Source: Eublepharis macularius
Taxonomy: Eukaryota; Chordata; Lepidosauria; Squamata; Eublepharidae
Reading direction: 5' to 3'
Length of the DNA: 64,000 nucleotides
Assembly (NCBI RefSeq): GCF_028583425.1
Contig: NC_072799.1
Location: forward strand, 89,514,217 to 89,578,216
Below are positions 1 through 64,000 of this stretch, in pieces; the first letter of the stretch is position 1; every line of letters starts with the position of its first letter. Made by a program: the position numbers and the translations under genes. The notes beneath the pieces were generated by a model. That model was not told the DNA's origin and ran no database searches. It was given only the letters and a program-made list of their open reading frames with translations.

Positions 1-2310
1 CCAGAAACTTCAATGCTAGTTTTCGGCTGGTTTGAGTAACTTTCAAATTTTTTGTAGAGAGATAAACAAGATCTTCAGGTTGTAAGTCCCATTCGGCCAC
101 ACGATGGCGATCAGCATACTTTTTGTAATCCTGTTTGGCTCTGTCGAGATGCTTTTTAATCAGAGTCCATTGTTGAGCTGCTTCCCCCCACCATTCGGAA
201 ACATCTTGGGACGCTGAAGCAGGAGGGGGGAGCGCTTCAAACGGGAAGGATTTGAAGTGGAAGCCATATACTACTTTGAAGGGGGTTTCTCCAGTGGAGG
301 CGTGTACACTGTTATTGTATGAGAATTCCGCTAAGGGCAGCAAATCGATCCAGTTGTCTTGTTGAAAATTGATATAACAGCGGAGGAACTGTTCTAATAT
401 TTGATTAGTTTTTTCGGACTGTCCGTCAGTTTGAGGATGATGGCTGGAACTTAAACCTTGCTCAATTCCCATAATTTGTAGAAGCTCCCGCCAGAAGTTG
501 GCAACAAACTGTCCGCCGCGGTCCGAAATCACCTTTGACGGAAAAGAATGCAGTTTAACAATGTGTTTTAGGAAGATATCTGCTAGTTTTCGGGCTGAAG
601 GTATAGTGGTGCAAGGTATGAAATGAGCTTGCTTGGAGAATAAATCCACTACAACCAAAATGCAAGTGTGGCTCTTGGAGGGGGGGAGGTCTGTAATGAA
701 ATCCATGAATATGGTTTCCCATGGTCTGCTTGGCGTTTCTAAAGGTTGCAAAAGTCTGGGTGGTTTGCCTTTGCGTGACTTGGCACTGAGACAGATGGGG
801 CATGACGCTATATATTGGGAAATGTCTTTGCGCATGCCTGGCCACCAAAATTGCCGTTGCACTAGATGGAGTGTTTTTAAGTACCCGTAGTGGCCAGCTG
901 TAGGGGCGTCGTGACAGCGTTGTAACACTTCTTTTCTTAAACTGCTGGGTACATAAAAGCGGTCCCCCCAAAGCCACTCTCCTTGCTCGGATTGTTGTAA
1001 CTTTTCCTTGGGTACATTCCCCCCCTCCTTTTCCACTTCAGCTTTTAGTTTTTGTCTCCACTCTTGGTCTGGTTGAGAAGGTTGGGTGGCGCGACTGCGC
1101 GTTGTAACCACTCCCCCTAATTGCGTAGGTGAAAAGACAGTGTCTATTGTCTCCTCCCGCTTGCTCTTATGTTGAGGCATGCGCGATAGGGCGTCGGCAA
1201 GGAAGTTAGTTTTGCCGGGCAAAAAGTTCAAAGTGAAGTTGAATTTAGAAAAGTATTCTGCCCATCGCAATTGTTTGGCATTCAGCCTTCGCGGACTGCG
1301 TAGGGCTTCTAAATTCTTGTGATCTGTCCACACCTCAAAAGGATGGCGGGCTCCCTCTAGCCAATGTCTCCAAGTGGAGAGTGCCGCCTTTACAGCAAAC
1401 GCTTCCTTTTCCCAAACATTCCAATTTCTTTCAGGGTCAGAAAATTTGCGGGATAGGAAGGCACAGGGTTTAAGCACATTGTCCTCCCCTCGCTGCAAGA
1501 GGACGCCTCCAATCGCAGTATCGCTGGCGTCTACTTGTACTATAAATGGGCGATTTTTGTCAGGGTGCTGCAGAACTGGTTCGGAAATAAATTGGGTTTT
1601 GAGCTGATTGAAGGCTGCTTGGCATTGGGGCGTCCATGACAATTTAGCGCTTGGTTTTTTAGCTTGTTCCCCTTTGTCTTTGGTTTTTAACAGTTCAGTC
1701 AGGGGAAGTGTTATTTGAGCAAAGTTTGCTATAAATTCTCTATAAAAGTTGGCAAACCCTAGAAAGGATTGTAGTTCTTTGAAAGTAGTGGGCGTTTGCC
1801 ATTCTTGGACAGCTTGCACTTTGCTCGGGTCCATTTTTAAACCATCTTTGGAGATGCAATATCCCAGATAGGTGAGTTCCGTCTTATGAAACTCACATTT
1901 GGACAGTTTAATGGGCAATTTGTTACACATTAGAGTGGTTAAGACTTTTTTCACAAGATCTACGTGTTCTTCTTCAGATTCTGAATAAATTAAAACATCA
2001 TCTAGATACACCACTACTCCTTTGTACACAAAGTCATGCAATACTTCATTGATCATGGACATGAAAACCGAAGGGGCCCCAGCCAGGCCAAAAGGCATAA
2101 CTAAATATTCGTATTGGTCGAGGGGCGTATTGAACGCGGTTTTCCATTCATCACCTTCCCTGATACGAACGTGGAAGTAAGCATCTTTTAAATCCAATTT
2201 CGTAAAGATCTTACCTTGTGCCACGACGTTGAGTATATCCCGGATGAGTGGGATGGGGTAGGCGTTGCTGGAGGAGACTGCATTAAGTCCCCTAAAGTCT
2301 GTGCACAGTC

Positions 2311-2970
2311 TCAATCCCCCATCCTTTTTTTGACAAATAGCACTGGAGCCGCATGCGGGCTATTTGCGGGTCGGATGAATCCTCTTTTAAGATTAGTGTC
2401 AATGAATTTGCGGAGCTCCTCTCGCTCATTTGGACTCATAGGATACAGTCTGCCTTTAGGTAAAGATGCCCCCAGTAAAATTTCCATGGCACAGTCTGTC
2501 CTCCGGTGTGGAGGTAAGGAGTTGGCCTCCTCTTCGGTGAAGGCTTGGACATAAGCTCTATATTGTTTAGGTATTTGGTTAAGTTCTTCTTGAGTTAACA
2601 GGGCTTGTTCAATGAGAGTAGGGTTTTTGCCCCAGTTTTGATTCCAACGATGATTTTCACATTTCTCATGGGAAAATGTAATGCTTCCTACTTTCCAGTC
2701 TATATACGGGTTGTGATCCCACAACCATCTGCTTCCCAATATTAAAGGATACTTTGCTGTAGCACTAATTACGAAGGATCTCATCTCCCAATGTTGTCCC
2801 ATACCTGTAATGACAGGTATAGTTTCGGTAGTGACCGGATTCATATTAGTGCCATCCATTTGCTCAAAAATGACTGGAGTTTCCAGTTCTTTTACAGGGA
2901 GTACTAATCCATTTACTAAGGCTGGTGCAATAATGTCTCTAGAGCAGCCCGAGTCTATCAGAGCTTGCAC
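2311..2970 (-). pseudogene. gypsy copy A protease and start of reverse transcriptase
   Basis: The open stretch contains the retropepsin motif ALIDSGCSRDIIAP, and, downstream, the sequence just before the RT fingers (LKRGFIRPANSPHAAPVLFVKK). It is part of the relic pol region of the element at 1-6105. Confidence 0.8.
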
Positions 2971-3086
2971 ACGAATATGTGTTTTTCTTTCTGAGTTAAC
3001 TAACGTTACTGGTATGAATAGTATGGACCCATGAGGTCTTTCCGGAATTGGAACTGACTGGGTTTCGATCTGCCGCTTGGGTCCTT

Positions 3087-5741
3087 TTACGACAGATCCA
3101 TCTCGTTTCCCGAGGCAGGACTTTCGGGGTTTTCCTCACCGATTAGAGCTGTTGAATCATAGTCCATAATTTCTTCGAGCTCTAAGCCTTTTTTGGGAGG
3201 ATTTCTGCAGAAAGTCCCTCTGCCTCTCGGCGCTCTGGGAGCGGGTGTCAGGCGGGCTGGCGTGGGCTGAGAGGTGGGGGCTGGACACCTTGGTAGGAAC
3301 GGAATTCTTTGCACAGGCCGGAACGGACATTGTGCCGCAAAGTGACCGCTTTGGCCACACTGTAGACACAACCCTTGTTGCCATCTAGCATCTCTCGCTC
3401 CTCTAGTTGCATATCCAGCACCCTTGCTCCCTCTCATAAGTACAGATGAGCGCCGGTGCCCAGCGGTTTGTTGCTGTTTGACCAAGCGTACTTCTTGCAT
3501 ACGATTTTCCACTTCACAAGCTAACTGAATCCACCCCAAAAGTGTGGGGGGTTTATCTTGCATAAGGGCCCTGTCCAATAGTCTGGGATTCATGCCCTGT
3601 TTGAACAGAATTATTTTGGTGGACTCCTCACACCTTGGACATTTGGCAGCCAGCTGTCAGAATTTTGTAACATAGTCTCTAGCCGACGTGCTGCCTTGTC
3701 TAATAGATTGTAATTCTGTTCAAGCTCTACTTTCTTCCAGAGGGTCTTCGTATTAGGCGCGGCGCGCATCTACAAGACCTTGTAATGTGTTTAATTCAGG
3801 GGCCCCTAATTCGTAGAGGGCTACATACCATTCTGCTGCTTTTCCTTGTAGGCGAGACCCCAAGTGTTCGATTTGGCTGGCTTCATCTCCAAACAAATGT
3901 CCCCAAAGGTTAAAGAATTGTAAAGCTTGTACTAGGAAAAATCCTAATTTGGACGGGTCTCCGTCGAATGTGGCTTCCAGTTTTACCCACCCCATTGGCA
4001 ATTCCGGGGGTCTGGTGACCGGCGCAGGCCGTGGGTAATATTCTATAGGCACTGGTTGAGGTCCCCCATCTGGGTACTGCAGATGAGGCTGTACCGGGGG
4101 AGGTTGTATCGGAGGTTGCTGGGGTCTCGGTTGAGGTTGTAATGGAGGAGGCGGTCCTCTCGGTACCGGCTGAATTGGCGGAGGAGGTCCCCTCGGGACT
4201 GGTTGAACTGGCGGAGGGGGTCCTCTAGGCACTGGCTGTAGCGGTGGCGGAGGTCCCCTCGGAACTGGTTGTAGCAGTGGAGGAGGTCCTCTCAGAACAG
4301 GCTGTGTTGGGGGAGGAGGTCCCCTCGGTCCCGGTTGCAGTAGAGGCCCGGGGTGTAGTGCCCCGTCCTATCGATCCCGTCAGCGGGAATTGTCGAGGAG
4401 TGGTGCCTCGTACAATCGGTGCCACGAGCCTCGGCAGGAACGGCTGCCCTTGCTGTACTGTTGTAGTCGGGGGGGTAGCTGGTGGTCCTTGCGGCGGTAT
4501 TGGTGCGGGCGTAAGGATCGGAGCTTCCCCTGGCGGGTGTTGCGGGGTACCCCGGGAGGCAGCGGAGTCCCCCTCGGCTCCTCTCGCGGTGGTCCCCCTC
4601 CTCCTGCTATTTCCTCCTCCTCCTCCTCCTCTTCTTCTTCCTCTTCTTCAGTGTCGGTCGGCTGTTCATCGACTGGCCCTGGTGTGAGGTTCAGTGGCTG
4701 TACAGGTTGTTGCAAATCGTCAGCTAACGGGAGTGGTTGATTTGGTACCCCGGTTTCTGTCCGCGGAATGATTCTTTGTAAAGTTGACAAGCTTTGACTG
4801 ATACTCTGTATGCCTGAGGCCGTCTCTTGGCTCCCATCTGATCCCTCAACCACCAACACAGATAGCAAATGGACTGCATGGGCCAGGCTCTCTTCCATAC
4901 TCAACAATCTCTCCTCTAGGATCTGTACCTTATTCGAGTCCACCGCCGTGGTCTCGGTTTCAACATACTTCTGGGGAGGTTCACCAGGGACTTGCGTAGT
5001 CTCTAAGTATTCTGCATAGGATGCCCCGGGCCAAGGTCTTATTTCTCCCATGCCCTGGGCTCCGTTCCCTTGCTCTTCATGTGATCTCCCCGCCAGGATT
5101 CCTTTCGCTAATCCCGTGACCGCTGAAATTCCGGCATCTACTGCTATGGTTTGGCTCTGCAATTGTATCCACGTGTGCTCACTCAAATCTTGTTGTCCCG
5201 TCCACGGAGCAACTTCTGCATAGTCCCAACTCATTACATCGCGGCGGGACGTTTCCCATGTCTGGGTACTCTCTGAACCTCTTCGATCCCACTCCATCTG
5301 GTCGGCCTCACGGTTCCAATAGTACCAAGGTTGGCTACTGGGATGCTCTGCAATCACACCCAAATTCCGTCGGCCTTCCATCGGGGGTTGCGTGAACACA
5401 GTACTCGCTCTCCTTTCCCTCGCGTCTCTAGGCCTCGATCCCCACTGTGTCGGCATTGGTAAGGATATAAGTGGGTCAGCTGCTGCTGTGGGCTGAATAT
5501 CCGTTCTGCTAGGAGCGAGGGTGTATATTGTAGTAACAGAAGACCCTGTTCCCCTTTGAACGGGTCCTTGAGGTTCCAGTCCTTCCGAACTGGGGGAGGC
5601 ATAGGGATCGAACAAAGGGTCCCTGTCGGGAATGGCTTTGGTATCCGGCTGCTCCGGTTTAGGCATTGGAACAAATGTGATTCGTAACAAAATGTCAGAT
5701 CTGTGGCTAAATAATAGTTGTATCCAGACTACCTTCTGCAA
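3087..5741 (-). pseudogene. gypsy copy A Gag region
   Basis: The Gag relic has an acidic N-terminal half with a long glutamate run (near 4640), a proline-rich middle built from PRGPPPP-type repeats (about 4060-4330), a capsid-like segment (AEWYVALYELG) and a CCHC knuckle (CLQCGQSGHFAAQC, near 3340). It is spread over more than one reading frame and is not an intact gene. Confidence 0.75.
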
Positions 5742-6105
5742 TCAGACAAGAGTCCGTTGTTTTCAAAAGATTTACTGAAAAAAGCAACCATTATAGTCCA
5801 CTGGTCCAGATGCAATATCTGAACTGGTACACGTGTAATGTTACGAATGAGAGGCAAAGAATACAGTACAAAGTATCAAGACTCAGTAGGCCCAGCCTCC
5901 CCCCACAGTTCTCAAAACAATCCCTTTGAAGCTGAGACAGTGAACGTTTCCTAGGACTGGAAAGCTGTAGCCAAAACATTCCTCTTCTGAGAGATAGCTG
6001 CTAGGGAACATCTTGGCACCTGTGAAGAAAGCACTCAGAACACTAAAAGAATTAAAATGGAGTCTCTTTGGTTACAACATATAGAGAAGCATTCTGAACC
6101 TGGCA
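5693..6105 (-). repeat. 5' LTR of gypsy copy A
   Basis: The internal edge starts TGTCAG, the same six bases that begin the LTRs of copy B, and is preceded by the same AACAAAA leader word. A shared TCAAAAG-TTTA-TGAAA block follows. I place the outer end at TGGCA (6105), where a CT-rich microsatellite begins. The outer end is less certain than the inner one because the second LTR is outside the window. Confidence 0.6.
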
Positions 6106-6255
6106 CTTTCCTCCCTTCTTTCCTTTCTCTTTCCTTCTTTCCATGTCCTTCCTTCTTTCTCTTCCTTCCTTCATTTCTCTCTCTCTTGCCTTCTTTCCCT
6201 CCCTTCCTTTCTCTTTCCATGTCTTTCTTTCTTTCTCTCCCTCCCTCTCTCTTCT
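6106..6255. repeat. CT-rich (TTCC/CTTT) microsatellite
   Basis: About 150 bp of nearly pure pyrimidine on the plus strand, built from irregular TTCC, TTTC and CTCC words. It abuts the LTR of gypsy copy A. Confidence 0.9.
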
Positions 6256-6415
6256 GGGGGGGCAGCTGCACCATGTGCAATGACATCACTTCCCAGAAGT
6301 GATGTCATTGTATGGTTCCGGGAGCATATACACATGCATGTATAGTGACAGCGGCACTCCCTCCTTCCAGGAGTTGCCCTAAGTGAGAGTTCCCCCACCT
6401 CTTTCCCCAGAAAAA
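6256..6415. repeat. MITE-like fragment with short palindrome
   Basis: A 14-bp inverted repeat (AATGACATCACTTC and its complement, 6278-6310) is followed by an end that reads CCACCTCTTTCCCCAGAAAAAA. That end resembles the right end of the CAGGGCTTTTTTTC hAT MITE at 38288-38606. No clean target duplication was found, so this is a degraded or partial copy. Confidence 0.5.
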
Positions 6416-9400
6416 AGTCATGGGTATAAGAATGGCAAACATCTAAAGGTTAGTCATTATACCTTAGGGTTACTTCAATCAACTGTATTGAGAATGACTT
6501 ATTATCCAATACACCTGAGAAATTACAATACGCTGGTTGTAAGCATCTGAACAGATACAGGGTGTGTCCTAAATCTTGCTACAGCAATTTTCTAATTTAT
6601 TACTGCCATTTAATCTAATTATGAATCAACAAATAAAATCTAATCTGTAGAGAACACAACCAGTATTACCAGATTTACCCAACCAATTATAAGAAGCATT
6701 TTTTTTCATAAATGAAACTCTTTGATCATAGGCAATTCTGTTTGGTTACAGCAAAATAAAATAAACCGCCAATGACATCTTAAAGACTGATAACATTTAT
6801 TTCGATATGAGCTTTCATGAGTCACAGTTCAGATATATGAAGGGAAGATCATACTGGGAATTCTTATGGGGAAGATTACAATGGTGTGCAGGGGAGGGGG
6901 GAGTTGAAGCAGAGAGGTTTTGTGTGAATTCCAGCATGAATATTTCAAGCATCAGTTATCTGTGTAAGGGGGGGAAGGATGAGCTGAGGTAAAAAGGTTA
7001 AGCTTGAATCAGATCATAAATAAACAGAATTAGCATTTATACATGATGAGAAAGATCAGAGGTTCAAGTAGATAAGCAAAATAATTAAGTAGAAGAAATA
7101 GGATGAATAAATATTTAAGGAGAAGTAGTTAAAAGTTTAATTGAAAATTAACTGATACGGTATACAGATAGCATCTGATAAAAGATGTTAAGAATTAAAA
7201 TTCGAAAAAGTGCTCCAGTTAGGGTTGCAAATCATCAGCTGGGGCCGGGAGAACTGGAATTACAACTAATCTCCAGACTATAGAGATCAGTTCCCCTGAA
7301 GAAAATGGCTGCTTTGGAAGGTGGGCTCTATGGCATTATTATTTTTTAAAAAACTGGGCCTCCAGTAGGAGGGTAGCAGAGTAGCGTCAATTGCAGAGAA
7401 AATGTGATGGGTGTTTTGTCTCTTGCTGGCTGGTGTGAGTATGAGAGAGAAAATAACGAATTTACACTTAGCTTAGGTTTAGAAAAGAAATAAGAATTTT
7501 TTATTATAGGAACTCCATACTGTGATAGAAAAGGATAGATTCCTACCTACCCATCTAGTCTAAGGATGCATATGGATTGCACGACAAGTCCTGCATCCAT
7601 GGTGCAAGATCGAGAGAAGAGATAGTAGTGTGGCAAAGGGAGGAAGAGAAGGATGTCACAAGGAGGAATTCCTGAGATTAGCAATCTACACATCAAAGGA
7701 CAGTTCAGGGCAGTAAGGACTAGTAACAGATGCCCTGACCTTTCTATATTTCTAACTTTCTGGTTTGTCCCCTTCTAAAACCTGAGGAAAGGGACAGCGT
7801 TAAATCCTCCTCTTCTAACAATATATCCTGCTGAGGTCCCTCCCCTTCTGAAACCCCATGATCTCCATGCTCCACCCACAAATCTCCAGGAATTTTACAA
7901 CCAGGATATGGCAACCCCAGATCCTTTAGAATTATTAGCAATTGCAATGACTAAGGAAATCTCTGTTTAAACTGTTTAATTCCTGGATGGGTTCTGAATG
8001 CTTAAGAAGCCAGTCTGGTCTAATCTTTGTCCTGTCCTGGAACCTTGGGCGAATGAGCCTCAGTAAGTTTATTCAGAAAGAGACAGAAACTGACCGATCA
8101 CTCAACACAAGGCAGGCGAGAGATCTTCAGCAGAGTATAAATTAACTCTAATTAGCAAGTTTTAATATTTGTTTTTTTTCTAGTTAAGGCTACTATTATT
8201 TTCCTTTGCTATACAATAATTTCTAACTATCTGTGCTTCTTATTTAATTAGATGTTTAGTGGAATAAAGCTGTTTTAGAAACCAAACTACTTGATCCTTG
8301 GGAGAGGGAATTCATCTCAGAAACATTTCCAGCCCACATAAACCCATAGACTGCTAAGTCACACACAGACACTGACAGTCCTGGAAGGATGGCTCCATCT
8401 TTAGTTGAGAAGAAAACTCAAGAAGTGCATGGGGCGGGCGGGCAGGGGGGGGAGCAGCCAGGAAGAGTGTGTGCCATGTCCTCTGACATACTCACACACC
8501 TAACTGAGATGAACCAGATACCACCTCTTCCAGTAGTTTACTGGAGAAATTCCATTACCTGGAACGACTGTGGTTGCACTGGTGGCTGCCACTCAGGTTC
8601 TAGTCCTGGTTTGATTGGAAGGAGCGCCGATTTTATAAAGTTTTCCTCACAATCATGTTTCCTCAGTGATCTGGCTCAGGTACAGACAACAGCAGTAGAT
8701 GACAATGAGCTGATTGGCAGGGGGCACTGGGATTGCAACAGGATCCAACCAACTCCCTTTGGCCACCAAAAAAACCATGGAACTTTCATGGACAAAAGCC
8801 ATCTGAGATAGGGCTGTAATAAGAAGGTGAAAAGGCTGAAACGGAGCAAAAAAAAACCTGGCTGGATCCAATCCATATGCACCAAAACATTTCTGGCCCA
8901 TCACTTTTTAAAAAAAATGTAACTAAATGTAATGTGAGAATGAAATAATTTTTCCACAAATAATAGAATTTTCATGTGAGTTTAGTTGCTTTGCCTGACT
9001 TCTTGTGTACGGGACATGCTTTTCATTTTCCTTTATCCTGTAGGTATAATTACCCTTTACATAATAATCTGTTAAATACGTCACATGTTATCAACAGCCA
9101 GTTCTAGCTGGTGCTAACCAGTTCATGTTCACTTTGTGATTTCAAGATTATGTAGTTCACACCCACATCTTTATGTTATTCAGGGAGACAAGAAATTCTA
9201 CGGTTTTACGAGCCTACTGGAAATATACTTTTATGAAGGTTTTTACTCTATATCCTGCTACAAAACAGTGCTATGTGACCTGTACTGATTATACAATGTG
9301 TTATTCTTAAAAATCATGTGAGGTACCCAACCCATTCAAAGACTGCATAGCTTATTGTTACTTTTTAACCAATCCATCTGATAAATGTCAGAATATGCAG

Positions 9401-10009
9401 GCCCCATTTCTTCCAATGTTGAGAAATTCCAGGGTCAGCGCTTACTCAGGCTGGTTCTCCTGAGAGGAGAAAACACTGGAGATTTATGGTATTTATATAG
9501 CATTTGCTTTATTTACAAATATATAGGTGGCACAATGGTGGAGGGGAAGAGGCACTCCTATAAGGGCAGCTGATTTACTATCTCGCATCAGATCCTCAGG
9601 CAGAGAGACATCCAGCACGAGCACTACCCCTCCATGACTTTCAGACCATTGGTTCCAAACTTTACTGATATGGTGATCCACAATTTCAAATTTACTTGGT
9701 TGGTATTGTGGCTCGTTAACTTATTTCACATGAATTTTGGACTGCAGGTTGGACTGCATGTTTTCCCAACATGCAGTCATTAATCCATTGTTGTCATGCA
9801 TTTTAAGTGCAAGTTTGCCTATTTTATGCTGTTACTTAAGTTATCCAAGCAAAAATTAATGTGGAATTTGTTGAAATATTTATTGTACTTTCAAACTTAT
9901 TCAGTTTTTTATGCAAATATGAGAACACAACCATCTGATTGCAAGTTATACTCTCATGAGCTATAAACATTAATCTAAAGATACAGAGTTACACAATAAG
10001 TGTAGTAGT
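6416..10009. other. Low-information, mostly AT-rich interval
   Basis: I see no gene here. Short pieces of interspersed repeats are recognisable: a fold-back retroposon fragment near 6775-6835, and two arms of a reptile repeat beginning GGTTGC (7218-7346 on the plus strand and about 7800-7917 inverted). The rest, including 8000-10000, shows no convincing coding, RNA or repeat structure by eye. Open frames here are short and look random. Confidence 0.6.
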
Positions 10010-10436
10010 AGTATTCTTTATTACAGCACTTAGCCAGCACATTTACCATAAAAATTTAAGTGCACATTTTACAACCATTTAAAACATGAAGCATATAAGT
10101 ATATGCAATTTGAAAACATAATTTCCTAATATCTATCAAAATTTGTAAAAACCAGGAAGTCAGTATAGTTCTAAGCAAGAAACCGAAATGGAGGCCTACA
10201 CTCTAAAGGGCTTTAACGACCAGAGCACAAAATTTCGCTATCTGGTGTAATGTAGTAAAATCTGAGTTTGACAGCAGTTTCTCTAATTTGTTCTTATCCG
10301 AATGTTCTGAGATAACTTCCAGAAAGGGAATAATAAATCTCATATGTGCTTCCTTATAGAAAGGGCATCTCAGGAAAACATGTTCCTGGGTTTCAACCTC
10401 CCCAAGTATGCAAGGACATAGCCTCTCATTCCAAGG

Positions 10437-10867
10437 TCATAGATCCAGAGGAGTTAGCCGTGTTAGTCTGTAGTAGCAAAATCAAAAAGAGTCCAGTAGC
10501 ACCTTTAAGACTAACCAATTTTTTTGTAGCATAAGCTTTCGAGAATCAAGTTCTCTTCATCGGATGCATGATCCGAACTGGTCAAATACAGAAGAGGAGG
10601 GGAGAGAGGGGAGAAAGAAGGGGACATGTATCACAAGGGGACAGGATGCAATTAGCGGGGAGGCAACCCAAACATTCCTTTGCTAGTAAATGTAAACATC
10701 TCCTTTTGGTGTGGAGTCAGTTTGCCGTGTTAGTTTGCAGCAGTGAAAGCAGTGAAAGCATCCAATTACTATGTAGTATAAGCCTTCGATAACCACAGCT
10801 CTCCCTGCCAGATGCGTCTGACAAAGAGAACTGTGGTCCCCGAAAGCCCACACCAGGCGTCACTGGG
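10437..10867 (+). mobile_element. Fold-back SINE-like retroposon inside the LINE
   Basis: The insert begins TCATAGATCCAGAGGAG and is flanked by a perfect 12-bp target duplication, CTCATTCCAAGG (10425-10436 and 10868-10879). Removing it restores the LINE frame (PWNE followed by RLCPC), which fixes both ends. It contains two related blocks with GCCGTGTTAGT, TAGCATAAGC or TAGTATAAGC, and TTCGA words, separated by a GA-rich spacer. See the copies at 33952, 41661, 58770 and 61907. Confidence 0.85.
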
Positions 10868-11441
10868 CTCATTCCAAGGAATCTTATTAAATCTGCCATC
10901 CAGAACAGCAGAGGGTAAGGCAGAACATCTGGCCAAAGTAAGCGCTCTCCTGAGATTATTTACCTCCAGAATGGATAAATAAGAAGCAGGTGCAGAAATA
11001 TATCTGTTACTAGGAGGAGCTATAAAAGCAGGAGTGCCTTGTAAGTCAGATTGTCGTTCAATATCATCAATCCTTTGCCTAACCATTTGCCTTGCTTGAT
11101 CGCTTCCCATCATGAGAAGCACTTGAGGGGAAAATCCTATTGCCCTAATTTTCTGTCTAGCGGCAATCATCCACTTAGACTGAAAATCATCGGTTAAGAT
11201 TAGGGGTAATAAACCACAAGGATTTAAATTTATCCTTATCCATAGGAAAATGGAATGCAGGGTGATCTTTGCTTCAATTTTCTGCATGCCAGTCTCAAGG
11301 CGAACCATTGCATTAGAAACACACTTTGGAACTTGAAGGACCGCTCTCAAAAATTTCGATTGAACTAACTCCAAAGGTGCAAAACAAGAAGTTGGTGGTC
11401 CAAGAAGTGACCCGTATAACATCTGAGTTAGTGATTTGACC

Positions 11442-12730
11442 CTAAACAATTTTTAAGGCCGCCGGCACAAAATATCCTCCTGAAGTGCGGAAGAACTTCA
11501 GTATACTTTGAGCAGATCTATCTCCCACACATGCTGATGCATGACTATGCGCAACCTTGGATCCTGAAGCTTGGATTATCATTCCGAGATAACAATAACA
11601 AGTAACCTGCTCAAGAATATGGCCATTTATACTCCAATTTCTACTTCGAGGTCTCTTACCAAAGGCCATCACCTTCGTCTTTTGATAATTAATGTCCAGT
11701 TTGTAGTTATTACAATAGCTGGCAAATCTCTTGAGTGTTCTCCTTAAACCAATTGGAGTTCTAGAGAGAATGACCGCATCATCCGCATACAGGAGAATGG
11801 AAATGGGATGCTGTGCCAATTTAGGCGAGTGGAGATCAGCTCCATTTAGATGGTCCACCACATCATTGAGATAAAAGTTAAAAAGAACTGGGGCTAACAT
11901 ACACCCCTGCCTAACTCCTTTAAAGGTGGGGATTTTATCTGTTAAATGTCCCTGACCAGTACATCTCACCCTCAATGAGGTTTGTTCATGAAGAACACGT
12001 ATAAGAGCTAAGAGCCTCCTGTCTATAGTAGAGGCTTCTAATTTGTTCCAAAGAATAGATCTGGAGATGGAATCAAAGGCCGCTTTAAGATCAATAAAAG
12101 CTGCATACAGGGAGGATGGTCCCTTACCAGAATATTTTTCAACGAGGTGCTGGAGTATGAGACAATGGTCCATCATAGATCTACCCTGCCTAAACCCAGC
12201 TTGTTCCTGGACCATTATATCACCATGCTCCAACCACGATGTAAATTTTTCCAGATGTTTGGCATAAAGCTTGCTGATGACACTTAGTAAACTTATAGGC
12301 CTATAATTGGCGGGGTCTTTTCTACTGCCTTTTTTATAAAAAGGAACTACCACAGCCATTCCCCAATCATTTGGGATCCTTCCCATTGCATCAATATAAG
12401 TAAACAAGTGTGCTAAAAAAGGGGCCCACCAATCAATATTTTCTTTCAAAAATTCAGGAGAAATACCGTCAAAACCCGGCACCTTGCCCCTTTTAAGCTG
12501 GCCAATAAGTGATGACACCTCTTTTGACGAAACCGCAGGCCACAGAGGTAAATCATTGAATACTGTGGACGCGAGAAGAGAAGGGGGAGTATCATTATAC
12601 ATATTTTGAAAAAAAGAGACCCAACTATCCGGTGAGATGAATGATTCCGTACAGGAGGTCTTATTCCACCCTTGACCTGAGACCAAAATAAAGCTGAATT
12701 TTTTTCTTTGGCCGCTTGAATTAAAGCCTT
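11442..12730 (-). pseudogene. LINE reverse transcriptase domain
   Basis: About 425 residues of continuous reverse transcriptase, from just upstream of the fingers (SSLIGQLKRGKVPGFDGI) through the palm (catalytic YADD) to the thumb (QKTKVMAFGKRP) and a conserved SAQSILKFFRT segment. The apparent start is only the boundary with the LTR-like insert at 12735, so the listed N-terminus is not a true start. The protein would reverse-transcribe LINE RNA at the nicked target. This copy cannot make a full ORF2. Confidence 0.85.
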
Positions 12731-12734
12731 CCAA

Positions 12735-14124
12735 TGTTACCAGAACTGCTCTTTATTATAATGGGGAATTAGCTGTAGCAGTCTGTAACTTAAAAATTAG
12801 CGCGGATCTTAACCTATGTCTACGGAGGTCCCGATCCCAGACACTCTAGTGAAAAAGAGGCAGACTACAAATAGGTTCCAAACACGTGTATTTAGTGTGG
12901 CGTAAGCCTAAACTTGCACAAGCATACAGAGAACACACAAGACCTAAGAAATACAGAGTATGAAATACAGAGACGTTCGCATTAGCTGGTTCCCAACGAT
13001 GATAGGGGGAATACTCACTTATCCTGGAGCGAAGCAGAGACACAGCAGCGAGGGTGGCCCAATGCCAGCACTGGAACCACAGACGGACAGCAAGGAGGTC
13101 TGGATAGGGAATGGCCGAGGCACCGAGTGGTCTGGGAGACCAGCTTAAATACCCCAAAACGTACCCTGGGGCTGGTGCTGTACTTGGTGGTTCTCACAGT
13201 TTAAAACAAAGGTTCTAATGGGCTACTGAATGGTTTGGATGGGCCACTTTGGTAATCAGATTGTGATAAGTGACACCTCAGGAAGAGGGGACAAAAGAGG
13301 GAGGGGGAAATCCAAGTGGGCTGAAAGGATGTTCCAGCGGACAGGGCTTGTCCTGATGTCATCAGCTCTGGAATGCGGAGGTTTCTTTGAGATGCATTCT
13401 CTAAGTGCTTGGGATGGTCGGCACTTAGTTCCTTCTCCAGGGCGGCTCCTAAGATATGCAGAGCGGGGCGAGGTACTCTCGCTGCGGACGTGGTGTGCCC
13501 GCTTCGCCGAAATGGCTTCTCAAAGCAGTCTTCTTCCCTGGGTCTTCTGGGTGCCTGAGAACATGGATGCCGGCGGGGCATAGCTGGGGCTGGATAGCAG
13601 GCTGCCCGGTAGCGAGGGCAAGCTCGGCGACCGGCCCGCGGGAGGCTCCAGGCGGGAACTGACCAGGGAGCGCCTAGCCAGGCTCGCTGGAGGTTTCCCC
13701 GGCAGGCGCCCGGCTGCTAGCAGCGGCTTGGGCCCATATGAGGCAGGCTTCCATGGAGGCAGGGGTAACAGCACGCAAAACACAGTCCAAAGCAGGGAAC
13801 AGGCACGGTCCGTGGCAGATGGCAATGCAGGCACGGGGCACACTTGTAATAAAGTCCAAACACACACTGGGAAGTCCAGATACAGGTCAGGGCAGGGCTG
13901 CCCAGAAAAAGAGTCCTTTGTGCAGTTATCCAAACATGGAGTCAGGGAACTACACAGTCTATTGTAACAGCACGGTAATTAAACAGCAGGCAGGAAACTG
14001 ACACGTGTACCAGAACACACACGTGCAGGGCAGTCTTTGGTGCAGCAGTAAAATAGCGATGCAGGAAACTTTAACACAGTTCATGGCAGGCCTTAAAGCA
14101 GGAGAGGGGGCCTACTTGGCAACA
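12735..14124 (-). mobile_element. Solo-LTR-like insertion in the LINE
   Basis: The insert starts TGTTACC and ends GGCAACA, a short TG...CA inverted terminal repeat, and is flanked by CCAA on both sides (12731-12734 and 14125-14128). On the minus strand it has a TATA-like TATTTAAG near 13150 and an AATAAA at 12752-12757 close to the 3' end, the layout of an LTR. No internal retroviral coding region is seen, so it reads as a solo LTR of an unidentified LTR family. Confidence 0.7.
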
Positions 14125-14570
14125 CCAAGATTCCCTAACATATTCCTTCTTTTTTAGATTGATTAAGTGCTTATAAGTTCTTTTCTTTTCTATTAGAGTT
14201 AGGTAAGCATTTGAATCCTTCCCATCATATTGGCTAACATAGTTGATGTGTGCTTGGGAAAGCACCTTATTTGCCTCCAAGCAATCTCTATCAAACCATG
14301 GTTTTGACTTGAAGGGCTTTTTGCCACTCTGGTCTCGCTCCTTTAACAAAAGGGGTATAAACTTCCTAACAAGGTCTGCATATAAGGTAAGTGGGTCCTC
14401 ATTTGAGCTTAGATTTGTAAAAGCAACTGCATAGCTTTGGAGATCCTCTGCTGGCCCAATAAGTGTATGACTGTCAATTCAATGCCAACTGGGTGACATT
14501 GCAGAAACTGCCTTTGGGCTTGGATAATTGATTAAAAATGAGCCTTTGAAGAAGTCTGTTGTGAAACGGG

Positions 14571-15116
14571 AGATTTAATATGATGGCAAAACCCATTAGG
14601 CTACTAGATTTCGGTTTGGCTTCACATTGTACATCTTGCAACTCCTCCGGACCATTTTCTCATATTGGGAGGAATGCCACCTAGAAAAGATATCAAAATA
14701 CGGATAGAAACAATATTTATGTTATTGTTATTTACTGTTTATTTGTTGTTATTTATTTATTAAGTTATTTACTTTACTTTTTTATTTCTTCATTGTGCAA
14801 GAGAAAAAGTGGTCCTCTTTATTTAAGAATATGCTTCACCAGTTGGACATTTGTTCTAGTTGGGAATCTCCAGGAAGATCTTGTGTATATTTAATGAATG
14901 TTATTTATTATATTTAATGCTTGCTATTTATTGTACCTGTAGTGGTTGATTATTATTGCCTGCTTGATATATTAGACAGTGGATGTTAGGATTGTTCTTG
15001 AATTATATCTTACTATTATTATGTAAGATTGAGCACTTTAGCACATTTGCACTTCGTAGAAAATAAATTTGTAAATGACTTATGAATGTGTAGTGATAAT
15101 TGTTCTACCTGTGGTT
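14571..15116. other. AT-rich spacer between LINE and copia element
   Basis: The interval is AT-rich with many TTATT and ATTTATT runs (14690-15100). I see no gene or repeat end that can be named. Confidence 0.5.
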
Positions 15117-15596
15117 TGTTATTTGTTTGATTGCAAGCTCAATATTTCGTTTCATAGCAGAGTTACTTAATCAGAAGCATTTTCCCAACATGCAGTCATT
15201 AATCCTCAGGCAATCAAATTGTAGAAAAGATAGAACTTACAGTCACTTGAGGTAGATTCCATTCATGGCAATATCTTGGTGTAGAAAGAAAGAGTCCTAT
15301 TCTAAACAGTCACTTGCCCTATAAATACCATAGCCAGATAGTCCAGCAGCAAGGCTGCAAGTGGGTCTGTGGAAGAGGCCTTCATGGCATGAGCTCTGAG
15401 AAATACACTGTTCCCTTTTGGAAGGCCCTGAGGCAAGAAAAAGAGAAATCTCCCAAGAGACACAGAGACAGAAGAGGAGTCAGGAGGCATTCCTGCCTTA
15501 GACCAAGAGAAGCAGCTTACTATCAAGACAGTTACACACAGAGAGACATGCAGCACCCCCCAGTGATCAAGGCATGCTGGGTTGCCTATTCCATCA
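15117..15596 (-). repeat. 3' LTR of copia element
   Basis: About 480 bp that align with 28071-28512 through shared blocks such as AATCCTCAGGCAATCAAATT, ATAAATACCATAGCCAGATA and CCTATTCC. Ends taken as TGTTA and CCATCA on the plus strand. The left end is approximate. Confidence 0.7.
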
Positions 15597-15737
15597 CTCT
15601 CTAGACTCAGTATGCTGTCAACATTCACAATGTTCAGGTCATTTCACAGATCTTGGTACTTATCTCTTTGCAGCGGCTTGGTGAAGATGTCCCACCAAAG
15701 AAGCTTGACAACTGCTTGACCCTGAAGTTCCGTGCTG

Positions 15738-16145
15738 TCAGATTTCAATGTGCCGTATGTGTGTGGTCTTCCCTTCGAAAAGAGAAAGCACTATACAGCT
15801 CTCATTATCCTCTAGCATTTTAACTGGTAAAGGTTCTGCAATGCCAAAATCTTCAAATAACATTAAAAGCATCTCTAAATCTCTACACACTTCTGAAGCT
15901 GATACAAGTTCTGCTTCAGTTGAGGAAAGAGAAACCATTTCTTGTTTATGACTTGCCCAGCTTATAGCTTCATCCCCATAGAAAAAAAACCAGTAGTAGA
16001 TTTCCAGTCTAAATTTTCTTTAACCCGGTCTGCACCAGCATACTCCAATATAGCGTGGGATTTTGGGTAGCTGGCAGCCTTAATTTAGAGCCTGCAGTAC
16101 CCTTTAAATACCTCATTACTCTTTTTACTGCAGTCCCATCGTTCA
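15738..16145 (-). pseudogene. copia RNase H relic
   Basis: The minus-strand frame reads MVSLSSTEAELVSASEVCRD with a downstream EDNESC and THIRHIEI. These are the SSTEAEY, DNxS and HIDI signatures of copia-type RNase H. It is part of the broken element at 15117-28512. Confidence 0.85.
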
Positions 16146-17044
16146 TGCCAGGTTTGCTTATCCTCCTGGGTAGTATACTTACAACTGTTGCAATTGTCTG
16201 GGGTCTGAGCCTCAGCCCCCAGACTTGCCGAGAGGGAGCAGCCCTGCCGCCCCAGCCAGCAACCAGGGGCAGAATCCACCTACACCCAGGGAAAGGGGCA
16301 AAGGGCCAGGGCCTCAGAGGGCTAGAGGAGGCAGAGAGGCACCAGCTAGACCCACCCTCCAGGGGGGTGATAGGGGGCTCAACCGAGCAGAGGGAGAGGG
16401 CAAAAGCAGGGGGAATAGGGACCTAGCAGCTGCCCAAACAGAGCTATTACATGGCAGAGAGGAGAAGCAGCCCCAAGCCACGCCCAAGCCTATGCACCAG
16501 CTGGAAGGCAATAACCTGGCTCAGGAAAGATCAGGGACAAAGCAGCCCCAGGTGGAGTTGCCACAGGCATTCTGGGGGAGGAGCTGGGCAGCCAGCCAAG
16601 GGGCCACAGCTGGGCCTGCCTTCGGCAATCAGCAGAGGCAGGGAGGCTTGACCGCCAGGCAACAAGATGCAGCTGGTGCTGGTCAATGGAGCCAGATCAG
16701 CTACCTCAGCTGCAACTGTTTGGGGCAGCCCAGGACCAGGCTGGAAGGAGGGCGGGGCGGAGGAAGGAAGCCCTATAAAGGTTGGCTGGGAAGAGTGCTG
16801 GGGTGGTGGGTATGAGTAAGGAGCGGGAGTGGAGGGGAGTTCTGGGAGGAGGAGATGACAGAGGACGCAGTGGGTGAGCAGGCCAGGTTGAGCAGGCCAG
16901 CGAGTGGACTGAGAGGGAGTCTGGGTGAGGTATACCACCCCTCCTTCCACAGAGCAGGGCCCTGCAGCATCTCTGGCACCCCTCTGATGTCAGGGCTGGT
17001 CCAGCTGGCGCCCTGCCCAGCGGCAGCAATGGCAAGCCCTGACA
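16146..17044 (+). mobile_element. LTR-like insertion (solo LTR candidate) in the copia element
   Basis: 899 bp of GC-rich DNA that interrupt the copia RT/RNase H junction. It begins TGCCAGG, ends CCTGACA, and has a TATAAA box at 16774-16779 about 270 bp from its right end, which fits a plus-strand LTR. I found no direct repeat at its borders, so the boundaries and the solo-LTR label are tentative. Long open frames inside it look like GC-driven noise. Confidence 0.5.
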
Positions 17045-18149
17045 GCAATATCAGGTCTTGTTGTCATTGCTAGGTAAAGAAGCTTGCCTATGGTAGCTCT
17101 GTACCTGTTATTGTTTGGTAGAGGTTCACTGGTCCCTTTCTTTGGGAAACAAAAACCTGTTTCCATTGGTATAGGCATTGGATTAGCACACTCTATACCA
17201 AAACTTTCCAAAAGGTCCAGTATCTTCTGTTTTTAACTAAGGAAGCAAGTGCCATGTGGTTCTCATTCAAGTAAAAGTTAGCATTGTCCAAATGTTTCAC
17301 TTCAACTTCCTTGTTTAGATGAGATAATTTCAGCACAATCATTTTGGTTTTCATGACAATCAAATCATCAACATAAATTAAATAAATGCCATCTCCCATT
17401 TTGTGTCTGCTGTAAAGACAGCTTTGCCCCATTTAAATCCTAGATCAAGTAACTGTACAATTTATCATTTATCACCTTGCCCCACAGACCCTATTTATAG
17501 AATGTGCATTCACTGTGTGCACTGTATTATGCTGTTTAATATAATGTAACTGCTACCATTGTTTTTATCTTTTGGGTATATCATTGTGTTGTGCTTTGTT
17601 CTAATCCTGCTTGCAAGGAGAGTGGACTAAATGTCTAGTAAAATAAAAATAAATAAATAAATAAAATAAACTTCAAGATTTTGCAGCTTGCTTAAACCCA
17701 TAAGGTCCTTTCTGAAGTTTACATACTGTGTGTTTATTCTTTTCATCTATGAACTCTGGTGCTTGTTACATGTATAATTCTGTTTGCATGTTTCTGGAAG
17801 GTGCTATGCTTAAAAGCATCCTGACTGTGTAATATTTTACAACTGGTGCAAAAGTTTGGTCATAATCTGTTCCATAAATCTGAGAATATCTTTTGGCTTC
17901 TAATCTAGCTTTGTATCTCTCAACTTCACCATTTTCATCCTTTTTAGCTTTAAAAACCCATTTATGTCCAATAATATTCTTACCCTTAGGTGGTTTAGTG
18001 AGAGTCCATGTCTTCTTCTTATGTAGAACATCCATTTCTTCTTGAGACTTTGTGCTATCATTGGTTTGAGCTATATGAGACTCATGAAAATTGCTTGCCT
18101 TTGCTTGGTAAATATCTTTGTTTCTCTCTGTTTGTGGCCTTCTTCCCAA
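17045..18149 (-). pseudogene. copia reverse transcriptase relic
   Basis: Segments carry HKWVFKAKKDENGEVERYKA, YDQTFAPVVKYYTVRMLLS, the active-site YVDDLIV, and YRATIGKLLYLAMTTRPDIA, all typical of Ty1/copia RT and the RT-RNase H connection. They lie in more than one frame; the gene is dead. Confidence 0.9.
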
Positions 18150-18179
18150 AACAGCAAAATTATTGTTTTATTGCTAAAA

Positions 18180-18639
18180 CACTCCCTCTGGAGGTGACCA
18201 GGTTTGTTGTATTTGTGGCAGAAAAGAGAATTCCGCTTCTCTCTGAGATCGGCTTTTTGCCTGTGAACAATTTGCCTAGGTCCTGCCCCTTTGGGGGCTT
18301 GCCTCTCTGACCATGTAATTTGAGTCAGTTTTGCATTTGCTTTCTTCCTGATAAGATCTCTGCTTGCAGTACTTTGCCCAACACTTCCTCTAGTGTAATG
18401 CCTTTTGTAGTAACAGTGTGATAAAACTGGAGTAACTTTCTAGAACTGAGCTTAAGAACAAGCCAATTTTTAAATCTTCATCTAGTATTTGTCTGGCAGT
18501 AGCCAGTTCATAAATGAGATTCAGCAGTGATTCAATATGAGTATGCGCATTTCCATTTTCTTGAAGTTTGGTTGAAAAAAGTTCTCTAAATAAAGCAATG
18601 TTACTGATCTGTTCCTGTTCCTCAAAGATTCACCTAAGA
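18180..18639 (-). pseudogene. copia Gag C-terminal part with zinc knuckle
   Basis: The minus strand encodes FCHKYNKPGHLQREC, a copia-type CCHC knuckle, near 18200, followed upstream by weaker Gag-like sequence up to the hAT insertion at 18640. Broken relic. Confidence 0.6.
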
Positions 18640-19254
18640 CAGGGGTGGGCAAATTGTGGCCTGCGGGCTGCATGCGGCCCGCTACAGAGGTTTTTGTGGC
18701 CCGCCAAGGCGCGGGTTCAGACCCTTCTCCTCCTGCCCGGAGACGGCATGGCCTGAGCTGGAGCGTGGCGAAACGCACGGACTGCCCCCGACCTCCCCGT
18801 GCCAAGAGCACACCGGGCGCCTCGCTCACCAAGACGCACGTGGCGCGCAGCCCAGCTCGGCTTGCGGGCCCTCTAGCTGGCTGGCTGCTGCAGTCCCTTC
18901 ACCTGTTCCCTCGCGCGCCCCTCCGCAGCGCTCCGGGGGTGGAACCTCGCCTTCTCTCCACCCCTCACCGAAAGCAGCCTGGGAGGTGTAGTATGCTGGG
19001 CTCGGGTGGACTCGAGTCTGCTTGTTGTTCCTCCTCCCCTTTCTGCTCGCCTGCCCTGGCCTCGGGCTCCCCTCCCCAGCCTGCTCTGGCATTTGCTCGG
19101 CCCGCCGACTAGGCCTTGAGTTGCCAGTCTGCGAGTCTTCAAACTTGAACGAGGGAACTGCCAAGGAAAGCTCTGGTGGGCAACTGTGGGACTGGAATCG
19201 CCCCAGCGGGTAAACGGGCTTACATTCAGCTGTGCCTTTCTCGGTCACTAATAG

Positions 19255-19330
19255 GCATTAAGCCCTGTCCTGGATAGCCCAAGCAAGCGCGATCTCGTCA
19301 GATATCAGAAGCTAAGCAAGGTCTGCAACA
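19255..19330 (+). repeat. 5S-rRNA-like SINE fragment
   Basis: GCGCGATCTCGTCAGATATC followed by AGAAGCTAAGCAAGGTCTG matches the middle of vertebrate 5S rRNA, including its A-box region. It lies inside the hAT transposon at 18640-19876. Confidence 0.65.
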
Positions 19331-19401
19331 AACATTATTTACAAAGCAATCAACACTTAAAATAGTGCTACAGAAGCAAGTTTCATGGTAGCCTACAACC
19401 T

Positions 19402-19602
19402 TTGTCTGCTGAAAAGTTTTCATGTATGAGGAAATTTGCTGGGAAAATGTTCTCTATATTTGGGTCTACATATATTTGTGAGCAAAGTTTTTCTTGCATG
19501 AAGATCATCAAGAGTAAATATAGATGCTCTTTGACAGACATTAACTTGCAGGCTGTGATGAGAATCTCAACAAGCAATCTCCTGATTTCAAAAAAATTGT
19601 AG
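19402..19602 (+). pseudogene. hAT transposase C-terminal (hATC) remnant
   Basis: The frame preserves the conserved FGSTYxCExxFSxMK and KSKYRxxLTDxNLQAVxRI pattern of the hAT dimerisation region near its C-terminus. Catalytic Asp-containing regions are absent, so it is a leftover of a larger transposase gene. Confidence 0.8.
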
Positions 19603-19884
19603 AAAAGTGTGATAGGGTACATTTGTCTCATTAAACTGATTCTAAAATTAAATGTGCTTGCAGCTATAGAAGATATGAAATTAGCACAATAAATAAATTG
19701 AATAAAACTACCACTATTTTATTTAATTTATATTTATTGATTTTTATGATACAATTTTATACCTTTTCTGAAATGCAAAGTTAACTAATGAATGCAATCA
19801 TTTTAAAAGATGCGGCCCTCCACTAACCTCCACTCCCACAAAGTGGCCCCCGAGCCAAAACAATTGCCCACTTCTGACCTAAGA

Positions 19885-20170
19885 GATTCCACTATGTCTT
19901 TTGCAATTTTCTTTGTTTTAATATACACCAACTGGGATTTTGCCAGTGTAGTTGTAATGAGGTTTCTGGCCTTTGCATCAGCATCTAGCCAATTCTCCAT
20001 ATCTGAGTCATATCTGAACCAGACAGTTTTACACCAGTTAATACAAAATATGCTTTCTCTTCTTGCAATTGAGATTGCAATCTAAAAAGCCACCAAGGAA
20101 AATCTTCTCTTTTTAGCTTTTCTAATAAAGCTGGTCTTTTTGACATTTTTAAATGTCTCTAGCATTTAAA
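19885..20170 (-). pseudogene. copia Gag N-terminal part
   Basis: The minus strand starts MSKRPALLEKLKREDFPWWL and continues into MENWLDADAKARNLITT and IAKDIVESLRS. The pattern (W near the start, then a WxxxDxKA-like stretch and an EIWxxL-like helix) fits copia Gag. It abuts the L2 insertion on one side and the hAT insertion on the other. Confidence 0.65.
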
Positions 20171-20869
20171 GACGGAGGTCCTGTACTTGAGCCACGGGGG
20201 ATTAGGTTCGGGACTCCGGCTCCTGGCCCTCAATGGGGCACCATTAGTGCCAGTTCCAAGGGTTAAGAGCCTAGGGGTGATCTTGGATGCCTCCCTGAAA
20301 ATGGAGGCACAAGTCACAGTGGTTGTCAGGTCCTCTTTTTTCCATCTGCGGCAGACCAGGCAACTTGTCCCTTACTTGTCAACCCATGACTTAACTACAG
20401 TGATCCAAGCAACGGTCATCTCTAGGCTAAATTACTGTAACTCGCTCTACGCGGGGCTACCTTTGAGACTGACCCGGAGATTACAGCTGGTACAAAATGC
20501 AGCGGCGTGTGTTATTACAAGAGTGCCAAATAAGGCACATATAACACCATTCTTACGCGAGCTGCATTGGTTGCCAGTGGAGTACCGGATCAGATTCAAG
20601 GTTCTGGAATTGACCTATAAGGCCTTGTGCGGACTGGAACCAGCATATCTACAGGTCCGTGTCTCCCCATGTATTCCCCAGAGGACACTCCGATCAGGGG
20701 ACAAACAGCTGTTGGTGGTCCCTGGCCCCAAGGAGGCCCACCTAGCCTTGACTAGAGCCAGGGCCTTTTCGGTCCTGGCTCCCACCTGGTGGAACGCTGT
20801 CTGCTGAAATCAGGGCCCAGCAGGACTTACTATCTTTTCGCCAGGCCTGCAAGACAGAGTTGTTCCACC
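20171..20869 (+). mobile_element. L2-type LINE, 3' part of ORF2 (left portion)
   Basis: The plus-strand frame from 20187 has VKSLGVILDASLKME, SRLNYCNSLYAGLP, LQLVQNAAACVITR and LHWLPVEYRIRFKVLELTYKAL, the C-terminal RT region shared by L2/CR1-group LINEs. A one-base shift near 20803 leads into AEIRAQQDLLSFRQACKTELFH, the usual L2 C-terminus. The copy is 5'-truncated, and the gypsy element at 20870-27554 interrupts it just after the coding region. Confidence 0.9.
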
Positions 20870-21295
20870 TGTCAGACTATGGAATCCCCGTTATCTAGAG
20901 TTCGTCTCCCCCTTCTGCAAGAAGCACAAATTTCTTGATTTCAAAAGGTTTATTGAAAGACTAGGCTCTGATACAAGTATCCATATTCCAAGGCCTAGAA
21001 AGGATCTTGGCTGAACATAGGCATTGTTGAGAATGAGAAAGAAAACGAAACTTGTGATACATCAAACCCTTCACTCCCAGCCTCCCCTCCCATACTCTAG
21101 GGCGATGGGAACTTGGCTGTGGGAAGGCTCGGCCTGTCAAGGTCTCTGGCTGTAGAAACAGATAAGAGTATTCTCTCCCACGGAAAACGCGGTCAAAACA
21201 ACATCTGGACCTGGAGGGAGAAAAAGGCTAGCAACTACAGATTAAACATGGCGTAACTCTGACCAAGGAACCACACAACATATTAGATCCTGACA
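20870..21295 (-). repeat. 3' LTR of gypsy copy B
   Basis: TGTCAGACTATGG at one edge and GATCCTGACA at the other on the plus strand, nearly identical to 27129-27554. Confidence 0.95.
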
Positions 21296-21321
21296 TTCTG
21301 CCCCCCTTAAGACCCCTCCTC

Positions 21322-24021
21322 TCACCCTTCAGGTCCTGCCTTTTCAGGATACCTAGAATGAAACTTAGCGAGGAGCCTTGGGGCTCTGACCTGAGAAGCC
21401 TCCACCCACTCCCGAAACCCCTCCTCAAAGTCCTTCCACCTGACTAAGTAAAAAAGTTTATTATATCTGTGTTTTGAGTCCAAGATTTCTTCTATTTCAT
21501 AGTGTACTTGGCCATCAATAAGAGTTGGATGGGGTATCGGTTGCTCTGGATGCCATTCATCTGGGGGTGGCGCTTTTTTCAGTAGGCTGATGTGAAACGT
21601 GGGGTGTACATGGCGTAGATTCTTTGGGAGTTCGAGTTCTGCAGTCACCCTGTTGATTACTTTCTTAACTGGAAAAGGTCCTAAATATTTCAACCCTAAT
21701 TTCTTGCTGGTTTGCTCCGTTTTAAAGTTCTTGGTGGAGATGTAGACCTTGTCCCCAGGCTGCAATTCCCACTGCTCCACACAATGGCGATCAGCGTATT
21801 TTTTATAATCCGCTTTCGCTTTGGCCAGAGTCTTTTGAATTAAGGTCCATTGTTTGGAGATGGAGGTCCACCAATCTCCCAAGTCTCTGGCTTGCTTGCT
21901 TTCTGGTTGTAAGTTAAACGGTAACGCTACTCCTTCATATCCATGCACAATTTTAAAAGGTGTTTCTCCCGTGGAACTGTGAACCGAATTGTTATACGAA
22001 TATTCTGCTAAATGGAGCAGCTTGGTCCAGTTATCTTGCTGAAAATTAATGTAACACCTGAGGAATTGTTCTAATGCTTGATTTAGCCTTTCAGACTTCC
22101 CATCGCTCTCGGGATGGTAGGCAGAGCTTAATACTTGTTCAATGCCCGCCAGCTGTAAAAGCTCCCGCCAAAAGTTGGCAACGAATTGTCCACCGCAATC
22201 CGAAATCACCTTGGAAGGAAAAGAGCTCAGTTTTACAATATGCTTCATGAACAAACTGGCCAGCTTTCTAGCTGTAGGCACGGTGGTGCACAGAATGAAA
22301 TGAGCTTGTTTGGAAAACAAATCCACCACCACTAAAATACAGGTACAACCTTTTGAGGGGGGTAGATCAGTGATAAAGTCTATAGAGATCACCTCCCAAG
22401 GCCGATTAGGAACTTCCAGGGGCTGTAGCAATCCAGGAGGCTTTCCCCTTCTAGGCTTGGCCATAATGCAAATAGGACAGGAAGACACATATTGTGACAC
22501 ATCCTTTCTCATTCCTGGCCACCAAAATTGCCTTTGAACCAAGTGTAAAGTCTTTAGATAACCGAAATGACCTGCGGTGCGAGCATCGTGACACTGCTGT
22601 AACACCTCTTTCCTGAGGCTAGCAGGAATATAAAGTTTGTTTTCTTTAATCCAGTCTCCCGCTGCCGTTTGAGACATTTTTCCTGTGGGCGCTAGCTCCC
22701 CCTCCTTTTCCACTTCACTTTTCACTTTAGCTCTCCACCCATTTGGCTCACTCTGCTGTTTGGTTGCTTGGCTATGAGTGGTGACCACACCTCCCAACTG
22801 ACGGGGAGAGAAGACAGTATCGATAGTCTCCTCCCTTCTGCTTTGTAGTTGGGGCATGCGCGAGAGAGCGTCTGCTAGGAAGTTAGATTTGCCCGGAAGA
22901 AACCTTAGGGTGAAATCAAACTTTGAAAAGAATTCAGCCCACCGAAGCTGTTTAGCATTAAGCGTTCGGGATGTGCGTAAAGCTTCTAAGTTTTTGTGGT
23001 CAGTCCACACCTCAAACTGATGACGTGTCTCCTCCAGCCAGTGCCGCCACGTAGAAAGAGCTACTTTAACTGCGAAGGCTTCCTTCTCCCAGATATTCCA
23101 ATTACGCTCAGCCTCAGTGAATTTCCTAGACAAGTATGCACAGGGCCGTACTTTTCCGTCCTCCCCTTTCTGCAAGAGGACTCCGCCAACGGGCGCATTG
23201 CTTGCATCCACTTGCACTATGAAGGTTTGGTTTTCGTCTGGATGTTGGAGGACTGGTTCAGAGGTAAATTGGTCCTTCAACTTCTCGAATGCCGCCTGGC
23301 ATTCAGGCCCCCAGCTAAGCTTGCTTGTGGGTTTAGCCGTTTGCTCTCCCCTCCCTTTGGTCTTGGGTAAGTCTGTTAATGGGAGGGCGATCGGGGCAAA
23401 CCCCTTAATAAATTGCTTGTAAAAGTTGGCGAAGCCCAAGAAAGATTGTAGTTGCTTTCGGGTAGTAGGGGCTTGCCATTCCTTCACTGCTTGGATTTTA
23501 GCAGGGTCCATTTTTAGTCCTTGTCCTGAAATGTGATAGCCCAGATAGTCCAATTCAGTCTTATGAAACTCACACTTGGAAAACTTAATAGGGAGTTTAT
23601 GTTGCATCAGGGTGGTCAAAACGTCTCTGACCAACTTAACATGTTCCTCTCTGGTTTCTTTAAAAATTAACACGTCATCCAGATAAACGACCACTCCCTT
23701 ATATAAAAATTTATGTAGCACCTCATTGATCATCGACATGTAAACAGCAGGTGCCCCGGATAAGCCAAAAGGCATGACGAGGTATTCATATTGGCCTAAT
23801 GGCGTATTGAACGCGGTCTTCCATTCATCCCCCTCCCTGATTCTAACATGGAAATAAGCATCTTTTAAGTCCAACTTTGAAAAGATCTTACCCTGCGCCA
23901 CCACACTTAGCAGGTCCCGAATCAGGGGAATTGGATAGGCATTGGTCATGGACATTGCGTTGATGCCTCTAAAGTCCGTGCAAAGTCTCAATTCTCCATC
24001 CTTTTTCTTCACAAACAACAC
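21322..24021 (-). pseudogene. gypsy copy B Pol (RT, RNase H, integrase, chromodomain)
   Basis: A long open stretch of a defective element. In order it shows RT (LVMPFGLSGAPAVY and the YLDDVLIF active site), RNase H (QVDASNAPVGGVLLQ; WTDHKNLEALR), the integrase HHCC finger (HDARTAGHFGYLKT, then CPIC), the integrase core (IDFITDLPPSKG, VISDCGGQF, ESDGKSERLNQ) and a C-terminal chromodomain (HYEIEEILDSKHRYNKLFYL, VRWKDF). The chromodomain identifies the chromovirus branch of Ty3/gypsy, whose members target chromatin through it. Confidence 0.9.
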
Positions 24022-24210
24022 AGGTGCGGCATGGGGGGAGCTAGCTGGGCAGATGAGACCTCTCTCCAGGTTTTTATCTATGAATTTTCAGAGCTCCTCT
24101 CTCTCAGCTGGGCTCATCGAATAAAGCTTTCCTTTGGGCAGACTTTCTCCTGGGATCAGTTCAATTGCACAATCAGTCTTTCAGTGCGGTGGTAAGCTGT
24201 CTGCCTCCTC

Positions 24211-26857
24211 CTAACTGAAGGCTTGTGCTAAGTCTCGGTATTCCACCGGAATAAGGTTGAGATCTTCTGCGGAGAGCAACGCTACTTCTAAGTTCAACGA
24301 GGCCTCTTCTCCCCACTCCATTTGCCAATGATGATTGCGGCAGTATTCTCGATTAAACACAATCATTCTCTTGGCCCAGTTAATGTAAGCGTTATTATCC
24401 CAAAGCCATTGACTGCCTAGGATGAGGGGGTATTTAGCAGCTTGGCTGACAATATAGGACCGGCTCTCCCAATGTTTGTCCATCCCAGTGGGTACCAGCT
24501 CCGTCTCTCGGACAGCTGGGTTCATATTGGAACCATCCACTTGTTCAAAGATGATCGGACTTTTAAGTTCTTGGGTTTCTAACCCCAAGCCATTGACCAG
24601 GGTGGGTGCAATAATGTCTCTTGAACAGCCCGAATCGATTAAAGCCTGCACACGGATATGAGTTCCCCTCTTTGGGTTAGTTAGCATTACTGGTACAAAC
24701 AAAATGGCCCCTCTCTCTCTCACCTCCTCCGGGGTGGACTCCGGTGTGATCTGCTGTTGGGGCCTCCTCACGACAGATCCATCTCGTTTCCCGATTGCGG
24801 GCTGGGCGTATCCGCCTCTGCGAAGTGGGTATCAAGCTCCATTTGCACTTCTTCGGCTTCCAACCCTTTATCCAAGCAGCCCCGTCTCTGTATTCCCCTA
24901 CCTTGGCTGGTCCTCGGGGCCGGAACTGGGCGAGTGGTTGGGGCAGTTGGCTGGACTTGCGCTCGAAGGGGGCACTGAGCCACGAAATGCCCGCTATTTC
25001 CACACTGCCTTGCCTCCATCGGGTTTCTCGAGCTCCTCTAGCCGATGGTATCCCACGGGCCCCTCGCACTACGGGCGGAGGTTTTCTATTTCCCATCACC
25101 TGTTGCTGCTCTACAAGGCAGACTACTTGGGTATGGTTTTCCACCTCGCACGCTAGTTGTATCCAACCCATAAGAGTTGGGAGATCATCTTGCATTAAAG
25201 CTTGGTCCAGCAACCTGGGATTCATTTCATTCCAGAACATCACTATTTTTGTCCCTTCTTCACAATGAGGGCACTTGGCCGCTAATTGACGAAATTTGGC
25301 TGCATACTCTCTCACGGGTTGAGATCCTTGTCTGAGAGTTTGCAGCTCGGTACGTGCTCTCTCCTCCTCTAAGGGATCTTCATATTGGGCTCTTAACGCT
25401 GCGATAAAGTCCTGTAAAGTGTTCCGTTCAGGAGCCCCCGAGTAATAGAGTCATGTACCATTCTGCTGCCTTGCCTTCCAGCCGGGATGCTAAATGGGTA
25501 ACACGGCTCTCCTCCGGGAACAGATAGCCCCATCGATTGAAAAATTGGAGGGCTTGTACCACGAAAAATCCCAACTTGTGGGTATCTCCGTCAAAGGTGG
25601 CCTCCAGCTTAACCCACCCCATAGGTAGCTCCGCTCCACCTTGCCGTCCCTGGGCTAGCGGTGGAGGGCCAAACTGCGGTGGCTGCTGAGGCTGTGGTTG
25701 GAGGGGAGCCGGCACCCAACCTGGGATCTGCTGAAGTATAGGTGCTGGTCTCACTGGTCCCCCCAGCGCCTGCCCGCCCGCCCTGTCCAGCCTGTCTCCT
25801 CGGAGTCGGGCCGCGTGCCGGCACCAGTTGGCCTGCTGGAGGAACTTGGGTCCCTCCCTGCGCTCCTGGACCGATGGGTGCCGGCCGCGGCAGTAACGGG
25901 CCTGGGGCGGGTAACGGTGGCGGCAGCAGAGGCCGTGGGGCTGGTGTAGGTTGCACTGGTGGCGGCTGTGGTAGCGGCTGCGGGGCAGGAATTGGCAGAG
26001 GTGGCGGTGGCTGTTGTTGTGGCTGTGGAACCTAAGTAGCTGGCGGTGGCATTGGTTCTTGGGGCCCAGGCTGGGCCTGAACCTGTGGCTGGGGTCCTGG
26101 AGCAAGTAGAGCGGGGGGGCTGAGCGCGAGCGTGTGCACCTCCTGCTTCTCGTCCTCGAGAAGCCGGCTGGGTGGAGCCCTCACCCTGCATCAACAGGCC
26201 GATGAGATAGACAGCTTGAGCCAAGTCTCCTTCCAACGCACCTAACCTGTCCTCCAGCCGCCGGTAATGGGCAGGAGTGCCGAATTCTGTCTCCTCCTCC
26301 TCGACTGGCACCGTCTGATCTGGCAGGAGCAAGGTCTCTTCCCAGCCACGCTGCTGTCTGTCCGCTTCTTCCACGGCATCCTCCGAAATCCCCGGCACCC
26401 AATCTTCACCTGCCGGAGTCACCCCCATTATCTCCCCAGGGTTTTCTTCCTCTTCCGCAGCACTCACCAACCAGCCCTTAGCCATTCCCATAACTGCAAG
26501 TATTCCATACTGCACCACATGGGCTTGATTTTGCAAGCGGTTCCAACGTGGATCTGCACCTTGGGCTCCTGCGCCAATGTTCCAAGTTCCAGTTGAGCCC
26601 ACATTGGTGTAATCCCAACTCAAGAGTTCATTACGTGCAGTCTCCCAGTCCTGAGGCCCGCTGGCCTCCCCCCGTTGGACATCCTCCTCCAGGCGCCCGG
26701 CCTCCACATCCCAACGGTACCACGGTTGGGAACTGGCCCGAGTAGCACCTGCCGAGAGCGTGGATAGGCTACCCGTTTCCCAAACAGGTCCTCCCGTTGC
26801 TCCCAGCTCCGTTGACCCGATGGTCCTACTTAGATCAATCATCGAGTGGGAAAACAT
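24211..26857 (-). pseudogene. gypsy copy B Gag and protease
   Basis: Protease sequence (ALIDSGCSRDIIAPTLVNGL) lies at 24211-24771. Upstream lie a nucleocapsid knuckle region (CGNSGHFVAQC), a capsid-like region (AEWYMTLL; KLEATFDGD, shared with copy A) and a long low-complexity Gag N-terminus rich in Pro, Ala and Gly. The region spans several frames and is a relic. Confidence 0.8.
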
Positions 26858-27128
26858 GGTGCCAGTTCGCCTCTCTCTGGTTTCCCGGGGTCTAGAGCCC
26901 TACTGCTGAGGAGTTGGCAATGATATCAGCTGTTCATGTCCACGGATCCCACCCGTCTTTGGTCGAGCTCCCTCAGTGATCAGTCTGTCCTGCCCGGTAC
27001 CACCGGCAGCCAATTCTTTAGACCCGGCACCCTCCTCTCCAGGCACACATGGATCAATCAGGTTCTCGCTGGCATCCATCCTTCTTGGGTGAGGGGTCGG
27101 GGGAGTTAAAGCAGGATTCTCAACAAAA

Positions 27129-27554
27129 TGTCAGACTATGGAATCCCCGGTATCTAGAGTTTGTCTCCCCCTTCTGCAAGAAGCACAAATTTCTTGATTT
27201 CAAAAGGTTTATTGAAAGACTAGGCTCTGATACAAGTATCCATATTCCAAGGCCTAGAAAGGATCTTGGCTGAACATAGACATTGTTGAGAATGAGAAAG
27301 AAAACGGAACTTGTGATACATCAAACCCTTCACTCCCAGCCTCCCCTCCCATACTCTAGGGCGATGGGAACTTGGCTGTGGGAAGGCTCGGCCTGTCAAG
27401 GTCTCTGGCTGTAGAAACAGATAAGAGTATTCTCTCCCATGGAAAACGCGGTCAAAACAACATCTGGACCTGGAGGGAGAAAAAGGCTAGCAACTACAGA
27501 TTAAACATGGCGTAACTCTGACCAAGGAACCACACAACACATTAGATCCTGACA
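27129..27554 (-). repeat. 5' LTR of gypsy copy B
   Basis: Same 426-bp length and ends as 20870-21295. The minus-strand leader that follows it begins TTTTGTTGAGAATCC, similar to the leader of copy A. Confidence 0.95.
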
Positions 27555-27780
27555 TCACCAGGCATATGGCCGAGGCTGGGCCTCCGCCAGCCGGGGGGGA
27601 GGAAGGGGGGTGTATAAAACCCTCCCTGTGAAGGCTGTCCACCATCTTATTTTAAATATGTTGTTTTAATGAATATGAATTTTAATTGTATTTTAATCAT
27701 ATTTTTAATATGTTTGTATCCGCCCTGAGCCCGCTTGCGGGGAGGGGGGAATACAAATTTGAAATAAATAAATAAATAAC
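27555..27780 (+). mobile_element. L2-type LINE, 3' UTR (right portion)
   Basis: The sequence continues the L2 after the gypsy element: CACCAGGCATATGGCC, then a GC-rich stretch, a TTTGTATCCGCCCTGAGCCC block and a terminal (AAATA)n tail. This is the standard 3' end of reptile L2 elements. It ends the insertion into the copia leader. Confidence 0.9.
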
Positions 27781-28070
27781 AAATTTCTGACTGTGTGAGA
27801 GGCTCAGCTGGCCAAAAAAGTTTAAAAGACAGCTCCTCTGCACATTGGAGCCTGGAAGGGGTTGTTAGGCCACTCAGGCAGTTCCTTTGTTCCCTTTTGT
27901 TAGTTTGCCTGCCAGAGCAATCAAGGGTGATCAAATGCCTTTTGTTCTCTCACTGGATGGCTATAAGGCCACGTAGAGAGGAGAAAAAAATCCATTGTAG
28001 TTTGTCGTTTAAAACTCTTAGGTTGAAGTTTAAAATTCTTCTTAAATTCAGATCTGGGTCCACATAATCC

Positions 28071-28512
28071 TGTTAGAAATATTTATATTTTGTATGGCAG
28101 CAGAATTACTTAGAAGCGTTTTCTCCAACAAGTAGTAATTAATCCTCAGGCAATCAAATTGTAGAAAGAGGTAGATTCTTGAGGTAGATTCCATTCATGG
28201 TAGTATCTCTGAGTAGAAAGAGAGAATCCTAGTTTTAAGTCACTTTCCTTATAAATACCATAGCCAGATAGTCTGTCAGGGAGGCTACAAGTGGATCTGT
28301 GAAGGAGGCCTTCATGGCAGGAGCTCTCAGAAACACATTCTTCCCCTTGGAAGGCTAGGAAAGAAGAATCTCCCAAAGGAAACAAAGAGAGAGAGGAGGA
28401 CTCAGGAGACAGCCCCACCTTAAACAAAGAGAAGCAGCTTACACATTCACACAGAGAGACATCAAGTGCCCCCCCTCAATGTCCAAGGAATTCTGAGTCA
28501 CCTATTCCGTCA
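28071..28512 (-). repeat. 5' LTR of copia element
   Basis: 442 bp from TGTTAGAAAT to CCTATTCCGTCA, homologous to 15117-15596 along its whole length. It contains a TATAAATA box-like word in the shared block, as expected for an LTR promoter. Confidence 0.7.
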
Positions 28513-29255
28513 GGGGGTAGGAACTGGGGAAGATCCTAGCAGTTAGCAGCAGCTGGATAACCTCTCACTGAGTTTGCTTTCCCGCACACAAATATCCAAA
28601 AGGGCTCTTGTTCCTTTGGCTTTTAGCCTAAAGGTGAGAGCTGGTCAGATGATAAGTTGGTAGAAAAGAAGATCCCTCTGCCTTGTTTTTTTTTTGCTGT
28701 ATTTGTTTTTGGTTTTTTTCATATTGTTAGCCACTTTGGGTTCCCTTGGGGAGAAATTAAATGAAACCAGCACCTGCTAAAAAGTTCCATCATTGCTTCT
28801 GACAGCGGTGCAGCCATCCCTGTCACTGAACCACTGTAAGGCAGGCAGCGCGATCACAGGCCATTGGGGGAGTAGTGGGGAGTAGAGATATCTTCCAATC
28901 CCTCTGCCCACTGTGCAACTCCGAAGAGATTTATCTCAAGAATCTGAAAGGCAAAACCAAGTAAGTCAGGTTGAAAGGGGGAGCTCCAGCTTTTCACTGC
29001 CCGTATTCCTCAAAATTCTCTCCATACCACATGCGTAAGAATTCCTCCTTGTGGCAGAAAGTTTCCCTCCAGATTGTCAACTAGAAATGCTAGACACTGT
29101 AGTGACAGGACTTACACTTTGAAGGTGTTTTTTTGAGGTCATGTCCAGCTGTACATTCAAAACTTTCTCACTACCTCTACCTACCGTTGCAATTTCTAGA
29201 GACAGTGAACTAAAAGTATTGTCCTCACAAGAGGACAATGGCTAAAACTTATATA
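28513..29255. other. Interval without recognisable gene
   Basis: Around 28700-28770 there is a short T-rich stretch and CCACTTTGGGTTCCC, resembling a retroposon 3' end. Nothing else can be named. Confidence 0.5.
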
Positions 29256-29263
29256 CTTGTAGA

Positions 29264-29522
29264 CAGGGCTTTTTTCTGGGGAAAGAGGTGGTGGAACTCA
29301 GTGGGTTGCCCTCGGAGAAAATGGTCACATGGCCGGTGGCCCCACCCCCTGATCTCCAGACAGAGGGGAGTTGAGATTGCCCTCCGCGCCACTCAGCAGC
29401 GTCGAGGGCAATCTCAACTCCCCTCTGTCTGGAGATCAGGGGGCAGGGCCACCGGCCATGTGACCATTTTCAAGAGATTCCGGAACTCTGTTCCACTGCA
29501 TTCCTGCTAAAAAAAAGCCCTG
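29264..29522. mobile_element. hAT MITE, CAGGGCTTTTTT family, copy 1
   Basis: 259 bp with CAGGGCTTTTTTC ends, flanked by exact 8-bp duplications CTTGTAGA (29256-29263 and 29523-29530). The inner part is a long inverted repeat of roughly 80-100 bp per arm (GGCCGGTGGC through CAACTCCCCTCT and back), so the element can fold into one long hairpin. Confidence 0.92.
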
Positions 29523-29784
29523 CTTGTAGAAATCCCCTAACAAGAGACGAGAGAAATGAGGAGTAATTCAAACAGTGGCTGCATTCTTTTGAAGTAGCTT
29601 CTAGAAAGAATATTCAGGCTTGACTTTTCTTTGCATGCCGCTGGACATATAGAACATCCCCACATAACAGTTCTGGTGCATGTTTTAATCCATAGCTGAA
29701 AGTGTGTGGGAGCCGTTGTTTTGGAAGAAAACAGTATCATGCGAAAAGGGACTCCCACACTCAGCAGCCACACAGTTCTCTGAA

Positions 29785-30150
29785 GGTAGTTTCAGGTAGG
29801 TAGCCACGTTGGCCTGCAGTAGAACACCAGTCCATAGTATTTAAGTGGTTGAGTTGTAAGTCAGCATTCTGCTGGTTCAACTCCCACTATAGCCATGAGC
29901 TCAGCAGGTGGCCTTGGGAAAGCCACTAATCTGTCTAGAAGCTTAGAATAAAAGCAGTAGAAAAGAGCAAGAGTCCAGTAGCACTTGTAAGACTAACAAA
30001 ATTTGTGGGAGGCGATGAGCTTTTGTGACTCACAGCTCACTTTGTCAGATACAGCTAGAATGTGAGTCCATCATAAGAACAGATGGACTTGGAGAGTGGA
30101 GTGATTACAGAAACTGAATAATAATAGTATATAAGTATATAAGCACACTG
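29785..30150 (+). repeat. Fold-back retroposon interrupted by a Sauria-type SINE
   Basis: GGTAGGTAGCCACGTTGGCC near 29796 and AAGAGTCCAGTAGCACTTGT near 29967 belong to the fold-back family. Between them (about 29838-29950) lies a tRNA-derived SINE piece (TAAGTGGTTGAG ... GTTCAACTCCCACT). Confidence 0.6.
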
Positions 30151-30409
30151 TTGTGTATTACCTTGACTCTCAAAAGCTTACGCCCTGAAAATCATCTAAA
30201 TCCAGCAAACTGTACCTAATCTCTCTGCAGTAACTGAACTGACTGCTAGAACGTGTGACCTTAAGGAAGGTCACCAAAGGTGTAAGTTTTAGCACTCCAG
30301 ACACCAAAACGCTCAGCCCAACCTCCAGAAGCTTCCGAGGGTGCCGGCCAACATTTTTGCAGTCCGTTTTGCAACGAGCCTTCCTTTCTCCGGAGAAATG
30401 AGTGCTACA

Positions 30410-31250
30410 AATATAACGCCCCCCCCTCCGGCCGCAGTTTTCCTCCCGGCGTCCAGCTTTCCCTCCACAACAGCCGGGCGAACTTCGAGGCGCAGCGAGG
30501 GGCAGGCTCGGCCTTGAGACGGCCGGTTGCATAACCAGGCTTCGACTGGGCGACTTGCTTGCTCAGCCGAGCGCGCCGGCCCTCCGGGACAAGTCCGCCC
30601 CGAGGCTGGGGTGGAGAGAGCCGTTGACGCGGAAGGAGGAGGGCAGGGCGGCGAGCGAAGAGCGGGCCGGAGAGCAGCGCAGGACGCCGGGGGTGAGCTA
30701 GGCGGGCGGCACCAGCGTAGGACTGAGGCGCGCCCGGGAGCCCGAAGCAGCGCCGGGGTGGGCGCGCGGCTGGCGGCGCGTGTGCCTGGGGAGGCCTCCC
30801 GGCTCTCGAGCCAGCCTCAGCCTCAGCCTCCCACGCGCTTTCCCGGGCAGAGCCCCTTTCCAAACACGCGGGCGGCTGCCGCGCGCTCTGCGCGTCCAAG
30901 TGCCAAGGGGCGGCGGGGGAGTCGCCCAGAGGGGCCGAAAGGCGCGCCTGCAGCGCTTTGGTCGCCCCGGCCCGGGAAGGGTCGCGGCGGGCGGACGTTT
31001 GTAAGCGGGCCGGGCTGGGCCGGGGGAGAGCCGGCGCGGGCCGAGGAGGGTTAGGCCTGCCTTCTGCCGCGTTGTCTTTTGCAAGCAGCTCCCCGCCCCC
31101 GGGAAGGAATTCAGCGAGAGCCGTTTTGCGCCGGGAAAGGGGCGCCGAGGGATGGAGTGCGCGACCGACCCTCCCTCCCCTCGGTGTCCCCCGCGGCCGG
31201 AGATGCGGGAGGGGGCGAGGCCTCCTGCTGCTCAAACGGGGCGCCTCTAA
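30410..31250 (+). promoter_or_regulatory. OCIAD2: CpG island, probable OCIAD2 promoter and first exon
   Basis: About 840 bp of very GC-rich DNA dense in CpG, standing out from AT-rich surroundings. It lies 1.4 kb upstream of the first coding exon. No TATA box is evident, as usual for CpG-island promoters. A plausible exon-1 donor is GG|GTGAGC at 30693. Long open frames on both strands here are a by-product of GC content. Exact start sites cannot be read from sequence. A divergent transcript from the same island cannot be excluded. Confidence 0.7.
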
Positions 31251-31324
31251 GTTACGGTATTGGTGAGAATGCTATCACGTGTGGCTGGGCACAGAATGGG
31301 TGACCGGGATGGTGGAGAGTGCTA

Positions 31325-31545
31325 GACAGAGAGTGCTGTCAAGTCCTCATTGACTTATGGCGAAACCCTAGTCTCTTGCCAGGGTTTTCCTGGCAAGAGA
31401 CTAACAGAGGCAGTTTGCCTTCGCCTGAGTCCACAACCCTGGGCTTAGTTGGAGGTCTCCCATCCAATTACTAACCGAGAACATCCCTGCTTAGCTTCCC
31501 TGATGAGATCAGGCTCACCTGGGCTTCTCTAGGTCAGGGCCAATG
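31325..31545 (-). repeat. 5S-rRNA-derived SINE
   Basis: Reverse-strand copy: GGAGGTCTCCCATCC, TAACC and CCCTGCTTAGCTTCC are the complement of the 5S internal promoter region, followed by the family tail (CTTATGGCGAAACCC, GGCAAGAGACTAAC). Confidence 0.8.
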
Positions 31546-31554
31546 AAATGAAAT

Positions 31555-31715
31555 CCTGCCCTTAAGCCGTAGTTGACTTACGGCCCCTGGTGGGGTTTTC
31601 CAGGCAAGAGACTAACAGAGGTGGTTTGCCATTGCCTGACTCTGCAACCCTGGCCTTCCTTGGAGGTCTCCCATCCAGTTGCTAACCAAGGTTGACCCTG
31701 CTTAGCTTTTGAGAT
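31555..31715 (-). repeat. 5S-rRNA-derived SINE (second tandem copy)
   Basis: Same family and orientation as 31325-31545, directly next to it: GACTTACGGCCCCTGG, GGCAAGAGACTAACAG, GGAGGTCTCCCATCC, CCTGCTTAGCTTTTGAGATC. Confidence 0.8.
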
Positions 31716-32127
31716 CTGAGGGGACAAGAAACCAGTTACTCATTCTCTGATTTGAGAGCTGATGAAACTGAAGCCTGACTGCACATTTACTTATCACAGC
31801 CTTATGTGTTGTCCTTCAGGACCCTTGGCATAGTGAACTTTGGACTATGTATATACTGTGGCCCAGCAGTGCAGTTGCAACCTTTTATTGCCTCCTGTCT
31901 TGTGCCATATAGAAATGTAGCAGGTGGAGCTTTGATCATTATTTTATTTATGATGTTAGGAAAAGCTTTCTTTGTTCCCTTTCAGTAACGGTTGTGGCAC
32001 AAGAGAAGGGCCACTAAAACAGGTGGCAAGCCTGGCTGGCCTCACCTGATCCATCCTAGGTAAATAGAAAATGACTTTTTAAATATGTTTCATGTATTCC
32101 AAAATCTAGATGCTTTTTTTAAACAAA

Positions 32128-32360
32128 GAAAGCTGCTGTAGCATAGTAGTTAAGTGGTTAGGTTGCTAATCAGCACCCTGCTAGTTCGCCTCCCACTAGC
32201 ACCATGAGTTCAGCAGGTGGCCCTGGTCAGCCAGTCCTCCCAGCCCCAGCTCCCCAGCTCCATTGTGGGAATAATAGTAACATGGACTTTGTTCACCACT
32301 CTGAGTGGGGCACTGAACTGTCTAGAAGAGTAGTATATAAGTGCAGTTATTATTAATTAT
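32128..32360 (+). repeat. tRNA-derived SINE (Sauria type)
   Basis: A box-A-like TAGCATAGTAGTTAAGTGG and a box-B-like GTTCGCCTCCCACT are followed by a tail with CACTCTGAGTGGGGC and TATTATTA. It sits in the 5' intron of OCIAD2. Confidence 0.75.
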
Positions 32361-32674
32361 TCTCAGATGCAGTGTTAGAACCATAAAACACTGATGTGCT
32401 CAAGGAAACAACAGAGCAATAAAAGTATGGTGATCAACGGATTGGGAAATTTGTTACAAGTGTTAATGTTGTTTCACAAACAACAACTCCCAAGGGTGAA
32501 GGGCTAAAAGGCACTTCAACTGATATATGTGAATTCTACTTTAGAATAGACTTTACTGAGCCAGAGAGTGGACTGGTGTGATACGAGATAGATGTGCCCA
32601 CAGGGTAAAAACAACAACAGACTGAGCATTTATGAAATTTTCTTAAAATAGATATTTGATCATTTTTATTTTAG

Positions 32675-32712
32675 GACACTTGGTTTAGTTGAGGTTGGGC
32701 TTGCTGGTGACT
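32675..32712 (+). other. OCIAD2: OCIAD2 5' UTR part of exon 2
   Basis: An acceptor TTTTTATTTTAG ends at 32674. The next 38 bases are untranslated and lead directly to the start codon at 32713, implying an upstream non-coding exon in the CpG island. Confidence 0.7.
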
Positions 32713-35700
32713 ATGGCTTCACTCCCAGATGATGGGAAAGTTCAGGCCTCATCTGTTGAACAAAAGGACCAGGTTTGTTGTTTTTGTTCTGTCTTAGATT
32801 TTTGTTCTCTCTATGATAGCAGGGATTCAACAGGTACTTTACTATCTGGTGTACTGGTAGTGACCACACAAGAGAGAAAGGATTGCTGTTATTGGCTAAT
32901 AATCTAGACGTATAGGAAATGTATGTGGCCAGACCCTCCCATGCAAAAGGTAGATGTCCTAGGTTGAGTTCTGCAAGTATTTAAGGGCTTGTAAAGTAAG
33001 TACTTTACATTTTGCTGCAGACAGGTTTTACTTCCATGTAAAACTTAGAACATATCTATGTAGGCCATTGGGGTGTGATGAGAGGGGAGAGATGTAGTAT
33101 CTGGAGATATTATTTACAGACAGTAAAAGAAATTAATGATCTTAAACCTGAATTGATGATTACATACTCCTTGATGACAATGAGAATTATAAGGTGGGGT
33201 GGAATAGTCTTTTATGCTTTAAAAACTTAAGAAGTATTTATTTGGGGAATTTTATGGGCTGTCTTTCCAGAGACCTGATATGTGTTCTGTATTAATTCAC
33301 TACATGGGGCCGTGTTTCATAGGTAGAGTATCTGCTTTGCATGCAGAAGGTCCCATGTTCAGTCTGCAGCATCTCCAACTAAAAGGATTGAGTAGTAGGT
33401 GATGTGTAAGACCTGGCTGAGACCCCAGAGAGCTGCTACTAGTCAGAGTAGACAATACTGTCCCTGATGGACTCAGTATGAGACAGCTTTGTGTGCTCAT
33501 ATTTGGGACCGTCATGTTTGGTTGCATCGCTAATTAAATATTTCAAGTGGTCTTGCAGGCTTTACAGAACAGAGCATGCTCCTATTTATTTCCTTTATTT
33601 TAATGGAAATGTTTTGTTTTAATTATGCAAAAACCTCAATAAAGTACATAAGATGACAAAAAGGGGAGGAGAAAATAAAATAAAATATTAAATTCCCTTC
33701 TTTGTAATTCAACCTAGTGTCCTTCTAAAACTATCCATCTATATTTTTATTTTCAGAACCTGCACAATTTTTCAACTTCAGGTGTTAGTATTGAAGAGAT
33801 TGCAAGGATCCGTCAACAGTGTAAAGAGGAAAGTTTCTGGTACAGAGGTACAGTTTCCCTGCTCCTGATTTGCTTTGTTACCAGTAGTCTCCTTGGCAAT
33901 TGCTGCTACTGACGGCTTCATCTGGCTTCTGAGACACAATGTTTAAATTCATAGATCCAGAGGAGTTAGCCGTGTTAGTCCGTAGGCGCAAAATTGTAAA
34001 GAGTCCAGTAGCACCTTGTAAGACTGACCAACTTTATTGTAGCATAAGCTTTTGAGGACCACAGCTCTCTTCGTCAGACGCATCGTCATCTTAAAGTCTT
34101 AAAGGAGCTACTGGACTCTTTAATATTTAAATTCAGAAGCTGCTGTTCATTTTGCTTGCCAGATTGGGTAGATGAAGATAGAACTATAATTTGCGTATTT
34201 ATTTTAACATTTCTGTTCTGCATTTCCATGAAACTTAAGGGGCGAGGCACAGTAGAAATCCATAAGCAATCAAGTGAAAACATTAAATAAATAGATCCAA
34301 CAGTAAACAGTATCACTAAAAGAAGTGTTACTTAATCAGATTGAACAGCATGGGTAAAACAAACAGATTTCATCTGGTGACTAAAAGATGACAGTTTGGC
34401 ATCAGAAGTTGATGAGAGAGAAGTTCCCCACATTAGAGGGTTGTTATAACTGCTCACCTAAACTCTGAAGTGGGGGGGGCATTCAACAAACAGTCTTAGC
34501 AGGACTATCATATTCTATACCAGTTGTCCTCAGAGGAGTTTACAATACTTCTAAGGATACATAGTTCTCCATTCCAATTTTTATCTATGCAACAACCCAG
34601 TGAGGAAGGTTAGACTGAGAGAGTGAGGGGGCCAAGTTCACTCAGTGAACTTCTGACAGAGTAGCAATTTGAACCCTCTCTCCCTAGTTTCAGACTTATA
34701 CTTTAACCACTATATCATCTTGGCTGTCTGTTTTAATAAGTGGTATTTAAGATAGCAGCCCTTGTCTGGTCACATGTGGTTAATAAGCATCTCCTCTAGG
34801 CTATCAAGCTTTACAAAAAAACCTAGTTGCATTTCCTTTTCCTCTCCTTACCTTTGAGGGCAAAAGTAATGGGTTAGCAAATGGTTTGGTAAGCCAGTGG
34901 CTTATCAAACGGTTATCAGCGGTTAATATCCTCAGTTGATTTTTTTACACTTCTCTGGCATTTGTGCGTGCCATGAACTGTGAATGGATCTTGCTTGGTG
35001 TAAGAAGGCTTCGGCATGCAGAGTAGATGATTCATAGCTCCCTCCTGATATTCATCGGCCTCCACTGCTGATGTTGATGGGAATTCATGTTCTCATATGG
35101 AGACGCTAACAGTTGCATGTGTCTAAGGGTGCATTTACTAAAGCTGGGTTAAAAAAAAAATGTGGATACTCTAATCTGCCCTTTTTTGTTGTTAATGGTG
35201 CTGCTGCAGACCAAATAAAAATCTAAGTAAATGAGAATGTAATTAGTAACCCATAGTATAAAGAGACACAGTCGGCAGCACCAAGATCTCACTTAAGAAT
35301 TCTGTCTTCAAAAGTTTTGTTTTATTTAGGTGGGAACAATTGAAAGGGCCCTGTTGAATGCTTCTCTTGTAGGTTGGGAGAAAGTAGTAGAATCTATGCA
35401 AATACTATAAATTTGTGTTTTGTTCCCTTATTCGCAGCTCTTCCGCTGTCTCTTGGAAGTATGCTTGTTGTTCAAGGACTAGTTGCCAATGGTAAATGGA
35501 TTTTTTTTTTTAAGTGAAAAAGTTTCTGGGATTGTCAAGGGTTGGCTGTTGAAATTTTTTTGCTGCTGAAAATGGAAAAGCTCAACGTTGAGGATATTTG
35601 AATTCTAGAAATCGAGAGATCAGAGATGGTTGAAAGATCATGGCATAGATTAAAATTACTTCATTTTGTCGGACTTTATAATAATCAGCAGTGTATGCAG

Positions 35701-38700
35701 GAATCTTATGCAGAGACATGACTGAATAGTACACAAGTATACCTGAATGATACAGGTGATTGACGTATTCATATTTTTAAGTGTACACCAATGCTTTTTT
35801 TCAGAGGGTATGTGCCAGTACAAAGTACCAGCACATCTTGGACATTTGAGACTTGGGCTGAGAGGGGAGAACATCATGAGAACCGACACCTCTTTTTTTT
35901 AGGAAAAAAGCACTGGTGTACACTTAGAACATCTTGGAAGTATATCTAAACGTAATGGGTTAGATCCAGTCAGTTTTTCTGCTGATGAAAAATGGAAGAA
36001 GGCATCCTCGTAGACAACCCCAAAATGCTATGTTATGTTGTATGATTAGGTTCCCCCCCCTGCTTTCCTTACTCTGTAATCCGCCTTGAGTCTCTGTGAG
36101 AAGTGTGGGCTATGAATAAATTAAATAAATATGCTGAGAATTATGGGATCTTTATGTACAAAAGCCATGTGGAATGGGGGCTGTAGTATGGGGGGAAATC
36201 GTGTGAAATTGAGTGAAAAAGCTGGCTGTAGTCAACCCAGTGCATGGAGCAGCCCTTACTTTAGAATAGCATTGAAGCATGCCTTCTTGATTAGGAGTGG
36301 CGTTATAGTAAATCTGGAAAGGAACATGTTGGGAAACTGTACATTTTTGAGGGATGTGTACACCTCTGTTCATTTCTCATGCTTCTAATTGATATATCTA
36401 TAGGAGCAGTGTTCTTTAAAAAGTGTTCTTTTAAAGATTTGCTTCCAATTTTCATTTAAAAATTATGTCACTGACATTGGCAACTAATAGTTGGCTTACT
36501 TCTACTGGGTATTTGAATTCAGGGGATTTATTTACTTACTGGTATTTATTAGTTTGCCCTGACCTGGATATCCCAGGTGAGCCTGATCTCCGAAGCTAAG
36601 CAGGGTCAGCCTTCGTTAGTAATTGAGTGGGAGACCTTTAAAGAAGACCAGGGCTGCAGAGGCAGGCAATTGGCACACCAGCTCTGTTAGTCTCTTGCTG
36701 TGAAAACCCCACCAGGGGTCGCCATGATTCAGCTATGACTTGAAGGCACTCTCCACGATCACTTCTGTTAGGCTCTTGCCTTGAAAATCCCAGCAGAGGT
36801 CACCATAAGCTGGCCATGACTAGTAGAAACTTCTAATAACTTACATTTTGTGTTCCAGGTACTTTCAAGGCAAACCCCAGATCTGGAGCACTGCCTAAAA
36901 TGGCACGTAAGTCTGCAAACTGTTAAGATGGGAAAGATAAAAAAAGTTAGTATGTCATTAAGTTCACACTTGGGGCATATCTGTCTAATATTGCTTCTGG
37001 AAATCTGATACAAAAAGATGTCACTTTGTTGAGGAATGCACAGTTGGCCAGCGTCCTGCCCCATCTTTGCTTTCTCTGTGAATCCATTTGGTACTAAAAA
37101 CATTATGCCCTGAATTTATAATGACTTTTACATAAAATTATAATCATTAATTATAATAGCATGGGCTTTTCTTAGAACTATAGAGCTTGGTTGGGGGGTT
37201 AATTCTACTATCTTCAAGACAAGAACATTCACTTGGGTAAACTGGTGCAATCCACACCTTGTTGCATAAGAAGGAGGCAATCGTTGAGTAACTATCCCTA
37301 GATAAGCAAAGCAAGCACCTGTGGGGTGGGGGTATCCCTTAGTATTCCTTAAACTTTCTAGATTCACCTGTACTTCAGATCCTCTGTTCTTTAATGTAAG
37401 AGTAGCTTTGCTGAATCAGACCAATGGGCCGTGTAATCCAACATCCTTTTTCCAACAGAGGCCAGACAGATGCCGTGGGGAGGGTCTCAGCAGGTAACAG
37501 CTCCCCAGCATCTGGCTGTTAAAGGTATTCTCCCTCTGAACCAGGGTTAATCACCAATTTTCATAAATCTGTCCAGCTCCCTTTTAAATGTATCTAAGCC
37601 CATGACTTCCACTACGTCTTGTGCCAGTGAGTTCCACGTGGCAGCTACTCACCGAACACAGGAAGCTGCCTAATACTGATCAGACAGTTGGACAGTCAAG
37701 GTCATTGTTGCCTACTCTGACTCCCCTGAACTTAGGTGCAGAGACATCTTCCGCATCACCTACTGTTGGATTGACTCTGTATGCAAAGCGGATGCTCTAC
37801 CATTGAGGCAGGTCACTCAATCCTATACTAATCTTTTGTTCCATTATTGGACCCAAGCACTCGTATGCGTGGAGCCCACTGTACAGCTGTGTAGCTGGAG
37901 CTGACATTGGCATTGAAGACATCAGCAGGGCGTTCTTCACCTTCTGATAAAGCCGTGCTCGGGGGAAACATCATAAGGACAAAGCAGCAGCTATTCCTGG
38001 GCTTGCTTCCTTCTCCAGTCACTGTGAGATAACGAAGCAGCAGCCTGCTCTTAACGAATGTTCCTCGTAAGAATGCGCTATTTATACATCTGTTCCATTT
38101 GACTATTGTATAGAACAGGTCTTTGATCTCTCTTCACAGTTGCTGGCGCCATGGGTTTTGCTGTTGGGACTATGTCGTACATAAGAACGTGTCAGAAGAA
38201 GTTTGAAAGTATTGGAGTTCAGTTTTGCCCAGGACAGAAACGGTTTGTCTGAAAAAAGGAAATGATGCGTCTTGAATTGATTAAAACCAGGGCTTTTTTT
38301 CAGCAGGAACGCGGTGGAATGGAGTTCCAGAACCTCTTGAAAATGGTCACATGGCCGATGGCCCCGCCCCCCCGATCTCCAGACAGAGGGGAGTTGAGAT
38401 TGCTCTCCGCGCCACCGAGCAGCATGGAGAGCAATCTCAACTCCCCTCTGCCTGGAGATCAGGGGGCGGGGCCACCGGCCATGTGACCATTTTCGCCAAG
38501 GGCGATTTAAACTTTAAAAAACTCCCCCCTTGTTCCAGCTGACCCAAAGTGACGTCATTGTGCAGTCCTGAGTTCCACCACCTCTTTCCCCAGAAAAAAA
38601 GCCCTGATTAAAACCATACGTTTGGATGACAGGAATAACAAGACTGTGATTTCTAGAGAAAGAAAACGGACATTTTCAGTTGTGTAGGACTCATTATCCA

Positions 38701-41700
38701 GCCTGCTGTCAGGGCTTTCCTCCATGGGGTCAAACTCCTGTACACCCTCCCTCTTCCTCCGGGACTCCCCTTTCTCAGGGAGAGTTTCTGCCTTGGGCCT
38801 CAGTCCTTGGAGACGTAAAGGGGAGGCTTTGTGGCTTCATCTTGGCCCCTGTCTCCCCAGCCTGGAGCCTCTCCACAGACTGCTAGAGAGAGCTCTGGCC
38901 CCCACCCTCAACTGAGGGACAGGCCTCCTCTGGAAGGTGTAGCTGGAGGCACGCAGGAGCCCTACACCTACTCGAGACCAGGGGTGGGGGACTGGAAAAT
39001 GGCCAGGGCAGCCCCTATGGCTCCTGAGACTGCCTGCCTGCTCCCTCCACCCTCTGCCCCCACCCTTGTCTGCCAGTGAGTGGCACCCTACAGCAACCTG
39101 CCCCTTCTGCTGCATAGCCACGCTGCTGGGCCTGGCATGCAGTAGCCTTCACAGCTCCTGCAGCGCACCACCAAGAGTGCCGCTACCAGTGGTGGTGGCC
39201 ACGGGTTCGCCTCAGCACTGGTTGGTGGAGCCTTGCCCTCTGTGGCCCCCCGTTTGCCCCCAGCAAAGACTCTCATTGCCTAGAGGTAAGGACTGGATGA
39301 TGGTTCCTTTACCCCTGTACACCTATGAAATGCACAGCATATTATAGTAACTTCGTAGTACACACTGGTGGTGCTAAATAAATATGAAGTAGAAAGATTG
39401 GCTGTAAGGAGTCTCCTGTTTTTAGGCCAGTTAAATTAAAGTGGTGAGTGACTCGACTTCTGCGTATCCTTAAAACATTACACACTTTGTCTGTAAAGAT
39501 GGAATGTAATGCCGTTTGAAGGGAAAAGTAGAACTAAGGGCATGTAAACTTAAGAGGTTTGCTATGTGCCTGATGACAATCAAGCCTGGGATCTTTAGTA
39601 TTTGATTGCTTAGGCAATGTTTGGTGTTCTTTTAAAGAAAAGTGGTTTCAGGTTAAGGAAATCCTCCCACATCAGTTTGTCTGCTGAGGAACAATTGCAT
39701 GCTTTTCACAGGAACCCTTGTGGATTGCACAGAATTCTGTCATGAGGTTTAGGCACACTCTTGTTTAGGTAGGGTATGGGATTGTAACTGTTGGTCGCAC
39801 AAATTGAGAGTCTTCTAGATTTCAAATGTTCATTATCAGGAAAAATCGGTAATCATAATATGGTCTTAAATCAACATTAGGTCACATGGCCTGACAGGTA
39901 GCTGAAAGACGTTCAGCCAGTCAGGACATACTTACACACTGTGCAAAAAAAACCACAGGAATCTTTTTAGTCTGGTAGAGCTGTCTCATGAGGCCCTTTT
40001 TGTATTATTACTTTCTTAATCTGTCACGATAACTTCCTTGAAGTTGCAGGGGTGTGTGCGTGCATAAGGAACAATTTGTTCCTTATGAGCCAGTTTGGTG
40101 CAGTGGTTAAGAGCGCAGGACTCTAATCTGGAGAGCCGGGTTTGATTCCCCACTCCTCTGCTTGAAGCCAGCTGGGTGACCTTGGGCTAGTCGCAGCTCT
40201 CTGGAGCTCTCTCAGCCTCACCCTCCTCACAGGGTGTTTGTTGTTGTGGGGATAATACTGACACACTTTGTAAACCGCTCTGAGTGGGCATTAAGTTGTC
40301 CTGAATGGCGGTATGTAAGTCAAATGCTGTTGTTGTTATTATTGTAAGTTTTGCATTTCAATGGGAATTAAACTTCCTTGCCTTTTCTCCACATTACTTG
40401 GGTGTGGTATCTACACAATTCCAATAATTTCTTTCCCCAATTTCTGTGCCTGATCCTTCATAGAATTTGTCACTTAAAATATTGCAGCTTCAGATTGTAT
40501 CTAAAATGACAAAATCTATGAAGGATTGGTTTTAGACCGAGGCACAATGAAGAAAATAACAACATCATTTGATTTATACACTGCTCTTCAGAACAACTTA
40601 ACACCACACTCAGAGCGGTTTACAAAGTGTGTTGTTATTATTATTATCCTCACAACAATCACTCTGTGAGGTGGGTGGGGCTGAGAGAGCTCTGGCAGAG
40701 CTGTGACTGACCCGAGGTCACCCAGCTGGCTTCAAGCGGAGGAGTGGGGAATCAAACCTGGCTCTTCAGATTAGAGTCCTGCCGTTCTTAACCACTACAC
40801 CAAACTGAATATCATATTAAGATATAATAAATAGCACATACTTTAAGACCATTTATTTATTTCATTTTTGACTCTGCCTCTTCCCCCAGTGGGGACCCAA
40901 CGGGGCTTATATTGTTCTCCTCTTCCTCTAACTTATCCTTATAAAAATTACTTGATTGTATAACTGGGAGATGTTCCTGTACAGCAACTGGCTATGTGTG
41001 AATAACTTCATGCCCAGGAGGCTGTCATGCAAATACGTGTAGCCCTTTCATCTAAAGTCTAGTGGAGAGATTCTGGCAAGGCACAGTGGCGCTCTGTATG
41101 ACATTGGAATTGTCCACCTCTGCATGTAGAATTTGTCTACACATACTTGTCGTCCCGTCCCCGTGCACATTTCAGGATTTTGTATAGATCAGTGTAGATA
41201 GAAGAGAGATCAGGTTTGGATTTTTTCCCCCTCTTCTCATTGGGACTCAGGGCAGAAGTAGGGGCGCATCACAACGTGTAAAGTCCCTTCCGTTCATGAG
41301 GGAAGGCACACTCTTCTCTCGAAGATCGTTTGATATCATGCTGATTTCTCTCCCCTCCTCTTGTATTCTATTGTTTTCAGGCATTGTCCTCATACTTGCA
41401 AAGAATGCAAAGCTAAGTCTGAAAAAAGTGAACTGGAAACTGGAAAAACTGGAAAAATCCAAGACTCCCATTTCGTAAAAAGGTACACTCTGAAATTTTT
41501 GCAGGATTTCGTTGTTTGAATATTTTAAACACCTTACAACAACAGGCAGACTAATCAGCCAAATTATTGTCTATAAAATGGTGACAAGTAATCTTACAAG
41601 CAATTTTGTTGCCAATATTTGTTACTACCCATGTTAAAGTCGGATAACTTTAAAATTAAATCCAGAGGAGTTAGCCATGTTAGTCTGCAGTAGCAAAATA

Positions 41701-42346
41701 GCAGAGTCCAGTAGCACCTTTAAGACTAACCAACTTTATTGTAGCATAAGCTTTCAAGAGCCACAGCTCTCTTCATCAAAGCATCTGTTGAAGAGAGCTG
41801 TGCCTCTCGAAAGCATATGCTACAATAAAGTTGGTTAGTCTTAAAGGTGCTACTGGACTTTTTTGCTATTTTAACATTAAAAGGATCTGAATGTTATTTG
41901 GATGTGGGGTCAGGAAATTCATCACTTAAACTTCCCAAACTGTAGATGTCCTTAGCTTATTGCCTACTAATGTTCCCCCATTCTGGGTGCCTACTGTATT
42001 TTCTCAACATGCTCTACCAATGACAGAGAAAGGATATACTTGAGACAGGCATAGTATGTATGTGTGGAGTATCGTTGTTAACATGCAGTGGTAGACAAAG
42101 CGTGCCTCATCTCTTACTTTCAAGCATCCTCACAAATGTAAACTCTGACTGGCTGAAAGTGGCTTTAGACATTACTTAAGAAGTTACCTCAAATACATCG
42201 ATAGGTCACAGTTAACAGCTTTTCTAATATTCAAAGGAGAACTTCTGTAGGCTGCATCTACAGCCTACATGTTTTCCTTGTAACTTTGCTCTTTCAAATA
42301 TGTTTTAAAAACTGCATGGAGCTAATAATTTTTCTGTAGGTACTGA
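32713..42346 (+). CDS. OCIAD2: OCIA domain-containing protein 2
   Basis: Seven coding exons: 32713-32772, 33757-33847, 35438-35491, 36859-36906, 38140-38242, 41381-41482 and 42340-42346. All introns are GT-AG, phases agree, and they sum to 465 bases (154 residues), the length of human OCIAD2. The OCIA domain spans about residues 30-105, with EEIARIRQQCKEESFWYR (33-50), a hydrophobic helix LPLSLGSMLVVQGLVA (52-67), ALPKMALAGAMGFAVG and SYIRTCQKKF. A cysteine-rich tail RHCPHTCKECK matches human NRHCLLTCEECK. The first methionine in exon 2 is the only in-frame start. OCIAD2 is a small membrane-associated protein reported in mitochondria and endosomes; its molecular role is not settled. The stop lies in a 26-nt exon, and an alternative donor (TTC|GTAAAA at 41474) would change only the last few residues. 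Introns carry several SINEs and MITEs. Confidence 0.93.
33304..33505 (+). repeat. tRNA-Ala-like SINE
   Basis: TAGAGTATCTGCTTTGCATG and CAGAAGGTCCCATGTTC resemble a tRNA-Ala head with an AGC-type anticodon arm changed. The body has GGTGATGTGTAAGACC and GACTCAGTATGAGACAGC. This is a common lizard SINE type. Confidence 0.75.
33952..34125 (+). mobile_element. Fold-back SINE-like retroposon
   Basis: Starts TAGATCCAGAGGAGTTAGCC and ends with AGCTACTGGACTCTTTAATA, the complement of its own left part. Flanked by the perfect 10-bp duplication TTTAAATTCA (33942-33951 and 34126-34135). Lies in OCIAD2 intron 3. Confidence 0.85.
34545..34737 (-). repeat. Sauria-type SINE, reverse strand
   Basis: ACAACCCAGTGAGGAAGGTTAG, TCAGTGAACTT and TTAACCACTATATCAT are the complement of a tRNA-derived SINE body and head. 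It lies in OCIAD2 intron 3. Confidence 0.65.
35789..35915. mobile_element. Short hAT MITE
   Basis: 127 bp with CAATGCTTTTTTTC and, inverted, CAGTGCTTTTTTCC ends. Exact 8-bp duplications GTGTACAC flank it (35781-35788 and 35916-35923). The ends are variants of the CAGGGCTTTTTTTC family. Located in OCIAD2 between exons ending 35491 and starting 36859. Confidence 0.88.
36553..36760 (+). repeat. 5S-rRNA-derived SINE
   Basis: GAGCCTGATCTCCGAAGCTA, AGCAGGGTCAGCC, TTAGTAATTGAGTGGGAGACC closely follows 5S rRNA positions covering box A to box C, followed by the family tail ending TCAGCTATGACTTGAAGGC. It lies about 100 bp upstream of the OCIAD2 exon at 36859. Confidence 0.85.
37395..37650 (+). repeat. 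Unassigned reptile interspersed repeat
   Basis: GAATCAGACCAATGGGCC, TCCAACATCC, CTGTCCAGCTCCCTTTTAAA and GTGAGTTCCACG are words I recognise from many reptile intergenic regions, but I cannot name the family. Confidence 0.45.
37655..37808 (-). repeat. tRNA-Ala-like SINE, reverse strand
   Basis: ACACAGGAAGCTGCCT, CACCTACTG and CAAAGCGGATGCTCTACCAT are the complement of the SINE type at 33304-33505. Confidence 0.75.
38288..38606. mobile_element. hAT MITE, CAGGGCTTTTTT family, copy 2
   Basis: 319 bp flanked by exact 8-bp duplications ATTAAAAC (38280-38287 and 38607-38614). The centre is the same long inverted repeat as copies 1 and 3. It begins 46 bp after the OCIAD2 donor at 38243. Confidence 0.92.
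38680..39400. other. OCIAD2 intron segment, GC-rich
   Basis: A moderately GC-rich stretch with several open frames but no recognisable domain, no splice-bounded exon and no start context. I see no gene beyond the intron. Confidence 0.5.
40087..40345 (+). repeat. tRNA-derived SINE (Sauria type), near full length
   Basis: Head GAGCCAGTTTGGTGCAGTGG with box A, then GGGTTTGATTCCCCACTCC as box B, body CAGCTGGGTGACCTTGGGC and a tail ending GTTGTTGTTATTATT. In OCIAD2 intron 38243-41380. Confidence 0.88.
40556..40808 (-). repeat. tRNA-derived SINE (Sauria type), reverse strand
   Basis: The complement of the copy at 40087-40345: AACAACATCATTTG tail, CCACACTCAGAGCGGTTTAC, GGTCACCCAGCTGGCTTC and TTAACCACTACACCAAACTG. 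The two form an inverted pair about 210 bp apart. Confidence 0.88.
41661..41867 (+). mobile_element. Fold-back SINE-like retroposon
   Basis: TCCAGAGGAGTTAGCC at the left, and GGTGCTACTGGACTTTTTTG at the right as its complement. The arms AGTAGCACCTTTAAGACTAA and TTAGTCTTAAAGGTGCTACT are perfect complements. Imperfect 12-13-bp direct repeats (TTTAAAATTAAA and TTTTAACATTAAA) flank it. Confidence 0.8.
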
Positions 42347-42365
42347 AGGCACCACTCTAGCAAAG
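42340..42365 (+). other. OCIAD2: OCIAD2 26-nt exon containing the stop codon
   Basis: Acceptor TTTTTCTGTAG before 42340 and donor CAAAG|GTACGTG after 42365 bound a 26-nt exon. Spliced after 41482 it gives AGG TAC TGA, so translation stops at 42344-42346, 19 nt before the next junction. That is inside the distance normally tolerated by nonsense-mediated decay. Confidence 0.7.
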
Positions 42366-42564
42366 GTACGTGAAGATCAGTATTCTGTTTAAAAATAATC
42401 AAGAATTAGGCAGTTTGGGAAGTTAGGGTGTACTTTATATGGTTTAAATCTTGAATTTAGAACAGTTTTTAGCTTAAACAGCAATATGCATTTTTGTTCC
42501 GGCACTGAACAAGCTGTGTTCCTTTATCACTGCATTTCTAAGAAAAATGTTTTATGTATTTCAG

Positions 42565-42695
42565 ATCAGATTGAATTAAGCAAGTCATGATACCTGTCCT
42601 ACAAAAGCAACAGCCTAAACACTGTAAAATCTGCCTACCTGTTTGCCTGTCTTTCCATGATTTTTGATAATAAAGCTTAAAAGTTGCTGTGCTTT
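42565..42695 (+). terminator. OCIAD2: OCIAD2 last exon (3' UTR) with poly(A) signal
   Basis: An acceptor TTTATGTATTTCAG ends at 42564. The exon is non-coding in the chosen frame and carries AATAAA at 42669-42674, followed by a TGCTGTGCTTTTAT stretch. The gene would end near 42690. Confidence 0.75.
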
Positions 42696-42904
42696 TATTT
42701 CATACATTTTACAGCTTTAGATTGTTAAAGTTTGACCTTTCAAGAACATTACCACTGTTGCTTCTCCTAGGTCACTATTCTGCTGTCAGATTTGGATATT
42801 AACAATGCCACTCGAAAGAAATACATACCACCTCCCAACTCTGCATGCTGTTCTATTTGTCAAATTCTTAAAGCAATACATAGATCCCCATGTGGCAGAA
42901 TTAC

Positions 42905-42912
42905 CCCAGGAT
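42905..42912. repeat. Left 8-bp target duplication of the giant hAT
   Basis: CCCAGGAT, identical to 55384-55391 on the far side of the 12.5-kb element. Confidence 0.95.
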
Positions 42913-43094
42913 TAGGGATGTGCGTTTCGGCATTCAGAATGCCGAAAGAATGCCGAAACAAAAGTGTTTCGGCATTCTTCAAGAATCCCGAAACGTTTCG
43001 GGGAATGCCGAAACGTTTCGGGATTGCCGAAAGAAAAACCCGAAATGTTTCGGGATTCTTTCGGCATTCTTTCGGCATTCGAGAATCGCCATTT
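42913..43094. promoter_or_regulatory. Left terminal inverted repeat and subterminal CCGAAA/TTTCGG cluster
   Basis: After the 12-bp end come 13 copies of CCGAAA or its complement TTTCGG within about 165 bp, several as back-to-back CCCGAAACGTTTCGGG palindromes and most adjoining a CATTC/GAATG word. In hAT elements such subterminal clusters bind the transposase BED domain. That role is inferred here. Confidence 0.75.
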
Positions 43095-43097
43095 TGA

Positions 43098-43320
43098 TTT
43101 TGCTAGCCGTTTGCCTTAGCAAGCGGCTAGCAAAATCCTGCTGGAAGCAAAGGCTTCCTGCAGGCTCTTAGAAGAGGGGAGGGGGGGAGAAGGAGTGAAT
43201 CACTCACTCCTTCTGTCACCCCCCACCCCTCTTGCAAAGGAGGATAGGGAATCCTGCTTTGCCTTGCAAATGCAAGGTGCAAGCATTGCATTGCACTTTG
43301 CATTTGCAAAGCAGCAGAGA
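43098..43320. other. Two strong hairpins in the left arm
   Basis: TTGCTAGCCG ... CGGCTAGCAA (43102-43135) is a perfect 10-bp stem. TGCAAATGCAAGGTGCAA and TTGCACTTTGCATTTGCA (about 43266-43309) form a near-perfect 18-bp stem around GCATTGCA. Confidence 0.7.
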
Positions 43321-43732
43321 TTCCCGCCAAAACTAACAGGTAGGGGAGGGGGAGCAGGAGGAGGGTGGCTCTTGGAGTGTGGGTGGGGAAAGGCAGGGGA
43401 CTGGGGACTTTAGGAGTCACCAATCCCACTGCTGCATTCTCATGCCAGCCAATAGATTTAAATCTTTGGCTGAGGCTGCAGCAGGGGATTTAAATTTGGA
43501 GCAAGACTGTCTGGAACACTTCTGTTGCTGCTGCTGCTGAGCTGTGACCGAGAGAGGAGAAGAAGAGAGACTGCACCTGGAGCCTGGAGGACATCTGCCT
43601 GGAGGATCAACTGTGCTGGACATCCTGAGAGGACACCTGGTAGGCCTTTTTAAAATTTTTGTAAATTTTTTTGATGCTGGGCAATGTGCTGCTGTGGCCT
43701 GCCTCTGCAAAAAGGTGTTGCAGTTTATTCTT

Positions 43733-46035
43733 GGCATGGCCTGGGGGACAGGTTGGGCAGACAATGTTTGATGGTGGGGTGGGGGTTTCAGCATTGGTTG
43801 TTGTGCTTGCCTTCTTTAAGCTTGATCCACTGTTTTAAGATTAAAACAAGAGTGTGCCAGCTTTGGGCCTACACAGGCCAGAAGCCTTTCTTCTGGCTGG
43901 CTCTCACAGTTGTGCTCCACAATCTGGAATGGTGTGGCTTGCTTTTCTGTGTCTGGTCCCCTGCTTGCAAGGATTCCCAACAGGCTCCGTCCTGATCAAC
44001 TGTGCCAGCCTGTGGGCCACACACAGGTATGGCCTGGGGGACAGGTTGGGCAGACAATGTTTGATGGTGGGGGGGGGGGGGTTCAGCATTGGTTGTTGTG
44101 CTTGCCTTCTTTAAGCTTGATCCACTGTTTTAAGATTAAAACCAGAGTGTGCCAGCTTTGGGCCTACACAGGCCAGAAGCCTTTCTTCTGGCTGGCTCTC
44201 ACAGTTGTGCTTCACAATCTGGAATGGTGTGGCTTGCTTTTCTGTGTCTGGTCCCCTGCTTGCAAGGATTCCCAACAAGCTCCGTCCTGATCAACTGTGC
44301 CAGCCTGTGGGCCACACACAGGTATGGCCTGGGGGACAGGTTGGGCAGACAATGTTTGATGGTGGGGGGGGGGTTCAGCATTGGTTGTTGTGCTTGCCTT
44401 CTTTAAGCTTGATCCACTGTTTTAAGATTAAAACCAGAGTGTGCCAGCTTTGGGCCTACACAGGCCAGAAGCCTTTCTTCTGGCTGGCTCTCACAGTTGT
44501 GCTTCACAATCTGGAATGGTGTGGCTTGCTTTTCTGTGTCTGGTCCCCTGCTTGCAAGGATTCCCAACAGGCTCCGTCCTGATCAACTGTGCCAGCCTGT
44601 GGGCCACACACAGGTATGGCCTGGGGGACAGGTTGGGCAGACAATGTTTGATGGTGGGGGGGGGGGGTTCAGCATTGGTTGTTGTGCTTGCCTTCTTTAA
44701 GCTTGATCCACTGTTTTAAGATTAAAACCAGAGTGTGCCAGCTTTGGGCCTACACAGGCCAGAAGCCTTTCTTCTGGCTGGCTCTCACAGTTGTGCTTCA
44801 CAATCTGGAATGGTGTGGCTTGCTTTTCTGTGTCTGGTCCCCTGCTTGCAAGGATTCCCAACAGGCTCCGTCCTGATCAACTGTGCCAGCCTGTGGGCCA
44901 CACACAGGTATGGCCTGGGGGACAGGTTGGGCAGACAATGTTTGATGGTGGGGGGGGGGGGGTTCAGCATTGGTTGTTGTGCTTGCCTTCTTTAAGCTTG
45001 ATCCACTGTTTTAAGATTAAAACCAGAGTGTGCCAGCTTTGGGCCTACACAGGCCAGAAGCCTTTCTTCTGGCTGGCTCTCACAGTTGTGCTTCACAATC
45101 TGGAATGGTGTGGCTTGCTTTTCTGTGTCTGGTCCCCTGCTTGCAAGGATTCCCAACAGGCTCCGTCCTGATCAACTGTGCCAGCCTGTGGGCCACACAC
45201 AGGTATGGCCTGGGGGACAGGTTGGGCAGACAATGTTTGATGGTGGGGGGGGGGGGGTTCAGCATTGGTTGTTGTGCTTGCCTTCTTTAAGCTTGATCCA
45301 CTGTTTTAAGATTAAAACCAGAGTGTGCCAGCTTTGGGCCTACACAGGCCAGAAGCCTTTCTTCTGGCTGGCTCTCACAGTTGTGCTTCACAATCTGGAA
45401 TGGTGTGGCTTGCTTTTCTGTGTCTGGTCCCCTGCTTGCAAGGATTCCCAACAGGCTCCGTCCTGATCAACTGTGCCAGCCTGTGGGCCACACACAGGTA
45501 TGGCCTGGGGGACAGGTTGGGCAGACAATGTTTGATGGTGGGGGGGGGGGGGTTCAGCATTGGTTGTTGTGCTTGCCTTCTTTAAGCTTGATCCACTGTT
45601 TTAAGATTAAAACAAGAGTGTGCCAGCTTTGGGCCTACACAGGCCAGAAGCCTTTCTTCTGGCTGGCTCTCACAGTTGTGCTTCACAATCTGGAATGGTG
45701 TGGCTTGCTTTTCTGTGTCTGGTCCCCTGCTTGCAAGGATTCCCAACAGGAACCGTCCTGATCAACTGTGCCAGCCTGTGGGCCACACACAGGTATGCTG
45801 CTTTGGCCAAGGTAACCCTTTTTGGTTGCTGGCCTGGCACTCACAGTTGTGCTCCACAATCTGGAATGGTGTGGCTTGCGTTTCTGTGTCTGGTCCCCTG
45901 CTTGCAAGGATTCCCAACAGGCTCCGTCCTGATCAACTGTGCCAGCCTTCGGCCCACACACAGGCCTGCTGCTCCGGCTTTGGTAACCCTTCCCGTTTGC
46001 TGGCCTGGCACTCACTGTTTTGCTTCACATTCAGG
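43733..46035 (+). repeat. 295-bp tandem array (seven near-identical units plus decayed units)
   Basis: The word AGTGTGCCAGCTTTGG recurs at 43851, 44145, 44437, 44732, 45027, 45322 and 45617, spacing 292-295 bp. Length differences come mostly from a poly-G tract after TGATGGT. Units are almost identical, implying recent amplification. After 45790 two diverged units follow, and a further partial one lies at 46390. Repeated open frames of 126 and 86 codons are a consequence of the array, not separate genes. Each unit carries an acceptor-like AAAACCAG|AGTG and a donor-like CACACAG|GTATGG about 176 bp apart. Confidence 0.93.
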
Positions 46036-46938
46036 TTGTTTATCGTTGGTGGACCTCTTCTGGACTGGACTGCACTTGGTGGACATCGGCCTGCAGATCT
46101 CTGCGTGGAGGATCAACATTGCTGGACATCTGCACTGGTGGACTGGTAGGGTTGTTGTTAAATTTGGTTTTTGAGCTTATGTCTGCTGCTGTGCCTACCT
46201 GCGAGCATATGCTTTGGCTCTGTCTTTATGGCTTGGGCCGGGGGGGGGGGCATTTTCTGGTTGGGCAAGAGGATATTGTTTGGGGGTTAGGGGGGCCAGC
46301 ATTGATCGCAGTGCCTGCTTTCTTTCATGTTTCATTTTTCAAGTTTGAGTGTGGGGTGGGCATGAACTGCTGTTTCACAGGACTAAAAAATGAGTGTGCC
46401 AGCTTCTGGCCTGCACAGGCCAGAAGCTCTGCTGGGTGGATGTGTTTTGTTTTGCTGCTGGTTGGCCCTAGCCTTTAAGGGGGGGGGGGCTGACTTGGCT
46501 TGTGCAACGGGGCCTTGAATTTTGGGGTTGCGTGTGCGGCGTGTGGTGTTGACTCTGCTAACATTTCCAATTTTCTTGACAGCATCGTGGAGGAGAGGAG
46601 GACCAGCTGCAAGACCGCCTGAACATCGCTGGACTGCAGGACTGGTGTTACTGTGAGCGAGTCCGGGTTCACATTTGGGTGGCCTTGGGGGTGGGTTCTT
46701 GCTAGCTTGGGAGGGGGGAGGCTCATCTTCAAAACACCACATCCACACCCCACACCGACATACCACAGATACATCGGTCCCGCTAAATAGTGTCTCTTAG
46801 GTAGGTAGGCCAGTTGGTAGGTGATCAGTGGATAATTGCCCTCAACATAATTATTAGGGAAACCGAGCCTAGTTTTTTTTAAAAAACTAAATAGGGACTC
46901 AGCAGGGAAAGCATTAGTGAGTGAGTGTTAGGTTTGAA

Positions 46939-46942
<4 letters not shown>

Positions 46943-46970
<28 letters not shown>
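46943..46970. repeat. (TA)n microsatellite
   Basis: About 13 TA dinucleotides between the tandem array and the transposase promoter. Confidence 0.9.
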
Positions 46971-46972
<2 letters not shown>

Positions 46973-47149
46973 TTGTAATAGCTGTCAATAGGCTTCCCAT
47001 TAGTGCCCCCATAACTAGGGTTCCACTGCCCATCTCTGGCACCCGTGGTGGTGCCAGGCCGGCCCGGGCATACTAGTGTGTGAGTGTTTAAGGCTTTGTC
47101 ACCTGTTATTGGGGTTTAGGGCCAGCTCAATTCCAGAGGAATTCAGCTG

Positions 47150-47336
47150 ATTGGCAGGCTCAGGTTCCCTGACATAAATAGGGTTGCTTAAAAAGGCACT
47201 TGATTGTTCATCTCCAAGTCACAGAGCCACTAGAAGCACAGATTTAGAGCAGGTTAGTTAGGTCTTGAAAACAAAGTTGACCTTTGTTTTCTAAATCTTT
47301 TCTGATTAGTTAGGGTTGAATTTGGGAGGGGAAAGT
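47150..47336 (+). promoter_or_regulatory. Probable transposase promoter and 5' UTR
   Basis: ACATAAATAGGG near 47172 is TATA-like and is followed about 30 bp later by a cap-like TTGTTCATC stretch. A pyrimidine-rich run ending TTTTCTGATTAG at about 47310 is an alternative splice acceptor for upstream exons. Either route leads to the ATG at 47337. Confidence 0.5.
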
Positions 47337-50075
47337 ATGTCGGAGAGGAAAGCAGAGAGGGGCCCCGGGGGAAAGGCTAGGGAGAAATCTAGAGGGGAGG
47401 AGGGGAGGGGGAGGGGGACTGCTGCGGCAGCCCCTCCATCTGAGCGGAGGAGGCCCTCCCCTGCGCTGCTGCCGTTCACCAGCCTGGCTTCTGGTGACAG
47501 GAAGAGGGTTCGCAAGACTCTCTTTCCTGAGGCAGCTGCTGGAGGGCCACCCCCAACCCGGGTGCGTGAGGCAGGGGCTGGCACTGGGCAGGGGCCTGCT
47601 GCTGAGGCTCCTCCTCCTCCAGTGGTTGCGAGCCAGCTGCTGGAGGAGGGGCAGCATGTGGTGTCTCCTGGGATGGGCGCGGAGCACATGACTTTCCCTG
47701 CGCTCCCGCTCACCCCAGGAACCCGGAGGATGTTGGAGGAACTGCCCGTGAGACCCCCCCTGGGGCGGTCCACCCCAGTTTCTTCTGAGGCCAGCAGCAG
47801 GCCTCTCGCGGCTGTGCAGGAGGAGAGGACGCGGGAGGAAGAGCCAGAGACTGTGGTGGAAGAGCCCACATCTCTGCCCCTTCAGCCTCGTCCATCCCCA
47901 CCTGCCCGGCCGAGAGTGGGACACGGTGTGTCCGGCCAGAGCACCTCACAGGAGGTGCCGCAGGGTGGTCCCGAACGCGCTTCTCCTGGGAAGCGTGGGA
48001 TGCCCTTTTCCTCTGAAATCTGGAAGCACTTCCAGACAACGGAGGATCCCCGAGCAGCCCTGTGCCTGCATTGTAGGCAGCGCGTCAGCCGTGGCAAAGA
48101 TGTGTGGCATCTCTCCACGTCTGGGATGAGGTACCATATGAAGAGGCACCACCAGGCGGTGCTTCTTCGGGAGGAGGGTTCTAGTGGCGCCGCACGGCCG
48201 CCAGCTAGCCAGAAGGAGGCAGGCTCCTCTGGTGCTCTCCCCCCAAGGGTACCTGCAGGAAAGGGACGCCAAGCCTCTCTCCCGGAGATGCTTGGTATGC
48301 AGGGCGCTAGTGTGCCCAGAGAGGGGATCCGGAGGGCGAGCAGGCGCATCACGCGCCACATCGTCAACATGATAGCAGTGGATGGGCAACCGTATTCCGT
48401 AGTTGAAGACTTCGGCTTCTCAGGGCTGCTCCAAGATTGCTTTCCCTGGTACGCCGTCCCTGCTCGCACGTCGTTGAGCAGATCGGTGGTGCCCTCGTTT
48501 TACAGGGCTGCCAGGGATCATGTGAAGGCACAGCTGTCCCGGGTTGCCGGGAGAACTGTGCACTTCACATCGGACATCTGGACCTGCCCAAGTGTGCAGC
48601 AAGCGTACCTCTCGCTTACTGCTCACTGGTGGGAACCCGAGTCGGTTCTGGGTGGGGGCCGGGGGGAGGTGCCTAGCACAGCTAGACAGGGAAGGATGCG
48701 AGACCGCCAGGCCGGCTACTGCAAGGCCTTGCTTCACGCCGAGGTGCTCGACGTGTCCCACACGGCGGAGAACATCGCTGCCACCTTAAGGAGACAGTTG
48801 GACGAGTGGATAGGCCAGGGACCCGCCACCGTGGGATGCATGGTGACGGACGGTGGCAAGAACATGAGGGCAGCGGCGCATCTAGTGAGCCGAGAGAGCG
48901 TCTACTGTGCCGCTCACAAGCTTCACCTAGTGGTGAGAGATGCGCTGGGGTTGGGCTCCTCGAAGGAACCCGTGGATACCCGGACCCGTGAACTCCAGTT
49001 ACTTGTCCAGAAATGTCGGAGGCTCACGGGTCACTTCTCGCGCAGTGTGAAGGCCACGCACGAACTGCGCCAGACACAGGTCAGGACAGGTGTGCCAGAG
49101 CACGCTCTGATCACTGACGTCAGCACTCGCTGGAACTCCACCTGCGCCATGCTTGAGCGCTTGGTGGAGCAGCAGGCCGCACTCCACGCGTGGCTCTCCG
49201 AGCACCGCGGTGCGAGTCAGGTGGGTGAGTTCAACCGGGAGGATTGGCTCACCATCACCCAGACAGTGGAGGTCCTGAAGCCCTTCAAGGACTTCACTGT
49301 GGCGGTCTCGTCAGACACGGCGACCCTCGGTCTGGTCATTCCCCTGGTGCACACGCTCCAGAGGAATCTGGCCACCCTTGCAGACCGGGTCGCGCCCCGT
49401 GCTGACCTTGTTCCAGCGGTGCGCGCATTAGTGAGAAGGCTGCAGCAGGGCATAGCTGCCAGGCTAACTCCTCTCACTAAGGAAGAGTCATACATGTTGG
49501 CGACCATGTGTGACCCGCGCATAAAGGGCACTTTCGCCGAGCGGGACGGGAACCTCACCCAAGCCAGAGACGGGCTCTGCTCTTGGGTGAGGCGCAGGCA
49601 GGCCAAGAGGGGACGCCTGTCGACAGGGGGGACGCAAGAGGGGCCCTGCCGTGCGGGTCCCTCTGACGCCCCCTCTGCGCAGGCCCCCCCCGAGGCCACC
49701 ACCGGAGTGCCGATGGAGATGGAGATGCTCCGGTGGGCCCTCGTCCCCTCTGGGGTCGTGAGGACCGTGAGAGAGGATCCGGCGGAGGCGATGGTCAGGG
49801 ACTACCTCGCGGAGCCCTGCGAGTCGCTCTCCACCGATCCGCTCAGCTACTGGGCCAGGAAGGAGTCGGTCTGGCCGGACCTCTCCCTCGAGGCGCAGCG
49901 GCTGCTCTCATGCCCTCCGACGAGCGTGGAGAGCGAGCGCGTCTTTTCACATGCGGGCGACATTGTCGGCCCACATCGCACTCGCCTTCTCCCATGGAGA
50001 GTCGAGCAGTTGACCTTCCTGAAGGTCAACTCTCGCCTCTTCGATTTCTCAGGACTGGACTTCCAGAGTGACTGA
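47337..50075 (+). CDS. hAT transposase with BED zinc finger, intact
   Basis: An uninterrupted 912-codon frame from the first ATG (47337, A at -3) to TGA at 50073. The frame is open 21 bases further upstream but has no ATG there. Positions below are counted from that upstream limit (47316). Residues 1-225 are low-complexity, Pro/Ala/Glu-rich. A BED finger follows at 232-282 (WKHF, CLHC, YHMKRHH). The RNase H-like core has FTSDIWTC (Asp420), VTDGGKNM (Asp512), the hAT CxxH motif YCAAHKLHL, and TDVSTRWNS. The C-terminal dimerisation region is at 840-915 (DPLSYWARK, SVESERVFSHAGDI with the probable catalytic Glu, RLLPWRVEQLTFLK). It would cut and move elements with matching ends. Its GC content is far above the flanking DNA. 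Domain order resembles ZBED-family host proteins, but the surrounding TIRs and duplication show a resident transposon. Confidence 0.93.
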   Translation: MSERKAERGPGGKAREKSRGEEGRGRGTAAAAPPSERRRPSPALLPFTSLASGDRKRVRKTLFPEAAAGGPPPTRVREAGAGTGQGPAAEAPPPPVVASQLLEEGQHVVSPGMGAEHMTFPALPLTPGTRRMLEELPVRPPLGRSTPVSSEASSRPLAAVQEERTREEEPETVVEEPTSLPLQPRPSPPARPRVGHGVSGQSTSQEVPQGGPERASPGKRGMPFSSEIWKHFQTTEDPRAALCLHCRQRVSRGKDVWHLSTSGMRYHMKRHHQAVLLREEGSSGAARPPASQKEAGSSGALPPRVPAGKGRQASLPEMLGMQGASVPREGIRRASRRITRHIVNMIAVDGQPYSVVEDFGFSGLLQDCFPWYAVPARTSLSRSVVPSFYRAARDHVKAQLSRVAGRTVHFTSDIWTCPSVQQAYLSLTAHWWEPESVLGGGRGEVPSTARQGRMRDRQAGYCKALLHAEVLDVSHTAENIAATLRRQLDEWIGQGPATVGCMVTDGGKNMRAAAHLVSRESVYCAAHKLHLVVRDALGLGSSKEPVDTRTRELQLLVQKCRRLTGHFSRSVKATHELRQTQVRTGVPEHALITDVSTRWNSTCAMLERLVEQQAALHAWLSEHRGASQVGEFNREDWLTITQTVEVLKPFKDFTVAVSSDTATLGLVIPLVHTLQRNLATLADRVAPRADLVPAVRALVRRLQQGIAARLTPLTKEESYMLATMCDPRIKGTFAERDGNLTQARDGLCSWVRRRQAKRGRLSTGGTQEGPCRAGPSDAPSAQAPPEATTGVPMEMEMLRWALVPSGVVRTVREDPAEAMVRDYLAEPCESLSTDPLSYWARKESVWPDLSLEAQRLLSCPPTSVESERVFSHAGDIVGPHRTRLLPWRVEQLTFLKVNSRLFDFSGLDFQSD

Positions 50076-50404
50076 GGTGAGCCCAACTTGTGGCCTGCAT
50101 CCTCTATGAGTCCAATCCTTTGGAATCGCGCTCTCCCCTGTATAAAACCCTGTATATACAGTTAAAACCGGCCAGTAGAGGGAGGGTGGTTAGGAACCAG
50201 TGGCAAAGGGAAAACACCCAGCAATTTGAAAGCCCCCCCCCCAGGGTATTCAAAACATCTCCCATCACTGAGACATACCCTGTGGGACCAAATTTATTAT
50301 GAAAAATAATGCCCCAGAAACATGGATTGCTACTGGAGGGAGAAACAGGTTAGATAGGGATTGCTTAGGTGTTTTTATCAGATGAAATCCTTGTAAAAAA
50401 AAAT

Positions 50405-50680
50405 TGTAGAAGAATTGTTGTACTGTTTTTTGAAAGTTGATGTTCCGTTCATGTAAAAAAAAGGAAAAAAAACCAAAAAAAAATGTTGTGATTATGTTTT
50501 TTAAAAGTTGATTGAATGTTCATGAAAAAAAAAAACCCAAAAAAATGTTGTGATTATGTTTTTTAAAAGTTGATGTTCTGTTCATGTAAAAAAAAGGAAA
50601 AAAAACCAAAAAAAAATGTTGTGATTATGTTTTTTAAAAGTTGATTGAATGTTCATGTTTAAAAAAAAAAAAAATTGATG
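50405..50680. repeat. A-rich tandem repeat in the transposase 3' UTR
   Basis: TGTTGTGATTATG followed by TTAAAAGTTGAT and an A-rich run recurs at about 50483, 50545 and 50616, with a decayed first copy at 50413. Spacing is 62-71 bp. Confidence 0.8.
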
Positions 50681-50921
50681 TTAATGTTGGGTTTGCATGG
50701 TTGGGGGATGCGGGTAGAGTGGTGGATGGGCACCGGCCAATGATGATCTCTCACAGATGTTCCCAGGTAAATTCTGAGGCTGGTGTGGGGGTGGGGGGAG
50801 ACCTCTGCAGAACTGCTCCAGAAATACCATTGTCCAGTGCCTTGGAAGTGCCCAGTTCAGCTTTGTGTGTCTGAACTGAAAGCACAGCCACAGGAAATGA
50901 CATAGGTTCTGCTGGACCCTG

Positions 50922-51443
50922 TTGCAGTGGTTCCCCCCCCCATTTAGTCATGTTATGGAGGGAGAGTTGTATTAGGCTGGTAGTTATGATCATCTTCTGT
51001 TTCCATGCCCTGTTGTGCCCGCTCACTATGTAACCTGCTGTAATGTTCAAAACTTTACTGTTTGTCCATTTCAAAAGAAAAATTGTGTTTAAGATTCTCT
51101 GATGTGTAGTTAATTGTGTTGTGTTGTGCTATGAGGGACAATAAGTGTAATATGTTGTGATTTGTTGACCACTTGTAATTTGAAAATGAGAAAATAAAGG
51201 TTTTTTAAACTTAATGATTGTGTGTCTGTGTTCCCTTCTTTGATGGGAGGTTGGTTCCCAGCATAGGGAACAATGGGGCAGGCTGGCCAGCCTGTTCCTG
51301 GGGTACTGGGTGTGGGGCAGCTGAGGGTGGTTTTGGTTCTGAGAGGGGCTGAGTGGAGGATTTGGGTCTGTGTGTGGCAGCTGGGGTGGGGGAACTGGGT
51401 TTGTGTGGGGCTGTAAGGAGTGGACTATGGGGGATGAGAGCAC
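50922..51443 (+). repeat. Right-arm block A, first copy
   Basis: TTGCAGTGGTTCCCCCC through GAGAGCAC, including the poly(A) site. It recurs almost unchanged at 53943-54642. Confidence 0.85.
51193..51215 (+). terminator. Transposase poly(A) signal
   Basis: AATAAA at 51193-51198 is followed by a GT-rich GATTGTGTGTCTGTGTTCCC stretch, the classic downstream element. The predicted 3' UTR is about 1.1 kb. Confidence 0.7.
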
Positions 51444-53690
51444 TGGTTGTCCCTTGTGCCCAAGTAGGCCCCTGCTACTGTCCTGGTGTGGGCTTCCATG
51501 CCTCTATCAGTTGCTGGCCCTCCTTTGCCATCTTTTTCTGAAATTTTCCTAGGGCTGCCAAACTCCTGGTTGGGCTTGAGTTCAGGTTAGAGAGAGTAGT
51601 TCCCTACAGAGAAACTGGCTGCTTCCAAGGGCAATCTCTTTAGAGGGCAAATGCGGACCATGGATTCTGGGGGAGATCCCTACTCAGATTTTCCTTTCCA
51701 CAAGTCCCACCCCCAAATTGCCAGTAACTTCCAAGGCCAGAGTTTGCCACCCCAGAGAGATCCTGTTCCCACCCTCTTAGCCTTGGCATGAAAGTTGTAG
51801 CCCCCATGGAACGCTTCCAGGTTCCTGATTCCAAGCCCAATGACACCAATGTAAGACAATCCAGACCTCCATCAAAAATGGATTTTAAGTAGCAGTGGGA
51901 TTGGGCTGCATTTCAGTCATTCACATATCTGGTTGTGTTCCCAAACATTTAGCTTATGTTTTTTTAAATCAGCGTATGGCACTTAAGGACACTTTTAAAT
52001 GGTTCTAAAAACATATTTTTATTATGAAGTATTTAATGTGGCATTGATCAAGGGCAGGCCTTTTGGCCAAATGAGCAGTATCAGTACAGTAAAATTTAGA
52101 CAAAGCTCATAGGAGGAAAAAGCATTCACACTGTGAAGTGGGAAGAAAGTTTCAATTTACATGTACCATGGACTCCGAAAAAGACATGTAAGTGGCATCC
52201 AGACCAAATCAGGCCTGCTTTCTCCCTTGAAGATATCAATTGATGATAGTGCTTATGTCACATCATGAGAAGACAAGGTTCACTAGAAAAGACAATAATG
52301 CTAAGAAAAATTGAAGGCAGTAGGGAAAAGAAGAATACCCTAGATGTGGTAGATTGACTTCGGTTTGCAATACATGGACAAGGTTTTTGGGATACTGTGG
52401 AGCTCAATATAATTCTAAAGTACACCACAAGTGATTTGAATGCATAAAACATACAGACACATACACATAAAATGTATATACCCCCTCCCCACCAAATTAA
52501 AGGTTTATCTTATGCCCCGGTTTTCTCCCCCATGGGAACCTAGAGTGGTTTACACATTGCTGTTCTCCCTTGATTTGTTTCACCCTCATCACAACCAGGC
52601 TAACAATAGACAGCTGCTCCATGCCTCACATTGGAGTGACTCCACCGATGGCCTTCTTAGTTGTTGGAGGGGGTGGAGGGGGGGGAGGAAGGAAACAACG
52701 CACTCCTGCCCACTCTATCTGGGGCCTAGGTGACCAAATTGCTTGGCCTTGGCAAGGAGCCAGTGGTGGGGCGGCACTGGTTCTGGGGCCCCGTCCAGAA
52801 CATTTGTCCAGGGCCCCAAAATCACCTAGACTGCCTCTGGAAAACACAACACAATTGTTTACTTAGGCTGAGCCAAGAACATCCATCAAGCCTACAAGGC
52901 ACAGAATCAGAGTCTGCCAGATTCTAGACCAACTCTCTAGCCATTGCACTACAGTGGATATCTAAAAATTGTTCATACCCCCACCAGCAACTTGAACATT
53001 TTTCTCCAAAAGGCACAACTTGGCTGGGTCTCAAAAAGGACTATGATGCATGGGCCTGTCAATGCATACTGGTACTAAGGCTCTGGCCGGGGGGAGGGGG
53101 GCATTGTGCCAATGCCACCCTGGCTTTGGAAGGGGACAGTAAAATAGAAGAAATAATCTAGTTTCAGTGCCTCCCCCCCTTCTCTGTCTCTCTCTCTCTC
53201 TATAATGTGAGTGAAAACATTACTATACCATCACTGAAGCCTAGAGGATACTTAGGGTCTGTTCACACACGCATGATCATTTAATGGCAATGCTCTGGCA
53301 TGATGATGTCTGTTCTAGGAGGTGATGTGATCATCACACAAGGCTGGGGAGCACGCACAATTCACAGCAGGCAGATTTGGGCCACAAGGGATCCTGCTTT
53401 GGCCTGTAGGGCCCAAATCAGCCCACTGCAAAGCACAGGCATACTCTCAGGGCAGCCAGATGACATCAGTGACATCACGGCAGCAGCCCCTGGAGCGTAC
53501 CTTGAAGGCTCATTCACTGACTTTCCCCCTTCGGGGTGATAGGTGAGAGTGGGGGATCCCCCACCAAGGGGAAACGGATCCCTAATTGTGTCTGAGGTTG
53601 TGGAAATCAAATGGGTCATTACCTCCATATTGCTTCTGTCTTTGAGGGACTTACATGCACATTATATTTAACTCCAGATTTCTTGATTGT
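51444..53690. other. 2.2-kb segment between the duplicated right-arm blocks
   Basis: This segment is unlike the rest of the transposon. It contains a reptile repeat piece (51549-51790), SINE-like reverse-strand pieces (about 52500-52600 and 52840-52960) and a CT run (53187-53205), and looks like ordinary genomic DNA with old retroposons. No gene is evident. It may have been captured by, or inserted into, the transposon. Confidence 0.5.
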
Positions 53691-53699
53691 CAAGGAATG

Positions 53700-53942
53700 C
53701 ATGTGGTGGGGGGTGGGGGGGAAGGGTGGGAGAAGGGCACCTGAGGGTGAGGGTGGCATTTGGCATGCAAAATGCCACCCCTGGCAAGACAAGCCTCTCC
53801 CAGCTGTCAGTGGTAGAGATGAGAGCAGAGCACCCACTTGGGGAGGCCATGAAATGGCCCCCCCAAGTGGGAGCAGGCTGAGCCTTGGTGGGGGGATGGG
53901 AGGAAGGGTGGGAGAAGGGCCCCAGAGGGTTGGGGGGGGGAT
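53700..53942 (+). repeat. Right-arm block B, first partial copy
   Basis: Contains CACTTGGGGAGGCCATGAAA (about 53835) and a near-palindrome around GCATGC at about 53755. Homologous to 54643-54960. Confidence 0.75.
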
Positions 53943-54642
53943 TTTGTTGCAGTGGTTCCCCCCCATTAAGTCATGTTATGGAGGGAGAGTTGTATTAGGC
54001 TGGTAGTTATTATGATCATCTTCTGTTTCCATGCCCTGTTGTGCCCGCTCACTATGTGACCTGTTGTAATGTTCAAAACTTTACTGTTTGTCCATTTCAA
54101 AAAAAAAATTGTGTTTAAGATTCTCTGATGTGTAGTTAATTGTGTTGTGTTGTGCTATGAGGGACAATAAGTGTAATATGTTGTGATTTGTTGACCACTT
54201 GTAATTTGAAAATGAGAAAATAAAGGTTTTTTAAACTTAATGATTGTGTGTCTGTGTTCCCTTCTTTGATGGGAGGTTGGTTCCCAGCATAGGGAACAAT
54301 GGGGCAGGCTGGCCAGCCTTCTCTGCGGGTGGTGGGGGGGGTCAGGGGGGTGGTTGTCTGTGTGCCAGGGCAGGTGCTCTTTCCCAGGGACGATTTGGCA
54401 CTGCCACCATTGTGGCACCCCTTGTCTGTGCAGAACTGCCCTGGGAAAGAGAGTTTAGGGGTTCCCAAAAGGGGAGGGCAGGCCAGCCTGTTCCTGGGGT
54501 TATGGTGGGTGTGGGGCAGGTGGGGGTGGATTTGGGTCTGTGAGGGGCTACTGGGGGGATTTGGGTCTGTGTGTGGCAGCTGGGGTGGGGGAACTGGGTT
54601 TGTGTGGGGCTGTGAGGGGTGGACTTTAGGGGCTGAGAGCAC
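53943..54642 (+). repeat. Right-arm block A, second copy
   Basis: Repeats 50922-51443 including a second AATAAA (54219-54224) and GT-rich element. An extra stretch of about 180 bp after GGCCAGCC (54318-54490) is absent from the first copy. Confidence 0.85.
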
Positions 54643-54960
54643 CTACTTGGGGAGGCCATGAAATGCCCCCCCCAAGTGGGAGCAGGCTGAGCCTTGGTGG
54701 GGGGTGGGAGGAGGGGTGGGAGAAGGGCCCCAGAGGGTTGGGGGGCATTTTGCATGCAAAATGCCACCCCTGGCAACACAAGCCTCCCCCAGCTGTCTGT
54801 GGTAGAGATTAGAGCACCTACTTGGGGAGGCCATGAAATGGCCCCCCCAAGTGGGAGCAGGCTGAGCCTTGGTGGGGGGTGGGAGGAGGGGTGGGAGAAG
54901 GGCCCCTGAGGGCTGGGGGGCATTTTGCATGCAAAATGCCACCCCTGGCAAAGGAAGCCT
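54643..54960 (+). repeat. Right-arm block B, 175-bp tandem repeat with perfect palindrome
   Basis: CTACTTGGGGAGGCCATG starts units at 54643 and 54818. Each unit carries a perfect 22-bp palindrome centred on GCATGC (about 54745-54766 and 54920-54941). Confidence 0.85.
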
Positions 54961-55167
54961 GCCTCTTCATTTTTTCCCCATAGGAAATAATGAAGAAAGA
55001 TCAGCAGCAGCATGCTAACAATATGCTGCTCCTTTGCTTTCTTATGGGGAGGATGGGGGGACCTGCTTTGGGGGGCCATAACATGGCCCCCCAAAGTCCA
55101 ATCTGTCTGAAACTTGGGTAGTTGTTAGAGAAGGGTTAGAGGAAGGTCCCCACCAATTTTGGGCTTA

Positions 55168-55383
55168 TTTGGTGGGAAAATGCCTCCTCCAGGCGTCCTG
55201 AAAGACGGAGGCATTTTCCCAACAAAAAAACCCGAAAGAATCCCGAAAGAATGCCGAAATAATGCCGAATCCCGAATCCCGAAAGAGATTCTTGTTTCGG
55301 CTTTCGGCTAATGACGGTAGAGAATCTTGTTTCGGGTAATCCCGAAACAAGAAAGCCGAAAGTTTTTTCCTTGCACACCCCTA
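55168..55383. promoter_or_regulatory. Right subterminal CCGAAA cluster and terminal inverted repeat
   Basis: A 14-bp stem (GGGAAAATGCCTCC and complement, 55174-55221) precedes nine CCGAAA/TTTCGG words plus two CCGAAT variants, then TTGCACACCCCTA at the end. It mirrors the left cluster without being a simple inverted copy. Confidence 0.8.
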
Positions 55384-55391
55384 CCCAGGAT
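55384..55391. repeat. Right 8-bp target duplication of the giant hAT
   Basis: CCCAGGAT, identical to 42905-42912. Confidence 0.95.
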
Positions 55392-56290
55392 GTGATTTGT
55401 TAAACTGAATTAATATAGCCTGCCCATATATCCCTAATAAATAGACATCATTGCAGTTGAAAGTTGATAATGGTACTATTGAAGTACAAGCTGACTAAAA
55501 AGATGGGATCACAGTTAAAAAGATGGGATCGCAGGCAATAAAAATGCGCACTGGATTGTTTTTGTTACTCATTCAACAGGAAGTAATTGTTCAGCTCACT
55601 CGAATAGTCATTCAGGGATAAGCATTATATTACTCAAATATTTCTATTTCCAAGATTTAAAATAAGAAGATATCCATTCTAGATTCTTGGAAGGAAGGAG
55701 GTATGTTAAGGATTTCATGTTACCCTGCAGCTTCTCTGCTACTTGGTAGAATAAAAACTAATGTTATACACTAATTTTCAGCATAACTCATGACATTACA
55801 CAGTTTTCAAACATCTTGACTTTCAAAGTAGTTTACTTGTTTAAGCATTTACTCATTTAAGCATTTACACACACCATCTCAGTTTAGTACAAGAAGTCTA
55901 TCATGTAGGCCTAACTAGTTCACTCTGTAAAGGTGTAGAGAAGTCAGGAGTGGTCCAACACAGTTTATACCACTCTTCATGGAAGCTGATGGTAGACAAG
56001 GAAATAACTGTTGAATGTATAGCATGTGCAAAGGCTGAAAATTCTCAGTCATGGAAGAATTAGTTGCATACATTTAATGCAACTGCATAGGGGCCAGTCT
56101 GGGCTTCAAGATCTAGTACATAAATCAGTGGGAAAAATTATGATACAGGATAATTATTTCTCATACAAACATGACACTGCTTTTTCAGGATTAGCTTATC
56201 AAGTTTGAGTCTAATTCCTAGTACTAGAAAAGTTTGAAAGTATGACTTATGCTCTCTACAGTCTCTTACCGGGAGATACTGGAATAAAGC
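55392..56290. other. Intergenic interval, no feature seen
   Basis: AT-rich DNA with only short open frames. I recognise no gene or repeat. Confidence 0.6.
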
Positions 56291-57870
56291 AGGGCTCATT
56301 TGGAGGGGGAACGCACCGGAACACCATTCCAGTAGTTCCGCCAACAGTCAGGTGGTCCTGCCCACCTGACTTTGAAAAATTTTGGGCCGTTTAGGCCTCG
56401 ATTGGGGCTGAAATGGCCTGGATCAGGTTGGTGCTGGGTGGGGGAACGCTCCCCTGCCTGGCAGCAACCTGATCCTGGCCATTTAGGCCCCAATCTGGGC
56501 CAAAATGGGCATTTTGGGCACGTTCTGGCCTGGATCGTGGCAGAAACAGCCCGGATCGGGGCCAAAACTGTCCAGATCGGGTCGGTGCAGGGCGGGGGAA
56601 GCCTCCCCCATCTGGCACCAACCCAGTCCCAGCCGTTGCAGCTTGGGGCCAAACTGGCTGTTTCGACCTGGATCAGGGCCAAAACCAGAGGGTGCAGAGG
56701 AGAGCGACGAGGATGATCAGGGGTCTGGAGACAGCCCTACGAGGAAAGGCTGAGGGCCTTGGGAATGTTTAGTTTGGAGAAGAGGAGGTTGAGGGGGGAC
56801 ATGATTGCTCTCTTTAAATATTTGAAAGGCTGTCATTTGGAGGAGGGCAGGGAGCTGTTCCAGTTGGCAGCAGAGGGTAGGACGCGAAGCAATGGGCTAA
56901 AACTACATGCACAAAGGTACCGACTGGATATTAGGAAAAACTTTTTCACGGTCAGAGTAGTTCAAAAGTGGAATCAGCTGCCTAGGGAGGTGGTGAGCTC
57001 CCCCTCACTGGCAGTTTTCAAGAAGAGGCTGGATGAATACTTGTCAGATGCTTTAGGCTGATCCTGCACGGGGCAGGGGGTTGGACTAGATGGTCTGTAT
57101 GGCCCCTTCCAACTCTATGATTCTATCTGGATTGGGTCAGTGCTGGGAGGGGGAAGCCTCCCCCCCCCCCGGCACCAACCCAGTCCAGGCTGTTTTGGCC
57201 CCAATTCCAGCCCAAATGGGCCCAAAATGGCCATTTTTGGCCCGTTTCGGGCAGGATCAGGGCCGAAACTGTCCGGATCAGGTTGGTGCTGGGTGGGGGA
57301 AGCCTTCCCCGCCTGGCACCAACCTGGTTCCAGCCGTTTAGGCCCCAATCCGGGCTGAAACAGGCCCAAAATGGCCATTTTGGGCTGTTTGGAGCTCATT
57401 TTGGCCTGGATTGGGCTGATTGGGTCGGTGCCGGGCAGGGGGAACCTCCCCTGCTCAGCACTGACCCGGTGCCAGCCATTTCAGCCCCAATCCAGGCACA
57501 AAATGACCATTTGTGGCCATGTTGGCCCCCTTTTTTTACTGGTATTGGGCCTGGAACAGCTGGGATCGGGTTGGTGCCGAGCGAGGGACCCTTCCCCTGC
57601 GCGACACTGACTTAGTCTGGGCTGTTTCAGCCCTGATCCAGGCCGAAACGGGCCCCAAATGGCTATTTTTGGTCATTTGGGGCCCCTTTCACCAGGATTG
57701 GGTTGGTGCCTGGTAGGGAACCCCTTCCCCACCCAGCACCGACCCGATCTGGGCTGTTTTGGGCCTGATCCAGGCCAAAATGTGCCCCAAATGGCTATTT
57801 TGGGCCCCTTTCGGCCTGGATTGGGGCCAAAACAGCCCTGATCGGGCCACTGCCCGGTGGAGGAACACGT
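56291..57870. repeat. GC-rich ~147-bp tandem repeat array, possibly within a hAT-type element
   Basis: The left edge reads CAGGGCTCATTTGGAGG and then GGAACACCATTCCAG, similar to the left end of the CAGGGC hAT MITEs. Units built around GGTGCTGGGTGGGGGAA, a CCGGCACCAACC-type word and GGCCCAAAATGGCCATTT recur at about 56432, 56583, 57138, 57283, 57427, 57571, 57701 and 57848. A CR1 3' end splits the array. No right terminus or target duplication was found. Open frames in all directions are artefacts of the repeat. Confidence 0.75.
56692..57126 (+). mobile_element. CR1 LINE 3' end, 5'-truncated
   Basis: Encodes the known CR1 C-terminus (LFKYLKGCHLEEGRELFQLA, LDIRKNFFTVRVVQKWNQLP, LAVFKKRLDEYL) and closes with AACTCTATGATTCTAT, the typical CR1 ATTCTATGA tail. 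It sits inside the 147-bp tandem array, so the array is older than this insertion. Confidence 0.95.
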
Positions 57871-58049
57871 GCTCTCTCTGACCTATGGACCCTTCACTGC
57901 AAGCATATCACAAGCATACACCCCAATACTCTATGTTTCCCCCCTTGAACTCTCAATTATTTCCCATTCCCATTGTGATACTTTCATAAGCTATCCATTT
58001 TTGTATGCTAAACACTGTTGGGGCAACAATCCATTTTTACACTTTGTCA

Positions 58050-58191
58050 AGTGAGTAGTCAAATGTATAGTTTTTTTTATTATAGTATATCTGTATTCCA
58101 AAGAGTACAGCAGGACATTCAGATATTTGACCAACGCTGCTAAAGCTGAAATATTTGACTGAAGAGATGTCATCTGGTGGTAGAAAGGTTT
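58050..58191 (-). terminator. OCIAD1: OCIAD1 3' UTR with candidate poly(A) signal
   Basis: Minus-strand AATAAA at 58076-58081, about 110 bp after the stop codon. A longer 3' UTR using a further site is possible. Confidence 0.5.
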
Positions 58192-61100
58192 TCACTCTTC
58201 CCAAGCATCTCCATACTTATTAACTTTAACTACAAAAAAATAAAATAAAAGACTTAAGAGAGAGCTGATCTGCTGAACAAATAATACTACTAAATGTTTA
58301 GGATAGGGCAGAACTGCTGTGCCAGAAGGTCATGATTCAACCCAGTACTGGCTCAGATTATCACAACAACATACATTCCCAATACTATACTTGCTATTGT
58401 TAGGCTGAGTTCATCACAAAAAAAATCTAATGGTGCAATCCTAACAGTCTCCAGAGTTGATGGGCTTAGACTGGAGTAACTGTTTAGGACTGCTGTGTAA
58501 AACATACTTAATTTATACCCTGCCATGCTCCCCTCCCCTTTATCCTCAGAAGAACCCTGTGAGGTAGGTCAGGCTAAGAGTGTGAGACTGGGCTAAGGTC
58601 ACCCAGAGAACTTCCATGACAGAGTGGAGATTCAAACCAGCGTGACAAAAAGGCATCAAGTATGGCTATGGCTTATTCCCCTTCAGGACATCTTAACCGC
58701 ATTCTTTTATATTTCAATTTATAAACCGCCCATCCATTCTGATAATCAAAACAAAGTATGTTGACACTCAAGATGAGTAGCCGTGTTAGTCTGTCTGTAG
58801 CAGTAGACAAGAGAAAGAGTCCAGTGGCACCTATAAGACTAACAAAATTTGTGGTACAGTATGAGCTTTTGTGAGCCACAGCTCACTTCTTCAGATACTT
58901 GAAGAATACCAGACATCTGAAGAAGAGAGCTGTGGGTCATGAAAGCTCATACCGTACCACAAATTTTGTTAGACTTACGCACTCTTGCTCTTTTCTATGT
59001 TGACACTCTCAGGCTATAACCAATTTGGGTCACAAAGGATGCTGCAATACTAAAGTTTGCTGAAGTGAGTTTACATGGTAAGACTATGGTCATGCTAAGC
59101 CAACATGGCAGAGGGGCAGATGGTCCCATCGGTTCTAACACTTAATATATTCGTGGATTTCCTTCCTCTTCAGCAGACAAAACACTCTTCCATACAATGT
59201 CTTAAGTGTAACCTTACGTGGCATTTATGCATTGTTTCAATGGATTTCTTTTCTACATGTAAATACAATACCTGGAAAGTGCACTGAAAGGCAGAATAAA
59301 CTATTCTTCAAGGTTACACACAGTATTTTCTACTAAAAGGGAGTTAATTTCTCTTTATAGACTATTTCATTCTTAGTTTTCCCTGTACAGTTTTGTTTTC
59401 CAGTCAGAAACACACAGTCTCAAGGTTAGGGCCAAGTGCCATTTCCTTCCAGCAGAAAGGTAAACAAACGAACACAATGGCACATCCTCTGGCATTAGGG
59501 TCTGCATTCATAAGCTAGTGGGTGGTGGGGGGAGAGATCTTGAACAGCTTTCTGAAGGTACTAGCAGTTTGAAAGCATCTGATTGAGAACTGTTTATTAT
59601 ACGAGTTTCTTAAAGGTCCACAGAACTGAATACAATACCTAGGCTTAATTTTCTCAGTTTCTGCACCAGATTCATTCCAGAATTGTAGCCACATTAGTCT
59701 GGTGCAACCAAAACAGCAGAGTCTTGTTGACATCTTAAAGACCAATTAATTTATTGTGGCAGATGCTTTTATGACCCTAAGCCCACCTCAGCAGATAACG
59801 TTTTGGCAGCCAGTGAAGTCTCACAAATGCCCCGGGCGTTGTGTGCCACTGCCCAACGTCTTACCCACCACAACCACGTTCCCATTCAATGACTTTTTCC
59901 TTCTTCACCTTGCCAATCTAAAGAACGTACCCCTCTCCTGTTGAGTCACCATATCCTTTCACAGGGCTTTTTTCCTGGGAAAAGAGGTGGTGGAACTCAG
60001 TGGGCTGCCCTCGGAGAAAACGGTCACATGGCCGGTGGCCCTGCCCCCTGATCTCCAGACAGAGGGGAGTTCAAATTGCCCTACGCGCCCCAGTGCGGCA
60101 CGGAGGGCAATCTGAACTCCCCTCTGTCTGGAGATCAGGGGGCGGGGCCACCAGCCATCTGACCATTTTCAAGAGGTTCCAGAACTCCGTTCCACTGAGT
60201 TCCTGCTGAAAAAAAGCCCTGTCCTTTCATATACATCTATCAGATCCCTAATTACTCCTGCCCTCACCTGCATGGCCCAGGTGAGCCTGAACTCGTCAGA
60301 TCTCAGAAGATAAGCAGGACTGGCCTTGGTTAGTAATTGGGTGGGAGACCTCCAATGAAGACTAGGGCTGCAGAGGTAGGCAATGCCAAACCACCTTTGT
60401 TAGTCTCTTGTCATGAAAACCCCGCCAGGGGTCGCCATAAGTCAGCTGTGACTTGAGGGCACTCTCCACCACAATTATTCCTAGGCAGAAGCTAAAAAAA
60501 ATAACCATACCCTTTCAGATTTTCCTCATGTGTTGCAAATCTTGAGTAATTAACTCTGTTCTGACTTCTGCCATTAGCTCATGTAATGCAGTTTGTGCAT
60601 TTGATCTTTCCAAACTTTTATTGCGCTTGGGCAAAAGACAACTTTATTTTTTTCCAGCTCTGATTTTCAATATATCCTATCAGTCCCCTTTTAATAGTAT
60701 CTGTAATGCCTTTTTGTTTTGTACAATTTTACAAACGCAGTTAACACATTTCCCCCACCTATTCCATATTTACACCAACTAGCTGGGGTAATGCATGCCT
60801 ATCCCTTTTTGAATCTCAGTTGAACCTGTGAATTGTCTGTGTTAAGAAATGTATCACACCTGAAGCAATCGCTCTGATTTTGATTTTTGAAGGCTATTTC
60901 ACACATGGTAACTGCTGAAGTGGCAGTCATTCACAAGTGAACATACATGCATGAACGTGCCCAGGGATGAACAACCATTAGGGGACAGACTCCTGTGCAG
61001 TAGCTTTTCATGACGTATTAGTGTGTGTGCGTCATCAAGTCGCAATCAATTTATGGTTACCCCAGTAAGGCGCTTGAAAAGCAAGTGAGGTGGTTTGCCA

Positions 61101-63881
61101 TCACCTTCCTCTGCAGAGTCTTCCTTAGTGGTTGCCTATCCAAATACCAACCCTGCTTAGTTTCTGAGATCTGATGAGATCAGGCTGTATCACGCCACCT
61201 TCCCTCCCACAATATCACTGTCATTTCCTAATCTGGCCATCATTCCCTGACAGCAATTTACATATCAGAAACATTCTAGTAAAATGTATATTCACCTTAC
61301 TACAATACATACTATCCCATTTTTCTCCAGTGAGCATCTGAAGAATAACATCAGCATATTCTCTTTATCCATTAAGAAAGGAAGTCTAATGTGAATTAAG
61401 TACAGGCCTTCCCACCCCCCGTCTCCCCACCATAAAAAAATTGAGAAGGAAAGAAAGTTTCCAGTTTATTCCTTGAGAGTTCCACAAGGCAAACAGGAAC
61501 TTCCCTGTCCTTATCACAACTGCAGCAGATACCACTACCAAACTGTTTAACAATTTACCTTCTTTCTTTGAAAGTCTTTCCTGTGAAGACTTTGATGGGA
61601 GTTCTGACTTCTGTGTTATTCCAGCTTCGTATAACTCTCTGTTTCTGCTCCTCAGTTCATCATATGTGATTCCTTTTCCCTTTGGACTGGCTTCAAGAAA
61701 TGGACTAGGTTCTGAAGAGACAAAAGAAAAAAAAATCAAACGTAGAGTAAGAGAATGGGTAACAACATCAAATGCCGAAGGAACCTTTAAAGAGAATTCC
61801 TTTAATCTAGAGTAATCCTCTTGACTTCATGGAGCGTTTACCTGTGGAATGAAAGGGTTTGAAATTATGCAGACTCAAATGGTCTATTTATTATTCACTG
61901 TTTTAAAGGAATTAGCCACGTTAGTCTGTTGTTGCAAAATAGTAAAAAGTCCAGTAGCATCTTTAAGACTAACCAACTTCACTGAGGCATAAGCTTCATC
62001 AGATGCATCTGATGAAGAGAGCTGTGGTTCTTGAAAGGTTATGCCTCAATGAAGTTGGTTAGTCTTAAAGATGCTACTGGACTTTTTACTGTTTTTAAGC
62101 TGTAAAGAGTCCTAGATGCGTTTAATTCGCTATACAGTTTAATACAGTTGCCTGAAAACAGATGTCAAATCACCTTTAATCTGGGAAGAGCATGAAGAAT
62201 TCAGCTTTTGTAGCATTGGTGACGGGAACGTTTATCTATACCCAAATAAACCACCATGGCCATTTGCAAGACAGAATTTGCTGGCAGAAAGGGGTTCCTA
62301 ACACTTCCTAATTATTATCCTGTGCAAATCCATCTTCCAGATATTTTTTACTAGCAGTGTGTATGTAGTTCAGTTCAGAATTTGGATTAAAATTCCTAAT
62401 TTTGGCTGATTCGGAAAAATCCAGGTATTCTAAATAAAAAAACAGGTATCTTGAATTTTTACTGAATTTTCAGGAAAAAAATCGGTAAAATTCATTCATC
62501 ACCCTGGGAGTTATCCAGTGGGCTGGAGGGATCATTTTTCAACCAAGCTTCACCAAATATGGAGGGAACTTACTCCTGGGTGTCCTCTAAAAAGGTTTCA
62601 TGAGGATTGGACCCAGGGGGGCCAATTTTACAGGTCCCCAAAGAAGGTGTCTCCTATTCTTCATTATTCTCTATGGGGAAAATATCTGGTGGCTATTGGA
62701 GGGCTGGGGGTGGAATCTTTTTTGCAAACTCCACCAAATTTTTCAGGAGACCTACTCCTGACTATCCTCTAATGCCTCACACACACACACCCAAAGTTTC
62801 AGGAAGATTAGTCCCTGGGGGCCAATTCTATGGGCCCCTGAGGAAGGTGCCCCCAGCCACTCCATTGTTTCCTATGAGAAGAAAGTCAAAGCCGACTCCA
62901 ATTGCAGAAACACACTGCGGCAAGGCTGCCATGGGCACGGCACACTCCCAAATGCAAGCTGAGATCATCCCAGTGAAAGCCCAACAGAACCAAACTGAAG
63001 CACAGGAATGGAATCTCCCCAGAACCAAAGTGAAGGGAGGGGAAACACCCCATCAGAGAATCACACTGTAGCAAGTTAGCCCTACAGAACTGGTGTCATT
63101 CACAACATTCTTCATGAAACTTGGGGAGTCATTATAGGTCAGTTAGTAGTAGGTCCCCTGAAAATCTGGTGAAGTTTGGTTGTAAAATGACCCCCAGATA
63201 GCCCCCCAGAATGATTTTTCCCATAGAAAACAATGGCCAAATTTTTCAGAAATAATCAAACCTACCAATCAATTCAGAATTTGGGGGATTCCAAACCTTT
63301 TCTCAGATTAGATTTAAAAAGTTCAAATTTACCGACCTTTTTTGGTGCACACCTCTATTTTTTACTGTTTTCCCCCTGCAAAACTCCAAGATTAGGAAAA
63401 GCACTTACGGGAGGGAAAGAAATTACCTGGAGGTAATTTGTAGACAAGGATCAGCAAACACTGGAAGGGTGAAAACACCCCTCACCTTACCCATCATCCT
63501 TTGCACTTGCACTAATGGGTTGACATAGTTGGAAAGTATGTATTCACCAGTATAACGTGTAACTCTGTTCCAATACTATCTTTTTAAAACTGAAAGTGGT
63601 CACAACTGTAAGCCTGCACAATATTAAACCATTCTAGCATTGAGCAGAAAAGACATCATAAAAAAAACAAACCTCTACCTTGAGGGACATTGTCTGTTAT
63701 CCCAGTAGGGGAAGATTCATTCATGGAAGAACTAAAGGGGATTGGTTCATACTTAGAGCGAGAATATTCAGTTCCACGATTATCCCCAGAGCGCATGGAA
63801 GGAAATGATGCTGCTTCTGCTGGAGCAGTTTCAAAAGGTGACGGGGAAGGCACGTTTGAGAATTCTCGGTTTTGAGAATAT
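58192..63881 (-). CDS. OCIAD1: OCIA domain-containing protein 1, C-terminal exons (partial)
   Basis: Three minus-strand coding exons, in order 63881-63679, 61711-61559 and 58229-58192, with consensus splice sites and consistent phases. They give the last 130 residues. Exon one holds YEPIPFSSSMNESSPTGITD, nearly identical to human OCIAD1. The second has SPKGKGITYDELRSRNRELY, ITQKSE and ERLSKKE. The third ends VKVNKYGDAWEE before TGA (human VKVNKYGDTWDE). The N-terminal OCIA domain exons lie beyond the right edge. OCIAD1 is a membrane protein of mitochondria and endosomes, linked in the literature to mitochondrial complex III and to stem-cell signalling (Asrij in flies). It faces OCIAD2 tail to tail. 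Introns hold a hAT element, MITE and SINEs. Confidence 0.95.
58500..58645 (-). repeat. Sauria-type SINE fragment, reverse strand
   Basis: ATTTATACCCTGCCATGC, AACCCTGTGAGGTAGG, AAGGTCACCCAGAGAACTTC and GAGATTCAAACC are the complement of a SINE body. In an OCIAD1 intron. Confidence 0.65.
58770..58995 (+). mobile_element. Fold-back SINE-like retroposon
   Basis: Begins AAGATGAGTAGCCGTGTTAGT. The arms run ACTAACAAAATTTGTGGTAC (about 58836) and GTACCACAAATTTTGTTAG (about 58954). Flanked by the exact 13-bp duplication TATGTTGACACTC (58757-58769 and 58996-59008). Confidence 0.88.
59009..59680. other. OCIAD1 intron interval, no feature seen
   Basis: No exon, RNA or repeat can be recognised between the fold-back copies. 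Confidence 0.5.
59681..59810 (+). repeat. Fold-back retroposon fragment
   Basis: AATTGTAGCCACATTAGTCTGG, GACATCTTAAAGACC and GCAGATGCTTTTATGACCC are a diverged left half of the family. Confidence 0.6.
59962..60221. mobile_element. hAT MITE, CAGGGCTTTTTT family, copy 3
   Basis: 260 bp with exact 8-bp duplications TCCTTTCA (59954-59961 and 60222-60229) and the same long-hairpin core as 29264-29522. Confidence 0.92.
60268..60475 (+). repeat. 5S-rRNA-derived SINE
   Basis: GCCCAGGTGAGCCTGAACTC, CAGATCTCAGAAGATAAGC, GTTAGTAATTGGGTGGGAGA then the family tail CGCCAGGGGTCGCCATAAGT. Boxes A and C of the 5S internal promoter are recognisable. Confidence 0.85.
60476..61020. other. OCIAD1 intron interval, no feature seen
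   Basis: AT-rich DNA with no recognisable gene or repeat. Confidence 0.5.
61025..61205 (-). repeat. 5S-rRNA-derived SINE, diverged, reverse strand
   Basis: CCCTGCTTAGTTTCTGAGATC and TGATGAGATCAGGCTGTATCA are the complement of the 5S-like head. The tail is diverged (GTGTGCGTCATCAAGTCGCA). Confidence 0.65.
61907..62087 (+). mobile_element. Fold-back SINE-like retroposon
   Basis: AGGAATTAGCCACGTTAGTC at the left. The arms AGTCCAGTAGCATCTTTAAG and CTTAAAGATGCTACTGGACT are perfect complements. Near-identical direct repeats ACTGTTTTAA and ACTGTTTTTAA flank it. In an OCIAD1 intron. Confidence 0.85.
62352..63357. mobile_element. 1-kb non-autonomous hAT with the same end type as the giant hAT
   Basis: Ends TAGCAGTGTGTA and, inverted, TAGAGGTGTGCA, close to the TAGGGRTGTGCR ends of 42913-55383. 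The exact 8-bp duplication TTTTTTAC flanks it (62344-62351 and 63358-63365). It has no transposase motif. The subterminal regions show TTCAGAATTTGG-type inverted repeats, not CCGAAA clusters. It occupies half of the 1,967-bp OCIAD1 intron. Confidence 0.92.
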
Positions 63882-64000
63882 CTGAAAAAGAGATCATAGC
63901 AGCAATTTCCAAAGAAAAAAGCGGATCAGTTTTTTCAGCAGATATCTATACTCAACATTAAATCGTCCTGACTTCCATCCCACCCAGAACAATAATAAAC

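Follow-up and report, generated by a model that had tools for sequence, protein, structure and literature searches.

Introduction

Tol2 and Tgf2, the active hAT transposons of fishes, are about 4.7 kb long and occur in far fewer copies than the gecko element described here, which they resemble in being autonomous vertebrate hATs. A target of the form nTnnnnAn is the mark of the Ac family, and in cut-and-paste elements short non-autonomous forms generally far outnumber autonomous ones. The length of hAT transposons is quoted as 2.5–5 kb in one account (PMC3942097), and another calls active hATs in vertebrates rare (PMC4890040). Hermes is described as preferring target duplications with T at position 2 and A at position 7 (PMC8721813), and the Buster target is given as nnnTAnnn (PMC3517528). 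The hAT-6_XT element is reported to have burst recently in vertebrates (turtles, fishes and a frog) and to have intact transposases in reptiles (PMC11008031). For Galileo, a foldback-like element of the P superfamily in Drosophila, inversions are recognised by two oppositely oriented copies that have exchanged their duplications, and chimeric copies are listed as the third criterion (PMC2775673).

In a 64-kb window of the leopard gecko genome (the whole stretch of DNA that was analysed), positions 42913–55383 are occupied by a hAT DNA transposon of 12,471 bp. Judged from its sequence and that of its copies, this is very probably a complete autonomous element of the Ac/Hermes type, which would have spread very recently by cut-and-paste transposition in the gecko lineage and is probably still mobile. 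Comparison with the described systems revealed that (i) the element shares with the Hermes and Ac hATs the 8-bp duplications with a T2/A7 preference, the BED finger, the D-D-E residues, the RW motif and the dimerisation region, but differs from them in its length of 12.5 kb, its long arrayed arms and a transposase that is encoded in a single exon and has a long N-terminal extension before the BED finger; (ii) it has the hAT superfamily and the 8-bp duplication in common with the Buster elements, whereas the central TA of the Buster target is found in 0 of 31 gecko duplications; and (iii) it resembles hAT-6_XT, compared by description only, in its recent burst and intact transposase, but differs in host and size. 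The 8-bp duplication, short inverted repeats, dimerisation region and D-D-E residues that characterise hATs are all present, and the customary (not defining) length of 2.5–5 kb is exceeded. The element is an unusually long variant within the known hAT class.

Ends of the element

The window copy is flanked by an exact 8-bp target-site duplication, CCCAGGAT, located at 42905..42912 on the left and 55384..55391 on the right (unstranded). End comparison identified 12-bp terminal inverted repeats, TAGGGATGTGCG on the + strand (42913..42924) and TAGGGGTGTGCA, the reverse complement of the right end, on the − strand (55372..55383), which are alike at 10 of 12 positions; both tips of the element are TAGGGRTGTGCR. 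The hexamer TTTCGG/CCGAAA was counted 13 times in the left 170 bp (42913..43082, + strand), 9 times in the right 215 bp (55169..55383, − strand) and once in the other 12,086 bp. In 2,000 single-base shuffles, the corresponding means were 0.08, 0.10 and 6.0, with a maximum of 2 at either end. These subterminal blocks are presumed to be transposase-binding sites. The sequence-only reading had claimed an exact duplication, TAGGGRTGTGCR ends and dense subterminal motifs; the first two proved base-exact, with CCCAGGAT on both sides, and the motif counts agree with the third.

Transposase gene and protein

The transposase is encoded on the + strand by a single exon of 912 codons plus stop (47337..50075 in the ORF listing; ATG at 47337, stop at 50073–50075). 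A long N-terminal extension is followed by a BED zinc finger (residues 226–273; 48012..48155, + strand; Pfam PF02892, E 3e-8), and the C-terminal region contains the hAT dimerisation region (residues 821–896; 49797..50024, + strand; Pfam PF05699, E 1.3e-15), which was also matched by Hermes in the PDB. The open BED-hAT frame proposed earlier agrees with both Pfam matches. The profile match to the Hermes structures (E 1.6e-21) spans the catalytic and dimerisation regions. In the Hermes alignment, D413 (48573..48575), D505 (48849..48851) and E867 (49935..49937), all on the + strand, align with Hermes D180, D248 and E572, respectively; among 12 relatives in the same genome, the first aspartate is kept in 8 of 9, the second in 9 of 10 and the glutamate in 12 of 12, where covered. 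A predicted structure of residues 225–912 from single-sequence input had a mean pLDDT of 38 and was set aside. Two putative regulatory motifs were read off the + strand: a TATA-like ATAAATA about 160 bp 5' of the ATG (47174..47180), which may belong to the transposase promoter, and an AATAAA 3' of the gene (51193..51198), which may be a polyadenylation signal.

On the basis of these features, the 912-residue transposase would use its BED finger to bind the TTTCGG/CCGAAA clusters at the two ends and its dimerisation region to assemble, and the D413/D505/E867 site would cut at the TAGGGRTGTGCR ends. Insertion at 8-bp sites that have T as the second and A as the seventh base would then generate the target duplication, and the copy number would rise through gap repair or through transposition at replication.

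Related hAT transposases exist elsewhere in the genome, one locus being 83–89% identical and others about 35–54%, and the transposase lineage is therefore old and widespread in this genome; a search of viral contigs found no relatives. The element or a close relative may already be filed in Repbase or Dfam under a squamate hAT name, and such a finding would fit both these relatives and the 2016 draft genome, which reports 3.47% DNA elements from Repbase and de novo libraries (PMC5080775). However, searches of the open-licence literature (gecko hAT; Eublepharis hAT horizontal transfer) found no paper naming the element, and we consider a previous entry unlikely, if worth bearing in mind.

Copy number and insertion sites

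Exact genome matches numbered 1,928 for the first 60 bases of the left end, 668 for a transposase 60-mer and 882 for the final 54 bases of the right end, and all reversed controls gave 0. With up to 3 mismatches allowed, the probe counts reached 2,940 and 1,026 (reversed controls again 0). The best 62 of 11,965 candidate transposase matches all span 719 residues at 100% (rounded) and are stop-free. Not every transposase match has intact ends: of the 37 exact transposase matches on the first 122 Mb of C1, 11 are without an exact left end and 4 are without either end. The copies analysed below were picked by exact end or transposase matches, a choice that favours young copies. The proposed check for other copies with the same ends in the host assembly yielded hundreds. 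For a cut-and-paste element, it is unusual to find young autonomous copies by the hundred, 10 of the 11 that were aligned having an intact transposase.

Both ends were checked in 31 copies; 29 of these are flanked by their own perfect 8-bp duplications, and among 18 of the end pairs the flanks all differ. Position 2 of the duplication is T in 25 of 31 copies (p 1.7e-9) and position 7 is A in 23 of 31 (p 1.3e-7), with p values based on an assumed base frequency of 0.28. The Ac-family target is thereby matched, and the Ac filing is provisional. Paralogous empty sites (in the window) exist for two other copies. The suggested check for empty sites was accordingly positive for these two and negative for the site of the window copy, of which no empty counterpart was found in the genome, the joined flanks matching only the two halves of their own locus.

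Foldback relatives and exchanged duplications

The short relatives of the family are many and non-autonomous, and have a foldback (palindromic) build, with a left tip and a right end in common with the full-length element; this large set is probably also moved by the same transposase. The match count of a 49-mer was rejected as a measure of their number because one element may match twice.

The remaining 2 of the 31 copies, L027 and L029, carry each other's duplication. They are inverted copies of about 12.7 kb, 14.6 kb apart, in the interval C1:25306540-25346777, and pairs of this kind may recombine, which would invert the intervening DNA. The exchanged duplications may reflect such an inversion, or a misassembly. 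This arrangement, together with the foldback-like forms, resembles that of Galileo, although the superfamily is different and in the gecko the foldbacks are non-autonomous partners of an autonomous element with short inverted ends. With these exchanged duplications, inversion driven by transposons can be put to a direct test in a vertebrate.

Inverted copies of about 12.7 kb at a distance of 14.6 kb are also a textbook setting for a spurious inversion, and L027/L029 may be one. That the many copies as a whole, along with the exchanged duplications, arose artificially from a repeat collapsed or misjoined in the assembly is, by contrast, scarcely credible: the matching duplications at 29 of 31 end pairs could not be produced by a false join, the flanks of 18 pairs are all different, and two copies have empty sites elsewhere.

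Age and state of the copies

Among the 11 aligned copies, the frame is open in 10, with 1–8 amino acid changes relative to the window copy, and L033 is the sole frame-shifted copy. Six copies differ by 4–13 bases over about 10 kb, and one copy has 0 private substitutions across 9,796 sites; from these values, the last rounds of transposition appear to be very close to the present. The window copy, with 33–69 differences from the other ten copies and 9 private substitutions, groups by these differences as a member of an older subgroup, not the youngest. Three copies within 80 kb on C1 (L025, L027 and L029) differ by 4–7 bases, which could suggest local hopping, but the evidence is weak because the distant copies L023 and L031 are also 4 differences apart.

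Diversity among copies was 0.0023 in the ORF, 0.0042 in the adjoining non-coding DNA and 0.0047 in the right arm. Although the ORF value is about half the non-coding values, the variable sites of the ORF fall at codon positions 1, 2 and 3 in the ratio 9:7:12, so purifying selection on the transposase is not claimed; to judge from this ratio, any selection acting on the protein across the copies is either weak or leaves no visible trace.

The sequence-only reading of a recent autonomous element gains from the hundreds of copies, the 29 of 31 duplications and the empty sites for two copies; present-day activity is likely, to judge from sequence. The alternative is a recent amplification that is now silent, in which the burst was over some hundred thousand years ago, the host shut the element down and the frames are too young to have decayed. 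The roughly two-fold gap between coding and non-coding diversity would suit this history, as would the codon positions, which do not require selection on the frames, and the place of the window copy in an older subgroup; six copies at 4–13 differences per 10 kb, one without a private substitution, speak against it. We regard silencing as a real possibility but on balance a doubtful one. The fullest form of the active reading, in which several hundred intact 12-kb autonomous copies are still jumping today and drive their palindromic partners and inversions of chromosome segments, is put forward tentatively, at a little short of an even chance. If mobility persists to this day, the burst of a vertebrate DNA transposon could be watched live in the leopard gecko, a reptile that is widely kept as a pet and in laboratories and exists in many colour lines, and the host response to the burst would be open to study. 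The transposase and the short ends would in that case constitute a natural non-fish hAT tool for gene transfer.

Non-coding arms and tandem arrays

A left arm of 4,424 bp and a right arm of 5,308 bp flank the ORF. In the left arm, the repeat search identified a 295-bp tandem array of 7.0 copies (43736..45797, + strand), ending in 2.2 partial repeats of 171 bp (45659..46029, + strand). The right arm contains 71/133-bp tandem repeats (50424–50674), a segment (50920..51332, + strand) that is repeated at 53945..54355 (+ strand) with 94.7% identity, and 1.8 copies of a 175-bp tandem repeat (54636..54951, + strand). The extra length of the element is non-coding DNA, namely the 295-bp array and the 5.3-kb right arm, and its large size is due to arms that carry this length-variable array. 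An earlier estimate of 2 to 5 times the usual hAT size, ascribed to large non-coding arms with tandem arrays, agrees with 12,471 bp against the quoted 2.5–5 kb (PMC3942097) and with the mapped arms.

Exact anchor counts of the 295-bp array range from 1 to 8 across 11 element copies. The array length shifts among otherwise near-identical copies, probably through slippage or unequal exchange, and such a hypervariable array, if the element is still jumping, could serve as a clock of each jump.

In 19 of the 22 copies with both exact ends, the right tip lies 6.0–6.5 kb from the transposase 60-mer. Retention of 5.3 kb to the right of the transposase in most copies would be expected if the long arms had captured a host gene or held some other cargo useful to the element. 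The ORF listing, however, contains no further long coding frame beyond the transposase and its antisense, and the other ORFs, up to 250 residues, lie in G-rich or repeat DNA, which makes cargo very improbable. The tRNA search gave 0 matches. A single 5S-like match was returned by the Rfam search, outside the element.

Structure of the 12.5-kb element

The evidence supports a young autonomous hAT transposon that is unusual in its length, its number of intact copies, and its foldback partners. The structure noted in the sequence-only reading, comprising an exact target duplication, matching ends, dense subterminal motifs, and an open 912-codon BED-hAT transposase, was confirmed at positions 42913–55383 (12,471 bp) of the window. 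The identical 8-bp target-site duplication CCCAGGAT flanks the element on both sides (42905–42912 and 55384–55391), and the terminal ends, TAGGGATGTGCG on the left and TAGGGGTGTGCA read from the right, are alike at 10 of 12 positions. The left 170 bp contain 13 matches to the motif TTTCGG/CCGAAA and the right 215 bp contain 9, against a single one in the intervening 12,086 bp; the corresponding shuffled means are 0.08, 0.10, and 6.0. The transposase ORF starts at 47337 and includes a BED finger (residues 226–273) and the hAT dimerisation region (residues 821–896). The 225 residues ahead of the BED finger (window 47337–48011), which have no Pfam match, are rich in proline, glycine, and arginine.

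The large size with non-coding arms and tandem arrays, also claimed in that reading, held up. The left arm (4,424 bp) contains a 295-bp tandem array of 7 units; the right arm (5,308 bp) contains AT-rich repeats, a 175-bp repeat, and a 0.41-kb segment in two copies that are 94.7% alike. The length quoted for hATs is 2.5–5 kb (PMC3942097), and the gecko element is thus far beyond the customary size. No report of it was found in the open-licence literature, and it may already stand in some repeat library. Outside the element, a 5S rRNA-like sequence (Rfam, 44.4 bits, E 5.8e-6) at window 60254–60378 is perhaps a 5S-derived SINE.

The transposase and its relatives

A profile combining the window protein with 12 stop-free fragments from its relatives in this genome matched Hermes structures (E 1.6e-21). 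The motifs TSDIWT, TDGGKNM, and SVESERVFS align with Hermes D180, D248, and E572, as counted along the alignment, and in the 12 related loci, where covered, the first D is present in 8 of 9, the second D in 9 of 10, and the E in 12 of 12. One related locus (L089, C17:42114031-42114261 and around), likely an older subfamily, is 83–89% identical to the window transposase; the others are about 35–54% identical over most matched stretches. Because most of these loci are diverged and interrupted by stops, the young element is the latest member of a long-lived lineage.

Copy number and age

Over the genome (2,236,738,225 bases in 72 contigs), a search with the end sequences found many other copies: the first 60 bases have 1,928 exact matches (989 + 939) and the last 54 bases have 882 (467 + 415), and a transposase 60-mer has 668 (354 + 314). 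The reversed versions of the three patterns gave 0 matches each in the whole genome. With up to 3 mismatches, the left end has 2,940 matches and the transposase 60-mer 1,026. At about 12 kb per transposase-bearing copy, the autonomous copies together would take up an estimated 8–12 Mb, or 0.4–0.6% of the genome.

Pairing of the ends with the transposase covered contig C1 (255.1 Mb) up to 122.3 Mb, among the matches listed. There, the 37 exact transposase matches comprise 22 with both exact ends, 11 with the right end only, and 4 with neither, and of the 100 exact left ends, 22 accompany a transposase, 7 have an exact right end no more than 5 kb away, and 71 have neither. The 11 matches without an exact left end perhaps represent a second left-end subfamily. 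Two copies, C1:62194623-62212587 (18.0 kb) and C1:47829485-47844989 (15.5 kb), have matching duplications and arms that both exceed those of the window copy, and are perhaps nested insertions.

The window copy and ten copies from C1 were aligned over three segments with the array left out, and nucleotide diversity was 0.0029 in both the left and the middle segment and 0.0047 in the right one. Six copies (L015, L023, L025, L027, L029, and L031) differ from one another by only 4–13 bases per ~10 kb; the window copy, which groups with L017 and L019, has 33–69 differences from the other ten. Private substitutions over the 9,796 shared sites range from 0 (L031) to 42 (L019), with 9 in the window copy. 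The transposase frame is open, including ATG and stop, in 10 of the 11 copies, with 1–8 amino-acid changes relative to the window; the exception, L033, has a frameshift. In a protein search, the best 62 of 11,965 candidates, a biased sample, were all stop-free, with 719 aa at 100% (rounded). The few differences among the six copies and the open frames support the suggestion of a recent autonomous hAT; at usual vertebrate rates, the youngest subgroup would be well under a million years old.

Counted by exact anchors, the eleven copies carry at least 7, 7, 6, 1, 8, 4, 7, 8, 7, 3, and 8 of the 295-bp units. Among the 22 copies on C1 whose ends are both exact, the left tip lies 4,599 to 8,704 bases from the transposase, whereas the right tip lies 6.0–6.5 kb from it in 19; thus, the array is the most changeable part among young copies. 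Its length probably changes through slippage or unequal exchange in gap repair; if the array has a function, it may be that of a promoter or leader.

Insertion sites

Both ends were examined in 31 copies selected by exact ends (the window copy, ten long, two short, and 18 more). Identical 8-bp duplications flank 29 of them, with T at position 2 in 25 and A at position 7 in 23, and a central TA was present in 0 of the 31. Hermes favours T at the second and A at the seventh position (PMC8721813), and the Buster target is nnnTAnnn (PMC3517528); the latter is not seen in the gecko duplications. The target sites and the closeness to Hermes suggest that the gecko element is of the "Ac type".

The expected empty sites were recovered in part. 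For L017, which is inserted into a dispersed repeat, another copy of that repeat, at window 29953–30127, carries a single GTGATTAC without the element; a further copy of it lies at window 58768–58998. A weaker candidate for the short copy L035, window 5592–6064, spans the joint at 68% with a 12-base gap near it. No second, empty copy of the window element's own insertion site was found in the genome. The insertions of the element are real, and cut-and-paste by a hAT transposase accounts for the termini, the duplications, the target preference, and the empty sites.

Two copies carry exchanged duplications: L027 (C1:25306540-25319487, + strand) is flanked by CTCGCGGG/ATACACAC and L029 (C1:25334133-25346777, − strand) by ATACACAC/CTCGCGGG. 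The three marks by which Galileo inversions were recognised in Drosophila (PMC2775673) are oppositely oriented copies, exchanged duplications, and chimeric copies; L027 and L029 show the first two. Misassembly of the 14.6-kb segment between these near-identical inverted copies would give the same picture, and for this reason we regard inversion of the segment by recombination of the copies as likely rather than certain.

Foldback partners

One of the short copies, L035 (3,595 bp, duplication ATGATTGG), consists of the left tip of the element followed by a palindrome, in which positions 137–3472 self-pair at 94.9% and which is composed of right-arm sequence in both orientations. A second short relative, L036 (2,283 bp, duplication TTCGTTAG), has a lopsided foldback form. 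A foldback-type left half was also found in all 4 loci sampled, over the first 2 kb, from the 71 partnerless left ends (L090–L093). One 49-mer of this half that the tested autonomous copies lack has 2,111 genomic matches with up to 3 mismatches; because one element can match twice, this corresponds to roughly 1,000–2,000 non-autonomous foldback elements. Since these elements have the ends and duplication length of the autonomous element, we infer that they are probably mobilised by its transposase.
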